Below, piece after piece: positions 1-64,000 of a DNA stretch of 64,000 nt; within the stretch, counting starts at the first letter, position 1; every line of letters begins with the position of its first letter. The DNA comes from Bacteroidota bacterium (GTDB lineage: Bacteria; Bacteroidota; Bacteroidia; JABDFU01): positions 1 to 64,000 of the forward strand of contig JACPDY010000023.1 of NCBI GenBank assembly GCA_016183775.1, read 5' to 3'. The notes beneath the pieces were generated by a model that worked only from the letters and a program-made list of their open reading frames with translations, made no database searches and was not told the DNA's origin. The translations under genes were made by a program, and so were the position numbers.

Positions 1-186
1 TTCCGTTCAATACCAATTTATTACTAAACCAGCACCGAGAGGCGGTTTACAGCCTCTGCTTACACAGCGACTGTGATAGACCTACTATCATCTTTTATAC
101 AACATACAATAAACTTACAGGTCTATTGTTTCATGGCACACACCATATTTTCATATGTAACACGAGTAGCTTCCTCAAATTTTCCC

Positions 187-287
187 GTTTCATCTGTATA
201 TAATTTTTTAAGTTACCATTTGTCAGATGGAATACGCCATATTCATTTCGGTTGGTTATGCCAAAAGGTATATGGCTATTTCATGAG
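187..287 (-). repeat. Promoter/leader-like block, inverted copy of 27061-27158
   Basis: Read on the minus strand, this block matches 27061-27158 on the plus strand. The similarity starts at a shared 'atgaaatagccatat' and ends at an ATG (193-191) equivalent to the start codon at 27155. By eye about 44 of the last 47 positions are identical, with small gaps in the middle. In this copy the frame after the ATG stops after about 20 codons, so no gene of any size follows. It may be the surviving upstream region of a lost paralogue, or a mobile or conserved regulatory sequence. Confidence 0.75.
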
Positions 288-680
288 TATGAAATCAGCT
301 CATGTAAAATCGGGACTGAAACCTTATTTTAAATAAGTTGGGTATCTATGCATTAATTAGCAGCATGAATGCCGAATATATCTTTTTTTAAAGAAAGCCT
401 CATTATTCCTAGTTTTAACATAAATTCCTGTTTTTTAAGCATATTTTAAACTTTTTTTGAGAGAAATGTCTTGGTTTATAAAATAAATGTTGTAACTTAT
501 TCTTTTATAAATAATTACGAAATAATAGCTTAAAAACAAGCTGAACTTACCTTAAAATCATCTAAATTAACTTAAAATTGGCCTAAATTGCTTTATTTAA
601 AAAAAAATTCGCTATAAATCAGGTACTTAGCACTGAACTATTCAGTATGTGATAAAATATTTGAAATAAGGTTAGAAAAA

Positions 681-714
681 TAATATTGAGTTAAAATTAA
701 TATTGAGTTAAAAT
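681..714. repeat. Perfect 17-bp tandem duplication
   Basis: The unit taatattgagttaaaat occurs twice back to back (681-697 and 698-714), about 80 bp before the start codon of the SprB-repeat gene. It lies in the likely promoter region. It could be a duplicated regulator site or simple slippage in AT-rich DNA. No function can be assigned from sequence. Confidence 0.8.
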
Positions 715-792
715 TTGTAAAAGAGATATTTAATTTATTATATTAGTGCGATTGAATTTTCAAAGGCAAGTTACATTCTAAAAATTATACCT

Positions 793-3700
793 ATGAGTAA
801 TATGACTTCTACACAAACAACGGGGAAATCAATTGCGGGGGCCCTCTCCCTATCTCAAACTGCGCATGTGTTTGCAACGAATACCAAAACATTTGTCGCC
901 GTCATTCCGATCATAGTTGCTATGATTTTGTGTCAACTTACAACGAAGCTTTCTGCTCAGGTTGTAATTACTCCAACAAGTACAAACGCCGTTTGCGCTA
1001 CCAGTTGTGATGGCGCAATTGATCTTAAGATTACCGGTGGAACTGCACCATACACATATGCCTGGAACAGCTCAGGTGGAACAGGCGGTACCGCTTATAA
1101 GCAAATCACTCTTTGCCTTACAGGCCCTCCCGGTGCAACTAACCAAACTGCAACAGGTTCTTGCAATCCCCCAACCGCGATTACCGATGCTGCGATCAAT
1201 CTTTGCCCTGGTACATATACTGTAACCGTTACCGATAATACAGGTGCTACTGCGTCTACAGTTCAAACCATCACTGCAGGCACTCTTAATGTACTGCAGG
1301 TTGCAACAGATGCCTCTACTACTACATGTGTAAGCGGTTGTACTGGTGTTATTAAAGTAAATGCAAGTGCAGGAAATGCCCCCTATACTTATGCATGGAG
1401 TGGCAGCGCAGTTACCGGCGATACAAGGAACGGCTTGTGTACAGGCACATATTCTGTTACTGTAACAGATAAGGCTGGTTGCGACTCTGTTCTTGTTTAT
1501 AATATTGGCCCCACGCCTTCACCAACTATTACTGGCTCATCAATTTGTGCGGGAGGCAGCGTTGTCCTTACTGCTAGCGGTGGAACTTCATATAGTTGGA
1601 GCACAGGCGGAACAGGCTCAACAATCTCAGTTGCTCCAACAGGTTCAACTACTTACACTGTTACTGCAACTAATGCCGGATGTCCGACTTCAACCGCTTC
1701 ATATACTGTAGTGGTGAATTCGTCTCTTGCTTTAACCACTACTCCTACTAATGTAGCTTGCAACGGAGGGACAACTGGTAGCGGTTTGGCTAATCCAAGT
1801 GGCGGCACTGCTCCCTATACATATGCATGGAATAATACCCAAACCGCGGCAACTGCCACAGGTCTTGGCACAGGCAGTTACCAGGTAACTGTAACTGATA
1901 GCAAAGGATGTTCGAATATCTCTACAGTTACTATAACGGAACCTACTGCTATAACAGTGACGACTACGGAAATTAAACCGGCATGCGGAGCTGTTACGGG
2001 TAGTGCTACCGTTAATGCTACAGGTGGTGCCGGTACATATACTTATGCATGGAGTCCTCCTGGTACATCCGGCACAACAATTTCCGGAGTGTCTGCAGGT
2101 TCCTATACTGTTACTGTAACAGACGCTAATTCTTGTACTAAATCTGATATAATTACAATTAGTAATAATCCTGCTCCTTCTATCAATACTTTAACCGGCA
2201 CCCCTCCTTTATGTAATAACGGCACCAACGGTACTGCGGTTACGACTGCGAATGGAGGAACCGGCACATTAACCTATGCATGGAGCAACGCACCAACAAA
2301 TAATACTACAACTACTTCAGGTCTTTCTGCCGGCACATACGTAGTTACAGTAACTGACGCGAATGGGTGTTTGGCAGTGAGTACAGTTGTAATTACGCAA
2401 CCAACAGCCGTTGCGGCTACTTCTTCCTTTGTTAATTCAAACTGCGGTAAACCTGATGGAAGCGTTAGTGTTTCACCAACAGGCGGCACCGGAGCATATA
2501 CATATACATGGAGTGGTGCTGCCTCCGGACAAACCTCGCCGGCTACCGGCCTATTGGCGGGATCATATACAGCAACTGTAAGTGATGCTAATGGCTGTAC
2601 AACAACAACTTCTGCTACTATAAGTACACAAAGCCCCGGAGTTGCAAGTATTGCTCCGACAAGTGTTAAATGTAATGGTGGAACTGATGGTACTGCCTCA
2701 ACAAGCATGACAGGCGGAACTCCCGGATTCACTTATGCATGGGCACCAATTGGCGGTACAGGACAAACAGCGACCGGTCTTACTGCAGGTACTTATTCTG
2801 TAACAGTAACTGACTTAAATGGTTGTACCTCCACAGCCACAGCTTCTGTAACCGAACCTACTGTTGTAACAGCTTCTACAACAGCAACAACTGCAATTTG
2901 TACGGCTGCTACCGGAACTGCAACTGTTACCAGCGGAGGTGGGACATCACCTTATGCTTACTTATGGAATGCTAATTCACAAACCACTACAACTGCCAGC
3001 GGATTAACGGCAGGTACATATTCGGTTACCGTTACTGATTTTAACGGATGTACTGTTGTAACAACTGCAACTGTTATAGGCACAAACGGAGCCGGAGCAG
3101 CTTCGGTGGCAGTACAATCTAATGTATTGTGCTTCGGTGGAACCACCGGTGCGCTTACAGCAAACATGAGTGGCGGAACCAGCCCGTTCACTTACGCTTG
3201 GACATCCAGCTCAACAGCACAAACAGCAACCGGCCTTACATTAGGCTCGTATACTGTAACCATTACGGATGCCAACGGATGTCAAACTGTATCTTCCGGT
3301 TCTATTACTGAACCTACAGCTATATTCGGATCAACCACATCAACAGATGCTACATGCGGAAGTTCTAATGGTTCGGCAACTGTTACAGGTGGCGGTGGTA
3401 CAGGCACTCTGACATACACATGGGATGCTAGTGCCAATAATCAAACAACTACAACGGCTACAGGATTGGCTTCCGGTTCTTATGTTGTTACAATAACAGA
3501 TGGTAATAGTTGCACGTTTACTACAACAGCTATTGTAAATGATATTGCTCCTGGAACTGCAAGTGTTACCGCTTCTACCATTTCCTGCAATGCAGGAAAT
3601 AACGGAAGTGCGACGGCAAGTGTATCCGGAAGTACTGCTTCTTCATATACATGGAATAGCGGCCCGACAACTCAAACCATTAATGGTCTTACAGCAGGTA

Positions 3701-6700
3701 CTTACATAGTAACTGTAACCGACAATAATGGTTGTCAAATGATAAGTTCTGTTACTATTACAGAACCAACAGCAATTACATCCGCTACATCTACAACTTC
3801 AGCTCCATGCGGTACATTTACAGGGACCGCTACGGTTAACAATGGTGGCGGTACAGGTTCTTATACTTTCACATGGAGTACGCCTCCGGGAGGAACAACA
3901 CAAACAATTTCCGGATTACAACCCGGTGTGTATACAGTAACCACTACGGATGCAAACGGTTGTACAAAAGTTGATCAGGCCAATGTTAGTAACAGCCCTG
4001 CTCCTGTTATTACCAGCTTAACTGCTCTTGCATTAAAATGTAATGGTGATAATAATGGTACTGCAACGGTTGTTGCAAGTGGTGGTAATGGCACATTAAC
4101 TTATGTATGGAGTAATGGTACATCAGGTGTTACCACTGCAACCGGCTTAACTGCAGGTACTTATAATGTAAGTGTAACGGATGCCGGTGGTTGCACCACT
4201 GTTAGCAATGTTACAATTACTGAACCAGCTGCAATTACAGGAACAATAAATACCACTGCAACTACCTGCGGAAGTGCCAATGGAAGCGTGACAGTTGCGC
4301 CCGCCGGCGGAACTACTCCATTCACTTATGCATGGAGTGGAAGTGCTTCAGGACAAACAACAGCATCTGCGACAGGATTAAGTGCCGGAATTTACTCGGT
4401 TACCGCTACTGACGCGAATGGTTGTACTTCAAGCGCTTCGGCTACTGTAAATAACCTGAACGGCCCGGTGGCTGTCGCTACTCTGATTTCTAATATTACC
4501 TGTAATGGACAAAATAACGGAGTTCTTGATGTAAGTAATCCATCTAATGGTGGTACTCCTCCGTTTACTTATTTATGGAGTGGCTCCGGGGGTACTTCAA
4601 CTACAGCTACTAATCTTTCTGCTGATACCTATACTGTAACTGTGACTGATTTCAATGGCTGTACAAGTACAAGCACGGCTACTATCACTGAACCTACAGC
4701 TATAACTTCTTCTACCACAAAAGTTGACGCAACATGCGGAAACAATAATGGATCTTCAACTGTTGTATATGGGGGAGGTACCGGATCGCATACTGTTGTA
4801 TGGTCTGACGCAGGCAGTCAAACAACAGATATTGCTACAGGGCTTAGTGTAGGTGCATATACTGTTACCATCACAGATGGTAGCGGTTGTTCCAAAACAG
4901 ATGTTGTTGCCATAAGCAATAACCCTTCTCCTACTATCTCCAGCTTAACAACCACTCCATTGTTATGTAACGGAGCCAGCAATGGCACCGCTACTGTTGT
5001 TGCTACCGGTGGTACTGCTCCTTTAACTTATGCGTGGAGTAATGGTGGCCCAAGTGGTGCTGCCGCTACAACTTTTGGTGGATTAAGCGCGGGTATTTAT
5101 AACGTAACAGTAACGGATGCAGGTGGTTGCGCCGCTGTTAGCACGGTTACAGTTACCGAGCCTGCTCCGATCGTTTTGGGTTCATCTGCAACAGATGCAA
5201 TTTGTAATACCTCTAATGGTACTGCTACAGTTTCGGTTACAAGTGGCGGAACCGGAACATTTACCTATTCATGGAATACGGCAGCATTCAACCAAACAAC
5301 TGCTGTTGCCACGGGACTTGCGGCGGGAACATATGTTGTTGTGGTAACTGACGGCAATAGCTGTACTTCAAGTACAACTGCTATAGTTGGAAATATCGGC
5401 GCAGGAACTGCAACAGCCTCTTTGGTGAATGATGTAAAATGTAATGGAGGTGCCGATGGAAGTGTTACTTCAGTTCTTTCCGGTGCAACTGTTTCGACGT
5501 ATTTATGGAGCAATAATGCCACAACACAAACTGTTACAGGCCTGCCGGCTGGTTCATACACAGTAGTTATTACTGACGTAAATGGCTGTGCAGCCAACTC
5601 TATAGTAAGTATCACTGAACCTACTGCTATAACCAATACAACTTCCAAAACTGACGCTACATGCGGACAGAATAATGGAACTGCTAGTGTTACCACTACA
5701 AATGGTGGCGCAGGTGGTTATATTTATACATGGAATCAAGGTGGTGCCAGCCAATCTATTACTGGCTTAGCTGGAGGTTCGTCATATACTGTTACAATTA
5801 CTGATGCAGCAGGTTGCAGCAAAACAGATGTTGTTGCGGTTAGCGCGGTTCCATCTGTTCCAATCAGTGTTTCAAAAAGCGATCTGGCTTGTAATGGTGC
5901 TAACACCGGCACTGCTACTGTTAATGTTACAGGTACTGTAACGATAGCATGGAGCAATGTACCTTCTGGTACAGGTGCAACAATTACAGGTTTAGCTGCA
6001 GGAACTTATGTGGTTTCTGTAACTGATGCAAACGGTTGTACTTCTGTAAGTACTGCTTCTATAACTGAGCCGACTGCACTTGTTCCTTCAGTTTCCTCGA
6101 CTCAGGCGGCTTGCGGACAAAGCAATGGTACCGCAACTGTTACGAATGTAACGGGTGGTACTGCTCCTTATACATATGCTTGGACTCCGGGTGGTCCTGG
6201 TCAAACGATCAGCGGTTTATCTGCAGGTAATTATGTTGTGGTTATTACTGATGATAATGGCTGTACTGTAAGCGCATCAGCTACAGTAAACAACGTAGGC
6301 GGCCCTGTTCTGACTTCTATTACAGGAACTGATAACTTATGTTTCGGTCAATCAAATGGTACCGCTACAGTAACGGTAACTACCGGCACAGGTTCTACTC
6401 CATACACATATGTTTGGAATGGCGGAACACCTGCAGTTACTTCATCTACTTCAAGTACTATCAGCGGTTTAGCTGCCGGCACTTATAATGTAACAATTAC
6501 AGATGCAAACGGATGTGTACTTCCGGCATCAGTAACTGTTACTGAGCCAACAGTACTTGCTACACCGACAACTTCATCTTCGAATGCGGCTTGCGGCAAG
6601 AGCAATGGTTCGGCTACAGCATTCTCTTCTGGTGGTACAGGTGCTATGACCTATGTTTGGGATAATAGCACAACCGGTGATAATGCAACAGGATTATCTG

Positions 6701-7755
6701 TAGGTACTTATACAGTTACTGTTACAGATGCGAATGGTTGCAGTAAATCAAATACAGTAACAATCGGCACATCAAACGGTCCGGTGGCGGTTGCTACGGG
6801 TACTGCTCCACTTTGTAACGGAGGTACAAACGGAACAGCTACGGTATCTGCTACAACAGCAACAGGCACTCCACCATACACTTATAGCTGGAGCACAGGT
6901 GCAACTACCACTACAATCTCCTCACTTGTTGCAGATTCTACCTATACTGCAACTGTGACGGATTCTAAAGGTTGCTCAAGTGTTTCAACAGTTACGATGG
7001 GCAACCCTGCACCTTTAGCCAGCACAGCATCCGGATATGCAGCGCTTTGCGGCAGCAATAATGGAAGTACTAAAGTTGTAGTTGCAGGAGGTACACCGGC
7101 GTTCACTTACAGCTGGAGCAATGGCGGTGTTACCGATTCAATATCTAACCTGTCGGCCGGAACGTATACGGTTGCTATTGTTGATGCAAATGGTTGTACA
7201 ACAAGTTCAACTGCAATTGTTGGAACAATATCAAGTTCTATACTGGTTGTCATCCCTGCTCAACAAACGATAAATGCGGGTGAGTTCGTTTCGATCACCG
7301 TTAGTGGTGGTGTAACTTATACATGGTCGCCTGGCGCAGGATTAAATTGCACAAACTGTCCTAACCCGGTAGCAACACCAACAGTTACGACTACCTATAC
7401 AGTAACTGCTATCGATGCCAACGGTTGTACAGCAACAGCAATGATGACTGTAACTGTAAGACAGGCTTGTGATGATGAATCAGATGTTTACATCGCGAAC
7501 ATCTTCTCGCCAAACGATGACGGTAAGAACGACAAGCTCTTCGTAGAAGGTAACGGCTTAACAGATATCTACTGGGCTATTTACGATCGTTGGGGTAACC
7601 TGCTCTTTGAAGCCTTCAACCAGACAAGTGGTTGGGATGGAACAAGAAAAGGCAATCCAATGGAGTCCGGTACTTATGTGTACTACTTACGAGCCACCTG
7701 TCTCAAAACAAATACAGAGGTTAGGTTGAAAGGCAACGTGACTATAGTAAAATAA
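793..7755 (+). CDS. Giant SprB-repeat surface protein with type B T9SS C-terminal domain
   Basis: This is a 2320-residue predicted secreted adhesin. A hydrophobic segment near residues 34-49 followed by LSAQ is the likely, unusually N-terminally extended, signal peptide. The body holds about 26 SprB-like units of 75-95 residues, each with a Cys near its start, NGSATV, GGTxPYTYxW, a GL.AGTYTVTVTDxNGC ending and Thr/Ser/Gly-rich linkers. From about residue 340 the units strictly alternate between a class introduced by TEPTA with CG.xNG and a class with CNG.xNG. An Ig-like unit near 2150-2215 precedes the gliding-motility-associated type B C-terminal domain (about 2236-2320: FSPNDDGKND, YDRWGNLLFE, WDGT, VTIVK). 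SprB of Flavobacterium johnsoniae, the repeat's namesake, is a motile surface adhesin. A role in adhesion or gliding here is inference. The ATG at 793 is kept; an in-frame ATG also exists at 802. Confidence 0.93.
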   Translation: MSNMTSTQTTGKSIAGALSLSQTAHVFATNTKTFVAVIPIIVAMILCQLTTKLSAQVVITPTSTNAVCATSCDGAIDLKITGGTAPYTYAWNSSGGTGGTAYKQITLCLTGPPGATNQTATGSCNPPTAITDAAINLCPGTYTVTVTDNTGATASTVQTITAGTLNVLQVATDASTTTCVSGCTGVIKVNASAGNAPYTYAWSGSAVTGDTRNGLCTGTYSVTVTDKAGCDSVLVYNIGPTPSPTITGSSICAGGSVVLTASGGTSYSWSTGGTGSTISVAPTGSTTYTVTATNAGCPTSTASYTVVVNSSLALTTTPTNVACNGGTTGSGLANPSGGTAPYTYAWNNTQTAATATGLGTGSYQVTVTDSKGCSNISTVTITEPTAITVTTTEIKPACGAVTGSATVNATGGAGTYTYAWSPPGTSGTTISGVSAGSYTVTVTDANSCTKSDIITISNNPAPSINTLTGTPPLCNNGTNGTAVTTANGGTGTLTYAWSNAPTNNTTTTSGLSAGTYVVTVTDANGCLAVSTVVITQPTAVAATSSFVNSNCGKPDGSVSVSPTGGTGAYTYTWSGAASGQTSPATGLLAGSYTATVSDANGCTTTTSATISTQSPGVASIAPTSVKCNGGTDGTASTSMTGGTPGFTYAWAPIGGTGQTATGLTAGTYSVTVTDLNGCTSTATASVTEPTVVTASTTATTAICTAATGTATVTSGGGTSPYAYLWNANSQTTTTASGLTAGTYSVTVTDFNGCTVVTTATVIGTNGAGAASVAVQSNVLCFGGTTGALTANMSGGTSPFTYAWTSSSTAQTATGLTLGSYTVTITDANGCQTVSSGSITEPTAIFGSTTSTDATCGSSNGSATVTGGGGTGTLTYTWDASANNQTTTTATGLASGSYVVTITDGNSCTFTTTAIVNDIAPGTASVTASTISCNAGNNGSATASVSGSTASSYTWNSGPTTQTINGLTAGTYIVTVTDNNGCQMISSVTITEPTAITSATSTTSAPCGTFTGTATVNNGGGTGSYTFTWSTPPGGTTQTISGLQPGVYTVTTTDANGCTKVDQANVSNSPAPVITSLTALALKCNGDNNGTATVVASGGNGTLTYVWSNGTSGVTTATGLTAGTYNVSVTDAGGCTTVSNVTITEPAAITGTINTTATTCGSANGSVTVAPAGGTTPFTYAWSGSASGQTTASATGLSAGIYSVTATDANGCTSSASATVNNLNGPVAVATLISNITCNGQNNGVLDVSNPSNGGTPPFTYLWSGSGGTSTTATNLSADTYTVTVTDFNGCTSTSTATITEPTAITSSTTKVDATCGNNNGSSTVVYGGGTGSHTVVWSDAGSQTTDIATGLSVGAYTVTITDGSGCSKTDVVAISNNPSPTISSLTTTPLLCNGASNGTATVVATGGTAPLTYAWSNGGPSGAAATTFGGLSAGIYNVTVTDAGGCAAVSTVTVTEPAPIVLGSSATDAICNTSNGTATVSVTSGGTGTFTYSWNTAAFNQTTAVATGLAAGTYVVVVTDGNSCTSSTTAIVGNIGAGTATASLVNDVKCNGGADGSVTSVLSGATVSTYLWSNNATTQTVTGLPAGSYTVVITDVNGCAANSIVSITEPTAITNTTSKTDATCGQNNGTASVTTTNGGAGGYIYTWNQGGASQSITGLAGGSSYTVTITDAAGCSKTDVVAVSAVPSVPISVSKSDLACNGANTGTATVNVTGTVTIAWSNVPSGTGATITGLAAGTYVVSVTDANGCTSVSTASITEPTALVPSVSSTQAACGQSNGTATVTNVTGGTAPYTYAWTPGGPGQTISGLSAGNYVVVITDDNGCTVSASATVNNVGGPVLTSITGTDNLCFGQSNGTATVTVTTGTGSTPYTYVWNGGTPAVTSSTSSTISGLAAGTYNVTITDANGCVLPASVTVTEPTVLATPTTSSSNAACGKSNGSATAFSSGGTGAMTYVWDNSTTGDNATGLSVGTYTVTVTDANGCSKSNTVTIGTSNGPVAVATGTAPLCNGGTNGTATVSATTATGTPPYTYSWSTGATTTTISSLVADSTYTATVTDSKGCSSVSTVTMGNPAPLASTASGYAALCGSNNGSTKVVVAGGTPAFTYSWSNGGVTDSISNLSAGTYTVAIVDANGCTTSSTAIVGTISSSILVVIPAQQTINAGEFVSITVSGGVTYTWSPGAGLNCTNCPNPVATPTVTTTYTVTAIDANGCTATAMMTVTVRQACDDESDVYIANIFSPNDDGKNDKLFVEGNGLTDIYWAIYDRWGNLLFEAFNQTSGWDGTRKGNPMESGTYVYYLRATCLKTNTEVRLKGNVTIVK

Positions 7756-7773
7756 TATAACCTAAAAACACAC

Positions 7774-7808
7774 AAAGGGTATCACTTAAATGTGGTACCC
7801 TTTTGTAT
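7774..7808 (+). terminator. Rho-independent terminator after the SprB-repeat gene
   Basis: A 12-bp stem (7774-7785 with 7792-7803, one G-U pair) encloses the 6-base loop ttaaat and runs into a T-rich tract. It starts 18 bp after the stop codon of the SprB-repeat gene and is a good intrinsic terminator for it. Confidence 0.8.
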
Positions 7809-7966
7809 TTATGGCCATTGCGTAAATTTATACATCAGGATATAATTGCCCAAATTTCATTATAGAGGTAATAAAGCCAGGCGGTCATATCATCCATTCG
7901 TTAAAAAAGAAGAGCAGCTGTGTTCCAGATTACGCTTAAATGCTTATTATTAAACCCTGATCTGTT

Positions 7967-8419
7967 ATGAACGGCCCTTTACATATCTCTGACGAACATT
8001 TTATGCATGAAGCCCTAAAAGAGGCCCGTAAAGCCTTTGATGCGGATGAAGTACCTGTTGGGGCAGTAATTGTTTGTGACAACAAGATCATAGCACGCGC
8101 CCATAATTATACGCAACGTTTAAATGATGTTACCGCCCATGCCGAGATGCAGGCATTTACATCGGCGGCAAGTTACCTAGGCGGAAAATACCTGGATGAA
8201 TGCATTCTGTATGTAACCCTCGAACCCTGTGCAATGTGCGCCGGGGCAGGATTCTGGACTCAATTAGGTAAAGTTATATACGGTGCAAGTGATCCTAAAC
8301 GGGGCTATTCAATAGTCGGCACTCCCCTGCTCCATCCCAAAACAAAAGTTGTGAGTGGGTTGCTTGAACAGGAGTGTTCGAGTATTTTGAAAGAGTTTTT
8401 CCTCAAGAAGAGATTATAG
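7967..8419 (+). CDS. tadA: tRNA-specific adenosine deaminase TadA
   Basis: This 150-residue cytidine/deoxycytidylate deaminase-fold enzyme has the zinc and catalytic motif HAE (58-60) and the second zinc motif PCAMC (87-91), with the usual TadA spacing. TadA deaminates adenosine 34 to inosine in tRNA-Arg(ACG), allowing it to read CGU, CGC and CGA. Length matches the family (about 150 residues). It stands alone on the plus strand behind the terminator of the upstream gene and converges on the M16 peptidase gene across an imperfect hairpin. Guanine deaminase relatives are similar, but the PCAMCAGA context and length favour TadA. Confidence 0.92.
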   Translation: MNGPLHISDEHFMHEALKEARKAFDADEVPVGAVIVCDNKIIARAHNYTQRLNDVTAHAEMQAFTSAASYLGGKYLDECILYVTLEPCAMCAGAGFWTQLGKVIYGASDPKRGYSIVGTPLLHPKTKVVSGLLEQECSSILKEFFLKKRL

Positions 8420-8424
8420 GTTTG

Positions 8425-8504
8425 AAAAGGTCGGAAGACAGAAGCCCAAAGACCAGAGTAAAAAAACATCGTCGGACTTCGGACTTCTGACTTCGGTCTT
8501 TTTT
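8425..8504. terminator. Bidirectional heptamer-repeat hairpin between convergent genes
   Basis: The right arm is made of seven-base units (GGACTTC, GGACTTC, TGACTTC, GGTCTTT at 8474-8501). The left arm (about 8425-8454) is its imperfect reverse complement, with units GAAGACA, GAAGCCC and AAAGACC. A T-run closes the right side and an A-run opens the left, so it could terminate both tadA and the M16 peptidase gene. It overlaps the stop codon of the peptidase at 8503-8505. Confidence 0.65.
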
Positions 8505-11382
8505 ATTTCTTCAACTCCTTATCCGGAGCCAGGATCGGCGCTTGCTCAGTTTTAACAAGCTTTCCGTCATTATCGAGTTCAACTACTTCGTAATCAAGTT
8601 TCACCATCCTGTCATATAATTTCGCTTTATCACCAACAATCACAATATGCATTTTTTCGTACGGCAAATATTTTTTAGCGACGGCGTCAACATCAGGCTT
8701 GGTCATATTCTTTAATATTTCGTTCTGCTTTTCAACAAAATTTTTATCCAGATCGTAATCCAGTATGCGCTTTAAGAAAAAAGCCCTTTGCATAGGTGTT
8801 TCATACCGTAAAGCATCACTCTGACCCATTGACATTCTGGTAAATTCAAGCTCTTCATTGGTTACACCACTTTGTGTGTACCCTTTTATCTCCTTCATGA
8901 ATTCAACCACAGAACTGTCTGTAGCATCCGCTTTAACGCCTGCAGCGGCAGTGAAAGGACCAATATATTTTGAACCGTTAAAGCCTGAACGTGCTCCATA
9001 GGTCCAGCCTTTGTCTTCCCTGAGGTTAAGATTGATACGGCTGCTGAACGCCATACCCAAAGGGTAATTCATTATATACGCCTTGAAATATTCACCGGTA
9101 GCGTCATAAGGCAGAGCCAGGTAGCCGATACGTATCTCTGACTGAGGGGCCTTTTCTTTGTTTACAAGATATATTCTTGTTTTATCAATAGCAGGTATTG
9201 AGGGCTGGACACCGCGCTCAACTTTTATCTCCTTCCAGTTTTTCAAAAAATCAAGCCTGGCAAGGGCTTCCTCCCTGCTGATATCGCCTACAACAATTGC
9301 CTGTGAAATAACGGGTGAAATATTCTTATTGTAATAATCCTTCACATCCTCAAGTGTAATTGAGTTTACAGTTAATGTGATACCGGAAACAGGAACAGCC
9401 ATGATGCTCTTTTCGCCATACAACAATTTGTTATACACATTATTGGCAATAACGGTTGGTTTTGTAGACTGATCGGCGATAAGCTGAAGTTGTTCATTCT
9501 TTGAGCGCTCAAAATCCTCTTTGTCAAACTTAGAATGCAGGAGCATCTCTTCCGCAAGTTTTAAGGTGGCATCAACATTCTTTTTAAGTGAATTGATCGT
9601 CATTGTAATACTGTTTTCATTCGAACTGACTTCTATAGAACTTCCCAGGCGGTCAAGCTCATCACTTATCTGTTCGGCCGTATGAGCGGTAGTGGCTTCG
9701 TTCATGAGATTGGCAGTAAGCATGGCAATACCCGCCTTATTCTCGTCTTCAAAACGATGGCCTGCTTCAATATTAATCTGAATGGATACACTGGGTACTT
9801 CATCACTTTTTGTACCTATGAGGTTAAGTCCATTGGGCATTTTCTCTTTCCAAAGATCAGGAACCTTAACAACTGGATTAGGACCGGGTGTTGGGTGTTT
9901 GCTTCTGTCGAAATTATCTTTTGCTTTGTTATAAGTCAGATTTTTGTACTCGTCACTTTCTTTAACATTTTCAACATTACGCGCCGGGATCTGGTAATTA
10001 TCAGGTTTGGCCTTCATTTGCGGCTGACCTTTAGGATAAACACTTAAAACAACTGCAGATTTTCCTTTAATGTATTGCTTATATACCCGCATCACATCCT
10101 CCTTTGTAACTTTCATGTAACGATCGAGATCCTTTTGTGTATAGTTGGCGTCTCCGACAAATGTTTGATATGAAGCCAGTTTAGATGCTTTTCCACTTAC
10201 ACTGCTTAAGGACTTGATCGCATTTGACTCGAACCGCGCTTTAAAACGCTTAAGGTCATCATCAGTAATACCACGCTTTTCAAAATCATTAAGAGTCACA
10301 CGTACAAGTGAATCCATCTGTGCGAGTGTTTTACCGGGATAAGCAATAACGCTGATCGTAAACTGTCCGGAAACCTCACTGCAAGGATTGTTAACATTGG
10401 CTTGCAGAGCAAGCTGTGGTTTAACAAATGTTTGATAGAACGGAGATGTTTTACCATCAGACAGGGCCGCAGACAAAGCGTCAAGCGGAGCTTCGTCGGG
10501 GTGATAATTATTTACGGAAGGGAAAGCCATATACAGCATGGGGAAACGGATCTTATCTTCGTACGATACATAACGATCCTTATCAAGTACAGCTCGCTGT
10601 TTAGGGATCGGCTTCACTTCAGGCCCTTTGGGTATAGGGCCAAAATATTTTTCAGCCAATTTAATCACATCACTTGTATTAACATCTCCGGCTACTGTAA
10701 GCACCGCGTTATTCGGGCCATACCAACGCATAAAAAATTTCTTCAGGTCATTAACATCAACCCGGTTAAGGTCTTCAATATAGCCAATGGTTGTCCAGGA
10801 ATATGGATGTCCAACGGGATACAAAGCTTCACCTGTCTTTTCGCCGATAAGTCCATAAGGGCGATTGTCGTAATTCTGGCCACGTTCATTTTTAACGGTG
10901 GCGCGTTGTATTTCAAATTTCTTTTGACTTACAGCATCCAGCAAAAAGCCCATGCGATCGGCTTCCAGCCAAAGTGCTGTCTCGAGATAGTTGGAAGGAA
11001 GAGTTTCAAAATAATTAGTCCGGTCAAAATTGGTGGTACCATTCATTGTACCACCAGCCTGGCTTACTATCTTAAAATGTTCATCATCAGCCACATGATC
11101 CGACCCCTGGAACATCATATGTTCAAAAAAGTGAGCAAACCCCGAACGGCCCACCTGTTCGCGGTTAGAACCGACATGATAAGTTACATCAACATGACAA
11201 ACCGGATCGGAATGATCTTCGTGTACGATAATTGTTAAACCGTTATCAAGCAAAAATTTCTGGTAAGGGATCACAAGTTCATTTCCCTTTTTTACGACCT
11301 TTTCAATCTGTTTTACTTTAACAGCTTGAGCAGCAATTGAAGTTGCAATTGCCATAAAATAAATAAAAAGCGACTTTTTCAT
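8503..11382 (-). CDS. Two-domain M16 (pitrilysin-like) zinc metallopeptidase, exported
   Basis: This 959-residue protein has a signal peptide (MKKSLFIYFM...IAAQA). The first M16 domain carries the inverted zinc motif HFFEH (84-88) with a downstream glutamate in KNERGQNYDNRPYG (about 165), spaced as in active pitrilysin-family enzymes. A second M16-like half follows (about 500-940) without an obvious zinc motif, as is usual for the non-catalytic half. It probably degrades peptides or processes proteins in the periplasm or outer membrane. The frame is open upstream to 11439, but the ATG at 11382 gives a clean signal peptide and is preferred. It is transcribed alone and converges with tadA. Confidence 0.9.
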   Translation of the reverse strand: MKKSLFIYFMAIATSIAAQAVKVKQIEKVVKKGNELVIPYQKFLLDNGLTIIVHEDHSDPVCHVDVTYHVGSNREQVGRSGFAHFFEHMMFQGSDHVADDEHFKIVSQAGGTMNGTTNFDRTNYFETLPSNYLETALWLEADRMGFLLDAVSQKKFEIQRATVKNERGQNYDNRPYGLIGEKTGEALYPVGHPYSWTTIGYIEDLNRVDVNDLKKFFMRWYGPNNAVLTVAGDVNTSDVIKLAEKYFGPIPKGPEVKPIPKQRAVLDKDRYVSYEDKIRFPMLYMAFPSVNNYHPDEAPLDALSAALSDGKTSPFYQTFVKPQLALQANVNNPCSEVSGQFTISVIAYPGKTLAQMDSLVRVTLNDFEKRGITDDDLKRFKARFESNAIKSLSSVSGKASKLASYQTFVGDANYTQKDLDRYMKVTKEDVMRVYKQYIKGKSAVVLSVYPKGQPQMKAKPDNYQIPARNVENVKESDEYKNLTYNKAKDNFDRSKHPTPGPNPVVKVPDLWKEKMPNGLNLIGTKSDEVPSVSIQINIEAGHRFEDENKAGIAMLTANLMNEATTAHTAEQISDELDRLGSSIEVSSNENSITMTINSLKKNVDATLKLAEEMLLHSKFDKEDFERSKNEQLQLIADQSTKPTVIANNVYNKLLYGEKSIMAVPVSGITLTVNSITLEDVKDYYNKNISPVISQAIVVGDISREEALARLDFLKNWKEIKVERGVQPSIPAIDKTRIYLVNKEKAPQSEIRIGYLALPYDATGEYFKAYIMNYPLGMAFSSRINLNLREDKGWTYGARSGFNGSKYIGPFTAAAGVKADATDSSVVEFMKEIKGYTQSGVTNEELEFTRMSMGQSDALRYETPMQRAFFLKRILDYDLDKNFVEKQNEILKNMTKPDVDAVAKKYLPYEKMHIVIVGDKAKLYDRMVKLDYEVVELDNDGKLVKTEQAPILAPDKELKK

Positions 11383-11531
11383 GTGTATGTATTTAAGTGT
11401 TATAGTTCTATATAATGATACAAAACTATCAAAATTCACTTTACTATCAATTGAAATTGAGCCAAAGTATAAATGAAGAGGACAAGAGCACTAAAATGAG
11501 GATGGATGGTTGGGGAGGCGGTTATTGGTTG

Positions 11532-11611
11532 GTAGTTGTTGGTTGTTATTCCCGGTTTTCAAATTTGCATTTTCCGACAACTGACACTGACAACTAACAA
11601 CCGACAACTAC
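11532..11611. repeat. Inverted repeat built from heptamers, next to a stop codon
   Basis: The right arm contains GACAACT (11576-11582), GACACT, GACAACT (11589-11595), AACAACC and GACAACT (11603-11609). The left arm (11532-11550, gtagttgttggttgttatt) is nearly the reverse complement of 11592-11611. It directly abuts the stop codon of the minus-strand gene 11612-14962, so it sits in its 3' UTR. There is no T-run, so an intrinsic terminator is uncertain. It may instead stabilise the 3' end or be a scattered repeat. Confidence 0.65.
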
Positions 11612-14600
11612 TTACGGCGCTGTAAGATTAACATTTATACTGCATCCGTTCTTATCAGTAATATTTACCGAATATGCGCCCGGACAAAGCTGGTTTTTAT
11701 ACCGGTTGGTATATCCACCCGAGGCGGGCCAAGCATAGTTATATGGATTTGTGCCACCCGAGCCGGTAACCATGATCCATTCTTTGCATCCGCAGCCTGT
11801 ACAATTGGCGGTTCCTTTTGTAAATTGACCCGCTAAAGGCTGAGGCGAAATTATTGCAGTAGTAGAAGTGGCAGTACAGCCTTTCGAATCAGTAACAGTT
11901 ACCGAATAATTGCCAGCAGGAAGACCAGTGGCGGTTTGCGTGGTTTGCCCGTTACTCCAATTGTAAGTATAAGGTGAGGTGCCGCCTCCTGGATTTGCGA
12001 TAACACTTCCATCGGTACCGGCGTTGCAGGTTATGTTAGTTGGTGCGGCAGTGATAGCAACAGATGCATTTACCGTTACAGCAGCAGTGGAGATGGCAGT
12101 ATTTCCTCCCGCATCGGTTATTGTGACCGTATAAGCGGTGGTTGATGAAGGACAAGGGTTAATATTTTGCGTGGTTGCACTATTGCTCCAAGAATATGTG
12201 TATGGTAATGTTCCATTACTGCCGCTTGCTGATACAGTAGCACAAGCTCCCGAACAGATACTTGCTCCGGTAGCCAATGCAGTGATACCGCCACAAGAGG
12301 TAACAGTTATATATGATGTTTTTATTAAACTATCCTTTTTGCAAGTTGTAGTAAGAGTTAGCTGTACACTATAGTTTCCGGCTATTGGATAGCTAACTAT
12401 TGGATTTATAGCTGTAGAACTTGCCGGATTACCGCCTGTAAATGTCCATTGAAATTTATATCCCGAAGTATCGCAGGAATTACTTACCGTTGGTGTAAAT
12501 GTAACAGGAGCATTAACACATACGGCAGTTGCGCTGGCAGAATAATTTAAGCCAAGCACCTTAGCTTCACATAGATTAATACACAGCTGCCTGATAAAGG
12601 CATCGGAAGCTCCCCAGGTACCAACAACGCCACCAAACACTGTTTGAAAAGCACCTGCTGTTACGGGGTAATTTCCATGAGTAAAACCTGTAAGGTATAA
12701 TATATTACCATCTATAGTAATTGTATTCCCATAATTATCCGCGTCATCTTCAAGGTTCCCACCCATATACGTTATACAGCGCTGCTTTCCACCGGGATCA
12801 TATTTTGCTATATACTGATCTTCATTTTCGTTTACCGGGCCGCCGCCAAAAGCAGTTTGATAAGCACATGGACTGATGGGATAATTCCCGGGACCCTGGT
12901 CCTCAAAATCTCCGGCGATATATATATTATTATTCCCATCGGTAGCTATGCCCCAAACATATTCATTGACATTTCCTCCAAGATAAGTTCCCCATTGACG
13001 AACTCCTGCGCTATTAAATTTAACCACATACGTATCAATATTAAGTCCGCCACCACCATTGCTTACCTGGTAAGCTCCAGCGGAAGAGATTCCGGTCATT
13101 GAATTGGTAACACCACTTAATATTACATTACCAAGGCCATCACATGTGTTCATACATGTGTAATACTCCTGAGCCGTTCCTCCATAGTAAGTGGCCCATA
13201 ACCGGGCTCCTGCTGAACTAAATTTAAATAAAAACCCATCGTAAAATCCGCCCGCAAAAAGAGGCTGGTGACAACCTGGAGAAACAGGAAAATTTGCTGA
13301 AGTCGTTATTCCTGATAAGTAAATGCTTGCTGTAACGGTATCATAAGAGATGCCACCATTTCCCCAATTTTCTCCACTGGAACCACCTACATAGCTGCCC
13401 CAGGTACGGTTTCCAATGGATGTAAATTTTACCAGAAAAACATCTCCGAACCCGTTAAGTGCTACTTGAAAAGCACCTGCAGTTGAAATACCAGTGGTTG
13501 AAGACGTAGAGCCATATAAATAAATATTTGAACCATCAGTAGCAACATCATAACCAGAATCCCCGCCGGTACTTCCGTAATAAGTGCCCCATAGCCTTAG
13601 TCCTGCCGGAGAAAATTTGTAAAGGAAAGCATCACTTGAACCACCTGTTGCACTTTGGTACAACACATTTCCTGCGGATGCACCAACTGGGAAATTGGTT
13701 GATCGTGTAGTTCCGGCCACTAATATATTACCAAAGTTATCTGAAGCAACTCCTGTAGGTCCTTCGCTGCCTGATCCTCCCAGGTAGGTTGCCCATAACA
13801 TGGTGCCGCCTGAATTCATTTCTACTATAAATGAATCATAAATACCAACACCGCCGCCGCCAAAAACTGTTTGAAAAGCACCTACAGTAACAGGTAAGCC
13901 AACTGAGGCAGTTTGTCCCGTAAAAGCTACATTACCTGAAATATCCGTTGTTACAGAACAACCAAAATCCGGATCACTCCCACCGTAATAGGAAACCCAG
14001 GGATCGATCACTAAAGGAAATGAAGAATTATAAATAGAAAATGAAAAATTAATAATTACCTCCCCTGCGGATATTCGGGTTAAGACATATGTTGTTTTTA
14101 TATCAATAATCTTCCCATTAATATTTTGATACACCTTAGGTATGGATTCATAAAATTCGTTCAGGCTGGTTTTGACAACTAAATTTCCTGCGCGGTTAAT
14201 GTGTATGTCTTCCGCGCCTGTCCAGTGTAGTTTTATCTGGTTAGCGTCTGCGTTTGGTTTTACAATGATGTTGTACTTTAATCCGTTTTCCTGGTTACCA
14301 TAATAACTTACATCGATGTTGTTATAAATATTTGTATAGGTTACCTTATTGTATTGCTTTACATGTGTTACTCCCATAGGACAATGGCCATAGTAATAAT
14401 TGTTGTACCCTTCCACTTCATCTTCATTGACAAAAGTTAGATTTTTATTTCCCGCCTGTTCTGAAGTTATATCATTCGTTAATATTGCAGAAGATGGGTG
14501 AGTGGGCAAACAATTGACAAAGTCCATATCGATCCTGTGTATTTTCAATGTTTGCTTTTGAATTACCTCATATTTCCCATGCTGTTCATTAGCTTGGTCA

Positions 14601-14962
14601 AGAGGAGCTGAAGCTTCTTTTTTCAGTTTTTCTGCCTGTTCTTCTGCATCATGCATTACTTCTCCCATGTTGGTAAATACATAACTTAAACCTGTTTCAC
14701 GCAGATATATGTTCGACCCACCTCCATTGGCTTTGTATAATATATCCGGACGAAATTTGCCATTCATATCCGCTATTTGTCCTTTGTTTGGGGTGAAACG
14801 CAGGCCATTTCCGCGTTGGCTTTGGGCAGGTTGCTTCTTCGCCTCAGTTGTATTTTTACCTAAATTGGTATTGGCCCCTACATAATTCACAAAAAGTAGC
14901 GACTGTAGTACAGAAATATATAATATGTTTTTAAGCGCAGTATTAAAATTTGAATTTTTCAT
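11612..14962 (-). CDS. Secreted DUF7948-like/SBBP-propeller/PKD/SprB protein with Cys-rich C-terminal module
   Basis: This 1116-residue protein has a signal peptide (about 1-31). An N-terminal domain resembling DUF7948 follows (about 55-325; TPNKGQ, DILYKA, IDPWVSYYGG). SBBP beta-propeller repeats (about 325-805) carry the recurring WATYYGG / GNVxxTGxTxSxNFPV pattern. Then come a PKD-like domain (about 815-900), two SprB-like units (about 900-1040) and the shared C-terminal module (about 1044-1116: NCTGCGCKEW, NRYKNQLCPG, DKNGC, LTAP). Neither a type A nor a type B T9SS sorting domain is present. It is divergent from the helical-family gene at 15180 (217-bp gap), with which it may share a control region. 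Its function is unknown; a cell-surface role is inferred from architecture. Confidence 0.88.
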   Translation of the reverse strand: MKNSNFNTALKNILYISVLQSLLFVNYVGANTNLGKNTTEAKKQPAQSQRGNGLRFTPNKGQIADMNGKFRPDILYKANGGGSNIYLRETGLSYVFTNMGEVMHDAEEQAEKLKKEASAPLDQANEQHGKYEVIQKQTLKIHRIDMDFVNCLPTHPSSAILTNDITSEQAGNKNLTFVNEDEVEGYNNYYYGHCPMGVTHVKQYNKVTYTNIYNNIDVSYYGNQENGLKYNIIVKPNADANQIKLHWTGAEDIHINRAGNLVVKTSLNEFYESIPKVYQNINGKIIDIKTTYVLTRISAGEVIINFSFSIYNSSFPLVIDPWVSYYGGSDPDFGCSVTTDISGNVAFTGQTASVGLPVTVGAFQTVFGGGGVGIYDSFIVEMNSGGTMLWATYLGGSGSEGPTGVASDNFGNILVAGTTRSTNFPVGASAGNVLYQSATGGSSDAFLYKFSPAGLRLWGTYYGSTGGDSGYDVATDGSNIYLYGSTSSTTGISTAGAFQVALNGFGDVFLVKFTSIGNRTWGSYVGGSSGENWGNGGISYDTVTASIYLSGITTSANFPVSPGCHQPLFAGGFYDGFLFKFSSAGARLWATYYGGTAQEYYTCMNTCDGLGNVILSGVTNSMTGISSAGAYQVSNGGGGLNIDTYVVKFNSAGVRQWGTYLGGNVNEYVWGIATDGNNNIYIAGDFEDQGPGNYPISPCAYQTAFGGGPVNENEDQYIAKYDPGGKQRCITYMGGNLEDDADNYGNTITIDGNILYLTGFTHGNYPVTAGAFQTVFGGVVGTWGASDAFIRQLCINLCEAKVLGLNYSASATAVCVNAPVTFTPTVSNSCDTSGYKFQWTFTGGNPASSTAINPIVSYPIAGNYSVQLTLTTTCKKDSLIKTSYITVTSCGGITALATGASICSGACATVSASGSNGTLPYTYSWSNSATTQNINPCPSSTTAYTVTITDAGGNTAISTAAVTVNASVAITAAPTNITCNAGTDGSVIANPGGGTSPYTYNWSNGQTTQTATGLPAGNYSVTVTDSKGCTATSTTAIISPQPLAGQFTKGTANCTGCGCKEWIMVTGSGGTNPYNYAWPASGGYTNRYKNQLCPGAYSVNITDKNGCSINVNLTAP

Positions 14963-15179
14963 GATGCAAATTAGACTTTCCTAAAGTGTAAATTTAAACC
15001 AGAAATCATAATATATCAATCAATATTTAATGGAAGGTAATGTTCTTAATAGTAGTTATAATCCATATTATGCATAAAAAATAGTAAAATTGAATATATA
15101 TCTATAAATATTATATCATAGGTAAGGTCTTTGAAAACAAATTACTATGTTTATACATCTACTATTTCTTTAATAAATT

Positions 15180-16715
15180 ATGCAATCCCCATCCGATAAA
15201 TTATTTCACCTGATCAAATCCCTTAATGCTCACGAAAAACGCTATTTCAAGATGCAGCGATCGAGAAGTAAAAGTGGTAATAGTTATATCAATCTTTTTA
15301 ATGCAATTAATAATCAGACAATATATAACGAATTGTCGCTTAAGCAGCAGTTTAGAAATAAGCATTTTAAAGTTATGAAGGGCTATTTGTTTCAGGCTGT
15401 ATTAAAATCGTTATCGGATTATCATCGTACAGATTCTGTCGAAAGTGAATTGCAACAATTACTTCACCAGACTAAATTGCTTGAGAGAAAAAAACTGATC
15501 GAAATTGCGCTTAAATTATTAATAAAAGCTGAAAAATTGGCCGCTGAAAACGAGAAACATGAGTATTTGATATTGATCGTCTTTTTAAGAATAAATATCA
15601 TACGAAAATCTGAACTGCAGGAAAGGATGAAAAATTATCTGATGACTGATGCAGTTAAAATAAATGATTATATAAGGCATGTTAAAAATCATTTTGATTT
15701 ACAAAAGTTAAGAGTTATGGTGAAATTGATAAATGACAAGGGTATAGGTAACTCAAACAAGGTTGACAGAAATACTTTAAAATCGATAATGAAGTCACCT
15801 TTATTATCATCGTCTAATAAGACACTGACCTTTTCATCATTACAAACAACTAATTTCATCCGTTTTGTCTGTTCCAATGTCCTTAACAAATGGGATGACC
15901 GATTATATAAGAAGCAAAAAGGGTGGTTGGATTATATAGAAAGACGCAATTTGAAGTTTCCAAAAGCAATGGACGCGGGAAATTACTTAGGTGAATTATC
16001 AATTTTTATGATAGTTCAAATTAAAACTAACCGAACGGAAGAAATTGAACAAACATTTGATAAGGGGCAGGCATTTTATGCATCATTGCCATTAAAAATG
16101 AAGGATGGTCGATTAATCGAAATGTTTACGAACCTTACGCTTAACTATATGGGCGGTCAACTTGATTTAATTAAACCAGATAAGGTTATAGAAGCTCATT
16201 CTAGTCTAAAGAAAAAAATATCGCAACGCACTGTGAGCAACAGTTCGGGCATATGTTTTAACTTATGTTACAGCTATTTTTTATTAACCAATTATCGTCA
16301 AACATTATTTTATGCAAATCAAATTTTAAACAAAAAAGATAGTGCGAGGCTGGATATTCAAAAAAAGGTAAGACTGCTTTTTTTATTGGCACATTTTGAA
16401 CTGGGTAATTATGATCTTTTGCCGGGCATATCAAAATCTGTATTGAGATGGGATTTAAAAAACAACCTACTGAATGATTTTGAAAAAACAGCATTAAACT
16501 TTTTTTTAAAGGAAAAGATATGGCCAAATAACAGGAACGAGCGTATAAATACTTTTAAACAACTTCAGCAGAACATGTCCTTGATCCATGACAGGAATAA
16601 AGAATCGTTCCTTGCACAGGAGTTTGATTTTATTTCATGGCTTGAAAGTAAAATTCAAAACAGACCATTTGCGGAAATAATGCGTGAAAAGGCAAAAGTC
16701 ATCAAGGTGCGGTAA
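15180..16715 (+). CDS. Cytoplasmic helical-repeat family protein, copy 1 of 4
   Basis: This 511-residue protein of unknown function has no signal peptide or membrane segment. The sequence is Lys/Leu-rich and looks alpha-helical, TPR-like. It shares both ends with three other genes here (25401, 46099, 53014): the N-terminus has the pattern LFxLIKSLxxxEKRYFK, then YxxLFxAI and an LKSLxxY helix, and the C-terminus reads FDFISWLESKIQNRPFAEI. It is divergent from the secreted gene 11612-14962 and overlaps the 3' end of the convergent gene 16702-21078 by 14 bp. Repeated association with secreted giants suggests a regulator, chaperone or secretion partner, but nothing in the sequence proves it. Confidence 0.85.
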   Translation: MQSPSDKLFHLIKSLNAHEKRYFKMQRSRSKSGNSYINLFNAINNQTIYNELSLKQQFRNKHFKVMKGYLFQAVLKSLSDYHRTDSVESELQQLLHQTKLLERKKLIEIALKLLIKAEKLAAENEKHEYLILIVFLRINIIRKSELQERMKNYLMTDAVKINDYIRHVKNHFDLQKLRVMVKLINDKGIGNSNKVDRNTLKSIMKSPLLSSSNKTLTFSSLQTTNFIRFVCSNVLNKWDDRLYKKQKGWLDYIERRNLKFPKAMDAGNYLGELSIFMIVQIKTNRTEEIEQTFDKGQAFYASLPLKMKDGRLIEMFTNLTLNYMGGQLDLIKPDKVIEAHSSLKKKISQRTVSNSSGICFNLCYSYFLLTNYRQTLFYANQILNKKDSARLDIQKKVRLLFLLAHFELGNYDLLPGISKSVLRWDLKNNLLNDFEKTALNFFLKEKIWPNNRNERINTFKQLQQNMSLIHDRNKESFLAQEFDFISWLESKIQNRPFAEIMREKAKVIKVR

Positions 16716-19700
16716 GACTGACACTTGCATTGCACCCGTTTTTATCCCTGATATTTATAATATACATTCCAGGGCATAGATGATTCTTATACCTGTTCAC
16801 ATATCCATCAGGCCAGGTATAGCTATACGGACTTGTGCCGCCTGTTGCATTTACCATAATCCATTCTTTACACCCGCAGCCCGCACAGGCGGCAGTTCCT
16901 TTAGCAAATTGACCTGCCAGAGCGGAAGGAGAAATTACAGTAGCTGTTGAAACGGATGTACAGCCTTTGTTATCTGTTACTGTTACAGTATAGATCTGAG
17001 ATGTGAGATTTGAGATCTGAGATGTTGTAGCACCCGTACTCCAGTTATAGGTGAATGCGGGACTGCCACCGGCGGCGGCGGCAGAGACTGAGCCGTTTGC
17101 ACTTCCGTTACAGGGTATATTTGTAGCGGTTGCAGTAACAGTTACAGCAGGATTTATCGTTACAACTGCTGTTGAAGTAGATGTGCTGCCACCTGTATCT
17201 CTTATTGTTACTGTATATGTGGTAGTTGTTGCAGGACACGGACTTATGTTTTGTGTTGTTGCACTATTGCTCCACGAATAAGTATATGTACCGCTGCCAC
17301 CCGACCCACTGGACGTAACTGTGGCGCAGGAGCCGGGGCATACTGCACTGCCGGTGGCCGTGACTGAAGGACCAGTACAATTAATAATAGTAATATTATT
17401 TATTACTTTGTTAGTGCACCCGGCACTGCCAACTGTGTGTTCAACACTATAAGTACCAGTCGTTAAAAAAGTATAAGAAAAATTTGTTGTTGTTCCGCTT
17501 ACATTTGCAGGTGTTATTGGAGAAACAATCCAATTATATGTAACTCCAGTCCCGGGTGGGGTTCCCGTATTTGTAAAACTTACAAGTGAGCCAATACATG
17601 CAGAAGAATATGTAAATGTTGCTGAAACGGGACTTGTGCCCGTTACGTTTGCAACCCGGGTTGAAGTACATCCTATACCATCTGTTACAGTAATTGTATA
17701 AGCGCCAGCTACGAGTCCTGTGATCTTTGTACTGTTTCCAATTGAAACCAGATTACCTGTAGATCCATTACTCCAGCTATAGGAAAAAGAAGGCACGCCT
17801 CCCGTTACAGAAAGTGTTGCCTCACCACTTGCTGTACAACTTATACTTGTAGTTGTTACACTTGCAGTAAATGCGGGAGGAAGACTCAATCTCATTGTTT
17901 GACTAGTGGTACAACCGCCCTGATCCCGAACCGTTACAGTATAGTTACCAGGAACTAAACTTGTTGCACCTTGCGTAGTCTGACTGCTACTCCATGTATA
18001 TGTATAGGAAGGCGTTCCATTGAATGCATTGGCAGTGACTGAAGCTGTATTTGGAGGACATGACCACTGCGGGGCAGATAGTCCTGCCAATAAGGGCAAG
18101 GGTTGTGTAATGGTTACTGATGTTACCGATTTACATAAACCCTCTGTAACAGTCACAGTATAAGTTCCGGAAGTTAACCCCGATATCTGAGAGGTGAGGC
18201 TGTTTGTATTTGAATTCACACCATTACTCCAGCTATAGGAATATGGGCCACCCGCACCATTGCTGATAGTTACCTGCGCGCTGCCGTTGTTGGATCCATT
18301 ACAAGTAACATTAGAAGTTACACTTGTTACCACTGTCATGTTACAGCTGCAATTGGTTACTGTTATTACTTTTGATACAGAATCACGGCTGCATACGCCA
18401 TCAACCACCAAAGACACGGTAAATGTACCCGGAGCAGAATAGCTGATATTGTTCGGATCTTGCTGAGTGGAGGTTGCAGGTGATGCTCCCGGAAAGTACC
18501 ATTTATAGAGCTGACTTTTAGTATCGCAAGTAATCGTGCTGGTTACTGATGAAGTAAACTGAGCAACAGAATTACTGCAGATGCCGGCAGGAGTATTAAA
18601 ATTTGCAGTAGTACTATTAGTGGCTCCACAACTGTTACCACAAAATTTTCCAACAACTGCATCTCCTAATCCATTAGCCGCTGATCCTCCTCCGTATGTT
18701 GGTTGCCAGGCATTGGCAGTAACAGGAAAACCTCCGCCTGTTCCACCTGCCACATATACGTAATTTTGATAAGTAGCAATACCGCCGCCCAGATCAAGGT
18801 CATCCTCAATTACATTTCCTCCAATAAACGTACTGCAAATACGCTCACCGGTTGGTTTGAATTTAGTAACAAACCAATCTTCTATTCCTCCACCATACAC
18901 GGGTTGAAGCGCACAGGTATTCATTGGAAAATTGCCGTAACCCTGATCTTCAAAGTCACCAAGAATATAAATATTCCCGTTATTATCGGTAGCGCAGTAA
19001 TATCCCACCTCCATTTGGTTCCCCCCATGATAAGTGGCCCATAAACGCTGTCCTGTAGGCGAAAACTTTATTACAAAAGCATCGTACGATCCGCCATTAG
19101 AACCCTGATAAACAACATTGCCAGCACTCGCCCCGATTGGAAAATTTGTCGAATAAGTCATTCCGGAAATTACCACATTGCCCGAAAGGTCAATTGCTAC
19201 ATCATGCCCTCCATCATGTCCGCTCCCTCCATAATAGGTAGCCCACAAGCGTATTCCATTGGGAGCAAATTTCACAACAAAAGCATCCCCGTCATTTGCA
19301 AACGTGGCACCTCCAAAAGCTGTTTGAAATACACTATTACCGGCAGTTGCTCCAACAGGAAAATCAGTTGATCTTGTATTTCCGACAATTACAATGTTAT
19401 TTGAAAGGTCAACGGCAATTCCGTAGAATGGCCAAAGGCTATTCTCCGCTCCACTTCCTCCATAATAGGTTGCCCATATACGCAAACCGGTAGGGTTAAA
19501 CTTCACCACAAAGGCGTCTGTACCTCCCGCGGAAGAGTTCTGAAATATGCTATTTCCGGCAGTTGCACCCAAAGGAAAATTGATTGAAGCTGTTGTTCCT
19601 GTGATAACAATATTTCCACCCGATTCCGTTACTATATCGGCACCCGAATCACTTGCTCCTCCTCCATAAAACGTAGCCCATAAACGGGCCCCCGTTGGAG

Positions 19701-21078
19701 AAAACTTAACCACAAAAGCATCTCCGTAAGAGGAGCTTCCTGCGATGTCACCATACGTTGACTGAAATACCGTATTGCCGGCGGTTGCCCCTACAGGAAA
19801 ATTTGCGGAGTTTGTTAAGCCTGTGATCAACACATTGCCTGATGGATCGGCAGTTATTCCGTATCCATAATCGTAATTATTTCCACCATAGAAAGTAGCC
19901 CATAGTCTTGCTCCTGCAGGAGAAAATTTTACCACATAGGCATCTTGTGCCGAAGATCCGACACCTCCGGTAAGGCTTCCCTGAAATACCGTCGATCCTC
20001 CCACAGGAAAATTTGCGGAAGAGGTATAGCCTGTGATCAGCGCATTTCCATTCGCATCTACAGCAAGGCTTGTGCATGCTTCCTGATTATTACCTCCATA
20101 ATAAGTTGCCCATGCCCAGGGGTCAATGATCAGGGGGTAAGAAGGGTCGTATGTATCAACAGAAAAAGAAACAAATGCCTCATTCAGTTCCTGATGTTTT
20201 TCCCTTGAATTCAAACCCAAAACATATTTTGCTTTGATGTTTACTACGTTTCCGTTTATTAGCTGATAAACCCTTGGGATACTTTCTTCCATAGTGCCCA
20301 CAGATGTTTCAACTAAAAGATTTTGCCCCCTCATTTTTATACTTTCAAATCCTGAATACTTCAACTTTATCAGGTCCGGATCGGCGCCGGGGTTCACTAC
20401 AATATCATACTTTAATCCTCCTTCTTTACCTCCATAATACTTTACATCAATATTGCAGTAAATATTTTTTACGGTCACTTCATTATAGGAATTTACATTG
20501 GTGATGCCTTGTGGACAGTGTGGATAATAATAATTTGAATACCCTTCAACCTCTTCGGCTGTTTGAGTTTGAGCATTAGGGTTACAACCATAAAAATCCA
20601 CATCAACACGATGCAGCTTTGTAGTTTTCATTTTTAAAAGTTCCCGCATCCTTTCCTGTTCAGATTGATCCCCGAATCCACCCGATCTTTCCAACTCCTC
20701 AATCTCTTCATGCACGTCATGCATTACTTCATCCATATTACTTTGCACATAGCTGATGCCTGTTTTACGTAAATAAACATCTGCTCCCTTACATTCTCCT
20801 TTATATAAAACATCGGGGCGGAGTTGATTCTTCACATCAACGATCTGACCTTTGTTTTGTGTAAAGTTCATCCCGGAACCGCGCAGTGAAGCGCTATGCG
20901 ACTGAGCTTGTGGGCTACCTTTACCAATAGCCTGCTGTGCAAAGCCTTTACCAATAAATAAAGTTACAACCAAACAAAACCCTGCTGCCATCAATAAAGC
21001 AGAACGAAAGGCGGCAGACAATAATTTTTTTTCCTTTTGAACATAGCGTGTATAATTCTCAACTCTCAATATATCCAT
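16702..21078 (-). CDS. Secreted DUF7948-like/SBBP-propeller/SprB protein with Cys-rich C-terminal module
   Basis: This 1458-residue paralogue of 11612-14962 and 21105-25253 has a signal peptide ending near GKGFAQQ (about residue 48). A DUF7948-like domain (about 70-320; TQNKGQIVD, KTGISYV, EVMHD, IDPWAWATYYGG) precedes at least seven SBBP propeller repeats (about 321-813) and a PKD-like domain (about 833-910). Several SprB units, another PKD/Ig-like unit and more SprB units lead to the shared C-terminal module (about 1387-1458; CAGCGCKEW, WPDGYVNRYKN, LTAP). It follows 21105-25253 by 26 bp, so the two are probably co-transcribed. A heptamer tandem repeat lies in its coding sequence (16997-17024). 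No canonical T9SS sorting domain is seen. Surface display is inferred. Confidence 0.88.
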   Translation of the reverse strand: MDILRVENYTRYVQKEKKLLSAAFRSALLMAAGFCLVVTLFIGKGFAQQAIGKGSPQAQSHSASLRGSGMNFTQNKGQIVDVKNQLRPDVLYKGECKGADVYLRKTGISYVQSNMDEVMHDVHEEIEELERSGGFGDQSEQERMRELLKMKTTKLHRVDVDFYGCNPNAQTQTAEEVEGYSNYYYPHCPQGITNVNSYNEVTVKNIYCNIDVKYYGGKEGGLKYDIVVNPGADPDLIKLKYSGFESIKMRGQNLLVETSVGTMEESIPRVYQLINGNVVNIKAKYVLGLNSREKHQELNEAFVSFSVDTYDPSYPLIIDPWAWATYYGGNNQEACTSLAVDANGNALITGYTSSANFPVGGSTVFQGSLTGGVGSSAQDAYVVKFSPAGARLWATFYGGNNYDYGYGITADPSGNVLITGLTNSANFPVGATAGNTVFQSTYGDIAGSSSYGDAFVVKFSPTGARLWATFYGGGASDSGADIVTESGGNIVITGTTASINFPLGATAGNSIFQNSSAGGTDAFVVKFNPTGLRIWATYYGGSGAENSLWPFYGIAVDLSNNIVIVGNTRSTDFPVGATAGNSVFQTAFGGATFANDGDAFVVKFAPNGIRLWATYYGGSGHDGGHDVAIDLSGNVVISGMTYSTNFPIGASAGNVVYQGSNGGSYDAFVIKFSPTGQRLWATYHGGNQMEVGYYCATDNNGNIYILGDFEDQGYGNFPMNTCALQPVYGGGIEDWFVTKFKPTGERICSTFIGGNVIEDDLDLGGGIATYQNYVYVAGGTGGGFPVTANAWQPTYGGGSAANGLGDAVVGKFCGNSCGATNSTTANFNTPAGICSNSVAQFTSSVTSTITCDTKSQLYKWYFPGASPATSTQQDPNNISYSAPGTFTVSLVVDGVCSRDSVSKVITVTNCSCNMTVVTSVTSNVTCNGSNNGSAQVTISNGAGGPYSYSWSNGVNSNTNSLTSQISGLTSGTYTVTVTEGLCKSVTSVTITQPLPLLAGLSAPQWSCPPNTASVTANAFNGTPSYTYTWSSSQTTQGATSLVPGNYTVTVRDQGGCTTSQTMRLSLPPAFTASVTTTSISCTASGEATLSVTGGVPSFSYSWSNGSTGNLVSIGNSTKITGLVAGAYTITVTDGIGCTSTRVANVTGTSPVSATFTYSSACIGSLVSFTNTGTPPGTGVTYNWIVSPITPANVSGTTTNFSYTFLTTGTYSVEHTVGSAGCTNKVINNITIINCTGPSVTATGSAVCPGSCATVTSSGSGGSGTYTYSWSNSATTQNISPCPATTTTYTVTIRDTGGSTSTSTAVVTINPAVTVTATATNIPCNGSANGSVSAAAAGGSPAFTYNWSTGATTSQISNLTSQIYTVTVTDNKGCTSVSTATVISPSALAGQFAKGTAACAGCGCKEWIMVNATGGTSPYSYTWPDGYVNRYKNHLCPGMYIINIRDKNGCNASVSLTAP
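16997..17024. repeat. Four tandem TGAGATN heptamers inside coding sequence
   Basis: Units TGAGATG, TGAGATT, TGAGATC, TGAGATG lie in the 3' part of 16702-21078, where on the coding strand they encode SQISNLTSQ in the middle of an SprB unit. Seven is not a multiple of three, so gain or loss of one unit would shift the frame and remove the C-terminal module. A matching array is at 21400-21427 in the neighbouring paralogue. Confidence 0.85.
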
Positions 21079-21104
21079 TTTTAAAATAGTTTTCTATGTA
21101 ACAC

Positions 21105-24100
21105 TCAGGGTGCCGTTAAACTAACATTCACACTGCACCCATTCTTATCTTTTATATTTACAAAGTAAGAATTCGGACAAAGCCTGTTCTTATACCTGTT
21201 GGTATATCCATCCGGCCAGGTATAACTATACGGGCTTGTGCCGCCAGTAGCATTTACAAGGATCCATTCTTTACACCCGCAATTTATACAGTTAGCCGTG
21301 CCTTTGGTGAACTGTCCGGTTAAAGCCAGCGGTGATATTATTGAGGCAGTAGAAGTAGCAACACAACCTTTTGAATCAGTTACTGTAACTGTATATATCT
21401 GAGATGTGAGATTTGAGATTTGAGATGTGGTAGCACCCGTACTCCATGTATAGACATAAGGGAAACTGCCACCGCCTACTGCCGCTGCCGCTGAACCATT
21501 TGTTCCTCCATTACAGGATATATTCGTTGCAGTTGTAGTGACAGTTACAGCAGGATTTACTGTTACAACTGCTGTTGAAGTAGATGTGTTGCCACCGGCA
21601 TCTCTTACTGTTACTGTATAAGTAGTTGTAGACACGGGACAGGGAGCTATGTTTTGCGTTGTAGCTCCGGTACTCCAGGAATAGGTATACGGAGCAGTGC
21701 CGCCTGAGCCACTCGATGTTACTGTAGCGCAGGAACCAGGACACACTGAACTGCCTGTGGTTGTTATGATTGGACCATTACAGTTAACTACTTTTACTAC
21801 CTGCGTTATCCTGGAATAACAAACTCCATTACCAACCATGGTATCAATGTCGTGGGTAATATTATAAGTTCCTGCGGTCAAAAAAGTATATGAAAAATCG
21901 ACAGTGCTTCCACTTACATTGGCAGGAGTTATTGGGGAAATAAGCCAGGTGGTATAAGAAGCACCCCATTTGGACCCTGTAACATTTCCGGTATTTATAA
22001 AATTTACAGCTGTTCCGACACAAACTGTACCGGAAGGTGATATTGTAAAGGCTGCTGAAACAAATGGAGTTGACCCTGTAATATTAAATGTACTTGTTGC
22101 GGTACAGCCATTGCTTTCGGTAATAGTTACAGTATAACCTCCGGCAGCAAGGCCACCTATGGAATTTGTTCCACCCCAGCCATTACTCCAGCTATATGAA
22201 TATGGTGACACTCCGCCACTCGGAGTAACAGTAGCAACAGCCCCTGATGAAGAAGGACAGGAAATATTAGTACTTGTTTTTGCTATTTTAAGAGTTGATT
22301 GATCGACTATAGTAACCATAGATGATGCCGAACAAGCTCCATCAATGACTGTAACAGTATAATTTCCAACAGTAAGACCGGTTGCAACAGAGGATGTCTG
22401 ACCATTGCTCCAGTTATAGATATAAGGCCCTCCGCTGCCACTGCTTACAGTGGCAGTTGCGCTACCCAATTTATTGCCATTACAGGTAACGTGCGCTGTG
22501 ACCCCCGCATTGGCCATGACAGTGCATACGCAGGAAGAAAGCACTTTTGTAATACTATCTTTCTTACAAATTGTTGTAAGTACGAGTTTAGCCGTATAAT
22601 TTCCAGAAGCAGAATAGGTAACGACAGGCTTAACAGCAGTAGAACTTGAAGGGTTTCCGCCGGGAAATGTCCATTGAAATTTATATCCAGTAGTGTCGCA
22701 TGAATTGTTCACAACTGGCGTAAAAGTAATTGGTACACCGGCACATACTTTTGAAGGACTGGGAGTAAAATTCAGACCAAGGACTTTTGCTTCGCAAATA
22801 TTTATACATAGTTGAGCAATGTAAGCATCCCCTCCTCCATAACTGGCACCTCCTCCCCCTCCAAAGTCTGTTTGAAAGGCGCCTGACGTAACGGGGAATC
22901 CTAACATAGCGGGCCATGCCGGCCCAGCTGTGCTGCCCGCTACATATAAGTAATTTCCGAATATGGAAATGCCTACTCCCCCCTCTTCCAGGTCTTCTTC
23001 TCCGTCACCTCCCAGATTTGTTGTGCAAAGATATGAGCCGGTAGTACTGAATTTCGCGATGAATTCATCTTCTCCTCCCGCAGCATTACCGCAATTGGGC
23101 TGGTAAGCACAGGATGAACGGGCAACACAATTGTCTTCCATCTCTCCGAAAATATAAATATTGCTGTTGCTATCCGTAGAAATATCAGAAATCCACTCAC
23201 CGCCTGAACCAAAATAAGTTCCCCATTGTCTTGTTCCTGTACTATTGAATTTTACAAGGAACGCATTTGTTGAAGAACCAGCCAATGCTGTTTGATACGC
23301 CCCTCCTGTTGCGATGTTGTTTGGAGAACTTGTACATCCTGAAATATAAACGTTTCCCGACTTATCGCATGCCACGGCGCCTCCCGCTCCGTTAGTACGA
23401 TACGATGTAGAGCCGGCGTAGTTATCATTTGTCCCTGAACCTCCGTAATATGTAGCCCATAAGCGGGCACCGGCAGGATTAAATTTAAACAGGAAGGCGT
23501 CCTGGCCGCCTCCGGCCAAGGCCATTTGATGGCCTGCAAAAGTCGGGAAGTTTGTCGACCAGGTACAACCTGTTAGATAAATGTTGCCGGAAATATCGCA
23601 GGCAATGCGACCTTCCCAATCATAATTACTCCCTCCCACATAACTTGCCCAAATGCGATTGCCGTTTGCCGCAAATTTCACTACAAAAACATCCTGCACA
23701 CCCACAAATGCAGATTGAAAAGAACCTGCTGTTGAAATACCATTTAAAGATTTAGTCTCACCGTACAAATAAACATTATTTCCATCACTGGCAAGATCGC
23801 CACTAAAATCCTTATCAGTGCCCCCATAATAAGTGGCCCATAAACGCATACCTGCCGGATTTAATTGCAACAAATACGCATCAAGTACACCAGCAAATGA
23901 ATTTTGATGCACAACATTGGCACCTGACGTACCTATCGGCAAATCTAATGACGTTGTTTGACCTGACACTGAAATATTTCCGGCAGCATCAGTGACAACG
24001 CCATGAGCGTAATCACCTTCAGTACCGCCGTAATATGTAGCCCAAAGACGATTTCCGGCCGGATTCATTTTTACCACAAAAGCATCAATGTTGGCACTGT

Positions 24101-25253
24101 AATGATTGCCAGGTTTGATTATAAGGGAAGTCTGAAAAGCGCCAACAGATATTGGAAAAGCATACGAATATGTTTCTCCCACAAACGCCACATTACCTGA
24201 AGGATCATTAGTAACTGCATGTCCCCATTCATTACTTTCGCCGCCATAATAGCTTACCCAGGGATCGATGATTAAAGGGAGTTCCGGGTTCCAGGCCAGC
24301 CGGCCGTCAGGCATGGTTTCAAGTTCAAAGTTCACAGTTGTACCGTTAAGGATATACCGGGCTTTAACATCAACAACTTTACCATTTATATTTTGATAAA
24401 CCTTTGGCATATACTCACCAAGCCGTCCAATACTTGTTTCAATTATTAGTGTTTCTTCCAATCCATCGGGATCAATTCTTAATTCCTTTGCTCCACTGTA
24501 TTTTAGTTTTATTTGATTGGGATTGCCTCCAGGATTTACCACTATATCGTATTTTAACCCATTTTGTTTGCCGCCATAATATTTCACATCTATGTTATTG
24601 TAAACATTTTTTATTGTTACCTCATTATAAGAATTAACATTGGTTATGCCCTTTGGACAATGTGCATAATAGAAGTTAGAATAACCTTCTAATCGCTCTT
24701 TTACAATTGTCCGGGGGCTCAGATTTCCATTTACAAAGTCAATATCAATTCTGTGTATTTTCTGAAGGAGTTCCTTTTCCACTTCTTCATTTACCGGTTC
24801 TGCATCCGTAATACTATTTTGTGCACCACCGGGCATACTATTCTTCATACGCTCCTCAGCCTGTTCATGCATTTCATGCATTACTTCTCCAATATTGCTT
24901 TGAACGTAACTGATCCCGGTTTTGCGGATATATATATCGGCTCCTCCCCCATCTCCTTTAAATAAAATATCAGGGCGTACTTTGCCGGCCATATCAACGA
25001 TCTGTCCTTTGTTTTGGGTAAAGTTCATTCCGGCTCCACGCAGGGAAATATCAGGCGCCTGAGTTTGTTGATCGCCTTTGCCAATAGCTCGTTGTGCAAA
25101 ACTGCTTTGAATAAAAAGAATGGAAACTAAACAGAGTCTAACCGAAATAAATAAAACAAACCGAAGGCTGGCAGGCAATAATTCTTTTCCCTTGCGAATT
25201 TGATCTACGTAATTTTTATTTGTCAAGTGATTTTGTTTTGATATTGTATGCAA
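21105..25253 (-). CDS. Secreted DUF7948-like/SBBP-propeller/SprB protein with Cys-rich C-terminal module; uncertain start
   Basis: This is a 1382-residue protein. A hydrophobic stretch near residues 32-52 ending SSFAQR is the likely signal peptide. A DUF7948-like domain (about 75-328; TQNKGQIVDM, KTGISYV, EVMHEMHE) precedes SBBP propeller repeats (about 328-818), a PKD-like domain (about 831-904), SprB units, a second PKD/Ig-like unit and the shared C-terminal module (about 1311-1382; CINCGCKEW, NRYKNRLCP, LTAP). The first in-frame start is a TTG at 25253. An ATG at 25267 is one base out of frame across a run of seven T, so the start may be phase-variable or affected by an indel error. It leads the 16702-21078 gene (26-bp gap) and is divergent from the helical-family gene at 25401. 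Confidence 0.85.
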   Translation of the reverse strand: MHTISKQNHLTNKNYVDQIRKGKELLPASLRFVLFISVRLCLVSILFIQSSFAQRAIGKGDQQTQAPDISLRGAGMNFTQNKGQIVDMAGKVRPDILFKGDGGGADIYIRKTGISYVQSNIGEVMHEMHEQAEERMKNSMPGGAQNSITDAEPVNEEVEKELLQKIHRIDIDFVNGNLSPRTIVKERLEGYSNFYYAHCPKGITNVNSYNEVTIKNVYNNIDVKYYGGKQNGLKYDIVVNPGGNPNQIKLKYSGAKELRIDPDGLEETLIIETSIGRLGEYMPKVYQNINGKVVDVKARYILNGTTVNFELETMPDGRLAWNPELPLIIDPWVSYYGGESNEWGHAVTNDPSGNVAFVGETYSYAFPISVGAFQTSLIIKPGNHYSANIDAFVVKMNPAGNRLWATYYGGTEGDYAHGVVTDAAGNISVSGQTTSLDLPIGTSGANVVHQNSFAGVLDAYLLQLNPAGMRLWATYYGGTDKDFSGDLASDGNNVYLYGETKSLNGISTAGSFQSAFVGVQDVFVVKFAANGNRIWASYVGGSNYDWEGRIACDISGNIYLTGCTWSTNFPTFAGHQMALAGGGQDAFLFKFNPAGARLWATYYGGSGTNDNYAGSTSYRTNGAGGAVACDKSGNVYISGCTSSPNNIATGGAYQTALAGSSTNAFLVKFNSTGTRQWGTYFGSGGEWISDISTDSNSNIYIFGEMEDNCVARSSCAYQPNCGNAAGGEDEFIAKFSTTGSYLCTTNLGGDGEEDLEEGGVGISIFGNYLYVAGSTAGPAWPAMLGFPVTSGAFQTDFGGGGGASYGGGDAYIAQLCINICEAKVLGLNFTPSPSKVCAGVPITFTPVVNNSCDTTGYKFQWTFPGGNPSSSTAVKPVVTYSASGNYTAKLVLTTICKKDSITKVLSSCVCTVMANAGVTAHVTCNGNKLGSATATVSSGSGGPYIYNWSNGQTSSVATGLTVGNYTVTVIDGACSASSMVTIVDQSTLKIAKTSTNISCPSSSGAVATVTPSGGVSPYSYSWSNGWGGTNSIGGLAAGGYTVTITESNGCTATSTFNITGSTPFVSAAFTISPSGTVCVGTAVNFINTGNVTGSKWGASYTTWLISPITPANVSGSTVDFSYTFLTAGTYNITHDIDTMVGNGVCYSRITQVVKVVNCNGPIITTTGSSVCPGSCATVTSSGSGGTAPYTYSWSTGATTQNIAPCPVSTTTYTVTVRDAGGNTSTSTAVVTVNPAVTVTTTATNISCNGGTNGSAAAAVGGGSFPYVYTWSTGATTSQISNLTSQIYTVTVTDSKGCVATSTASIISPLALTGQFTKGTANCINCGCKEWILVNATGGTSPYSYTWPDGYTNRYKNRLCPNSYFVNIKDKNGCSVNVSLTAP
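21400..21427. repeat. Four tandem TGAGATN heptamers inside coding sequence (second array)
   Basis: Units TGAGATG, TGAGATT, TGAGATT, TGAGATG occupy the equivalent position in the last SprB unit of 21105-25253 and encode the same peptide as the array at 16997-17024. The two arrays are paralogous or homogenised. Confidence 0.85.
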
Positions 25254-25267
25254 AAAAATTTGGGCAT
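25252..25267 (-). other. Homopolymer T7 between an out-of-frame ATG and the reading frame
   Basis: On the minus strand an ATG (25267-25265) is followed by CCC AAA and seven T (25258-25252). With seven T the ATG frame ends after 14 codons. With eight T it would join in frame with the large gene 21105-25253. Slippage here could switch the protein on or off, or the base count could be an assembly error. Confidence 0.5.
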
Positions 25268-25295
25268 CCTTGTTTTATAAAGATATAAAAGGCCC

Positions 25296-25309
25296 TTTGA
25301 CAAGTCAAA
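25296..25309. promoter_or_regulatory. Palindrome TTTGAC-AA-GTCAAA in a divergent intergenic region
   Basis: A perfect 6-2-6 inverted repeat lies midway in the 147-bp gap between the divergent genes 21105-25253 and 25401-26945. Position and symmetry suit a dimeric regulator's operator. The same sequence was not found in the other two divergent gaps, so a shared regulon is not supported. Confidence 0.35.
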
Positions 25310-25400
25310 TCATAACAATCCTAAAGTAAATGATATGATATATTTTTTTTAAAGTGATATTGTCAAAAATAGTTTATTTTTATACTACAATAGATAAAAA

Positions 25401-26945
25401 ATGAAAACCCCTTCCGACGAACTTTTCCAATTGATAAAGTCACTTACATCCCAGGAAAAAAGATGCTTTAAGCTCAATTTTGATATAAAAAAGCCTAAAA
25501 GTAATTTTATAACTCTTTTTGACGCTATTGATTCTATGGGAGCTTATAGCGAATCTGAACTTATAAAAAAGTTGAAAAAAACGGGTGGAATTAAGAACCT
25601 GAAACAAGTCAAAAGTCAATTATATGATAAAATTGTTGTCGCCATCTCAATTTATGCGAACGATTCGTCCGTAAAGAGAAAGATCCAAAACCTGATCCAC
25701 TACTCTGAATTATTATTAGAAAAATCACTGTACCGCTCATCCATACACTATCTGTTAAAAGCGGAAGCTTTGGCTATTGAACATGAACAATATCCTTACT
25801 TACTATCTATAAGTTATCTCAAAGCATCACATGCCCGGCATCTGAACATAAAAGACGGAACAGCTGTGATCATTGATAAAGAAACAGCGGCTGAAAAAAA
25901 ATACATTCATTCCATCCAAAACACAATTGAGTACAGGAATATATGGCTCGGGGTAAGTAATATTTACAGCCTGTACGCTGATAATTTAAAAAGTGTTGCA
26001 TTATTAAAAAAAGTGAAACACATTTCAGATCTACAGCTGATAAAAAACAAAAATCTTGCACAAACTTATTTATCGAAGAACTACTATTATGACACCAGGC
26101 ATCTTATAAATATGTTAACCGGAAAGTGGAATAATTCTTCGTTCGATCTGCAAAACGAATTCGTAAAATATCTTGAACAGCAGCCGGACCTCCTGTTTTC
26201 AAGAGCCTCAAATTACATAACTGCACTATCGCGTGTTATTACCACATTAAACAAAATAAACCGATCCGATGAGATAGAAGTTTTTTTTAATAAGGCGAGT
26301 GGTTTTTTTATTTCACTCCCTACTAAAAAGAAAAGCAGAAATTTAAGCTCGTATTTCGCAGGGGTGATATTAGCAAATTATATGGACGCCCAATTAATAT
26401 TATTACACCCTGAAAAAGCCATTGACTCCTGGGAAAAAGTAAAAAATGAAGTACACAAGGAGATGCCTACAACCGGTGCCGACCTGGTGGTATACATAAA
26501 CCTGTTTTTAGGTTATTTCTATTTATCAAAGTATCGCGAAGCCCTCCAAAACCTGAACATCGTCATTAATTTCAATAAGCCAAACCGTATCGATATCCAG
26601 GCGGATGCAAGGTTGTTTATTCTAATTCTTCATTATGAGTTAGGCAATACCGATCTTTTACCAAACCTAACGAGGGCCTCAAAGAATTTTTTGCAGAAAA
26701 ACGGGTATTATACCGAATTTGCAAACGTGATAGTTGTATTTTTTGAAAAAGAAATTCATTCAGGCAAAACAAAAAACTTCAATTCATTTGTTCTCCTTAA
26801 AACTAAACTATCCGCCCTGATTAAACATCGCGAAGCAAAAAAAGCAATGGAATACTTTGATTACCTATCCTGGATCGACAGTAAATTAGAGAACAAGCCA
26901 TTCATAGAAATCCTAAGAAAAAAAGCTCTTCAAAAAAACACTTGA
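25401..26945 (+). CDS. Cytoplasmic helical-repeat family protein, copy 2 of 4
   Basis: This 514-residue protein of unknown function has no signal peptide or membrane segment. The N-terminus (PSDELFQLIKSLTSQEKR) closely matches the copy at 15180, and the C-terminus has the family signature FDYLSWIDSKLENKPFIEIL. The middle is Leu/Lys/Tyr-rich and probably TPR-like helical hairpins (for example LLKAEALAIEHEQYPYL). It is divergent from 21105-25253 with 147 bp between starts. It is the most divergent of the four copies in the N-terminal third. Role unknown; a gene-specific regulator or secretion partner is possible. Confidence 0.85.
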   Translation: MKTPSDELFQLIKSLTSQEKRCFKLNFDIKKPKSNFITLFDAIDSMGAYSESELIKKLKKTGGIKNLKQVKSQLYDKIVVAISIYANDSSVKRKIQNLIHYSELLLEKSLYRSSIHYLLKAEALAIEHEQYPYLLSISYLKASHARHLNIKDGTAVIIDKETAAEKKYIHSIQNTIEYRNIWLGVSNIYSLYADNLKSVALLKKVKHISDLQLIKNKNLAQTYLSKNYYYDTRHLINMLTGKWNNSSFDLQNEFVKYLEQQPDLLFSRASNYITALSRVITTLNKINRSDEIEVFFNKASGFFISLPTKKKSRNLSSYFAGVILANYMDAQLILLHPEKAIDSWEKVKNEVHKEMPTTGADLVVYINLFLGYFYLSKYREALQNLNIVINFNKPNRIDIQADARLFILILHYELGNTDLLPNLTRASKNFLQKNGYYTEFANVIVVFFEKEIHSGKTKNFNSFVLLKTKLSALIKHREAKKAMEYFDYLSWIDSKLENKPFIEILRKKALQKNT

Positions 26946-27060
26946 TTTTCAACCAAATTCGCACAAATTAAGGCTTGCCCTGTTACTCTGTTTTATATAT
27001 ATTTGCTCTCCGTAAAAAACTACGGTTCGTTTTAAATTAAGTTAAATCCCTAACCATTTT

Positions 27061-27158
27061 CCATGAAATAGCCATATTATTGCTGGTATACAAACCTACA
27101 TGAATATATAGCGTATTCCATCTGACAAACAGTAACTTAAAAAATTATATACAAATGA
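27061..27158 (+). repeat. Conserved promoter/leader block, partner of 187-287
   Basis: The block runs directly into the start codon at 27155 and matches the minus strand of 187-287. The best-conserved part is the last 47 bases, including ttaaaaaattatata just before the ATG. Conservation of a non-coding leader at this level implies regulatory function or recent duplication. No clear Bacteroidota TAnnTTTG promoter element was recognised within it. Confidence 0.75.
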
Positions 27159-30100
27159 AAAAAATATTATTTGCACTTGCCATCACAGTTTATTCTGCAA
27201 TATCTTTTGCTCAAACCTTCAGCAATATCACAACCAACTCAATGGTCGTTTCCCTCCCGGGCACAACCTGCCTTGTGGTTGTGAGAGCAAATGCATCACC
27301 CGCCGGACCTGTTGATGGTTTTATAAATTATACCGCAAATCCTTCTTTCGGAGCGGGCTCCAGTACCGGAACAGGAAGTTATGTGGTTTTTAAAGGCAGC
27401 GGTGGCTCTGTAAACATTACAGGATTAACGATCAATACTTCATATACTGTAGGCATATACACTTACACTTATAATGTATTTACCGGATACAATTATTCAT
27501 ATTACTGGGGAGGCAGCCATTACACATTAACCAATGAGCCAACAACAAAACCAACTTCATTGGTTGTGTCCAATATTAATCCTACATCTGTCAAGGTATC
27601 CTGGACTGCGGGCAACGGAGCTTATCGCATCGGAACTGTTAAACAGGCTGTCAGCAACACTCATCTTCCGGTTGATGGTACCGTTTACACTGCATCTACT
27701 ACCTACGGAAGCGGTAACCTGGTTGGTTCTGCCTATGCAGTATACAATAGCTCCGGCACCACCGTAACTATTCTTAATTTGTCGCCGGCAACCACATATG
27801 CCTTTTCATTATTTGAATATAACGGCTTGGGCGGGTCCAATAATTATCTTACATCTGCATATGGCACTGCAACATTTACCACACCTGCCGCCGAACCCAC
27901 AGCTCCCGCAAACGGCCTTGTATTCAGCAATGTTACTGCAAATTCCATGACCGTCAGCTGGGCAAACGGAGACGGGGCAACACGCCTGGTAGGTATCAAG
28001 CAAAATTTCGGGAACAAAACCGCGATCGAGGTAAACGGAACAAACCATGTTGATGTGGCGCATAAACCTGCTTTGAATATGGGCACCGGCTCGTTTACAG
28101 CTGAGGCCTGGTTTAAAACATCTGTAAGCGGTGTTACTCAACAGATCATTGGAAAAAGTGATGCCGCTGCAGCATATGGGGTTGGCTTTAAACTTCAACT
28201 TACAACACAAAACAGGTTATACTATGAAGTTACCGGTGGAGCCGGAGGAAGCGGCAATTCCTGTTATGGCACTGCACCAACAAAAATAACTGATGGCGGC
28301 TGGCACCACGCGGCCCTTGTGGTTGATCGCATAAGCGGCACCACCTGCACAGTATATCTTGACGGAGAAGTTGAACACACCGCCAGCAACGCCCTGGCAA
28401 ATGGCTCCATCGATAATTCCATTAACCTTAAAATAGGAGCATCTTATTCATCTTCAGTAACAACCACAAATTATTTTACCGGACAATTGGATGAGGTTCG
28501 CCTGTGGAACGTCGCAAGAACACAATCGAATATTAAAAGCAATTTGTTTGATAATGTTGTTCCGTCAAATATAAACCTGATAGGCTTATGGAGATTTAAT
28601 GACGGCGATATAAGCACATCCGTTGCTGTGAATCTTTCAAATACAACTGGCATCAATGGTAAACTGGTAAACTTTACTGATACAACCAGCGCTATATCCT
28701 TTTCAAAACCAGCCGGAGGATGGGTAGTATCAGGCTCAGGAAATACGGCACCTGTTGACCAAACGGGTTATACAGCAAACGCTAACTTTGGCAGCGGAAC
28801 TCAGATCGCGGGTCAATATTATGTGGTGTACATGGGCTCCAATAACTCTGTAAATATTTACGGACTTACGCCTGCAACAAATTATAATGTATATGTTTTC
28901 GAATACAACGGGTCAGGCATTACTGCTAATTACCTTACATCAGTACATGCGATCGGCAATAAGACAACAGCCACAGCTGAACCTACAATTCCTCCATCAA
29001 ATCTGGTATTCAGCGCAATTACCAATAATTCAGTTACAGCAACTTTCACTTCTGGTAATGGCACTAATAGACTTGTTTCAGTCAGGGCTGGCAAAGAACA
29101 AACCGCCCTTGCTTTTGACGGGGTAAACGACAGTGTTGCTGTTCCGCATAATTCAACCTTAAATGCTTTCCCTTTAACCATTACCACATGGGTTAAAACC
29201 ACCCAAAAAACCTATGGCTTCATAGGCCTTGCTAACAAATACATGTTGGGATCCTGGAACGGATATATGCTTTACCTTGATGGCGGATCTGTGCATGGTT
29301 TCTACGGAAAAGATCCTTCCAACTATACCTGGCTCAGCAGCAATTACAATGATTCCGTTGCCGATGGCAAATGGCATCATATTGCTTACGTGGTTGATTA
29401 CAGCAGCAGTAAAATGTATATCGATGGGGTTTTACGATCGTCTTCGCCATGGTATGGTTCTTCAGGGCCATGTACAACAACCAAGAAGTTTACACTTGGA
29501 AGTATGGCCGGCGGCAATCTATACAACGGTCAGCTGGATGAGGTTTCTATCTGGGGTTACGCAATGGCATCTTCTACCATTAACAGTTATATGACCCGTT
29601 CATTATATGGGAATGAAAGCAATCTTTTAGGTTATTGGAAACTGGATGAAGGAGCTTCATCTTCCAGTTCAGTTATTACCAACTCATCCCTGAACACATT
29701 AAGCAACGGTACTTTATATAATTTCGCATCGACAACTGCCGCGAGCAACTTTACAAACACAAGCGGATGGGTATATTCCGGGGCTTTGGTCAATCTCCCT
29801 CTTGATCAAACCGCCTACGGCTATTATGCCAGTTCAACATTCACTTACGGCTCTATAATTGGCAACAAATACTATGCTGTATACAATGCTGCAGGTAATT
29901 CGGTTACTGTAACAGGACTTAGTCCAAATACAACTTATAATTTTGATGTATTTGAGTATAATGGCACTTATCCGAACGAAAATTATTTAACATCAAGTTA
30001 TTTAACTGGTAATGTTACTACCTCTCCTATTGGAATCCCTACCATAGCATCGTTTACTCCGGCAAGCGGTACCGTGGGTACGACAGTAACACTTACAGGT

Positions 30101-33100
30101 ACAAATTACAACACCACTGCTTCGCTTAACACTGTATATTTTGGAGCTACAAAGGCAACTGTGCTAAGCGCAACAGCGAATCAACTGGTTGTTATTGTAC
30201 CGAATGGCGCATCCTTCAAACCGATCTCAGTTACAGCAAATAATCTTACCGGATATTCCGCTCAGCCTTTTGTAGTCACTCAAAATTGTCCTGGTGCCAT
30301 CAACTTATCATCATACAACCTGACCAATTCACTTACATCCTATGGCAATGTTACAGCCCAAACCCTTGCAGACTTTGATAACGATGGATTGGTTGACATA
30401 CTTACCGTTGACACAAGCAGCTATTATATCTCCACTTTCCGTAATACAAGCGTAGGTGGAAACATCTCATTTGGCTCACGTGTCTTAATGTATATTAAAT
30501 ACAGGCCTTCTGCTATAACCGTGAATGATTTTGACGGAGATGGAGTATTGGATATTGCCGTAACCAATAAATCCATGAATTCTATTTCGCTTATTAAAGG
30601 GTACGGATATTCCGGCGCTATTTATTTTTACCCTCCGCTTGAATATAATACACTCGTGGCCCCGATCTCTCTTGCCACAGGCGATATTGACCTGGATGGA
30701 AAACCTGATATTATTGTAGGCTATACCAACGACAGCATATCTGTTTTCCGGAATACAAGCTCTAACAGCTATTTAAGTCTTGCCCCGAGAGTTGACAAAG
30801 CGCTTCCTGCAGGAACCATTTCCGGGAGAGTAGCTGTTGCCGACATTGACGGCGATGCATTATCTCAATCAGATATTGTTGTTGCCTGCTCGGGCAGCAC
30901 CAATCAATTATCCGTATTCAGGAATACAAGTACCAGCGGCAACGTTACGCTTGCTGCCCGTGTAGATTATAATCCATCGGCCTCGGGCGCCATTAATGCC
31001 ATTGCTATCGGAAAAATAAACAATGATACAAAAGCTGACATTTGTATCGGCCATGGCACCAGCGGTGTTTCAGTGGTACGCAATAACTCCACAGCGGGAG
31101 TAATAACACTCGCTTCCGGCGTAACCCTCACAGGTTTAGCCAACACGCCGGGCGATATTGCAATTAACGATCTTGATGGAGATACTTATCCGGATCTTAC
31201 AATAGGTTACAACACTGCCAGTGTAGGTTCAAGGCTCTCTGTTTTTGAGAATACATCTGTTTCAGGCTTTACCTTTAACTCAAAAGTTGATTATACCATT
31301 CCGGGTGTTAACCCTACTCCTTCTATAACTGTGGCCGATCTTAATAATGATGGAAAAAGCGATATTGTTGCCGGATCGGGAACAACAAACATTTCTGTAT
31401 TTAATAACGAAATGAACGGAACTCTTTCTGGGGAACCAAGCACACCTGCTTCCAATCATTCATCCTCTGTAACCACGACCACGGCAACGCTTAACTGGAC
31501 AAATGGAAATGGCTCTAACCGGATTGTAATTGTCAGACCATATAATGCTCCGGCAATAGCTCCGTTTGACGGGATCGATTATTCAACGATTAGTTCAGTA
31601 TATGGCAGCGGACAAAATTTAGGTGGCGGAAACTATGCCGTTTATAAAGGTACAGGGACTAGTGTTACCGTTACCGGATTAAATTCTTATACGTTATATT
31701 ATTATAATATTTATGAATTCAATGGTTCGGGTTGTGATATTAATTATTTAACTGCGGGTATAAGCTGGAAAAACTTTGTTACAAATAACATAGCTCCTAC
31801 AATAGCAGCTATACCTAATCCTGCAAGCATTTGTCAGAACGCAGGTCTTCAAACAATTAATTTAACGGGCATTACAGATGGAGGCGAAGGCAATCAAAAC
31901 ATATCGATTAATGCAAACTCAAGTAACACTTCTTTGATTTCTTCTGTTACAGTCAACTACACAAGCCCTGCTTCTACCAGTACGCTGACCTATACACCAA
32001 CTGCCGGTCAATATGGCACTTCAACAATAACAGTTAATGTAATTGATAATGCGATTAACAATACCACAAAAACAATAACATTTACCGTTACTGTTAATCA
32101 ACCTCCTCCTGCTGCAGTTGCCGGAGCTAACCAACTTACATTATGCAGCAACACTGCTACGTTAGGTGCCACTAATCCGGGATCACCATTTACAGGTGCA
32201 TGGACCTTCTTATATAAAGGCGCTTCACCGGCAGCTATTACAACACCTTCCAGTCCTACATCCACTGTAACAGGTATTAACGTTGGAGATTCTCTGCGCA
32301 TGCGCTGGACTGTAAGCAGCGGTGCCTGCACACCAACAACAAGCGATGTAAGCATTAAACGTATAAGCTGCGCTTTAAGTGCGGACTTCACCGCGGACAA
32401 AACAAGCGTCTGCGCGGGTTCGGTTGTAAACTTCCAGGATCTGTCGGCTACCGCTTCAGGCACACTTACCAACTGGGCATGGAATTTCGGAGACCCTGGA
32501 TCAGGAGCAAACAACACTTCCACTTTACAAACTCCTTCACATACATTCAATACTGTAGGTACTTATACTGTATCCCTTACAGTTACAAACAGTTTCACTA
32601 CCACATCATCGGTTACCAAAAATGCGTTCATCACTGTAACAGGTGTACCAAACGCGGCAACTACTATAACAGGAGTATCGCCTGTATGCGCAGGCTCATC
32701 CAATGTATTGTATACGCACAGCGCCGCAATTTCAGGTGCCGACAAATATGCATGGACATTACCAACCGGAGCAACGATCACCTCAGGCGACTCAACGTCC
32801 AGCATCTATGTTAATTTCGGCACAAATGCGGTAACCGGAAACATTACAGTTGCGGGGAAGAATATGTGTGGCTTAGGCACATCATCTTCCTTCCCTGTTA
32901 CCGTGAAACCAATTCCCGACCCTGCAGGTGTTATTACCGGTATTACCAATGCATGTGAAGGAGCTGTGGGAGTTATATACACCGTACCCACAATAAATAA
33001 TGCCACAGGTTACACATGGGATGTTTCATCAATGGGCGCAGTTATCGCGAGCGGACAAGGCACCAACAGTATTACTGTTAATTTCCCTGTAAGTGTTGCT

Positions 33101-34336
33101 GTGAGCGGCGACATAACAGTATATGGAACGAACGGAAACGGATGCGGTGATGGAACAGCCGCTATACTGCATGTTAACGTAAACAGCGTTCCCGGTGCCG
33201 CGGGTTCTATCTCGGGCCCGGCAACAATTACTTCTTGTCCGCTGGTAAATGGAGCGATATACTCCATCCCTCTCGTAAACGGGGCAACTTCCTATACATG
33301 GACGGTTCCGGCCGGGGTGAATATAACTGCGGGAAGTACATCTAACAGTATTACCGTTAACTATACTTCAAATGCAGTATCAGGTAATATTACGGTGAAC
33401 GGGGTTAACTCCTGCGGCAATGGTGCAATTTCCACTTTACCAATAGATGTGCAGGGTACAGTGCAGCAAAGCATTTGTCTTGTTACTGTGGATTCAACTT
33501 CTAATTACAACATCGTAACATGGCAAAAACCTTTAATTGCCAACATTGACAGTTTCATCATTTATCGCGAAGTGGCGGGGCTCGGATATACGCGTGTGGG
33601 AAGCCAAAAGTACGGTGTATCGAGTGAATTTGCTGATTCCGTGTATGTTCCTAAAGCGGATCCAAACACCACTAACTTCCGCTATAAGGTAACAGTCCAT
33701 GATTCCTGCGGAAACGAGGGCGACATTAATCTTACTAATTACCATGGTTCAATATTCCTGCAAACTAATCTTGGAGTGGCCAATGCGATCAACATGAGCT
33801 GGATCCAGTATTCAGGTGCTACGGTGAACATGTACCGTATCATGCGCGATACTACGGGAACAGGATTGAACTTTAAAGCAATTGACTCCGTTCCGGGCTC
33901 GAACTCAGTTTATACTGACTACCCGCCTGTTACATCAACACAGGTTGCATACAAACTGGAAACGATCTGGAACCTCACTTGCTCGGCGCCAAATCTGAAA
34001 ACCGCGGCGATCGTTAAATCAGTTTCAAATATCAAAAATGTATCATTGACAGTTACCGGTATTACCGAATCGGCGCTTGATAAAGAGATTACTGTTTACC
34101 CGAACCCTGCGAAGGGGTTACTTAACGTAGATTACCCGAATGTTAAACAGCAATATACCTTTACCATTCATAACATGGTCGGACAGGTAATGACTGAAAT
34201 AAGATCAGAGGATATTTCACCGGGTCAATATAAACGCACTCAACAGATCGATATTTCGAACTTACCTGCCGGTGTTTACATGTTAAATATCTCATTGCCA
34301 GATGTAAGACTGATCAAAAAATTGGTTATTAATTAA
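27155..34336 (+). CDS. Giant FnIII/LamG/IPT/FG-GAP/PKD secreted protein with type A T9SS sorting domain
   Basis: This is a 2393-residue secreted protein with a classical signal peptide (about 1-19, ending SFAQ). Domains in order: FnIII-like units (about 25-285); a LamG/concanavalin-like domain (about 288-480); FnIII (to about 640); a second LamG (about 649-850, AFDGVNDSVAVPH); FnIII; an IPT/TIG domain (about 959-1045, TPASGTVGTTVTLTG); FG-GAP/VCBS-type repeats (about 1060-1420, recurring DFDNDGLVDI, DLDGDTYPDL, DLNNDGKSDI); FnIII; Ig-like; a PKD domain (WNFGDPGSG); three similar Ig/PKD-like units (about 1830-2110); FnIII-like; and the type A Por secretion tail (about 2310-2393: YPNPAKGLLNVDY, LPAGVYMLNI, KKLVIN). 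LamG plus FG-GAP suggests binding of a glycan or other extracellular ligand. The substrate is unknown. Confidence 0.92.
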   Translation: MKKILFALAITVYSAISFAQTFSNITTNSMVVSLPGTTCLVVVRANASPAGPVDGFINYTANPSFGAGSSTGTGSYVVFKGSGGSVNITGLTINTSYTVGIYTYTYNVFTGYNYSYYWGGSHYTLTNEPTTKPTSLVVSNINPTSVKVSWTAGNGAYRIGTVKQAVSNTHLPVDGTVYTASTTYGSGNLVGSAYAVYNSSGTTVTILNLSPATTYAFSLFEYNGLGGSNNYLTSAYGTATFTTPAAEPTAPANGLVFSNVTANSMTVSWANGDGATRLVGIKQNFGNKTAIEVNGTNHVDVAHKPALNMGTGSFTAEAWFKTSVSGVTQQIIGKSDAAAAYGVGFKLQLTTQNRLYYEVTGGAGGSGNSCYGTAPTKITDGGWHHAALVVDRISGTTCTVYLDGEVEHTASNALANGSIDNSINLKIGASYSSSVTTTNYFTGQLDEVRLWNVARTQSNIKSNLFDNVVPSNINLIGLWRFNDGDISTSVAVNLSNTTGINGKLVNFTDTTSAISFSKPAGGWVVSGSGNTAPVDQTGYTANANFGSGTQIAGQYYVVYMGSNNSVNIYGLTPATNYNVYVFEYNGSGITANYLTSVHAIGNKTTATAEPTIPPSNLVFSAITNNSVTATFTSGNGTNRLVSVRAGKEQTALAFDGVNDSVAVPHNSTLNAFPLTITTWVKTTQKTYGFIGLANKYMLGSWNGYMLYLDGGSVHGFYGKDPSNYTWLSSNYNDSVADGKWHHIAYVVDYSSSKMYIDGVLRSSSPWYGSSGPCTTTKKFTLGSMAGGNLYNGQLDEVSIWGYAMASSTINSYMTRSLYGNESNLLGYWKLDEGASSSSSVITNSSLNTLSNGTLYNFASTTAASNFTNTSGWVYSGALVNLPLDQTAYGYYASSTFTYGSIIGNKYYAVYNAAGNSVTVTGLSPNTTYNFDVFEYNGTYPNENYLTSSYLTGNVTTSPIGIPTIASFTPASGTVGTTVTLTGTNYNTTASLNTVYFGATKATVLSATANQLVVIVPNGASFKPISVTANNLTGYSAQPFVVTQNCPGAINLSSYNLTNSLTSYGNVTAQTLADFDNDGLVDILTVDTSSYYISTFRNTSVGGNISFGSRVLMYIKYRPSAITVNDFDGDGVLDIAVTNKSMNSISLIKGYGYSGAIYFYPPLEYNTLVAPISLATGDIDLDGKPDIIVGYTNDSISVFRNTSSNSYLSLAPRVDKALPAGTISGRVAVADIDGDALSQSDIVVACSGSTNQLSVFRNTSTSGNVTLAARVDYNPSASGAINAIAIGKINNDTKADICIGHGTSGVSVVRNNSTAGVITLASGVTLTGLANTPGDIAINDLDGDTYPDLTIGYNTASVGSRLSVFENTSVSGFTFNSKVDYTIPGVNPTPSITVADLNNDGKSDIVAGSGTTNISVFNNEMNGTLSGEPSTPASNHSSSVTTTTATLNWTNGNGSNRIVIVRPYNAPAIAPFDGIDYSTISSVYGSGQNLGGGNYAVYKGTGTSVTVTGLNSYTLYYYNIYEFNGSGCDINYLTAGISWKNFVTNNIAPTIAAIPNPASICQNAGLQTINLTGITDGGEGNQNISINANSSNTSLISSVTVNYTSPASTSTLTYTPTAGQYGTSTITVNVIDNAINNTTKTITFTVTVNQPPPAAVAGANQLTLCSNTATLGATNPGSPFTGAWTFLYKGASPAAITTPSSPTSTVTGINVGDSLRMRWTVSSGACTPTTSDVSIKRISCALSADFTADKTSVCAGSVVNFQDLSATASGTLTNWAWNFGDPGSGANNTSTLQTPSHTFNTVGTYTVSLTVTNSFTTTSSVTKNAFITVTGVPNAATTITGVSPVCAGSSNVLYTHSAAISGADKYAWTLPTGATITSGDSTSSIYVNFGTNAVTGNITVAGKNMCGLGTSSSFPVTVKPIPDPAGVITGITNACEGAVGVIYTVPTINNATGYTWDVSSMGAVIASGQGTNSITVNFPVSVAVSGDITVYGTNGNGCGDGTAAILHVNVNSVPGAAGSISGPATITSCPLVNGAIYSIPLVNGATSYTWTVPAGVNITAGSTSNSITVNYTSNAVSGNITVNGVNSCGNGAISTLPIDVQGTVQQSICLVTVDSTSNYNIVTWQKPLIANIDSFIIYREVAGLGYTRVGSQKYGVSSEFADSVYVPKADPNTTNFRYKVTVHDSCGNEGDINLTNYHGSIFLQTNLGVANAINMSWIQYSGATVNMYRIMRDTTGTGLNFKAIDSVPGSNSVYTDYPPVTSTQVAYKLETIWNLTCSAPNLKTAAIVKSVSNIKNVSLTVTGITESALDKEITVYPNPAKGLLNVDYPNVKQQYTFTIHNMVGQVMTEIRSEDISPGQYKRTQQIDISNLPAGVYMLNISLPDVRLIKKLVIN

Positions 34337-34356
34337 TTAACTTTAATATTAACTTT

Positions 34357-34390
34357 GCCCGGAGCCCAAACTTGTGCTTCGGGCTTTTTT
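34357..34390 (+). terminator. Rho-independent terminator after the LamG/FG-GAP gene
   Basis: A 9-bp stem (gcccggagc with gcttcgggc, one G-U pair; 34357-34365 and 34376-34384) is followed by six T. It ends only 18 bp before the TTG start of the next gene, so the downstream gene either relies on partial read-through or has its promoter overlapping the hairpin or the upstream coding end. Confidence 0.85.
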
Positions 34391-34408
34391 ATTTAATACT
34401 TTATCGAC

Positions 34409-37400
34409 TTGCTTCCCCTTTCAAATAAAATACCTGTATTTCTTACCTACCTGATAGTATACATTTATAGTTATTGTTGTTATGCTCAAAACAATAATAT
34501 CAAAATACTCTCATCGAAAAATGGGTTGAACGGATCAATCGTTAATTCAATATACCAAGATAAAAAAGGCGTTATCTGGATAGGAACCGAAGAAGGTGGC
34601 CTGAATCGTTTCGATGGACGAAATTTCACCTGTTATACCAAAAAGAACGGCCTGCCAGGAAATCTTGTAAAAGCTATCTGCGAAGATTCGGTTGGTGACA
34701 TTTGGTTTAGCTTAGATGAACTGGGCGCAGGCCGGTTTGATGGCAAAAACTTCACTTTTTATTCCGATAAAAACGGATTGCCGGACAACAAAGTGAATTC
34801 AATATACAGGGATAGGGAAGGAAATATCTGGTTTTGTACCAACACCGGGCTGGCCCGCTATGATGGGAAAAAATTTACATATATAACAACAAAAGATGGT
34901 CTGCCAACGAATGAGATCTTCTGTATGATCCAGGACCGAATCGGCAATTATTGGTTCGGTACAAGAAAAGCCGGGATATGTAAATATGATGGCAAAAAAA
35001 TAGACGTGTTTACCAAACAAAACGGGTTAAGTGACAACTCGGTATACTGCCTTGAAGAAGACAATAATGGAAACCTTTGGATCGGCACGATCGTGGGGGG
35101 AGTCAACCTTTTTGATGGAAAAAAATTTCGCTCTTTTAAAATTTCAGCAGGTGTTGATGAGGCTCTGATCCTCGACATCTGCAAAGACAAGCACAACAAT
35201 ATATGGATCGCTACCGACCAGCAGGGACTTGTTAAATATTCACAAAGACAGTTCAGCCAGATAACAGACGCGAACGGACTGACCTCTAACTTCATACTCA
35301 GCATTTGTAACGATTACGAAGGAAAACTATGGATCGGAACAGGAGGAGGCGGAATTAATATATTGCATAATGAAGCCATGCTTTATTATAGCGAAAAAAA
35401 CGGATTAGCTTCAAACAGCCTTTTCACCATCAAACGTAATTCCAACAACGACCTTTTAGTGTTTACCGAAAAAGGAATAAATATCGTGAGGGAAAATAAA
35501 ATTTCAAAGTTCACCGAGCTTAAAGAGCTTAAAGATGTTATGGTAATAACCGAAAGCCCTGATCAACAAAAGGGTTTGTGGCTGGGAACGCGCGGAAGCG
35601 GAATTATTTATCTTGAAGCCGAAGCTGGTTCTTATCTTTTTAAAAGATCGTTTTTAAAATTAGGTAACACCCCATTAAACAATCCTATTTCAAAGATTAT
35701 TGCGACAAAAAACAATGATATAGTTGCCGCTTCTTTCGGTGACGGGGTTTTTATAATTAATAAAGATTCCATCGTCCACTTGGACTCGAAAAATCACCTT
35801 CCCACCAATAACATTCTTACACTTTACGAAGACAGGTCGGGAAATATATGGATAGGAACATTTCAGAAAGGCCTTATAAAATACGACGGGAAAACATTTC
35901 ATACCTATGATGCCTCCAATGGTTTAGCCGGTAATACTGTACAAACCATCACTGAAGATAATTTTGGCAACCTGTATTTTGGAAGTGATGAAGACGGATT
36001 CACAGTTCTATCTAAAGAGAAATTTATTACAATAAATTCAAAAAGCGGCTTGTGTTCTGACAATATCACAACCCTTTACTTCGACAGCTTCGCCTACTTA
36101 TGGGTAGGCACAAACAAAGGAGCAAACAAGATCACATTTGATGAGAATTTTAATATCAAATCCAATAAATACTTCGGCGAGCAGCAGGGTTTAAAAAGTA
36201 TTGAGATACCCAATGATGGAATTACACAGGATAAAGATGGACTTATATGGATGTGTACCAATGACGGCCTTGTACGCTACAATCCCTTGCTGGACTATAT
36301 AAACAACGCCCCTCCTAAACTGGTACTAAACAACATACAACTGCTGTATCAGAACCTGGATACCGCGAAACTTGGTTTGCATATCGACCGCAAAACCGGA
36401 TTGCCGTCCACCCTGGTTCTACCGCATAACAAAAGTCAGCTTACATTTTATTTTCAGGCCATTAGTATTGATGTTGTAAAATATTCACATATACTCGAAG
36501 GCCAGGATAATGACTGGTCGCCGCTTACAACAGAAAATTATGTCACCTACTCTAACATCAACCCCGGCAGCTATACATTTAAAGTAAAAGCGATCAACAG
36601 CGACGGGTATTGGAGCGACAATATAATTGAATATACATTCACTATTGATCCGCCCTGGTACAAAACTTGGTGGTTTTATACTGTATCTGTGCTGTCAATC
36701 ATTACCGGAACAGTTGGTTTTGTTCAGTTCAAAACAAAACAGCTTAAAAAACAAAAATTAATACTTGAACAAAAAGTCACCGAACGCACTGTTGAATTGA
36801 AAAAATCCAACGACCACCTCTCGGTGGCATTAACTGACATCAGCGACAGTATTAATTATGCAAAACGGATACAGAACGCAATATTGCCTCTGACCCAGGA
36901 ATTCAAACAAATTTTACCCAACTCTTTTATTCTTTTTTACCCCCGCAATGTAGTTAGCGGCGATTTTTACTGGTTTCTTGATAAAGAAGACAAATTATTT
37001 GTAGCGGCTGTAGACTGCACCGGACACGGTGTTCCAGGCGCATTCATGAGTATGATCGGAACATCATTGCTAAACGAGATCGCCAAGCAGGAAAATATAT
37101 CCAACGCGGCCGAAATACTCGATCATTTAAATATTCAACTGCGCAAAGCGTTAAAACAGGACCGCGAAAGTTTTGAGTCGAAAGACGGGATGGACCTGGC
37201 TATATGCGTGATCGATAAAAAAAATCTGACAGTTGATTATGCCGGTGCCAAACGCCCGATATTTGTTGGAAAGAAAAACACAGGCAGCTATGAACTGCAA
37301 CAAATCAAAGGCGACCGCTATTCCATCGGGGGCATGGAAATTGAAAAAAATTTCCGCTTCACAAACCATTCACTGAAGCTTGGCAAGGGCGATCGTTTCT

Positions 37401-37603
37401 ATATTCTCTCCGACGGCTTTGTGGACCAGTTTGGCGGCGAACAGGGTAAAAAACTCACTACCAAACGTTTCGAGCAGCACCTGTTGTCAATCCAATCCAA
37501 ACCAATAACATCACACCATGATGAGTTAAGCGACCTGCTGAGAGCCTGGCAGGGCAATAATGAGCAGGTGGATGATATACTCGTGATAGGTATTGAACTG
37601 TAA
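34409..37603 (+). CDS. Reg_prop/Y_Y_Y sensor with cytoplasmic SpoIIE-type PP2C phosphatase
   Basis: This is a 1064-residue one-piece sensor. An N-terminal signal segment (LPLSNK then a hydrophobic run ending CCYAQ) leads into two-component-regulator-propeller repeats (about 30-630), recurring as NGLPGNLVKAICEDSVGDIW. A Y_Y_Y domain (about 655-750), one transmembrane helix (about 754-775), a coiled coil (about 780-835) and a SpoIIE/PP2C phosphatase domain (about 850-1064; GDFYWF, AAVDCTGHGVPGAFMS, ILSDGFVDQFGG) follow. The periplasmic propeller probably senses a ligand, and the output would dephosphorylate a Ser/Thr-phosphorylated partner, such as an anti-sigma antagonist. The start is the TTG at 34409: no in-frame ATG lies near it, and it is needed for the signal segment. 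Confidence 0.88.
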   Translation: MLPLSNKIPVFLTYLIVYIYSYCCYAQNNNIKILSSKNGLNGSIVNSIYQDKKGVIWIGTEEGGLNRFDGRNFTCYTKKNGLPGNLVKAICEDSVGDIWFSLDELGAGRFDGKNFTFYSDKNGLPDNKVNSIYRDREGNIWFCTNTGLARYDGKKFTYITTKDGLPTNEIFCMIQDRIGNYWFGTRKAGICKYDGKKIDVFTKQNGLSDNSVYCLEEDNNGNLWIGTIVGGVNLFDGKKFRSFKISAGVDEALILDICKDKHNNIWIATDQQGLVKYSQRQFSQITDANGLTSNFILSICNDYEGKLWIGTGGGGINILHNEAMLYYSEKNGLASNSLFTIKRNSNNDLLVFTEKGINIVRENKISKFTELKELKDVMVITESPDQQKGLWLGTRGSGIIYLEAEAGSYLFKRSFLKLGNTPLNNPISKIIATKNNDIVAASFGDGVFIINKDSIVHLDSKNHLPTNNILTLYEDRSGNIWIGTFQKGLIKYDGKTFHTYDASNGLAGNTVQTITEDNFGNLYFGSDEDGFTVLSKEKFITINSKSGLCSDNITTLYFDSFAYLWVGTNKGANKITFDENFNIKSNKYFGEQQGLKSIEIPNDGITQDKDGLIWMCTNDGLVRYNPLLDYINNAPPKLVLNNIQLLYQNLDTAKLGLHIDRKTGLPSTLVLPHNKSQLTFYFQAISIDVVKYSHILEGQDNDWSPLTTENYVTYSNINPGSYTFKVKAINSDGYWSDNIIEYTFTIDPPWYKTWWFYTVSVLSIITGTVGFVQFKTKQLKKQKLILEQKVTERTVELKKSNDHLSVALTDISDSINYAKRIQNAILPLTQEFKQILPNSFILFYPRNVVSGDFYWFLDKEDKLFVAAVDCTGHGVPGAFMSMIGTSLLNEIAKQENISNAAEILDHLNIQLRKALKQDRESFESKDGMDLAICVIDKKNLTVDYAGAKRPIFVGKKNTGSYELQQIKGDRYSIGGMEIEKNFRFTNHSLKLGKGDRFYILSDGFVDQFGGEQGKKLTTKRFEQHLLSIQSKPITSHHDELSDLLRAWQGNNEQVDDILVIGIEL

Positions 37604-37611
37604 AAAGTGTT

Positions 37612-37637
37612 CACGCAAAGGCGCAAAGGCCGCAAAG
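37612..37637 (+). repeat. Left inverted repeat (CGCAAAG units) of the GxxExxY cassette
   Basis: Three CGCAAAG units (cacgcaaag, gcgcaaag, ccgcaaag) lie between the stop of the phosphatase gene and the GxxExxY pseudogene. They are the near-exact reverse complement of 38024-38049, so the pair bounds the pseudogene on both sides. Confidence 0.85.
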
Positions 37638-37641
37638 AAAC

Positions 37642-38021
37642 ATGACTGAAAATGAAATAGCTACAATTTTAGTAGATATATTTTTTAAGGGTTCATAAAG
37701 CTTTAGGACCCGGACTACTGTAATCCGTTTATGAAGCAGCCATTTGCTTTGAATTGGACAAATTAGGAATCAGCTATACAAGGCAGCAAGGGATAGCGGT
37801 AGTCTATGAAAACACTAAGATGGATCTTGGCTTTAGAGCTGATATTTATTGTAGAAGAAAAAGTAATTGTTGAAATAAAATCTATTGAAATATTAGCACC
37901 GGTACATCCTAAACAACTATTAACATACTTGAGATTAACGAATTTAAAGTTAGGATTGCTCGTCAATTTTAATGTAACATTTATAAAAGATGGTATTTCA
38001 AGAATTGTTAACCAATTATAA
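37642..38021 (+). pseudogene. Broken GxxExxY (PD-(D/E)XK-like) protein gene
   Basis: Joining three frames reconstructs a GxxExxY family protein of about 125 residues (PDDEXK_3-like). Frame 1 from ATG 37642 gives MTENEIATILVDIFFK. After one extra base, frame 2 gives VHKALGPGLL-stop-SVYEAAICFELDKLG and later DLGFRAD. A second shift near 37840 gives VEEKVIVEIKSIE and then VHPKQLLTYLRL, NLKLGLLVNFNV, IVNQL and a stop at 38021. The motif GLLESVY has become GLL-TAA-SVY, so a stop replaces the conserved Glu, consistent with a GAA to TAA change. The D...EIK nuclease-like residues remain. Family function is not established. With two frameshifts and a nonsense codon the gene is dead unless heavily recoded. 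Confidence 0.88.
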
Positions 38022-38023
38022 AA

Positions 38024-38049
38024 CTTTGCGATCTTTGCGTCTTTGCGTG
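38024..38049 (-). repeat. Right inverted repeat (CGCAAAG units) of the GxxExxY cassette
   Basis: This reads ctttgcgatctttgcg then tctttgcgtg, the reverse complement of the left repeat at 37612-37637 with a few mismatches. It starts 2 bp after the pseudogene stop and lies just upstream of aspS, whose leader it may now form part of. Confidence 0.85.
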
Positions 38050-38091
38050 CTAAAACTTAACTAATAAACACTACCCTTAATTTTACTTTCT

Positions 38092-39837
38092 ATGTTGCGT
38101 ACACACACCTGCGGAGAACTTACCATTAAAGATATTAATAAACCTGTTACCCTTTGCGGATGGGTACAGCGTGAAAGAAAACTGGGCAGCATCACATTTG
38201 TTGACCTAAGAGACCGTTACGGACTAACGCAATTGGTCTTTGATATTGAGAACAGCGCTATCATCGGACCCGCAGGCTTTGCAAGAGAAATGGTTGTACA
38301 GGTTACAGGAACAGTACGTGAGCGAAGCAACAAAAATTTAAAGATGGCAACCGGCGAGATCGAGCTACTTGTAAATCATATTGTAGTATTAAATTCCTCG
38401 AAGACCCCGCCTTTCACCATTGAAGACAACACCGACGGCGGCGAAGAGTTACGGATGAAATACCGTTACCTCGACCTTCGCAGGAACCCTGTTCGTGAAG
38501 CCCTGGAATTACGTCATAAACTGGCCCTTGCCACACGAAATTACCTCAGCGGCATAGGGTTTCTTGAAGTTGAAACACCTGTAATGATCAAATCAACGCC
38601 TGAAGGCGCCCGCGATTTTGTTGTACCCTCACGCATGAACCCCGGTGAGTTTTATGCTTTACCTCAGTCGCCTCAAACCTTTAAGCAGTTGCTTATGGTT
38701 GGAGGATTTGACAGGTATTTTCAAATTGTAAAATGTTTCAGGGACGAAGATCTACGTGCGGACCGCCAGCCTGAGTTCACCCAGATAGACTGCGAAATGA
38801 GTTTTGTGGAGCGCGCGGATGTGTTAAATACATTTGAAGGAATGGTGCGCCATTTGTTTAAAACGGTTAAAGGAATTGATATTCCAACGCTGCCGCACAT
38901 GACCTATGCTGATGCTATGCGGTATTATGGCTGCGACAAACCAGACACTCGCTTTGAAATGAAGTTTGTTGAATTGAACAACATAGTAAAGGGAAAAGGA
39001 TTTAAGGTATTTGATGACGCGGAACTTGTTGTGGGCATTTGCGCGAAGGGTTGCGGAGAATACTCCCGCAAACAACTGGATGAATTAACTGAATTTGTAA
39101 AACGCCCGCAAGTGGGCGCTACCGGGCTTATTTATGCACGCTACCAGAATGACGGGATCATTAAATCAAGCGTTGATAAATTTTTTAACGCGGATGAATT
39201 AAAAAAATGGGCTGAAGCATTTGGCGCGCAGCCCAATGACCTTATGCTTATACTCGCCGGCGAAACCAATAAAACGCGTAAAGCGCTTAATGAGCTGCGC
39301 CTCGAAATGGGCACACGCCTTGGCCTACGCGACAAAAACAAATTTTCATGCTTATGGGTAGTTGATTTTCCTTTGCTGGAATGGAACGAAGAACAAAAAC
39401 GATGGTTCGCTATGCACCATCCTTTTACTTCCCCAAATCCTGAGGATATGGACCTGCTTGAAAGTAACCCCGGCGCGGTGCGTGCAAACGCCTACGACAT
39501 GGTAATAAACGGCGTTGAAGTGGGCGGCGGCTCTATACGTATCCACAACAAAGAATTACAAGCACTGATGTTCAAACGACTTGGCTTTACCGATGAAGAA
39601 GCCCATGAACAATTTGGATTTTTAATGAATGCTTTTGAATATGGTGCCCCACCCCATGGCGGCGTTGCTTTTGGCTTTGACCGCCTTTGCTCTTTATTTG
39701 GCGGAGCCGAATCGATACGCGATTTTATTGCGTTCCCTAAAAATAACTCCGGACGTGATGTAATGATTGATGCCCCTTCTAAGATTAGTGAGGAACAGTT
39801 GAAGGAGTTGGGTATTAAGTTGAGGGATGAGAAGTGA
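38092..39837 (+). CDS. aspS: Aspartyl-tRNA synthetase
   Basis: This 581-residue class II synthetase of the bacterial type charges tRNA-Asp. It has an N-terminal OB-fold anticodon-binding domain (about 1-110; [20 protein letters not shown]), motif 1 (about 160-180; [20 protein letters not shown]), motif 2 (about 215-235; [18 protein letters not shown]), the bacterial GAD insertion (about 285-410) and motif 3 near the C-terminus ([10 protein letters not shown]). Length fits the family (580-595). The upstream gap is filled by the GxxExxY pseudogene cassette, so the promoter probably lies between 37950 and 38090. No obvious terminator follows. Confidence 0.97.
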
Positions 39838-40053
39838 TCTTCAAAAACCCTTCTTACTCTAATTTATTAATTGTTCGAATTCCGACAAAACCTTCAACAA
39901 ATCCTTTGAAGTAGTTTTTCGACTCCTTTAAAAGCTGCTTAAAAAAGGTCTCCTATTAAAAAGATTTTAAATAAAACCTAAAATCCTGGACTAAGGCCTT
40001 GATTTTTTCATCGTAGATTTATAGACAATATTAAAGATCAGTGAATATATAAG

Positions 40054-42960
40054 CTATCTTATTAGAGTAACATGTCCTATATACGTTTTATTATGCTCTT
40101 TGATATCGGTAAGTTCAATTTTATATACATAAACATCTTCAGGACAATTATCTCTCTTGTATTTTCCATCCCAACCCTTTGCCTGTTCGGTTGTGTCAAA
40201 AACCAATTGTCCCCACCTATCAAAGACCATAAAATGATATTGAGCAATGCCTTCGGTAATTGGCATAAATACATCATTTAATCCGCTTGAGTTTGGCGTG
40301 AATGCGTTTGGTATCCAAACCCGGATATCAGGCGTAACCTCAACTGTAATAAAGTTGGTATCCAGGCAGCCATATTCATTGATCACAACCTGAGTTACTG
40401 TATATGTGCCCACTTGCTTATATACATGATGTGTACTGCAATCAAAGGAGCTGTCACCGTCTCCGAAAAACAACTTGCAACGTATGGATTGCAGGCTCTC
40501 ATCGGTAAATGCAAAGGCGGGATCAGAAATGGTAGTAGAAGTCGGATCTGCACTCAAAGCGGCATCGGGTCCGGGTAATACTGTTATTATATTAGGTTTT
40601 GTAAATGTGATAGTGTCTACACAGCCATTGGTCGCTACAATTGTTAGTGAAACATTGAAAATGCCTGATGAAGTATATATATGCACAGGATCCCGTTGTG
40701 TTGAGGTTTGTCCATCGCCGAATTTCCAGAGATAATTTAGCGCAAGTTGTGAAAGAGAGCTGTCCGTGAACTGCACTCTGAACGGTTTGCAGCCCGTTTT
40801 AGGCGGCATATCAAATTTAGCTGTTGGTAAAGGATAAATAGTGACAGTGTCGGTAGTTGACACTGTACAGCCATGATCTGTAATACTGAATGTGACCGGG
40901 AATTTTCCTACAGCATTGAACTTAACGCCGGACATATTTTTTAATGTTGAAGCCGTAGGAATGGCATTGGATCCGAATGTCCATGAATAGGTAGCCGACG
41001 AAGTAGAGTTTCCTGTCCCGTTAAAATTAAAATTGTTGTTGTTTATGCATTGGCCAACCTGAGCGGAGATCTGTGGTATGGGTGCCGGCAACACTATAAC
41101 TGTATCTATGAATGATTGTGAGCAGCCGCGATCGGTAATCGTAAATTGAACAACTTGTTTTCCTGCATTGGAAAAAATTATTCCTGACGGATTTTGTTGT
41201 GTTGATGTTGCCGGAGTTGCATTTACCCCGAAGTTCCATGAATAGGTGGACCTGGATGTTGTAATACCCGTGCCGTTAAAATTATAGCTGTTTGTTAACA
41301 CGCATTGAGGGCCGGGAACAACGAACTTTGGCATTAAGGGCGGATAGATTCTAACAGTGCCGGTAATAGTATCCGCGCATATGGTTCGTGGATCTGTGAT
41401 CAATGTAATGGTGTAAGTTCCTGTATCAGGATATGTGTAATTGGGCTGTATGAGTCGTGAAGTGTCGTTTTGTAATGCGGGTACACCAAAGTCCCAGCGA
41501 TAATTCGTTGCATTAGTACTCTGGTTAATAAAGGTTACAACTTTTCCGAAGCAAGTCGTTTGCAGGACAGAAAACTGTGATGTAGGAGAAGGCAATACAC
41601 TTACAGAATCTGTAAATATTTGTGTACAGCCATGATCACTGATCGTAAAAGTAACAGCAAATGTTCCCGCTTTTATAAAGGTTATCCCTGTCGGATTTTG
41701 TTTTGTTGATGTTGAAGGTATAGCGCTTGGTCCGAAGTTCCAGGCGTATGTTGATTTCGTAGAAGTAACTCCGCTGCCGTTAAAATTAAAACTATTGGTG
41801 GATAAGCATTGGGCAGGCGGCGCAATAAATTTGGGCTCCAGGGGCGGATAGATTTTGAAAGTACTGGTGGCCGTATCAGCGCAAATGGTGCCGGGGTTTG
41901 CAACAAGTGTAATAACATAAACGCCTGTATCCTGATAAGTATAACCCGGTGCTTTAAGATTGGAAGTGTCGTTTGTAAGAGTAGGTACGCCAAAGTCCCA
42001 ATGAAATGTATTAGCGTTAAGACTATTATTTAAAAAGTTAACGGTCTTCCCGAAGCAAAAGGTTTGCTGTGCGGGAATAGATGATACAATAACATGGGAA
42101 CAATTGATTATATTGAATTGGAAGTCGCGTTTGTGTATTTCAACCAATACGCCATTCCGGTATTCGCGGACACAAACACCAATTACCCACTGTCCTATCA
42201 TTGTTGGAGTACCGGTTATCATCCCTGTCTTCGGGTCAATTTTAATTGCGGGATTTGATTTGATGGGATATGAGCCATTAAATCCCGGCGCCCAGGGCAC
42301 CGCAGTATATGGTGGAGGCGATGGAGGATTGGGCATTGGTGAAAAACTACTTGCACCGTGATAGGTGTCGCATAGTTCATATACAAGCGAGTCGCCATCG
42401 GCATCAGTTGCAGAATGGTCAAATTGTAAAGGCACTCCGGCACAGATATAGATCGGCGGATAATTTGTAAAATGCGGGCTATTGTTACATTTGACAATAG
42501 TCGTATCCGGTATTGTTGTAAAATATGTAGAGCCTACGTCACCGGGGCTTACAAGGTTAAGAATGGTATTGTTGCGGCAGCATCTTTGATATACCAATGT
42601 ATATCCGCCCGGAATTGGTGGCAAAGTAACTGTGTCTGAATAAATACATTGTTCAACACAAACGTTTGCAGGGGGGACTATGCATGGATTGGTAATATTA
42701 ATAGGCAAAGTGTCAGATCCGGGAGGAATAAGATCGATGGTCCTGATAAGAACGCTGCCCGAATCATAAACCGCAACAGTAGCAGGTGAATCGAACCAGG
42801 GAAGTCCGTTGTAACAATCGCGGTAAACTTTTAAAACAATACGGTACTGGTTATTACCCAAGCACTCATAGTAAATTTCTCCTCCTACAATATGCGTTGA
42901 AAAAACGGGTATAGAATAGAAAAGTAAAAAAACAACTATTTTAATTAAACGCTTGAGCAT
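40054..42960 (-). CDS. THIVGGE-type PKD-repeat secreted protein with type B T9SS C-terminal domain
   Basis: This is a 968-residue protein with a signal peptide (about 1-21), after which the mature chain begins THIVGGEIYYE. That N-terminal domain (about 22-290) has conserved cysteines and matches the paralogue at 43237. Next come about five PKD-like domains in two recurring types: one with YRWDFGVP and DTGxYxITLxxxPxTICAD, the other with YxWNFG...TSTxxNPxGIxF and DxGCxQ. A further PKD (FKFGDG-like, LWKFGDGQTS) follows. The type B sorting domain (about 880-968) shows PNAFTPNSSGLND, FDRWGQLVFD, GWDGKY and VTLIR. It is probably displayed on or released from the cell surface. Ligand unknown. The related gene 43237-45675 lies upstream on the same strand across 276 bp. 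Confidence 0.9.
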   Translation of the reverse strand: MLKRLIKIVVFLLFYSIPVFSTHIVGGEIYYECLGNNQYRIVLKVYRDCYNGLPWFDSPATVAVYDSGSVLIRTIDLIPPGSDTLPINITNPCIVPPANVCVEQCIYSDTVTLPPIPGGYTLVYQRCCRNNTILNLVSPGDVGSTYFTTIPDTTIVKCNNSPHFTNYPPIYICAGVPLQFDHSATDADGDSLVYELCDTYHGASSFSPMPNPPSPPPYTAVPWAPGFNGSYPIKSNPAIKIDPKTGMITGTPTMIGQWVIGVCVREYRNGVLVEIHKRDFQFNIINCSHVIVSSIPAQQTFCFGKTVNFLNNSLNANTFHWDFGVPTLTNDTSNLKAPGYTYQDTGVYVITLVANPGTICADTATSTFKIYPPLEPKFIAPPAQCLSTNSFNFNGSGVTSTKSTYAWNFGPSAIPSTSTKQNPTGITFIKAGTFAVTFTISDHGCTQIFTDSVSVLPSPTSQFSVLQTTCFGKVVTFINQSTNATNYRWDFGVPALQNDTSRLIQPNYTYPDTGTYTITLITDPRTICADTITGTVRIYPPLMPKFVVPGPQCVLTNSYNFNGTGITTSRSTYSWNFGVNATPATSTQQNPSGIIFSNAGKQVVQFTITDRGCSQSFIDTVIVLPAPIPQISAQVGQCINNNNFNFNGTGNSTSSATYSWTFGSNAIPTASTLKNMSGVKFNAVGKFPVTFSITDHGCTVSTTDTVTIYPLPTAKFDMPPKTGCKPFRVQFTDSSLSQLALNYLWKFGDGQTSTQRDPVHIYTSSGIFNVSLTIVATNGCVDTITFTKPNIITVLPGPDAALSADPTSTTISDPAFAFTDESLQSIRCKLFFGDGDSSFDCSTHHVYKQVGTYTVTQVVINEYGCLDTNFITVEVTPDIRVWIPNAFTPNSSGLNDVFMPITEGIAQYHFMVFDRWGQLVFDTTEQAKGWDGKYKRDNCPEDVYVYKIELTDIKEHNKTYIGHVTLIR

Positions 42961-43236
42961 TGTTTGATAAGGCCGGCAGGTGAAAACTTCTGTTATTCAG
43001 ATAATGATCAATCAATATACCGATCATTGGCTAAATAACGGGAACTAACTAAACCTTAAGTTACAAAAACCGCAGGTAAAAGCATAATCCTTAAAGTACA
43101 AAGACAAAAGTATACTAAAATGGACAGTATTTAAGGTTTCCTTTCTAATGGAGTCAGGTATAAGCGGAAGCCCGACAAGTTTAAATGACATCTGTATTGT
43201 GTGCTGGTTTTTTAAAACGATCGTGCCACTAATGTG

Positions 43237-45675
43237 TTACCGCAAAATGGTCAGGAAGCCTGGAAATTTGCGGCCATCTGATACATAAAGAATAAAGTAA
43301 TAAGTGCCATCCGACACCCCATTACCATCCCAATCGTTCACATAGCTACCATTCTCATAAACAATGCGTCCCCAGCGGTTATAAATAACCAATTTGCTGC
43401 CGGCATAATACTCCAGGTTTTCAACGTAAAACTTGTCATTCTTGCCATCTCCGTTAGGAGTAATTATGTTTGGAATACGAATATTACACAAAGAGTCCGA
43501 TAAATGGAAATCAATGGAGTCCTTACAACCCTTGTCTGTAGAAACGATCAGGTACCCATGGATATTCGTTCCGCTTGCATAGTAATGGACTGGATTCTGA
43601 ATCGCGGAAGTTGTACCATCGCCGAATTTCCAAACGTAGCTTAGCGTGCCATTAGAATTATGTGTTGAATTGTCAGTGAATTGCAATTCGAAAGGTGGAC
43701 ATGCAGGTTTAGGTGTGTAGGTAAATTGTGCTTGAGGCATTCCGTATACGCGGACAGTATCGGCATGAACAGCATTACAGCCAATATCTGATACACTTAT
43801 TGTAACCGGGTAAGTGCCTACCGTGCTATACCTGATACCTGTAGGATTTTTGGATGTAGATGCAGGGGGTGTAGCGCCTGAACCAAACGACCATGCGTAG
43901 GTGGCTTTGCCGGATAAACTGCCACTCAGGTTAAAGTTAAAGTTATTACCCTGGATACATTGCCCCTGAGGAATTACATAATTCAGGTTGAGCGGGCCAT
44001 ATATTTTAACCATGGTTTTCGCTGTGTCATCAGGACATGCATTGCCAGACTTCGCGATCAGCGAAATAGTATACATACCTGTGTCGGTATAAGTGTAAGT
44101 TGGCGAATACAGGCCGGAAGTATCAGTTCCGGTACCATTCACGCCAAAATCCCATAAGTACCTGGATCCGTTTATTGTTGTGTTTTGAAATGTAATAACC
44201 TTGCCGTTGCAAAGAGGAGTTTGGATTGGTATAGAAGCCTCGACCGGGGCAAAGACCTTTATGGTGTCAATAAGAGTGACACTACATGTATTATCGGTAA
44301 CGCTTAATTTTACCGCATAAGTACCCGCTGCATTATACCTTATACCCGATGGATTTACAATTGATGAAACAGACGGAGAAGCATTCGTTCCAAATGTCCA
44401 CGAATAAACAGCTTTGGCGGTTAAGTTGCCGGCAGCGTTAAAATTGAAACTATTTCCTGACAGGCATTGGCCCGAAGGGACAGTATAGCTCGCATTAATT
44501 GGGTCATATACTGATATAGTTGTTTTCCCTGTATCGGCACAGCCGGATCCCGGATTGGCAATAAGTGTAATAGTATATTTGCCGGTATCGGGAAAGGTGA
44601 ATGTGGGTGTAACCAGGTTGGATGTATCAGTTGAAGAGCCGTTAACACCAAAATCCCAGTGGTATTTGGATGCGTTGGTGGTATTATTCTGGAAAGTGAT
44701 TGTTTTTCCGGCACATACAGAACTTTGCGCCGGAATGGATACGGTGGCAAGTCCTACGCAATTGATCACGTTGAACTGGAAGTCGCGGTTGTGTTTACCG
44801 ATCAAAATGCCATTTCTGTATTCATTGACACAAACCCCGACCACCCATTGCCCTATCATATTAGGCGTACCTGTTAACAAACCGGTTGACGGATCAATAG
44901 AAAGTGCGGGCAAAGCGCTCATGGGATATTGTGCATTATAAGGCGCTTTCCATGGAACAAAATTATATGGAGGAGCATCTGGAATTTTGGGACATGATGA
45001 AGGAGGAGCAGGACAAGTTGAATTTGCAGCAGTTGGTTTGGCCGGACCAAATACAGGGCAACAAGCGGTGGCACCGACAAATGGATCACAAAGTTCATAT
45101 ACGAGTGAATCTCCGTCAAGGTCGGATGCAGAGTGATCAAATTTTATGGGTTGCCGGGCGCATAAAAAAACCGGCGGAAAGTTTTTATAACGGGGGTTGC
45201 TGTTAACTGCAAATGTTGATTGGTCAGGTATGTGCGCAATATAACTCGAACCAACCAGGCCCGGATTAATAAGGTTTAGTATCGTACTGTTGCGGCAGCA
45301 GCGCTGGTAAACAAGATCGTAACCTCCTGCCCTGGGAGGAAAGTTAACGGTGATCGTATAAATAGCCCCTTCTACACATACATTTGATGGAGGAACAAAG
45401 CAGGGTGAAGGCGGTGTTACGATCACATTAGTGGGAGGGAGTGCTAATTTAAGGGTATCTAAAAGTGTTCCTGAAGAGCTGAAAACACTTACACATGCAG
45501 GGCTGTCGTATGGGGCATTCCCGGTGTTGCAGTCCCGGTATACTTTTAATATTATTTTGTAATTGTTTCCGCCAAGGTATTCATAACAGAGTTCTCCGCC
45601 AACAATATGTGTTGCAAATGAACTGAAACAGGTTATGAGAATTACTCCTGCTAATACTATACTTCTTTTGATCAT
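43237..45675 (-). CDS. THIVGGE-type PKD-repeat secreted protein (paralogue) with type B T9SS C-terminal domain
   Basis: This 812-residue paralogue of 40054-42960 has a signal peptide (about 1-21) followed by THIVGGELCYE. The N-terminal domain (to about 310) contains an extra Cys/Pro-rich insertion (ATACCPVFGP, NSTCPAPPSSC) absent from its neighbour. Four alternating PKD-like units (about 315-640) and a canonical PKD (YVWKFGDGTTS) precede the type B C-terminal domain (about 729-812; TPNGDGKNDKF, YNRWGRIVYE, WDGNGVSDGTYYF). Tandem arrangement and shared domain order indicate duplication with loss or gain of PKD units. Surface or extracellular function is inferred. Confidence 0.9.
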   Translation of the reverse strand: MIKRSIVLAGVILITCFSSFATHIVGGELCYEYLGGNNYKIILKVYRDCNTGNAPYDSPACVSVFSSSGTLLDTLKLALPPTNVIVTPPSPCFVPPSNVCVEGAIYTITVNFPPRAGGYDLVYQRCCRNSTILNLINPGLVGSSYIAHIPDQSTFAVNSNPRYKNFPPVFLCARQPIKFDHSASDLDGDSLVYELCDPFVGATACCPVFGPAKPTAANSTCPAPPSSCPKIPDAPPYNFVPWKAPYNAQYPMSALPALSIDPSTGLLTGTPNMIGQWVVGVCVNEYRNGILIGKHNRDFQFNVINCVGLATVSIPAQSSVCAGKTITFQNNTTNASKYHWDFGVNGSSTDTSNLVTPTFTFPDTGKYTITLIANPGSGCADTGKTTISVYDPINASYTVPSGQCLSGNSFNFNAAGNLTAKAVYSWTFGTNASPSVSSIVNPSGIRYNAAGTYAVKLSVTDNTCSVTLIDTIKVFAPVEASIPIQTPLCNGKVITFQNTTINGSRYLWDFGVNGTGTDTSGLYSPTYTYTDTGMYTISLIAKSGNACPDDTAKTMVKIYGPLNLNYVIPQGQCIQGNNFNFNLSGSLSGKATYAWSFGSGATPPASTSKNPTGIRYSTVGTYPVTISVSDIGCNAVHADTVRVYGMPQAQFTYTPKPACPPFELQFTDNSTHNSNGTLSYVWKFGDGTTSAIQNPVHYYASGTNIHGYLIVSTDKGCKDSIDFHLSDSLCNIRIPNIITPNGDGKNDKFYVENLEYYAGSKLVIYNRWGRIVYENGSYVNDWDGNGVSDGTYYFILYVSDGRKFPGFLTILR

Positions 45676-46098
45676 GTGGTATGTTGTGGTTAGTATTTTA
45701 CAAAGTCAAGCACCATTTTCAAGTATCACATTTGCTTATGAAATCTTTGAATGATTTACAATAAGTTCAGGTTCCTATTCGCCAAAGGTATTTTTCGCTT
45801 GTTAAATGTAGATCGTGAAAGGTTTGAACGAAAACCACATTGCTCTCAAAATTAGGTGTCTAATTAGAATGCCGATCCACGTATTTTAATCTTAATACTG
45901 AAAAGTAAGGTCACATGGGTGCATGAAATGGGATCAGGGATGGTCTGAATGATCTTTTGAAAAGAAGACCGGGCAAGAATGATTTTTACCTTGTATTTGT
46001 TACGCAAAATTTTTAAATTGGATTTGAAAATGAAATTTCAATCGAAAATATCGGCATTTTGGCTTCCCGGGAAACGTAGAAAATAAAACTCCGGGTAT
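45676..46098. other. Non-coding gap, nothing recognised
   Basis: These 423 bp separate two minus-strand genes. The right part is the 3' flank of the helical-family gene at 46099-47634, and the left part is the upstream region of 43237-45675. I see only short palindromes (for example ttcccgggaa near 46067), no plausible coding frame, no strong terminator and no RNA gene. Confidence 0.5.
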
Positions 46099-47634
46099 TT
46101 AAACCAGGTCTTTCCCCCTGATTTTATTTTGCACTTTTCCCTGAACTATCCTGGCGAATGACTGACCTGTGAATTTCGATTCAATCAAAGAAAGAAAATC
46201 AAACGCTTCAATGATTTGCTTTTCCGCAGGATCCTTGATGATCTCGTTTAATTTTTGAATCGTTATTTGTAATAATTGATGCATCAGCTGTTTATCAGAA
46301 TTTGCCGAAGGATACTTTCTGATAAAATCCAGCATAAGGCTTAATCCTTTTGGAAATGATTTACGTTGTGTCCGGGTGACCGACCTCAATGAGAATTCAA
46401 GCAATTCAAAATTTTTCAATTCAAGGAATACGAACAACTTGATAATTTTTAAGATCATGATGTATAATTTAGAAGTTGTTTTTGATTCAATGTCCAGCGC
46501 TTTATTTATCCACAAGAGCGCTGCTTTATAATCTCCGCATCCAAAAAGCACGTAAGCGGTATTAAAGTAGAATACAAGCTTCATATTATAGGGGGTCACA
46601 GCATCATACTTTTTTAATTCTTTTTCGATATATGGAATTGATTTTTTTTCTTCTTCAAACGTGCCAAAATAGGTAGATTGATCTTGTTGAGTCATATAAG
46701 CAAATTGAAATAATTTTGCCTGAATGTGAAGAGAATTACTGGAAATTGATTTTAGTTTATTGATAAGCTCCGACATGAACCCGGCTTTCTTTACATTATG
46801 TGCGTTTAATAACATAATATTATGCAGGAGAACCAGATAATCAGATACATTGTCTTTGATAAAATGCGGCTTGGATTCCCATAATTCCATATTTTTAATC
46901 AGGTAATCGTCAGCTTTATCATCGGCAAGTAAATATCTTTTCCGGCCGTTGGAAAAATAAAAATTCGATTTGTCGTAAAAAGTCTGCGCGTGTTTTATGT
47001 CCGTTAAAAACGGATGGCGAAATAATTCCTGTACTTTTTTTTGATCCAGGGCAGCAGTTTGCTCCGAAAGGGCTGTATAAAAATAAGTTTCGTTTGAAAG
47101 TTCCTGATAGGTCAGGCTATTCGCCAGAATAGCCAATACCCTTTTCTGCTCTTTAACAATTTCTTTCATTTCGTTGGCATCTCCCTGTATCGCAATAACT
47201 AAATTGATCTCAGATTTAAGCAGAATATAATATTCAGAATACATTTCATATTTCAAAACTATCTTCTTGGTACTGGAAATAAGAGATCTGCATTGATTGT
47301 ATAATCCCCTCTGATATAAAATATGGATATCTGCGATGAGGTTTTTTACTTCCATGGAAGTATTGTCGCCATGGTGATAGTTTCTCAGACTTCGTAAAAT
47401 AAGCTTATAGAGGTAATGCTTAATGGATGACAGATTTTTCGAGATCGATTTTTTCTTCAGGGCTTCCGCAAGTTTATCATCATCATAGGTGCGTTGTTTT
47501 TGAAGGATGTTGAATAATTCGAGGTAATTATTTTTCTTATTTCTGTCGTGAAGGAAAGCAAACTTTTTTAAATAAATCTTTTCTGACTTGGAAAGGGATT
47601 GGATAAGTTCAAATAATTTTTTATTGTTTTGCAT
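46099..47634 (-). CDS. Cytoplasmic helical-repeat family protein, copy 3 of 4
   Basis: This 511-residue protein has no export signal. The family N-terminus (KKLFELIQSLSKSEKIYLKK), the following YLELFNILQKQ and LYKLILRSLRNYHHG helices, and the C-terminal FDFLSLIESKFTGQSFARI signature are all present. It is closer to copy 4 (53014) than to copies 1 and 2, sharing LYKLIL+SLR.Y and ILY.RGL. Unlike the other three it is not divergent from a secreted giant. It lies 32 bp downstream of the choice-of-anchor L gene on the same strand, suggesting one transcript. Confidence 0.85.
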   Translation of the reverse strand: MQNNKKLFELIQSLSKSEKIYLKKFAFLHDRNKKNNYLELFNILQKQRTYDDDKLAEALKKKSISKNLSSIKHYLYKLILRSLRNYHHGDNTSMEVKNLIADIHILYQRGLYNQCRSLISSTKKIVLKYEMYSEYYILLKSEINLVIAIQGDANEMKEIVKEQKRVLAILANSLTYQELSNETYFYTALSEQTAALDQKKVQELFRHPFLTDIKHAQTFYDKSNFYFSNGRKRYLLADDKADDYLIKNMELWESKPHFIKDNVSDYLVLLHNIMLLNAHNVKKAGFMSELINKLKSISSNSLHIQAKLFQFAYMTQQDQSTYFGTFEEEKKSIPYIEKELKKYDAVTPYNMKLVFYFNTAYVLFGCGDYKAALLWINKALDIESKTTSKLYIMILKIIKLFVFLELKNFELLEFSLRSVTRTQRKSFPKGLSLMLDFIRKYPSANSDKQLMHQLLQITIQKLNEIIKDPAEKQIIEAFDFLSLIESKFTGQSFARIVQGKVQNKIRGKDLV

Positions 47635-47666
47635 AAATTAAAGCAATTATTTATTTCATCAATTGA

Positions 47667-49805
47667 TCACCGTATCAACATTATATTTCCCATTTTGTGG
47701 TAACTATGTCCAAAATGATCTTCAACATCAAATATGCAAACATAGCAGTCCATTTGCGCCTTGCCATTTTTGGTTTTACCATCCCAGCCGGGTTCCGTTT
47801 CATTCCCTGTAAATATTAAATTTCCCCAACGGTCATATATTTTCATGGTGTAACGTAAAACGCCGTAGCCCTTTCCGGCGAACACATCATTGTTGCCATC
47901 GTTATTAGGTGTGAAGCTATTCGGGAAATAGAAATACAGGTCGGGAAATAAAACAAAAGTGCGTGAAACAGAATCAGTGCAGCCGATCGCATTTGAAGCA
48001 ATAAGGGTTACAGTATAGGTCCCGGAATCCGCGTAAGTATGACTGGGATTAGTGAGCGTTGAAGACGCAGTATCGCCAAAATACCAGAAAAAATTCGACG
48101 CATCAGTCGACATATTTGAAAAATCAACTCTCAGGTCCGAAGCGAATGAATAATTAAAGTCGGCATTTGTTTCTGAAACGGTTACGGTTATATATTTTGT
48201 TTCCTTTTGTCCGCAACTGTCAGCTGCTGTTACGGAATATGTTGTAGTTGCATTTGGTTTTACAACAATGCTGTTCAGGCTGTCGTTACCCGGCAGCCAT
48301 ATTAATTTATAGCCGGGCATGCCCAATGCAGCAGTGGCAGCAAGTGTTGTACTGTCACCCGGGCAAATTTCAGTATTGGCGGAAACGCTCAGAGTAAGCG
48401 GTGTATAATTTACGTTTACAACAATGGTGTCTATTGCGCTGAATATACCACATGTATCTGTAACACTTACAATATAGGTAATTGTTGCCGCAGGATTTAC
48501 GGAAATACCGCTTCCGGAAGATCCGGTACTCCAACTGTACCTGTAATTGCCGATGCCGACTCCTCCTGAGGCAACAGCATTAATGGTGATTGCTGTGCCC
48601 GGGCAACTAAGATTTATATCGTTTCCTGTTGAAACAGTAAGGGGGGCAACATCGTTGATATAAATTGTCACACTCTTTTGAATGGTTTTATTGCACTGAA
48701 CGATATTCAATGTTAATGTGAAATATTCAATACCTTCAGCGATAAGGTCCTGCATGGCATTCAGGTCTATCTGGATCGAGTCCAGCCCGGCCGGAAAAAT
48801 TATATTGCTCCCGGTAATGTTCGACGAAGTAAGTGAATAGTCGGTTCCGTTTGAAGCTGTTCCGGTTAAGGAGAAGTTAACCGTATCAGCTTTTGAAAGC
48901 ATGCTTTTGCTGCGTCTTAAAATAAAAGTTGATTTGCCGCAACCTTCAAAAATAGTAGTGTCATTACTTCCGAATCCTACTTTTGCTTTGATCGAAATAC
49001 TGTTACTTGAAAAGCTTCCTGCTTCAAGAAACACGCCCGAATCAAAGTTCGCATCCTTAACATCAGCAATGACAAGTTTTATATGGTAGGTGGAGCCGCA
49101 CACTACGGGTGCAATTGCGGTTAAGCGTTTGGTAAAGCCATTGTATTGTATAGTTGTGTTCACAAGCGGAGTGTTGCCCGTTCCGTTGTTAACATAATAT
49201 TGCGGATACATAGAACACCCCTGGTTATTTATATTTTTGATAGATACCGGCAGAATTGTACCGGGAATAAGGGCGATATTTTCTTTTATATAAGAACCTG
49301 ATATTGGTTTCGGGCCGCTGATAAAAAAACCGAAAATATCGTTATAAGCACTGCATGCGTAAGTCGGGTATTCTTCCGAACCAAAGACATAATGAAATTT
49401 AATTGTATCGCCTGTGGGAACAAAATCAAACTCAAGTACAGATGCATTATGTGTACTGTCGGAAATAATTGAATTAAGAAGAGAATCACCGGGGTAACCG
49501 TTATCCATTCCACTGCTTGGTGAACCGTTTGGGCCTTGCGGGCCATTTATTCCGGTGGTAACACCAGTGGTCATGATTATTCCTGTTGCAATTCCGATAT
49601 TGGTAGTTCCGCCGAATTCTGCAATGGCGTTGGGTGAGCCGGTATAAGTAATATTGCTCGCTATCACACCATTCCCTAAAAGCACATTTTGAACAAGTTG
49701 CGAAGGAGTTAAAGAAGTATTTATAGTAAGCTGAGCAAATAATTGAGGAGCACCAACTATTAGCAAAATAATAATCCTGACACTATAAAATTTTGGGTTC
49801 AACAT
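47667..49805 (-). CDS. Choice-of-anchor L domain secreted protein with type B T9SS C-terminal domain
   Basis: This is a 712-residue protein with a signal peptide (about 1-24, ending LFAQ). The choice-of-anchor L domain (about 25-245) begins LTINTSLTPSQLVQNVLLG and contains FHYVFGSEEYPTY and NDIFGFFISGP. A Calx-beta-like stretch (about 285-390), two Ig/SprB-like units with SWSTGSSGSG and TTYSVTAAD, a PKD domain (FFWYFGDTASS) and the type B C-terminal domain (about 620-712; PNSFTPNNDGNND, YDRWGNLIF, GWDGKT, IMLIR) follow. The ATG at 49805 is chosen over an upstream TTG at 49817 because it gives the cleaner signal peptide. It probably heads an operon with the helical-family gene 46099-47634. Confidence 0.9.
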   Translation of the reverse strand: MLNPKFYSVRIIILLIVGAPQLFAQLTINTSLTPSQLVQNVLLGNGVIASNITYTGSPNAIAEFGGTTNIGIATGIIMTTGVTTGINGPQGPNGSPSSGMDNGYPGDSLLNSIISDSTHNASVLEFDFVPTGDTIKFHYVFGSEEYPTYACSAYNDIFGFFISGPKPISGSYIKENIALIPGTILPVSIKNINNQGCSMYPQYYVNNGTGNTPLVNTTIQYNGFTKRLTAIAPVVCGSTYHIKLVIADVKDANFDSGVFLEAGSFSSNSISIKAKVGFGSNDTTIFEGCGKSTFILRRSKSMLSKADTVNFSLTGTASNGTDYSLTSSNITGSNIIFPAGLDSIQIDLNAMQDLIAEGIEYFTLTLNIVQCNKTIQKSVTIYINDVAPLTVSTGNDINLSCPGTAITINAVASGGVGIGNYRYSWSTGSSGSGISVNPAATITYIVSVTDTCGIFSAIDTIVVNVNYTPLTLSVSANTEICPGDSTTLAATAALGMPGYKLIWLPGNDSLNSIVVKPNATTTYSVTAADSCGQKETKYITVTVSETNADFNYSFASDLRVDFSNMSTDASNFFWYFGDTASSTLTNPSHTYADSGTYTVTLIASNAIGCTDSVSRTFVLFPDLYFYFPNSFTPNNDGNNDVFAGKGYGVLRYTMKIYDRWGNLIFTGNETEPGWDGKTKNGKAQMDCYVCIFDVEDHFGHSYHKMGNIMLIR

Positions 49806-49814
49806 GCTGTTTAC

Positions 49815-49845
49815 CAAAATTACAATAATTTATCAGCAAAATCAA
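49815..49845 (-). promoter_or_regulatory. Candidate Bacteroidota promoter for the choice-of-anchor L gene
   Basis: On the minus strand a TTG (49845-49843) is followed after 20 bases by TAATTTTG (49822-49815), matching the Bacteroidota -33 TTG / -7 TAnnTTTG pattern. The -7 element ends 9 bp before the ATG at 49805, which would leave almost no leader. The match could be chance in AT-rich DNA. Confidence 0.3.
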
Positions 49846-50101
49846 TGAGTTAATTTAATGTAAGGCATTGGTGTTCAGGTAAAAATGGAATTTTTGCCCC
49901 CTTTTATTTCGCAAAAACAGAATGTCGGGGTATGAAAGGATATTTCGAAAGAATTTATCCGGAAGTACAATTTCAGCCTAATTAGAAGTCAAATTTTGAA
50001 TTTATATGGTTGTTATACCTGAAATGATGCGATTATATTAGCTTAAACGACTATCCCACCGGGAATACTAACATTGATTGACTTAAATGTAAATCAAAAT
50101 T

Positions 50102-50260
50102 CAATGTCGTTTAGTTAAGGATTTGGCCGTTCGTATTTTTCTTTTTAGTTGGATTTGGTGCTTTAGTGCTTTGGTGGCGAGTTGATTTTTGCCACCAAAA
50201 CTCCAAACCTGCCGGTCAGGCAGGTTTTCACCAAAGCATTTTCTTAACTAAACGACATTG
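50102..50260. mobile_element. MITE-like palindromic element with 18-bp terminal inverted repeats and 9-bp flanking direct repeats
   Basis: Terminal inverted repeats caatgtcgtttagttaag (50102-50119) and its perfect reverse complement (50243-50260) enclose about 123 bp with no coding capacity. Just outside lie direct copies of atcaaaatt (50093-50101 and 50262-50270), separated from the right repeat by a single g, as expected for a target-site duplication. Inside are nested hairpins: tttggtggc with gccaccaaa, tgctttggtg with caccaaagca, and aacctgcc-ggtca-ggcaggtt. It sits 5 bp past the gldD stop, where its hairpins could also end the gldE-gldD transcript. The mobilising transposase family is not identifiable here. 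Confidence 0.8.
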
Positions 50261-50275
50261 GATCAAAATTGGATA

Positions 50276-50917
50276 TCAGCGGGAAGCGGGTTTTGTGAGC
50301 TGGTCGCCTTCTTTCCAATGAAAGGTATCGATAAGCCTGAAAACATCTTTCCGTATGAATTCAACGACGGGAGCCAAAGAGTCGCTGTTGGGGGGTACGA
50401 TAAAGTACAACGCTCCGCGCAAAAAATTCCGGGTGCTGTCGGTCAGGTAAAATTGGAGGGATGATGCGGCATTTCCTTCAATATCATAAATCAGTCCGTA
50501 TACATTTAACGAATCGTGTTTAACAACCATTTCGCTTATCGCGGATGCTTTTAACTGGTGTTTGGCGGCAAGCGAACGGGCATCTTCCAGGTAAGTTGGC
50601 AGGTTATTTTCTATTTGTTTATAGCTGATATGGACGCGTCCTTTGAATCGGGGAAGGTCGATATTCAGCCAGCAAGGTTCTGCGTTTTTCCCTTCATCAG
50701 GGTGAATGAAAGCATAGGTGGGAACTTCAAAAGTGAAAGGGCAATCGGAATTATAGGACTGATATTTTTTTTCAGGAAGGTCAATACGGAAATATCCACG
50801 CGGCTTGGGTAAAAGAGTGTCTTCATCGGAATCGCAGGAAATGAACAGAGAGAAATACAAAACAATAAGTAAGAGGGCAGAAAACCTTAAAAAGCGGAAA
50901 GAATTATTTGTGTTCAT
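50276..50917 (-). CDS. gldD: Gliding motility lipoprotein GldD
   Basis: This 213-residue lipoprotein has an N-terminal hydrophobic segment ending in a lipobox-like LFISC (Cys 28). The mature part begins with the GldD signature PKPRGYFRIDLPEKKY and continues with PTYAFIHPDEGK and GRVHISYKQI. In Flavobacterium johnsoniae GldD is required for gliding and works with the Gld/T9SS machinery in the envelope. Its start overlaps the end of gldE by 14 bp, indicating translational coupling. The order ssb-gldE-gldD is common in Bacteroidota. A palindromic element lies 5 bp past the stop codon. Confidence 0.92.
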   Translation of the reverse strand: MNTNNSFRFLRFSALLLIVLYFSLFISCDSDEDTLLPKPRGYFRIDLPEKKYQSYNSDCPFTFEVPTYAFIHPDEGKNAEPCWLNIDLPRFKGRVHISYKQIENNLPTYLEDARSLAAKHQLKASAISEMVVKHDSLNVYGLIYDIEGNAASSLQFYLTDSTRNFLRGALYFIVPPNSDSLAPVVEFIRKDVFRLIDTFHWKEGDQLTKPASR

Positions 50918-52229
50918 CGGTTTTAGGTAAAGTGATCTTTACGCGTTTTATTTTCCGGTTATCAGCTGCTTCTATCGTAAACAAAAGGTTATTGAAACTT
51001 ACTTTTTCGCCCCTTGCTAAAATACGCCCTTCCAGTTCAATTAAAAATCCGGCCAGCGTATCTGATTCACCTTTGCTTTCTTCAAATTTTTTTCCGTCAA
51101 TATCCAGGATCCTGTATATATCCTTAAGAGCTATCCTGCCTTCAAATACATAGTTTTGTGGATCCAGTTTCGAATAGACAAGGTCGTCATCGTCAAACTC
51201 ATCATTTATTTCACCGATGATCTCTTCAATGATATCTTCAAGGGTTACAATGCCTGAGGTTCCGCCGTATTCATCAACAACCACAGCCAGGTGTATTTTT
51301 TTGTGTTGAAATTCACGCAACAGATCATCTATTTTTTTGCTTTCAGGAACAAAAAAGGGCGAACGTAAAAGCGTTTGCCATTCAAAATCCGGTTTTTCGA
51401 GATGGGGTAAAATATCTTTTATATATAAAACACCTGCAACATTGTCAAACGACTGTTTATATACCGGGATCCGTGAATATACAGAGTCCTCAATTTTTTT
51501 GATCAGTTCAGGGAACGGGGTGGAATGATCAAATGCCGTAACATCAACCCGCGAACACATGATCTGTTTAACATCGGTGAAGCCGAATTTTACAATACCC
51601 TGAAGAATTTTCTGATCATCCTGCGGCGTTTCCTGTTCTGATGTAAGTTCCAGGGCATGTGATAATTCCTCAACGGATATGTTATGCGTTTTTTTCTTAA
51701 TGCGTTTATCTATAAATGAAGTGGAAAAAATAAGAAATGAGCTGACCGGGTAAAATACCTTTTCAAAAAAAAGTGTTGGCAACACCAGCAGGCGCGTGGC
51801 TGAAAGCGGATTCTGAATGGCGTAAACATTGGGAATGATCTCACCGAGAATAAGGATCAAAAAAGTCACTACCACAACCTGGAGGACAAATCCAAATGTT
51901 CGGTTTTCGGTGAAATCGAAAAGTTCGGACATCACAAATGTTGAAAGAATGACAATGGCAATATTCACAAAATTGAGGCTGATGAGTAAAGTTGCCAGCA
52001 GCCGTTTGGGCCTGTCAATAAGTTCGATAATAAGCGCATCCGTTTTGTGTCCTGTTTTTTTCAGTTCTTCGATGTCGCCTGGGTTCAAGGAGAAAAAGGC
52101 GCTTTCGGCCGCTGAAATTGCTGTGGTAAATGTCAATAATAACAGCATCCCCAAGAGCGCAAAAATTATGGCTGGCGATAATGGGTGGATGATAATTTCA
52201 CCTAAGAATAATTGAATTGTGTTTAGCAT
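50904..52229 (-). CDS. gldE: Gliding motility-associated transmembrane protein GldE
   Basis: This 441-residue member of the CNNM/CorC (hemolysin C-like) family has an N-terminal DUF21 region with three or four membrane segments (about 15-40, 70-95, 100-125, 140-160), including SAAESAFFSLNPGDIEEL. A CBS-domain pair follows (about 200-330; MCSRVDVTAF, VVDEYGGTSGIVTLEDI), then a C-terminal transporter-associated CorC_HlyC domain (about 345-430). GldE is linked to gliding genetically: its overexpression partly restores some gldB mutants in F. johnsoniae. The ATG at 52229 is chosen over a TTG one codon upstream. It overlaps gldD by 14 bp and follows ssb after a 239-bp gap that contains a stem-loop. 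Confidence 0.92.
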   Translation of the reverse strand: MLNTIQLFLGEIIIHPLSPAIIFALLGMLLLLTFTTAISAAESAFFSLNPGDIEELKKTGHKTDALIIELIDRPKRLLATLLISLNFVNIAIVILSTFVMSELFDFTENRTFGFVLQVVVVTFLILILGEIIPNVYAIQNPLSATRLLVLPTLFFEKVFYPVSSFLIFSTSFIDKRIKKKTHNISVEELSHALELTSEQETPQDDQKILQGIVKFGFTDVKQIMCSRVDVTAFDHSTPFPELIKKIEDSVYSRIPVYKQSFDNVAGVLYIKDILPHLEKPDFEWQTLLRSPFFVPESKKIDDLLREFQHKKIHLAVVVDEYGGTSGIVTLEDIIEEIIGEINDEFDDDDLVYSKLDPQNYVFEGRIALKDIYRILDIDGKKFEESKGESDTLAGFLIELEGRILARGEKVSFNNLLFTIEAADNRKIKRVKITLPKTDEHK

Positions 52230-52302
52230 CAATTAATAACGAATAAGATGCGAATGTACGAAATCGAAGATTCATGAACCCGTTATACCGGTTCTTAGTC
52301 AA

Positions 52303-52367
52303 TTTAAGGATTTTTTATCCGCCAAATTGGCATAGAACCGTATATGCCGAGACTCAAAATCCTTAAA
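52303..52367 (-). other. Stem-loop with nested hairpin between ssb and gldE
   Basis: A perfect 12-bp inverted repeat (tttaaggatttt at 52303-52314 with aaaatccttaaa at 52356-52367) encloses a second hairpin (ggcata / tatgcc, 52329-52334 and 52343-52348). On the transcribed strand it lies in the ssb 3' UTR, which is also the gldE leader. There is no downstream T-run on the minus strand, so it is not a clear terminator. It may be a processing or regulatory RNA structure. Confidence 0.5.
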
Positions 52368-52468
52368 ATCAAATTCCCTCGGTATAATTCTGAATATTCA
52401 GGAGTGGATAATTGCGAACAGGGAAATACATTCGTAATTTTTTTATTCTTATTTGTTGACGGCGGGAA

Positions 52469-52894
52469 CTAGAACGGCAGATCCTCAGTCGAATCATTAC
52501 TGCTTGTCGGTAGAGCAGAATTATCGGGCAAAGGCAGATTGACACCCGCTTGCGGGTTGTTTTCTTTACGGCCCAGCATGACCATATTATCCGCCAATAT
52601 TTCGGTGGTGTATCGCTTATGGCCTTCTTTGTCCTCCCATGATCGGGTGCGTAATTTACCTTCAATATACACCTGCATGCCTTTTTTCAAATGCTTTTCG
52701 GCTACTTCGGCAAGTCCGCGCCACATTACTATATTGTGCCATTCGGTGGATTCAACTTTATTTCCTGTTTTGTCTTTATATGTTTCGGAAGTAGCTATTG
52801 AAAAATGAGCAACGGCCACTCCCCCTTCCAGGTAGCGTACTTCAGGGTCTTTACCCAAGTTGCCCACTAAAATTACTTTGTTTACTCCGGTCAT
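52469..52894 (-). CDS. ssb: Single-stranded DNA-binding protein
   Basis: This 141-residue SSB has an N-terminal OB fold (about 1-106; [57 protein letters not shown]), a Gln/Asn/Ser-rich linker and the acidic tip EDLPF that docks partner repair and replication proteins. It coats single-stranded DNA during replication, recombination and repair. Length is at the short end for SSB because the linker is only about 30 residues. It begins the ssb-gldE-gldD series. It is on the same strand as the helical-family gene 53014-54591, whose end lies 119 bp upstream. Confidence 0.95.
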
Positions 52895-53013
52895 TGCTGA
52901 TATATGTTAATTGGTGAATTGGGTTTGTAAATGTAGATAAATAGTTACAAATGTAAAACGACGGATTATCACAGAGGTGTTATATTTTATTAAATACCAT
53001 TTTCTGATTTTTT

Positions 53014-54591
53014 TCAATCACTGATTTTCCTGCCACCTGATGGTAAGAGGTTTGTTTTCTCCATCAAAACATCCGAAAATGGTCGACCTTGTATTTTGCT
53101 TTCGATCCAGGAGATGAAATCAAAATTTTTTAAAAATCTGTCATCGTGATCTGATCGAATACTTTCTTGTATTGTGTCCTTTAACCTTTTAAATTCTTCT
53201 GTTTCCTCAGTTGCCTGTTGATGCCCCTGTGCCGAAAATATATTTTTTATTCCCTGTAAAAAATGAGGAATAGTACCCGAGGAGGGTCGTGACCGGAAAT
53301 ATCTTTCCGCCGATGATATGACCGAGGAGATGGTAAGCATGTTTTTCAGTTCATAATGTATAATAAGATTTATCAGTTTAGTTGTTTCATACACCTCATC
53401 CGCAATATTTTCGGAATACTCATTGATGATTTTATTGCTCCAACGCAGAGCCATTTTATAGTTCTGTGCTCCAAAGTATATGTATAGTATGTTAAAATTG
53501 AGAATGATTTTATCATAGCTGTTTATTTTTTCCCCATAGCGTTTCATTTGTTTAAGCAACTGATTGTTGATATAATCCTGGCCTTCTTCAAAATTGGCAG
53601 TGGAAATAAATAAATGAGTCCGGATAATGCTTAAATAGGAAAATATTTTGATCTGATTTTTGAACGATAGAAATCTCCTGTTAGCGTTTTCGAATTCACT
53701 TATTTTATTCAAAATATCTACCTGCACTTTTGTATCAACCAAATGCTCGGCCCCTGCCAGAATGTTGAACAGGGTAACAATATAACTATCCGGATCATTG
53801 AGAATAGCGTGTGGATGTGATTCCAGTAAATGAAGCAATTTTTTTTTAGTGTCTATCGGATCGCTTTGAGGTTCCAGTATAGTAGCATGTTTATTGAGGA
53901 TTCTATAGTATAAAAAATCAGATTGAAATGAAGTGTGAGCAATGTTCCTCCCTTTATAAAGAGCATCCAGTTCGGAACTTATTTTTTTCATTTGTACTTT
54001 CTTCTGTTCATTGCCAAGATGATAATCAGCGAAAAATGTTCTTTCGCTATGACTGAGGAGTTTATTGAGAAGCTCAGATTTTCTAAGAAGCAGATCTTGT
54101 TCTTTTTCCAGCGCAGAAAGCCGGTCCGGGGTTTGATCTTTGTAAAGATTATTTTTGATTATTTTTCGTTCCCATTCGTTGACTTCCTGCAGCAATATTA
54201 ATTTTTCATTTTCAGTTGCAATTCGTTTGGTCTTTTGTAAAACTCTTGCCGCCTGGTCGGGCAAACCCCTTTCATATAGTATAGATATTTCGGCAAGCCA
54301 TGATTTAATTTGAAAATCAATGGAGCCCTCTTCGTAATAACTTCTCAGGCTTTTTAAAATGAGTTTGTATAAATATTTTTTCAGAACAGCGAGGTGAGCT
54401 ATGAATTTTTCTTTCTTTAATTTTTTTATAAGCCTTGTTTCATCATATTCGTTTTGTTTTTCAATGGCATTAAAAAGTACTATATAGTCATTCTCTCCCC
54501 CGATCACATGTCGGGTGGAGTACTTTTTGAAGTACCCTTTCTCTGATCTGCTCATTGATCTTATAAGAGTAAATAGTTGAGATTGTTTCAT
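53014..54591 (-). CDS. Cytoplasmic helical-repeat family protein, copy 4 of 4
   Basis: This 525-residue protein has no signal peptide. The family N-terminus (SQLFTLIRSMSRSEKGYFKK), DYIVLFNAIEKQNEYDE, LYKLILKSLRSYYEEG and the C-terminal FDFISWIESKIQGRPFSDVL signature are all present. The centre is predicted helical with Tyr/Phe/Leu-rich hairpins. It is divergent from the DUF7948-like/SBBP gene at 54747 with 155 bp between starts, repeating the arrangement at 14962/15180 and 25253/25401. Function unknown; the repeated gene pairing is the best clue. Confidence 0.85.
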   Translation of the reverse strand: MKQSQLFTLIRSMSRSEKGYFKKYSTRHVIGGENDYIVLFNAIEKQNEYDETRLIKKLKKEKFIAHLAVLKKYLYKLILKSLRSYYEEGSIDFQIKSWLAEISILYERGLPDQAARVLQKTKRIATENEKLILLQEVNEWERKIIKNNLYKDQTPDRLSALEKEQDLLLRKSELLNKLLSHSERTFFADYHLGNEQKKVQMKKISSELDALYKGRNIAHTSFQSDFLYYRILNKHATILEPQSDPIDTKKKLLHLLESHPHAILNDPDSYIVTLFNILAGAEHLVDTKVQVDILNKISEFENANRRFLSFKNQIKIFSYLSIIRTHLFISTANFEEGQDYINNQLLKQMKRYGEKINSYDKIILNFNILYIYFGAQNYKMALRWSNKIINEYSENIADEVYETTKLINLIIHYELKNMLTISSVISSAERYFRSRPSSGTIPHFLQGIKNIFSAQGHQQATEETEEFKRLKDTIQESIRSDHDDRFLKNFDFISWIESKIQGRPFSDVLMEKTNLLPSGGRKISD

Positions 54592-54746
54592 CGAAAATTT
54601 ATTCTAGATTATATAAATATCTGATAAATAGATAAATATACAAAAAATCTTGCGCATCAATTTTTAATAATTGAAGTGTTTTTTATTTGTCTTCCCTTCA
54701 TTTAATTAGTAAATTTCGTTTGATACATTTCTTAACAGATGTGACG

Positions 54747-57700
54747 ATGAAAAACGTTTACTTCCTTATAGTAGTTCTGCATATTACGAACGCCATTTTT
54801 GCCGGTGGTAATAAGACGGTTGACCCTGAGCAAAAAGCCAAAGCTGATAAATGTATGGCCGTGCAGCAAAGTTCGATCGGCTTTCTTGAAAATAAGGGGC
54901 AAATGGTGGACATGAATGGCCGGCCTGTTCCGTTTGTGTTATTCAGATTGGAAACACCTGATATGGATATTTATGTCACTGAAAAAGGTCTCAGCTATAT
55001 ATTTAAGGAGATTAAAATAATTGAAAAAGGAGAAGATGAAGAGAATGATATTAAAGCTGGATCCGGCCAGTTGGATAGTAATGAGGAGCAGGAGGAAATA
55101 GATATGAAATGGCAACTTGTTGACGCGAATCTTCAGGATGCGGTAATTGATCGGGGAAATATTATTCCGGGTGAACGATCCGGAGGGGAACATTATAATT
55201 TCTTCTATCCCAATTGCCCCGATGGCATATATGATGTTAAGAAATATAAAGATGTTACTATAAAGAATATTTATCCCGGTATTGACTGGGTATTAAAAAC
55301 CACCGAAGATGGGATCAAGTATGACTTTATTGTTAACCCCGGAGCATCCGCTTCTCAAATTCAAATTCAATACGACCATATTAAAGACAAGGACATTAAA
55401 TTACTTGCCGATGGCAGTGTTCGCATAAAAGTTGGTATGGGTACTATTTCGGAGGCTGCACCTATAAGCTACCAGGATGGACAGGAACTCAAAACTAAAT
55501 TTGTTCTGAATGGACGAACAATTTCCTTTTCACTTCCGGATCATACTATGTCCAGAAGGCTTGACATAGATCCTCAAATATATTGGAGTACCTATTTTGG
55601 TTCAGGAGGAACAACCGGTGCTTATGGAGTTGTTGTCAGTAAATCCGGTGAAGTGTACATCGGGGGATATACGCAGAACGCCGGAAGTTTTCCGTTGCTG
55701 AATCCGAGTGGAGGTGTTTACTTCCAGGGTGTATTTAATACAGGAGCTGCAAGTGGTGGGTGGATGCAGGATTGGTGGATAGCGAAGTTTGATGCGAATT
55801 ACAGCTTTGTTTGGTCAACATATTATGGCAGTAACGGCAGTGAAGCAATAGGTGATATGACTTTAAACAACGCGGGCGATCTGTTTGTTGTTGGGAGTTC
55901 TCCCGGAAGCAATTTTCCTTTACAGGCAAAGGCGGGAGCGTATAATCAGGCAGCCAATTACGGAGCAGCTCAACTGTATTTAGTGCAATTCAACAGCGCC
56001 GGAATAAGGCAATGGGCCACATTTTATGGAGATCCCGGTGGTACCCCATCCAGCGGTAATTCCATAGACATCGATCCTTTAACAGGAAATATTTTAATCG
56101 GCGGAGCCTTAAGCGCCGGCTCACCGCTTTTTAATCCGGGTGGTGGAGCATATTATCAGCCGACAATTATCGGAACAGGAACCAGTGCTCCCGCGCTTAT
56201 CGGATTTACTCCCGCCGGCGTTCTTAATTGGTCAACTTTTTTTGCCGGAAGCACAGAGCAGATTAATGATATCAGATTTACACCTGCCGGAAGTTTATTG
56301 GTAACAGGATCTTCTACTTCAAATACATTGCCTGTAACCGCAGGAGCATTTCAGCCTGGAATTGCCGGAGGAGCTGATGTTTTTGCAGCCGAATTTGGTT
56401 TATCAAGAAATTTAACATGGTGTACTTATTTAGGGGGAACCGCTACAGAAAGCGCATATGGAATATGTGCGGATAACGGTGGTAATGTTTTTGTTTTCGG
56501 CAGAACCGGTTCACTGGATTTCCCACTTCGGAATCCCGGAGTAGGTGCTTATTTTGATAATGCATTGGGTGGCGGAATAGATTTCTTCATTAGTAAATTT
56601 ACCCCGGTCAAAAATCTGGTTTGGTCAAGTTATGTCGGAGGGTCAAGTTTTGAGGGTCAAAACAGAACAACTAAATCGATCTTTGCGGATAATTGTGATA
56701 ATATTTTTATTTCAGGTACAACTTATTCCACGGATTACCCTGCATTAAACCCCGGTTGCGGAGCTTACCTGGATAATACACTGGCGGGAGCGTATGATGC
56801 TGTTTTTACCAAATTCAACAAAAATAATTCTCTAGTATGGTCAACCTATTACGGAGGGAATAATCAGGATTGGCCAGGCATAGATGTGGATGACAAGAAC
56901 CGATTGTTTGCTACAGGAGAAGTTATTCAGGCGCCGGCCCCTCTTGTGAATCCAGGGGGCGGAGCCTATTTCGACAATACGCATACAGGAAATCACGATG
57001 CTTTTATTGTACGATTCGATCCTGTTCCTCCTGCATTTACACAGTCACAGGTAAATGCGACCGGATGCTCCTGCAATGGAACGGCGACAATTAATTTAAG
57101 TTGCGGAACTCCCGGTTATAATTATGTTTGGAGTAATGGTAATATAACACTGAATAATACCAATGCAACAAATACTATTACCGGACTTTGTGCCGAAACA
57201 TATAAAGTAACTGCTTATAGCAGCTGTGACAGCGTGAAAGCTACTTATACTATAACCGGTGGAAGTGGAAGTTTCTCTTTGTCTGCTACTCAGAATAATG
57301 CAAATTGTAATAGTCCTGGAAGTTCTACTATCACCCCTTCAGGAGGAACAAGTCCGTATACATATAGCTGGATGCCCGGAAATCAGTCAGCTACAACTGC
57401 TACAGGATTATCAGCCGGCATTTATACTGTAACCGCGAGCGATAATGCGGGTTGCACAAATGTAACAATAGTGACAATTGCCAATACCCATACAGGAATA
57501 ACAGCAGGTGCAAATATTACTGCAAACATTAGTTGCAACGGTAAAAATGATGGAAGTATCAGTGCAACAACGGTTGGCGGTACAGGGCCTTTTACATACA
57601 CCTGGAGTCCTTCCGGACAAACAAGTCAGACAGCAACAGGTTTGGCTGCCGGAACATATACTGTTTATATAACAGATGCCAACGGTTGTTCTCCTCAAAC

Positions 57701-59441
57701 GTCAATTGTTTTAACGCAGCCGGCAAATCTTACTGTTGGAATAAATTCACTTACAAACGCATCCTGTGGAGGCGGGAGTAATGGCTCGGCAATAGTGAAT
57801 ACAGCGGGAGGAACTCCCGGATTTGCTTATTTGTGGAGTAACGGGCAAACGGCAAATACAGTAACAGGTCTGACGACGGGTAATCATACGGTTACGGTTA
57901 CTGATGCTAAAGGATGTTCCTCAACCGCATTAATATCTATAGATGCAGTAAATAAAGTGGATGCAATCGCAGCAGTTTCCTCAATGTGCAAAGGTGATAG
58001 TGTTCAGTTGAATTCTTCCGTTATTGGTCCATTATGTAAATGCGGGACAAGGCCTTCCGGTTGTTCCGGGGCAACACAAACAGCCCAAGTAGGAACTTTA
58101 GCATCAACTTTTAATACGCCCACACCTTTTAACGGCAGTGTAACGGGTTTGAAACAAATACATATTATCAGTGCCAGCGAATTAATTACCAGCGGCCTTA
58201 AGTGCAGTTCTGTCATCACAAAACTTGCATTTAATGTTCAGTCAAAAGCAAGTACACAGCCGTTCAATAATTTTACAATTAAAATGATGTGCGGGACAGC
58301 TACCTATAATGATCCTGCCTTTGTTACTGTATTTAACGCCAAACCTATTAGTACGACGACCGGATGGAATTCATTTATTTTTGATATGCCTTATGAATGG
58401 GATGGGGTAAGTAATTTAAGTATACAAATATGCTGGTCAAATGCAACCACTTCAGGAGCAGATGTGGTTTACACTTCAGGTACTGTCGGAAGTTATATTG
58501 CTAATTCCGGGGCAGGAGTGAATTGTTCAACCTCCACTGCTACAAGCTCCGGAGGTGGCAGTGGAATAACAACCTTATTTACGTTTTGCACACCTCCCCC
58601 GACTTATTCGTGGACTCCTCCAATAACTTTAAGTAATTCAACTATTGCTAATCCCAGATCAGGAGCTGCCTCAACTACAACTTATACACTTACGTTAAGC
58701 GGGATTCATAATTGTATCTTAACAGATACTGTAACTGTGAACGTTAGTACCTGTTCCACTTCACCGACTGTATCAGTAAACAGTATGTCCGTTTGTCCCA
58801 CAACTTGTGCAAATCTATCTGCGTTAGGAAGTAACGGAACAGCTCCCTATACCTACTCCTGGAACACGGGAGCCACTACTCAGAATATAAATATATGTCC
58901 TGCTTCAACAACAATATATACGGTTAAAATTACTGATTCGGGAGGCGCCACATCTACCGCCACCGCTACAGTAACCGTGAATCCTGCTGTTGGTGTTAAT
59001 ATTACAACTTCATCCATTATCTGTAACGGAGGCACTAATGGCAGTATGTTTGCTAATCCGACAAGCGGCACTTCACCTTTTGTTTACAGTTGGAGTAATT
59101 TGGTTTCAGGTTCAACAGTTTCAGGTTTGGGTTCAGGAATTTATACTGTTACAGTAACTGATTCAAAAGGTTGTGTTACGACTTCTACTGCCTCAATAAT
59201 ATCACCGCCCGCTTTAACAGGACAGTTCACCAAAGGCACTTCTAACTGTACAAATTGTGGATGTAAAGAATGGTTAATGGTAAATGCTACAGGAGGCACA
59301 AGTCCCTATAGTTATTCATGGCCTGATGGTTATGTAAACAGGTACAAGAACCAGCTTTGTCCGGGCAACTACACTATAAATCTTAAAGATAAAAATGGCT
59401 GTAGTGTGAATCTTAATTTAACGGTAAAACTATTGACATAG
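54747..59441 (+). CDS. Secreted DUF7948-like/SBBP/SprB protein with inserted jelly-roll-like domain and Cys-rich C-terminal module
   Basis: This is a 1564-residue protein. The ATG at 54747 starts a clean signal peptide (MKNVYFLIVVLHITNAIFAG) and is preferred over an upstream TTG. A DUF7948-like domain (about 45-275; ENKGQMVDMNG, PFVLFR, TEKGLSYIF, IDPQIYWSTYFG) precedes SBBP propeller repeats (about 273-761) and four SprB-like units (about 768-1071). An Ig-like domain (about 1075-1330) follows; it is split by about 190 residues that look like a jelly-roll (ISASELITSG, LAFNVQSKAS, FIFDMPYEWDG, SIQICWSNAT). More SprB units lead to the shared C-terminal module (about 1490-1555; CTNCGCKEW, NRYKNQLCPG, DKNGC). 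The end reads LNLTVKLLT instead of the family's LTAP, apparently from a deletion junction. Confidence 0.88.
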   Translation: MKNVYFLIVVLHITNAIFAGGNKTVDPEQKAKADKCMAVQQSSIGFLENKGQMVDMNGRPVPFVLFRLETPDMDIYVTEKGLSYIFKEIKIIEKGEDEENDIKAGSGQLDSNEEQEEIDMKWQLVDANLQDAVIDRGNIIPGERSGGEHYNFFYPNCPDGIYDVKKYKDVTIKNIYPGIDWVLKTTEDGIKYDFIVNPGASASQIQIQYDHIKDKDIKLLADGSVRIKVGMGTISEAAPISYQDGQELKTKFVLNGRTISFSLPDHTMSRRLDIDPQIYWSTYFGSGGTTGAYGVVVSKSGEVYIGGYTQNAGSFPLLNPSGGVYFQGVFNTGAASGGWMQDWWIAKFDANYSFVWSTYYGSNGSEAIGDMTLNNAGDLFVVGSSPGSNFPLQAKAGAYNQAANYGAAQLYLVQFNSAGIRQWATFYGDPGGTPSSGNSIDIDPLTGNILIGGALSAGSPLFNPGGGAYYQPTIIGTGTSAPALIGFTPAGVLNWSTFFAGSTEQINDIRFTPAGSLLVTGSSTSNTLPVTAGAFQPGIAGGADVFAAEFGLSRNLTWCTYLGGTATESAYGICADNGGNVFVFGRTGSLDFPLRNPGVGAYFDNALGGGIDFFISKFTPVKNLVWSSYVGGSSFEGQNRTTKSIFADNCDNIFISGTTYSTDYPALNPGCGAYLDNTLAGAYDAVFTKFNKNNSLVWSTYYGGNNQDWPGIDVDDKNRLFATGEVIQAPAPLVNPGGGAYFDNTHTGNHDAFIVRFDPVPPAFTQSQVNATGCSCNGTATINLSCGTPGYNYVWSNGNITLNNTNATNTITGLCAETYKVTAYSSCDSVKATYTITGGSGSFSLSATQNNANCNSPGSSTITPSGGTSPYTYSWMPGNQSATTATGLSAGIYTVTASDNAGCTNVTIVTIANTHTGITAGANITANISCNGKNDGSISATTVGGTGPFTYTWSPSGQTSQTATGLAAGTYTVYITDANGCSPQTSIVLTQPANLTVGINSLTNASCGGGSNGSAIVNTAGGTPGFAYLWSNGQTANTVTGLTTGNHTVTVTDAKGCSSTALISIDAVNKVDAIAAVSSMCKGDSVQLNSSVIGPLCKCGTRPSGCSGATQTAQVGTLASTFNTPTPFNGSVTGLKQIHIISASELITSGLKCSSVITKLAFNVQSKASTQPFNNFTIKMMCGTATYNDPAFVTVFNAKPISTTTGWNSFIFDMPYEWDGVSNLSIQICWSNATTSGADVVYTSGTVGSYIANSGAGVNCSTSTATSSGGGSGITTLFTFCTPPPTYSWTPPITLSNSTIANPRSGAASTTTYTLTLSGIHNCILTDTVTVNVSTCSTSPTVSVNSMSVCPTTCANLSALGSNGTAPYTYSWNTGATTQNINICPASTTIYTVKITDSGGATSTATATVTVNPAVGVNITTSSIICNGGTNGSMFANPTSGTSPFVYSWSNLVSGSTVSGLGSGIYTVTVTDSKGCVTTSTASIISPPALTGQFTKGTSNCTNCGCKEWLMVNATGGTSPYSYSWPDGYVNRYKNQLCPGNYTINLKDKNGCSVNLNLTVKLLT

Positions 59442-59509
59442 CGCTTAAAAATAAGGCCGCCAATTTCCTGAAAAACAAATCGGTTCAGTTTGTTGAGAAT
59501 AAAGGACAA

Positions 59510-62500
59510 ATGACGGATTTGGATGGCAAGCCAATTCCTTTTGTTTTATTCAGAGTGGAAACGTCAGGGATGAATTATTTTATAACTGAAAAAGGAGTTA
59601 CATATTGTTTATATGAGCATGTGGAAGCTCAGGAAAACGAATCCAAAAGAGAAGGGAAAATATATGATCCTGAAAGTGAAGAGATGGAGGTAAAATGGTC
59701 GCGGATCGATATGGAGCTGAAAGGCGCTTCAATAAAAAAGGCGAATATTGATGCAGAAGGGAAGTCGGAATATTTTGAGCAGTATTTTTTAAACCATTGC
59801 CCAAGTGGAATTACTGACATACGCAGTTATGCAAAAGTGACTATTAAGGATGTGTATCCCGGTATTGATTGGGTATTTTACAACGCGGGAGAAAAAGGAT
59901 TTAAGTATGATTTTATTGTACACCCCGGTGCTGACCCCGATAGAATAGAGTTGATCTATTCTTCGCTGGATGGATTAAGCATTGATGATAATGGTGATAT
60001 TCTGATAAAGACAAGGGATGGCGAACTTACTGAGCACTCACCAGTTTCTTTTCAAAGCAATAAGGAGATCACTTCCCGCTTTATTCGAAATGATATTTTA
60101 AAAAACGAACATTCGGGATACGATACGCATGTTAAGTTTTCTTTTAAAGAATATGATCCTTCAAAAACCCTTATAATAGATCCTCAATTAGTATGGGCCA
60201 CCAGTTACGGCGGTACCGGAGCGGACGGTCCGCAAAGTGCCGATTGTGATAGCAATGGTAACCTGTATATTTCAGGCTATACTCAGCAGTTTAATGGTTT
60301 TCCAACACAGGTACATATTGGAAATCCGGCTTCCTATTATAATAATTCGTTGGGCCCTAATGGGGGTGGAATTGCCAGGAATATTTTCATTTTAAAATTC
60401 AGTAATACTGGTGTCCGTCTCTGGGGTACATATTATGCAAGTACAGGGGCCGATTGGGCAACAGGATATTCAATAAAAACCGATCTGTCAGGAAATGTGT
60501 TTGTCGTTGGAACTGCCGGGAGTATACCAACTCAGGCACATACCGGAAATCCACTGGCATATTTCAACAATACAAACACCGGAGGTTTTATTTTAAAGTT
60601 CGACAATATGGGAAACAGGATATGGGCTACCTATTATCCGAATTGCAATCCCCAATCAGTTACTACAGATGCTTCAGGTAATGTTTATGTCACAGGCAGT
60701 GCTGGGGCGGCTTTTCCCACCCAGCCATTTCCGGGAAACCCTTTGGCCTATAATCAAAGCGTTTTTGGAGGAGGAAACGATGCTTTTATTTTAAAGTTCA
60801 GTAATATCGGAGATTTGTTATGGGCTACTTATTTTGGAGGGTCGAATGGCGAAACGGGACTTTCTGTTTTTACTGATGTCGGGAGCAATATATATATTGG
60901 TGGACAAACCAGTTCCACTGATCTTCCTTTAAGAGCGTGGGGCGGGGCTTATAATCAGGCTGCGAACGCGGGTAATAACGATGGATTTTTAGCCCGCTTT
61001 AATTCAACTGGAACTTTGATCTGGTCAACTTATTATGGTGGAACCGGAGTGGATAAAATAATTACGATACGTACAGACACTCCGGGAAATATAGTTGCTG
61101 TCGGTTTGTCCGGGTCAACAGATCTTCCGGTTCAGGCCTGGGGTGCGGCTTATTATCAGCCATCAAATGCCGGAAATGACGATGAGTTCATTCTTCGTTT
61201 CGATCCGAGTGGAGTTCGGACATGGGCAACTTATTATGGAGGAGCTGGTATTGAGGATAATTATTCCGGTGACAACCTGGAAATAGATGATTGCGGCAAT
61301 ATATATATGGGATTCGGAGCATATTCACTTTCAGCAAATATTTACACATTCGATCCGGGATGCAGCAATTATTATCAGGGCTCCCATGGGGGAGGCAGAG
61401 ATTGTTTCTACGTAAAATTTAATTTATCGGGTGTTGTTCAGTGGGCTACATATTGGGGAGGGGCGGGCTCTGATTTTGCAACAGCAATTGCCCTGGATAA
61501 ACAGGGTGATATGTTTATTACCGGTGAAATATCAGGAGCGACTTCCGGAACAGGATATCCGTTTACAAATCCGGGCAGCGGGGCGTATTATGACAACCTC
61601 CCTAATACAAATGATGATGCGTATGTCGCGAAATTTACCCCTGTCATTCCCACTTATACTCAGTCCCAGGCAAATCCTGCCGGCTGTGCCTGTGGCAGTG
61701 CCACAATACAGGTGAATTGCGGAACTCCTCCTTATAATTACAGGTGGAGTAATGGGAGCCAACTTATTAATACATCGAATGTAACCAACAGTATTGGATT
61801 ATGCGGAGGAAATTATTGGGTGGAAGTAACGGATGGAGCCTGTAACAGGGATACTGTTTATTATACGTTAACCGGTCCGGGAAATGGATTAACATTAACA
61901 GTTACTCCTACCGACCCAGCCACCTGTACAAATAGTGCAAGCGGCACCGCTGCCACAACAGTTGCCGGAGGTGCAACACCATATACTTATTTGTGGAATA
62001 ACGGACAAGCAGCTCAAATAGCTACCGGTCTGACTGCCGGTAATTACGTCGTTACTATTACGGATAATAATGGTTGTACCGCCAGCCAGGCTGTAAACAT
62101 TGTACTTCCTAAGGGACCCGCGGGAAATGTGGTAGGCACAAATATTAATTGTAACACTGCTGGGGGTGCCATAGTTGCACTTAATAGCGGAACTCCTCCG
62201 TTTACCTATACCTGGAGTAATAGTCAGACCGGTCCCGTAATTACAAATCTTTCAGCAGGTACTTATTCGGTTACTGTTACTGATAATAAAGGATGTACAA
62301 TGACGAGGTCGGTCAGTATCACCGGTTCGATCCCCTCTTCGGCCACATTTACGCAATCGCCGGGTGGAACAATTTGTATAGGTACGGCTGTAACCTTTAC
62401 TAATACGGGTACAACAGGCACTTATGCCTGGAATATTTCTCCTTTAAATCCGGCGGTAAGCGGAACAACCGTAAATTTCTCTTATACATTTTTAACGGCC

Positions 62501-63253
62501 GGAACATATACCGTTTCGCATTCTGTTACTACAAGCGGCTGTTTAAAAACGGTTACATCAACCGTTACCGTTGTCAATTGTTCTAATCCGACAGTAACCG
62601 CTGCCGGCAGTTCAATGTGTCCGGGTTTCTGTGCAAATGTTACTTCAAATGCCATTGGTGGAGTTGCTCCCTATACTTATTCGTGGAGCAATGGTGCTAC
62701 AACACAAAATGTCAACACCTGTCCGGTATCAACTACTATCTATACGGTCACTATAAGAGATGCGACCGGGGAGACCGCCACTTCTACTGCAGCCATAACA
62801 GTCAACCCGGCCGTTACTGTTACAGTTGTTGCAACAAATATCAGCTGTAGTGGTGGCGTTGGGTCGGCGGACGCTGTTGTTGGAAGCGGCAGCCCGTCCT
62901 ATAGTTATAATTGGAGTAATGGACAATCTGCCAAAATTGCGACGGGGTTGATGGCAGGGAACTATACTGTTACTGTAACCGATAGCAAAGGGTGTATAAA
63001 AACTTCGGTCACCACAATAACGAATCCCCTGCCCTTAACAGGACAATTTACCAAAGGGACTTCCAATTGTGCAGGATGTGGCTGCAAAGAATGGTTAATG
63101 GTAAGTGCCACAGGCGGCACAGGTCCGTACAATTATTCATGGCCGGATGGATATGTGAACAGATATAAAAATCAGCTTTGCCCGGGTACATACAATGTTA
63201 ATATTGTAGATAAAAACGGGTGCAGCGTGAGTATTAATTTGAGTACTCCCTAA
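59510..63253 (+). CDS. 5'-truncated DUF7948-like/SBBP/SprB protein lacking its signal peptide
   Basis: From the first in-frame ATG this encodes 1247 residues. The open frame extends back to 59417 and continues the homology (KTIDIALKNKAANFLKNK, then FVENKGQ), aligning with the sequence that follows the signal peptide in both neighbouring paralogues. No start codon or signal peptide remains, so the gene is probably silent or makes an unexported protein. The remainder is intact: DUF7948-like (to about 224), SBBP repeats (about 224-710), SprB units, a PKD-like domain (about 944-1023), SprB units and the C-terminal module (about 1177-1247; CAGCGCKEW, NRYKNQLCPG, DKNGC, LSTP). The intact frame suggests the loss is recent, or an assembly artefact. 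Confidence 0.75.
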   Translation: MTDLDGKPIPFVLFRVETSGMNYFITEKGVTYCLYEHVEAQENESKREGKIYDPESEEMEVKWSRIDMELKGASIKKANIDAEGKSEYFEQYFLNHCPSGITDIRSYAKVTIKDVYPGIDWVFYNAGEKGFKYDFIVHPGADPDRIELIYSSLDGLSIDDNGDILIKTRDGELTEHSPVSFQSNKEITSRFIRNDILKNEHSGYDTHVKFSFKEYDPSKTLIIDPQLVWATSYGGTGADGPQSADCDSNGNLYISGYTQQFNGFPTQVHIGNPASYYNNSLGPNGGGIARNIFILKFSNTGVRLWGTYYASTGADWATGYSIKTDLSGNVFVVGTAGSIPTQAHTGNPLAYFNNTNTGGFILKFDNMGNRIWATYYPNCNPQSVTTDASGNVYVTGSAGAAFPTQPFPGNPLAYNQSVFGGGNDAFILKFSNIGDLLWATYFGGSNGETGLSVFTDVGSNIYIGGQTSSTDLPLRAWGGAYNQAANAGNNDGFLARFNSTGTLIWSTYYGGTGVDKIITIRTDTPGNIVAVGLSGSTDLPVQAWGAAYYQPSNAGNDDEFILRFDPSGVRTWATYYGGAGIEDNYSGDNLEIDDCGNIYMGFGAYSLSANIYTFDPGCSNYYQGSHGGGRDCFYVKFNLSGVVQWATYWGGAGSDFATAIALDKQGDMFITGEISGATSGTGYPFTNPGSGAYYDNLPNTNDDAYVAKFTPVIPTYTQSQANPAGCACGSATIQVNCGTPPYNYRWSNGSQLINTSNVTNSIGLCGGNYWVEVTDGACNRDTVYYTLTGPGNGLTLTVTPTDPATCTNSASGTAATTVAGGATPYTYLWNNGQAAQIATGLTAGNYVVTITDNNGCTASQAVNIVLPKGPAGNVVGTNINCNTAGGAIVALNSGTPPFTYTWSNSQTGPVITNLSAGTYSVTVTDNKGCTMTRSVSITGSIPSSATFTQSPGGTICIGTAVTFTNTGTTGTYAWNISPLNPAVSGTTVNFSYTFLTAGTYTVSHSVTTSGCLKTVTSTVTVVNCSNPTVTAAGSSMCPGFCANVTSNAIGGVAPYTYSWSNGATTQNVNTCPVSTTIYTVTIRDATGETATSTAAITVNPAVTVTVVATNISCSGGVGSADAVVGSGSPSYSYNWSNGQSAKIATGLMAGNYTVTVTDSKGCIKTSVTTITNPLPLTGQFTKGTSNCAGCGCKEWLMVSATGGTGPYNYSWPDGYVNRYKNQLCPGTYNVNIVDKNGCSVSINLSTP

Positions 63254-63273
63254 TTATTTTAATGTTAATTGCT

Positions 63274-64000
63274 ATGATGAGAAACATTATTCATACTCTG
63301 CTTGGTTTGTTAATTGCAGGAAGTTTTTTTGCGGCCGGCAATAAACCCATTGACCCGGATTTAAAAAACAGGGCAACTGATTTTATAAAAAATAAGCCGG
63401 TTAAGTTTGTTGAAAATAAAGGGCACATGACCGATATGAATGGGAGCCCCGTTCCCTTTGTTTTGTTCAAAGCGGAAGCACCGGGTATGAATTTTTATAT
63501 TACCGAGAAGGGTCTGACTTATTGTTTCTTTGAAGCGGATGAAGATCGTGAGATGGAGGTAGTAGAACCAAGTAAAACATATGATAGAGAGCGTCGCGAA
63601 GTGAAATGGACGCGAATCGATATGGAGCTTAAAGGAGCTTCGATCAAAAGAGAAAAAGTAGTTTCAGAAGGTCGGTCAGAATATTTTAATCAATATTTTT
63701 TAGGGAATTGTCCTAATGGAATATCTGATGTACATAGCTATAATAAATTAACTATTCAGGATGTGTATCAGGGTATTGACTGGGTGTTTTACAATTCAGA
63801 TGCAAAGGGATTTAAATATGATTTTGTAGTTCATCCCGGAGCAGATCCCGATCAAATTAAATTATTATACCGATCGAAGAAGATACTCGATATCAATGAG
63901 CAGGGCAATATTAAGATTAATACATCTTATGGTAGTTTAACCGAACAAGCTCCTGTAAGTTATATTGCGGAAAACAAAGAAAACATCCCCACAATTTTTG
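63274..64000 (+). CDS. DUF7948-like secreted protein, 3' end beyond the window
   Basis: The first 242 codons of a further paralogue are present and the frame is open to the window edge. A signal peptide (MMRNIIHTLLGLLIAGSFFA) is followed by GNKPIDPDLKNRATDFI and the DUF7948-like domain (FVENKGHMTDMNG, PFVLFKAEAPGMNFYITEKG, GIDWVFYN, GFKYDFVVHPGADPD). It is closest to 59510-63253. The ATG at 63274 is chosen; in-frame ATGs also occur at 63262 and 63277. It starts 20 bp after the previous stop codon, which suggests co-transcription and shows what the normal spacing between such genes looks like. SBBP repeats are expected beyond the edge. Confidence 0.85.
   Translation, partial: MMRNIIHTLLGLLIAGSFFAAGNKPIDPDLKNRATDFIKNKPVKFVENKGHMTDMNGSPVPFVLFKAEAPGMNFYITEKGLTYCFFEADEDREMEVVEPSKTYDRERREVKWTRIDMELKGASIKREKVVSEGRSEYFNQYFLGNCPNGISDVHSYNKLTIQDVYQGIDWVFYNSDAKGFKYDFVVHPGADPDQIKLLYRSKKILDINEQGNIKINTSYGSLTEQAPVSYIAENKENIPTIF

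Follow-up and report, generated by a model that had tools for sequence, protein, structure and literature searches.

Cargo of the T9SS carries C-terminal domains (CTDs) of unrelated classes. Two questions about them remain open: how a single translocon can recognise signals that are not related, and whether the final destination of a protein is set by its signal (PMC10202324, PMC12618676). In type A CTDs the end of the chain is important (PMC11285876). Type B domains often have cognate PorP/SprF genes in adjacent positions (PMC12618676), and at least some of them anchor through PorP-like proteins (PMC9143113). In Bacteroidota, outer-membrane proteins are also known to be attached by disulfides to the T9SS/gliding track (PMC12635249).

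The window, a stretch of 64,000 nucleotides analysed as a whole, belongs to the genome of an uncultured member of the Bacteroidia (G000; 4.54 Mb, 164 contigs, 97.7% complete). Five of its ORFs share a Cys-rich tail, hereafter the module, which makes up their last 70–74 codons (Table 1). Tails 2 to 5 are 71–76% identical to tail 1, and the alignment of the five contains 40 invariant positions over 70 columns. The first-pass annotation had described the hosts as five complete proteins; all five tails are present where it placed them, but two of the proteins are not intact, since ORF 59510-63253 starts inside DUF7948 with no signal peptide in frame and ORF 54687-59441 ends in ...NLTVKLLT rather than ...LTAP. 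At the junction 59380-59520, module gene 4 is without its normal end and module gene 5 without its signal peptide. This one junction accounts for both altered ends; it resembles the outcome of a deletion between tandem genes, or of a join made in assembly. As had been noted, none of the five tails is a type A or type B signal over threshold, and other ORFs in the window end in one or the other.

Table 1. Positions of the modules, their host ORFs, the T9SS signals used for contrast and the neighbouring cytosolic genes in the window.
Feature	Coordinates	Strand	Size	Description	Basis
Module copy 1	11612..11830	(-)	72 aa + stop	C-terminus of ORF 11612-14962	HMM, 147 bits
Module copy 2	16702..16914	(-)		C-terminus of ORF 16702-21078	Translation + HMM
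Module copy 3	21105..21317	(-)		C-terminus of ORF 21105-25253; structure-prediction input	Translation + HMM
Module copy 4	59220..59441	(+)		C-terminus of ORF 54687-59441; end altered (...LTVKLLT)	
Module copy 5	63041..63253	(+)		C-terminus of ORF 59510-63253; host ORF without signal peptide	
ORF (module gene 1)	11612..14962	(-)	1116 aa	DUF7948 - SBBP propeller - PKD - SprB repeats - module	Pfam
ORF (module gene 2)	16702..21078	(-)	1458 aa	DUF7948 - SBBP - PKD - SprB repeats - module	Pfam
ORF (module gene 3)	21105..25253	(-)	1382 aa	DUF7948 - SBBP - PKD - SprB repeats - module	Pfam
ORF (module gene 4)	54687..59441	(+)	1584 aa	DUF7948 - SBBP - SprB repeats - module	Pfam
ORF (module gene 5)	59510..63253	(+)	1247 aa	DUF7948 - SBBP - SprB repeats - module; N-terminally truncated	Pfam
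Type B T9SS signal (contrast)	7492..7743	(+)		ORF 793-7755	TIGR04131
Type A T9SS signal (contrast)	34094..34330	(+)		ORF 27155-34336	PF18962
Type B T9SS signal (contrast)	40057..40314	(-)		ORF 40054-42960	TIGR04131 + CHU_C
Type B T9SS signal	43240..43482	(-)		Over threshold	TIGR04131
Type B T9SS signal	47673..47927	(-)		Over threshold	TIGR04131
BT_2802-like cytosolic protein	15180..16715	(+)		Neighbouring gene outside the module, divergent from module gene 1	
Paralogous cytosolic protein	25401..26945	(+)		Divergent from module gene 3	
Paralogous cytosolic protein	53014..54591	(-)		Divergent from module gene 4	
Cytosolic family member	46099..47634	(-)			

A search of the whole genome with the five tails returned at least 150 scored matches, nearly all of the full-length ones with E values of 1e-36 to 1e-46, far beyond chance. 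In the regions around the matches we counted at least 144 distinct module copies, taking an HMM score above 90 bits as the threshold for a copy, so the original figure of five was a large undercount. The ORFs that bear them total 144,070 codons, or about 9.5% of the genome. A stop codon directly follows the module in 144 of 144 copies, 136 of which have no residue at all after the match. The near-invariance of Cys and Trp seen in the five tails holds across the 144: conservation is 100% in four Cys columns and 99% in the fifth, exactly five Cys occur in 142 copies, and W18, W34 and Y30 are invariant. The general rule for the ending is a C-terminal Pro, found in 99% of the copies, rather than the LTAP or STP first described.

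The tail is also conserved above the repeats that precede it, as had been proposed. Among 108 long proteins, the median pS is 0.731 in the module, 0.727 and 0.732 in the preceding repeats and 0.761 in the N-terminus, whereas pN is 0.14 in the module and 0.38, 0.50 and 0.49 in the same repeats and N-terminus. Because synonymous sites are saturated, the conservation of the module reflects selection and not recent duplication. The tail is thus of old age, and it is under much stronger constraint than the bodies that carry it. Many of the genes themselves are arranged in tandem, with 83 of 93 adjacent copies on the same strand. Several are internally deleted or frame-broken (L037_+7727, L048_+5170, C117:4646-8243 and C56:12812-16049), including a 150-aa ORF in which SBBP sequence is fused straight to the module, and these broken genes suggest frequent recombination in the arrays.

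The C-terminal position was equally strict beyond the 144 copies. In all fetched sequence, the five-Cys signature is C-terminal in 202 of 202 cases, whereas 121 of 125 four-Cys SprB units are internal or run off the sequence and only 4 are C-terminal; most of the loci behind both counts were chosen for module or SprB matches. No internal module copy was found in G000 or in the fetched loci, in agreement with the expectation that hits would almost always be C-terminal. Three weak matches in long type B proteins were considered as internal modules and rejected, their scores being far below those of module copies and near those of ordinary SprB units.

Scans of the modules against Pfam and NCBIfam gave no match to a sorting-domain HMM; such a match had been named as what would speak against a new domain. 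There was no match to type A PF18962, the sole sub-threshold hit lying upstream of the module (ORF 54687, residues 1389-1422), and none to type B TIGR04131 or PF13585. For type C (ChiA type), NCBIfam gave no match up to E 10 and Pfam none, in scans that did not address cl41395 by name. By its sequence, the module is neither type A nor type B. It is also not found together with type B signals: no module in G000 lies within 600 bp of one on the same strand, and no protein carries both, consistent with the predicted anticorrelation.

The T9SS translocon protein SprA (TIGR04189) is present in all four module genomes tested, which bears out the proposed association with T9SS-positive genomes. In G000 it is encoded by a single full-length gene; in G002, G003 and G028 the genes are full or partial. 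In G000, 47 type B hits exceed the cut-off, and there are at least 150 matches to type A and 16 full PorP/SprF-family genes. A linked PorP/SprF shuttle for the module genes was rejected: none of the 16 genes lies within 12 kb of any copy, the nearest being 12 kb off, and no dedicated shuttle was found.

The carriers appear to be exported. By a simple hydropathy test (not SignalP), a hydrophobic N-terminal segment is present in 91% of 115 N-complete module proteins versus 8% of 49 cytosolic controls. Most carriers are of one make-up, as 116 of 126 module ORFs with an upstream stop fall into a single N-terminal cluster (DUF7948-SBBP). The others, whose architectures in G000 were read by eye without HMMs, include propellers of the Kelch-like and of a second family, PKD proteins, one differently composed protein of 1317 aa and a few short fragments; one carrier, the 556-aa propeller-PKD protein L056, shows no SprB repeats upstream of the module. 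Together with a lamin-tail-domain protein found in other genomes, the module therefore sits on several otherwise unrelated bodies: DUF7948-SBBP, Kelch-like, other propeller, PKD and lamin-tail.

On the DUF7948-SBBP-SprB bodies, the module occupies the place that homologous proteins give to the type B signal. Among 96 listed of the 140 DUF7948 frames in G000, 74 end in the module and 8 in a type B signal; of the remaining 14, 11 reach the end of a contig and 3 have a broken frame followed closely by a module, so that no resolved frame among the 96 is without a module or type B tail. In module-free genomes (the congeners G001 and G004, and G022), complete DUF7948-SBBP-SprB proteins end in type B (CHU_C) in 17 of 18 cases and in type A (Por_Secre_tail) in one. 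A quick tree of the 140 DUF7948 domains gave 16 changes of tail label, at least 7 of which are forced by well-supported branches, and one type B-tailed protein is 54% identical over 945 aligned residues to a module-tailed one. Because the tree forces at least 7 switches and such close relatives end in different tails, we conclude that tails have been exchanged repeatedly, as expected of parts with an equivalent job. This replacement in one slot is the strongest argument for reading the module as a sorting signal.

The origin of the module can be read from its relationship to SprB repeats, which had been suggested at the outset and is confirmed by profile score and predicted fold. With the module HMM, internal SprB units reach 30-38 bits, and Pfam SprB (PF13573) matches 13 of 14 modules with a best E of 1.3e-5; the module listed in full (member 1) scores 21.3 bits against a cut-off of 28, which is below the gathering cut-off. 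AlphaFold2 predicts a six-stranded Ig-like sandwich for the module, the same as for the SprB unit before it, with a pLDDT of 90.8 for the last SprB unit plus module and 87.5 for the module alone (copy 3). Fold matches of the module and of the pair are Ig-like. The best Foldseek match of the pair is the Aureispira GhpA stalk fragment 9flw (E 3e-5; VIA Z 8.1-8.3); the module alone gave only generic Ig-like matches, none under E 0.001. No type A CTD is among the top ones, an absence that carries no weight either way. The Ig-like likeness that it shares with type A signals (Z under 8) is not diagnostic. In the alignment, C10, C15, C47 and C61 have counterparts in four-Cys SprB units, which suggests that C13 of the CxxCxC motif is the additional residue; in essence the module is an SprB repeat plus one Cys.

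The distribution of the module is narrow. A pattern scan of 84,980 species genomes found it only in MAG-335 (JAEUTS01), SJ452 (JADLGT01) and the Flavobacteriales MAG NORP27 (NVWW01). Within genus g1, three of six genomes have it, and G001, G004 and G005 (56-72% complete) gave no strong match. NORP27 (G028) has three divergent copies on different bodies, all C-terminal, five-Cys and Pro-ending. A DNA pattern for D-x-N-G-C-x8-P-stop, run on 395 genomes of the class, gave 137 hits in G000, 50 in G002, 20 in G003 and 3 in G028. Five genomes of family f23 also have a single tail of this kind each, there on an orthologous lamin-tail-domain protein (one frame is only 83 aa). Between the HMM search of 395 phylum genomes and the pattern search of 395 class genomes, the module was found only in genus g1, G028 and family f23; scattered single pattern hits elsewhere were discarded, those that were read being short unrelated frames. 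The module is thus confined to one genus, with low-copy forms in two other families. The lamin-tail-domain protein (INEVSQG...) with its five-Cys tail is common to these two families (G027, G456, G485, G512, G584 and G028; L266, L278-L280, L282) and is probably the carrier closest to the ancestral one. The tail probably predates the expansion and then multiplied in one lineage.

A separate feature of the loci is a family of cytosolic proteins of about 510-530 aa, with 92 matches in G000, whose genes are interleaved systematically with the module genes, usually 60-430 bp upstream and in divergent orientation. NCBIfam gives a distant match to BT_2802 of ribose utilisation. BT2802 is a regulator, so the family may supply each surface-protein gene, or each pair of them, with a regulator of its own. 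The divergent pairing with DUF7948 genes also occurs in module-free genomes (G001:C11:35110-37691 and G022:C110:18645-21112), indicating that it is independent of the tail.

Taken together, we consider that the module probably represents a new class of T9SS C-terminal signal, the fourth, with a terminal SprB (Ig-like) repeat as its ancestor. We judge this reading the most likely because the proteins look exported and lack another known export signal, the genomes are T9SS-positive, and the module sits in the signal slot of relatives. The first-pass proposal of a candidate sorting domain is supported by the invariable C-terminal position, SprA in the genomes tested, the lack of a sorting-HMM match and the type B slot, from which we infer the sorting role. 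Module proteins would cross the inner membrane by Sec. In the periplasm the T9SS, presumably the SprA translocon and a putative PorV/PorP-like shuttle, would recognise the 70-residue tail as a folded domain whose C-terminal edge is fixed (a hydrophobic strand ending in Pro-COOH). The tail would then take the body to the cell surface and may anchor it there. Two disulfides of the module are probably those of four-Cys SprB units, and the invariant fifth Cys (C13) may stay free or link covalently to a partner. Against this reading stand the absence of linkage to PorP/SprF genes and the narrow range: three of the six genomes of one genus, a single genome of another family with three copies, and five genomes of a third family with one copy apiece. 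Type A cargo, however, is likewise without PorP/SprF linkage. Elsewhere, SprB relatives form internal repeats of stalks and are not known to have a role in sorting, which also speaks against a new signal class and makes a cap function possible.

The main rival, which we regard as unlikely, is a surface anchor or cross-linking cap: export would use another feature or route, and the fifth Cys and conserved end would fix the proteins to one another or to a partner in the outer membrane or at the surface, the tail replacing the anchoring and not the export role of type B domains. The invariant odd number of Cys and the anchoring of some type B domains via PorP-like proteins (PMC9143113) favour it, and disulfide attachment to the T9SS/gliding track gives it precedent and nothing more (PMC12635249). 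A pure anchor, however, would leave export unexplained in proteins without another known export signal, in a slot that relatives fill with an export-required domain. Still less probable is a structural terminal cap, in which the last repeat would stabilise the chain end of an SprB stalk with no targeting function. The homology to SprB repeats and the shared predicted fold agree with a cap, but the module also ends L056, where there is no such stalk, it and type B signals replace each other on a single type of body, and its fixed carboxy-terminal residue is not needed by a cap. Recent gene-family expansion or gene conversion, by which the tail would be conserved through copying and would have no special role, is very improbable. 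Very high copy number in one genome and the tandem arrays point that way, but with pS saturated and equal in module and body (about 0.73) amino-acid change is suppressed only in the module, and two other families have low-copy homologues that share the five Cys and the terminal Pro; the saturated synonymous sites rule out recent copying as the cause of the conservation. Returning to the new signal class, a more specific version is conceivable though doubtful: an internal adhesin repeat would have become a terminal tag and displaced type B on about 100 paralogues, with the odd Cys forming a disulfide to an outer-membrane shuttle or track, making export and covalent anchoring one step.

Two signal classes that swap many times on one body provide natural matched pairs for the question of translocon recognition. 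If the sorting reading is true, it would show how a secretion signal can arise from a repeat within the cargo itself, and about 9.5% of a genome, in which no secretion signal is at present recognised, would be assigned to the surface proteome.

Among known systems, the type B CTD (TIGR04131 / PF13585 CHU_C) resembles the module in its place at the extreme C-terminus of DUF7948-SBBP-SprB bodies and alternates with it on close relatives, but it is an 85-position model with an FxPNAFSPNGDGxND motif and no conserved Cys, to which the module has no sequence match. The type A CTD (TIGR04183 / PF18962) is likewise a beta-sandwich of about 70-100 residues with many unlinked substrates per genome; it is a seven-stranded 3+4 Ig-like sandwich without a five-Cys signature, whereas the module is predicted to have six strands and has no HMM match. 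The type C CTD (ChiA type, cl41395; PMC10202324) is a precedent for a rare, lineage-limited third signal class. The Aureispira grappling-hook protein GhpA (PDB 9flw, 9flu, 9g8b, 9fls), a giant surface protein of a Bacteroidota bacterium, has similar Ig-like stalk repeats, but the match is to internal stalk domains with no known C-terminal sorting role. The SprB repeat (PF13573) has clear homology to the module in the core GGTxPYxYxW...LCPGxYxVxxxDxNGC and the same predicted fold. SprB repeats occur as internal tandem units with 2 or 4 Cys, whereas the module has a third N-terminal Cys, a GYxxRYxN motif, an obligatory C-terminal position and a final Pro.

Follow-up and report, generated by a model that had tools for sequence, protein, structure and literature searches.

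The stretch of DNA analysed here, called the window, comprises 64,000 nucleotides of the genome of a Bacteroidota bacterium. It encodes four homologous proteins that are probably cytosolic regulators resembling RusR, each controlling the transcription of the operon divergent from its own gene. This interpretation is favoured because RusR is the nearest characterised relative and because some members of the family are divergent from operons for cytosolic proteins. Weighing against it are the lack of a recognisable DNA-binding fold and of an operator shared among paralogues, scores far under the cut-off of the BT_2802 family, and RusR-type genes at three loci that share the strand of the ribokinase they precede.

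Genes of the window

The genes and their partners are listed below. The three shared intergenic regions were delimited from the sequence.

15180..16715, plus strand: RusR-like TPR protein 1, 511 aa, divergent from the gene at 11612-14962
14963..15179: shared divergent intergenic region, 217 bp, with presumed promoters and operator
11612..14962, minus strand: secreted giant, divergent partner of protein 1, 1116 aa, DUF7948, SBBP, PKD and SprB, conserved tail
25401..26945, plus strand: RusR-like TPR protein 2, 514 aa, divergent from operon 25253..16702
25254..25400: shared divergent intergenic region, 147 bp
21105..25253, minus strand: cargo gene 1 of operon 25253..16702, 1382 aa, TTG start as called, DUF7948, SBBP, PKD and SprB, tail
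16702..21078, minus strand: cargo gene 2 of operon 25253..16702, 1458 aa, DUF7948, SBBP and SprB, tail
46099..47634, minus strand: RusR-like TPR protein 3, 511 aa, exceptional in lying on the same strand as a secreted gene, 32 bp downstream of it
47667..49817, minus strand: choice-of-anchor L protein with T9SS type B sorting domain, upstream of gene 46099-47634
53014..54591, minus strand: RusR-like TPR protein 4, 525 aa, divergent from operon 54687..63253
54592..54746: shared divergent intergenic region, 155 bp, counted up to the partner's start at an internal Met
54687..59441, plus strand: cargo gene 1 of operon 54687..63253, 1584 aa ORF, DUF7948 and SprB giant, tail
59510..63253, plus strand: cargo gene 2 of operon 54687..63253, 1247 aa, DUF7948-type head and tail

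The sequence-only reading had described four genes for proteins of about 511-525 residues, and all four are present at their coordinates, with lengths of 511, 514, 511 and 525 residues. The N-terminal and C-terminal blocks that it had regarded as shared are found in every one of them, in the forms LFxLIxSLxxxEKxxxK and FDxxSxxxSKxxxxxF, and the proteins can be aligned from end to end with 21-31% identity. It was also correct about the start gaps, which are 217, 147 and 155 bp, the last of them using an internal Met of the 54687 ORF. Three of the genes had been described as divergent from DUF7948-like/SBBP genes, and DUF7948, SBBP, PKD and SprB domains were indeed identified in these partners. 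The apparent operon of the remaining gene with a choice-of-anchor L protein was borne out as well by the common strand, the 32 bp spacing and the T9SS type B sorting domain. At the edge of the window, positions 1-89 of the minus strand match a group II intron end (Rfam group-II-D1D4-2, 56 bits).

Two further claims did not survive. The pairing is not one-to-one, since second cargo genes are located at 16702-21078 (starting 26 bp downstream of cargo gene 21105..25253 on the same strand) and at 59510-63253, and the latter is followed just past the window end by a third tail-bearing gene with its tail at C23:67288. Nor does the family have four members; the genome holds about 80-90.

Relationship to RusR and metabolic partners

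Searched against Pfam and the PDB sequences, the four window proteins yielded weak TPR scores and nothing more. A single known family was recognised, NCBIfam BT_2802_fam (NF058569, 'ribose utilization protein'), whose 502-aa model is matched by all four with E-values of 1e-30 to 1e-42 and with coverage up to protein residues 2-509 against model positions 3-502. The resemblance is homology and not chance, because all four proteins match one model over its length. The scores of 107-145 bits lie below the curated cut-off of 550, and the window family is a distant expanded relative of the BT_2802 family, not a member by score. We take BT2802 to be RusR because of the name that NCBIfam gives the family and because its locus number adjoins those of the rus operon. 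RusR is reported to control this operon for ribose utilisation, BT2803-2809 of Bacteroides thetaiotaomicron, and is regarded as a regulator of transcription (PMC12596196).

A match above the BT_2802 cut-off was found in only one of 198 genomes (G109). The gene of this member, at locus L156, is divergent from ribokinase, which is followed by ADP-ribosylglycohydrolase, nucleoside hydrolase and a permease. Three more high-scoring members (L157-L159) are likewise followed by ribokinase, and at L157 also by a permease and ADP-ribosylglycohydrolase. At these three loci the RusR-type gene precedes ribokinase on the same strand, so that divergence is not universal. The members at L156-L159 form a single clade with support of 100 in the family tree, and it is these, not the window genes, that adjoin genes of ribose and nucleoside utilisation, the setting in which RusR is reported to act.

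A second metabolic association is with leucine biosynthesis. Members are divergent from leuA-leuC-leuD at L278:429-5807 and, in the genome of the window itself, from leuA at C126:47193-50074; these are probably regulators of leucine operons. A Bacteroidales group faces a gene for a LeuD/aconitase-swivel-like protein of about 175 residues with no leucine operon around it (L243, L245, L246, L251, L259, L260, L275, L287 and L288, at about 5150-5840). The type of partner follows the family tree: the leucine label, which in this test was also carried by the LeuD/aconitase-swivel-like group, requires 3 changes compared with 9.9 in shuffles, and the distinction between secreted and other partners requires 33 compared with 48.7. 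Beside ribokinase and leucine operons a local regulator makes sense, while a protein handling type IX export does not.

Structure of the proteins

The AlphaFold (AF2) model of protein 1 (15180..16715), calculated with an alignment of 75 rows, is all-helical (pLDDT 87, pTM 0.84). It consists of a five-helix unit at residues 1-82 followed by a TPR-like superhelix. A Foldseek search with the full-length model returned generic TPR matches only, for example LGN/Pins and MalT domain III. The N-terminal unit modelled alone has a pLDDT of 85, and a fold search of the PDB with residues 1-89 gave no significant match, the best E-value being 2.9. The likeness of this unit to M2-1/VP30 was set aside, since these matches are weak, with E-values above 2. 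A helix-turn-helix was recognised neither by Pfam in the four proteins nor by the PDB fold search with residues 1-89. Of the two kinds of fold that the sequence-only reading had proposed to look for, the TPR-like one is therefore predicted by AF2 and Foldseek, and a DNA-binding one was not recognised.

The first 86 residues are basic, with a mean net charge of +5 and conserved residues K13, K20, R21, K24 and K67, of which K20, R21, K24 and K67 are near-invariant. Identity among paralogues is 45% at residues 1-30 and 476-500 compared with 16% at residues 146-340. This profile fits an arrangement in which the two ends form a common output module and the middle provides a locus-specific sensing surface.

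The family in its own genome

The profile of the four proteins gives 93 matches in the 4.54-Mb assembly. The census was made by reading about 1.0 Mb of the neighbourhoods of family genes; 91 genes or gene pieces belong to the family and the N-terminal part is present in 81 of them, giving a family size of about 80-90 genes. A divergent gene lies directly upstream of 76 of the 81 N-terminally intact members, while three have a same-strand neighbour and two are at a contig end. As a background, only 33 of 331 other neighbouring gene pairs (10%) are divergent. Regulator and divergent gene are separated by a median of about 190 bp, with the 10th and 90th percentiles at 112 and 349.

The sequence-only reading had proposed counting secreted neighbours, and most members do have one: about 66 of the 76 divergent partners are secreted. 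A DUF7948-type head, the conserved tail or both are found in 54 of the 76, and 11 more carry the TIGR04183 sorting domain, one of them (C43:6852) behind a spurious 64-aa ORF. The exceptions include the non-secreted LeuA (C126) and two FeeM-like N-acyl amino acid synthases. The latter, divergent from the RusR-like genes C2:61762 and C93:37017 (loci L063 and L104), are related to enzymes of signal-molecule synthesis.

The cassettes also occur in tandem arrays (for example on C19, C133, C43, C78 and C142), and some family genes are split or truncated (C89:9125, C88:11838, C133:8592 and C76:18349), which suggests birth and death of cassettes. A regulator with the AraC-type HTH_18 domain was not found in this genome; the same model matches 9 of 14 control genomes.

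The family across the phylum

Members were found in 110 of 198 genomes of the same class and in 43 of 148 genomes of a sample of the phylum, mostly in one to few copies. Larger numbers are reached in other genomes with 16-23 copies and in a sister species with 41. In a scan of named genomes, the matches belong to Bacteroidota (Saprospiraceae, Flavobacteriales and Bacteroidales), Ignavibacteria and a Kapaibacterium. In two families of genomes, f54 and f78, most of the complete genomes have one conserved copy of the RusR-like gene, whose partner there could reveal the ancestral target.

The geometry is the same elsewhere. At roughly 100 loci outside the own genome, divergent orientation is seen in 123 of 139 upstream neighbours compared with 158 of 998 in the background, and the median gap to the upstream neighbour is 193 bp. 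The C-termini of 116 upstream partners match T9SS type A in 63 cases, type B in 7 and type C in 5, and about 60% of upstream neighbours carry a type IX sorting domain; among downstream neighbours a type A match is found in 11 of 131 (8%). The association of the family with secreted operons is phylum-wide.

These data also bear on neutral hitch-hiking, in which an abundant gene pair would simply have been duplicated together with no functional link. The tandem cassette arrays and the split or decayed copies are what such a process would leave. However, the same layout is found with unrelated secreted partners at about 100 loci of distant genomes, and orthologous regulators are retained where the cargo has been replaced (see below), which makes this explanation very improbable.

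Cargo proteins and their tail

About 145 genes of the own genome carry the conserved tail and are arranged in operons of one to three. At lengths above 1,000 residues each, these giants are estimated to occupy roughly half a megabase, more than one tenth of the assembly. The DUF7948/SBBP/SprB giants end in ..SYSWPDGYVNRYKNQLCPGTYTINIKDKNGCSVNVNLTAP-stop and have no recognised T9SS sorting domain. In the window this tail is located at the 3' ends 11612, 16702, 21105, 59441 and 63253. It spans about 45-90 residues and is nearly confined to the genus (G000, G002 and G003). Over its last 45 codons the amino-acid identity is 71% compared with a third-position identity of 49%, so that the tail must be under constraint at the protein level; the same values rule out recent gene conversion as the source of the alike tails. 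The tail may serve in sorting or anchoring, possibly as a new signal derived from a SprB repeat.

The genome encodes the T9SS sortase PorU and has at least 150 type A sorting domains and 61 CHU_C matches. A T9SS sorting domain is present in the choice-of-anchor L partner of the window, whereas the DUF7948/SprB giants have the different, conserved tail in its place.

The cargo is large, variable and secreted, with repeats and tandem arrays, as would be expected if the family were the immunity or antitoxin partners of polymorphic secreted toxins, and one very weak profile match to the structure of an immunity protein was obtained (E 0.1). Such a role can hardly be credited. No toxin domain was found in the cargo examined, the C-terminus is the most conserved part of the cargo, which is the reverse of polymorphic toxins, the family gene is divergent and upstream instead of downstream, and metabolic partners exist.

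Shared intergenic regions

A k-mer search upstream of the 81 members revealed no operator shared among paralogues. Some words are enriched in these 81 upstream regions, for example GTCAAAT in 16 compared with 3.4 expected. Words of this type were dropped as an operator, their positions being scattered and partly inside the coding sequence of the partner. Each paralogue may have its own operator. The region 54592..54746 shows block conservation with the sister species, and leaders in the shared intergenic regions are conserved between orthologues.

The conserved leaders, together with a basic N-terminal unit of no known DNA-binding fold, would also suit a post-transcriptional regulator that uses this unit to bind either ribosomes or the divergent mRNA at its 5' leader and so sets the translation or stability of that mRNA. 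We consider this distinctly unlikely: RusR is described as transcriptional, divergence is the usual layout of regulators that act at shared promoter DNA, and the intron end mentioned above is the only structured RNA family in the window.

Evolution of the paired genes

Within the genome, the distances among 47 regulators and among the DUF7948 heads of their partners are uncorrelated (Mantel r 0.055, with 814 of 5000 permutations as high), and a smaller earlier comparison of 16 pairs found by regex likewise gave no correlation. The correspondence of trees expected of a co-evolving one-to-one cargo partner, a possibility raised by the sequence-only reading, is thus absent. Comparison of the own genome with a sister species shows about nine orthologous regulators whose cargo is still orthologous, with 70-90% identity. 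For the window gene at 53014 the regulator is 74% and the cargo 82% identical.

At three other loci (C5:4027, C56:16412 and C1:5956, corresponding to L303, L301 and L310 of the sister species) the regulators are 86, 84 and 67% identical but the cargo only about 36-46%, being closer to other paralogues. The intergenic sequence on the side of the regulator is conserved at all three, and at C56:16412 the promoter and the signal-peptide end are kept while the cargo body is replaced. The cargo at the three loci has been replaced or exchanged in mosaic fashion behind a fixed regulator. Such swapping argues against a regulator that physically recognises its own cargo one to one.

It is here that a cytosolic export chaperone must be considered, one for each cargo, whose TPR groove would take the nascent giant or its signal peptide to Sec or to the type IX system. 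Peptide binding is common among TPR folds, the partners are for the most part very large secreted proteins, and the genes adjoin. However, the layout is divergent and not co-operonic, about 85 genes would have to serve about 145 giants, some partners are cytosolic enzymes (LeuA and ribokinase) and a homologue belongs to a ribose operon. Given these cytosolic targets, the uncorrelated distances and the conserved regulators whose cargo has been replaced, a role as chaperone or export partner is unlikely. The dedicated partner suggested by the sequence-only reading is therefore retained in part: dedication to a secreted operon is strongly supported, both in this genome and through the phylum, and among the roles it listed that of a regulator is favoured and that of a chaperone or export partner is not.

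Proposed mechanism and its significance

For the favoured reading as a transcriptional regulator, the following mechanism can be proposed. The protein would be cytosolic, with the basic five-helix N-terminal unit followed by the TPR superhelix, and would control transcription of the operon that starts across the shared intergenic region of about 110-350 bp. The conserved ends, namely the N-terminal unit and the C-terminal FDFxSWxESK block, may contact DNA, RNA polymerase or both, while the variable TPR middle may bind a signal particular to each locus, either a metabolite or a peptide. Presumably the result would be transcriptional activation, as for RusR. After amplification at the level of the genus, about 80-90 regulators would serve about 145 giants and other type IX cargo, and the surface-protein operons could thereby be expressed individually.

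A broader reading is quite possible, although we hold it with less confidence: that these proteins are an undescribed phylum-wide family of local regulators lacking a helix-turn-helix and built of a basic five-helix unit and a TPR sensor, with RusR as the sole characterised member, which act as the standard controllers of type IX operons and have exploded here to about 80-90 for about 145 exchangeable giants occupying more than one tenth of the genome. If this is true, the genome holds an expression repertoire of surface proteins in which the regulators stay fixed and the cargo is exchanged. The open-licence papers searched contained no account of such a regulator paired with a secreted operon.

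To our knowledge, how Bacteroidota choose among their many type IX surface proteins is largely unknown. One family that marks the heads of operons across the phylum would provide a handle on this question, as the target can be read from gene order. The expansion (about 80-90 regulators and about 145 giants in 4.5 Mb) would, as far as we know, rank among the largest repertoires with one regulator per operon. RusR, so far an orphan with no recognised DNA-binding domain, gains a large family and a structural model.

Comparison with known systems

The window cargo has the same domains as the known DUF7948/SBBP/SprB-repeat secreted proteins and T9SS type A and type B cargo of Bacteroidota. It differs in that the DUF7948 giants end in a genus-specific tail and not in a recognised sorting domain.

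The TPR-type superhelix, presumed to be a sensor, resembles that of MalT and of the RRNPP regulators with HTH and TPR domains (PlcR, Rgg and PrgX). In contrast to these, no HTH was detected, the five-helix N-terminal unit has no match in the PDB, and no sequence homology was found. Judged by the model, the RusR-like family lies outside the HTH and TPR regulators by fold.

The closest comparison is with RusR (BT2802) of Bacteroides thetaiotaomicron. The window proteins share with it full-length homology over about 500 residues and the same N-terminal and C-terminal blocks, and in both cases the gene stands at the head of the operon that it controls or would control, as with the G109 member divergent from ribokinase. 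They differ from it in reaching only 107-145 bits against 550, in having secreted giants as partners instead of ribose genes, and in being present in about 80-90 copies instead of one.
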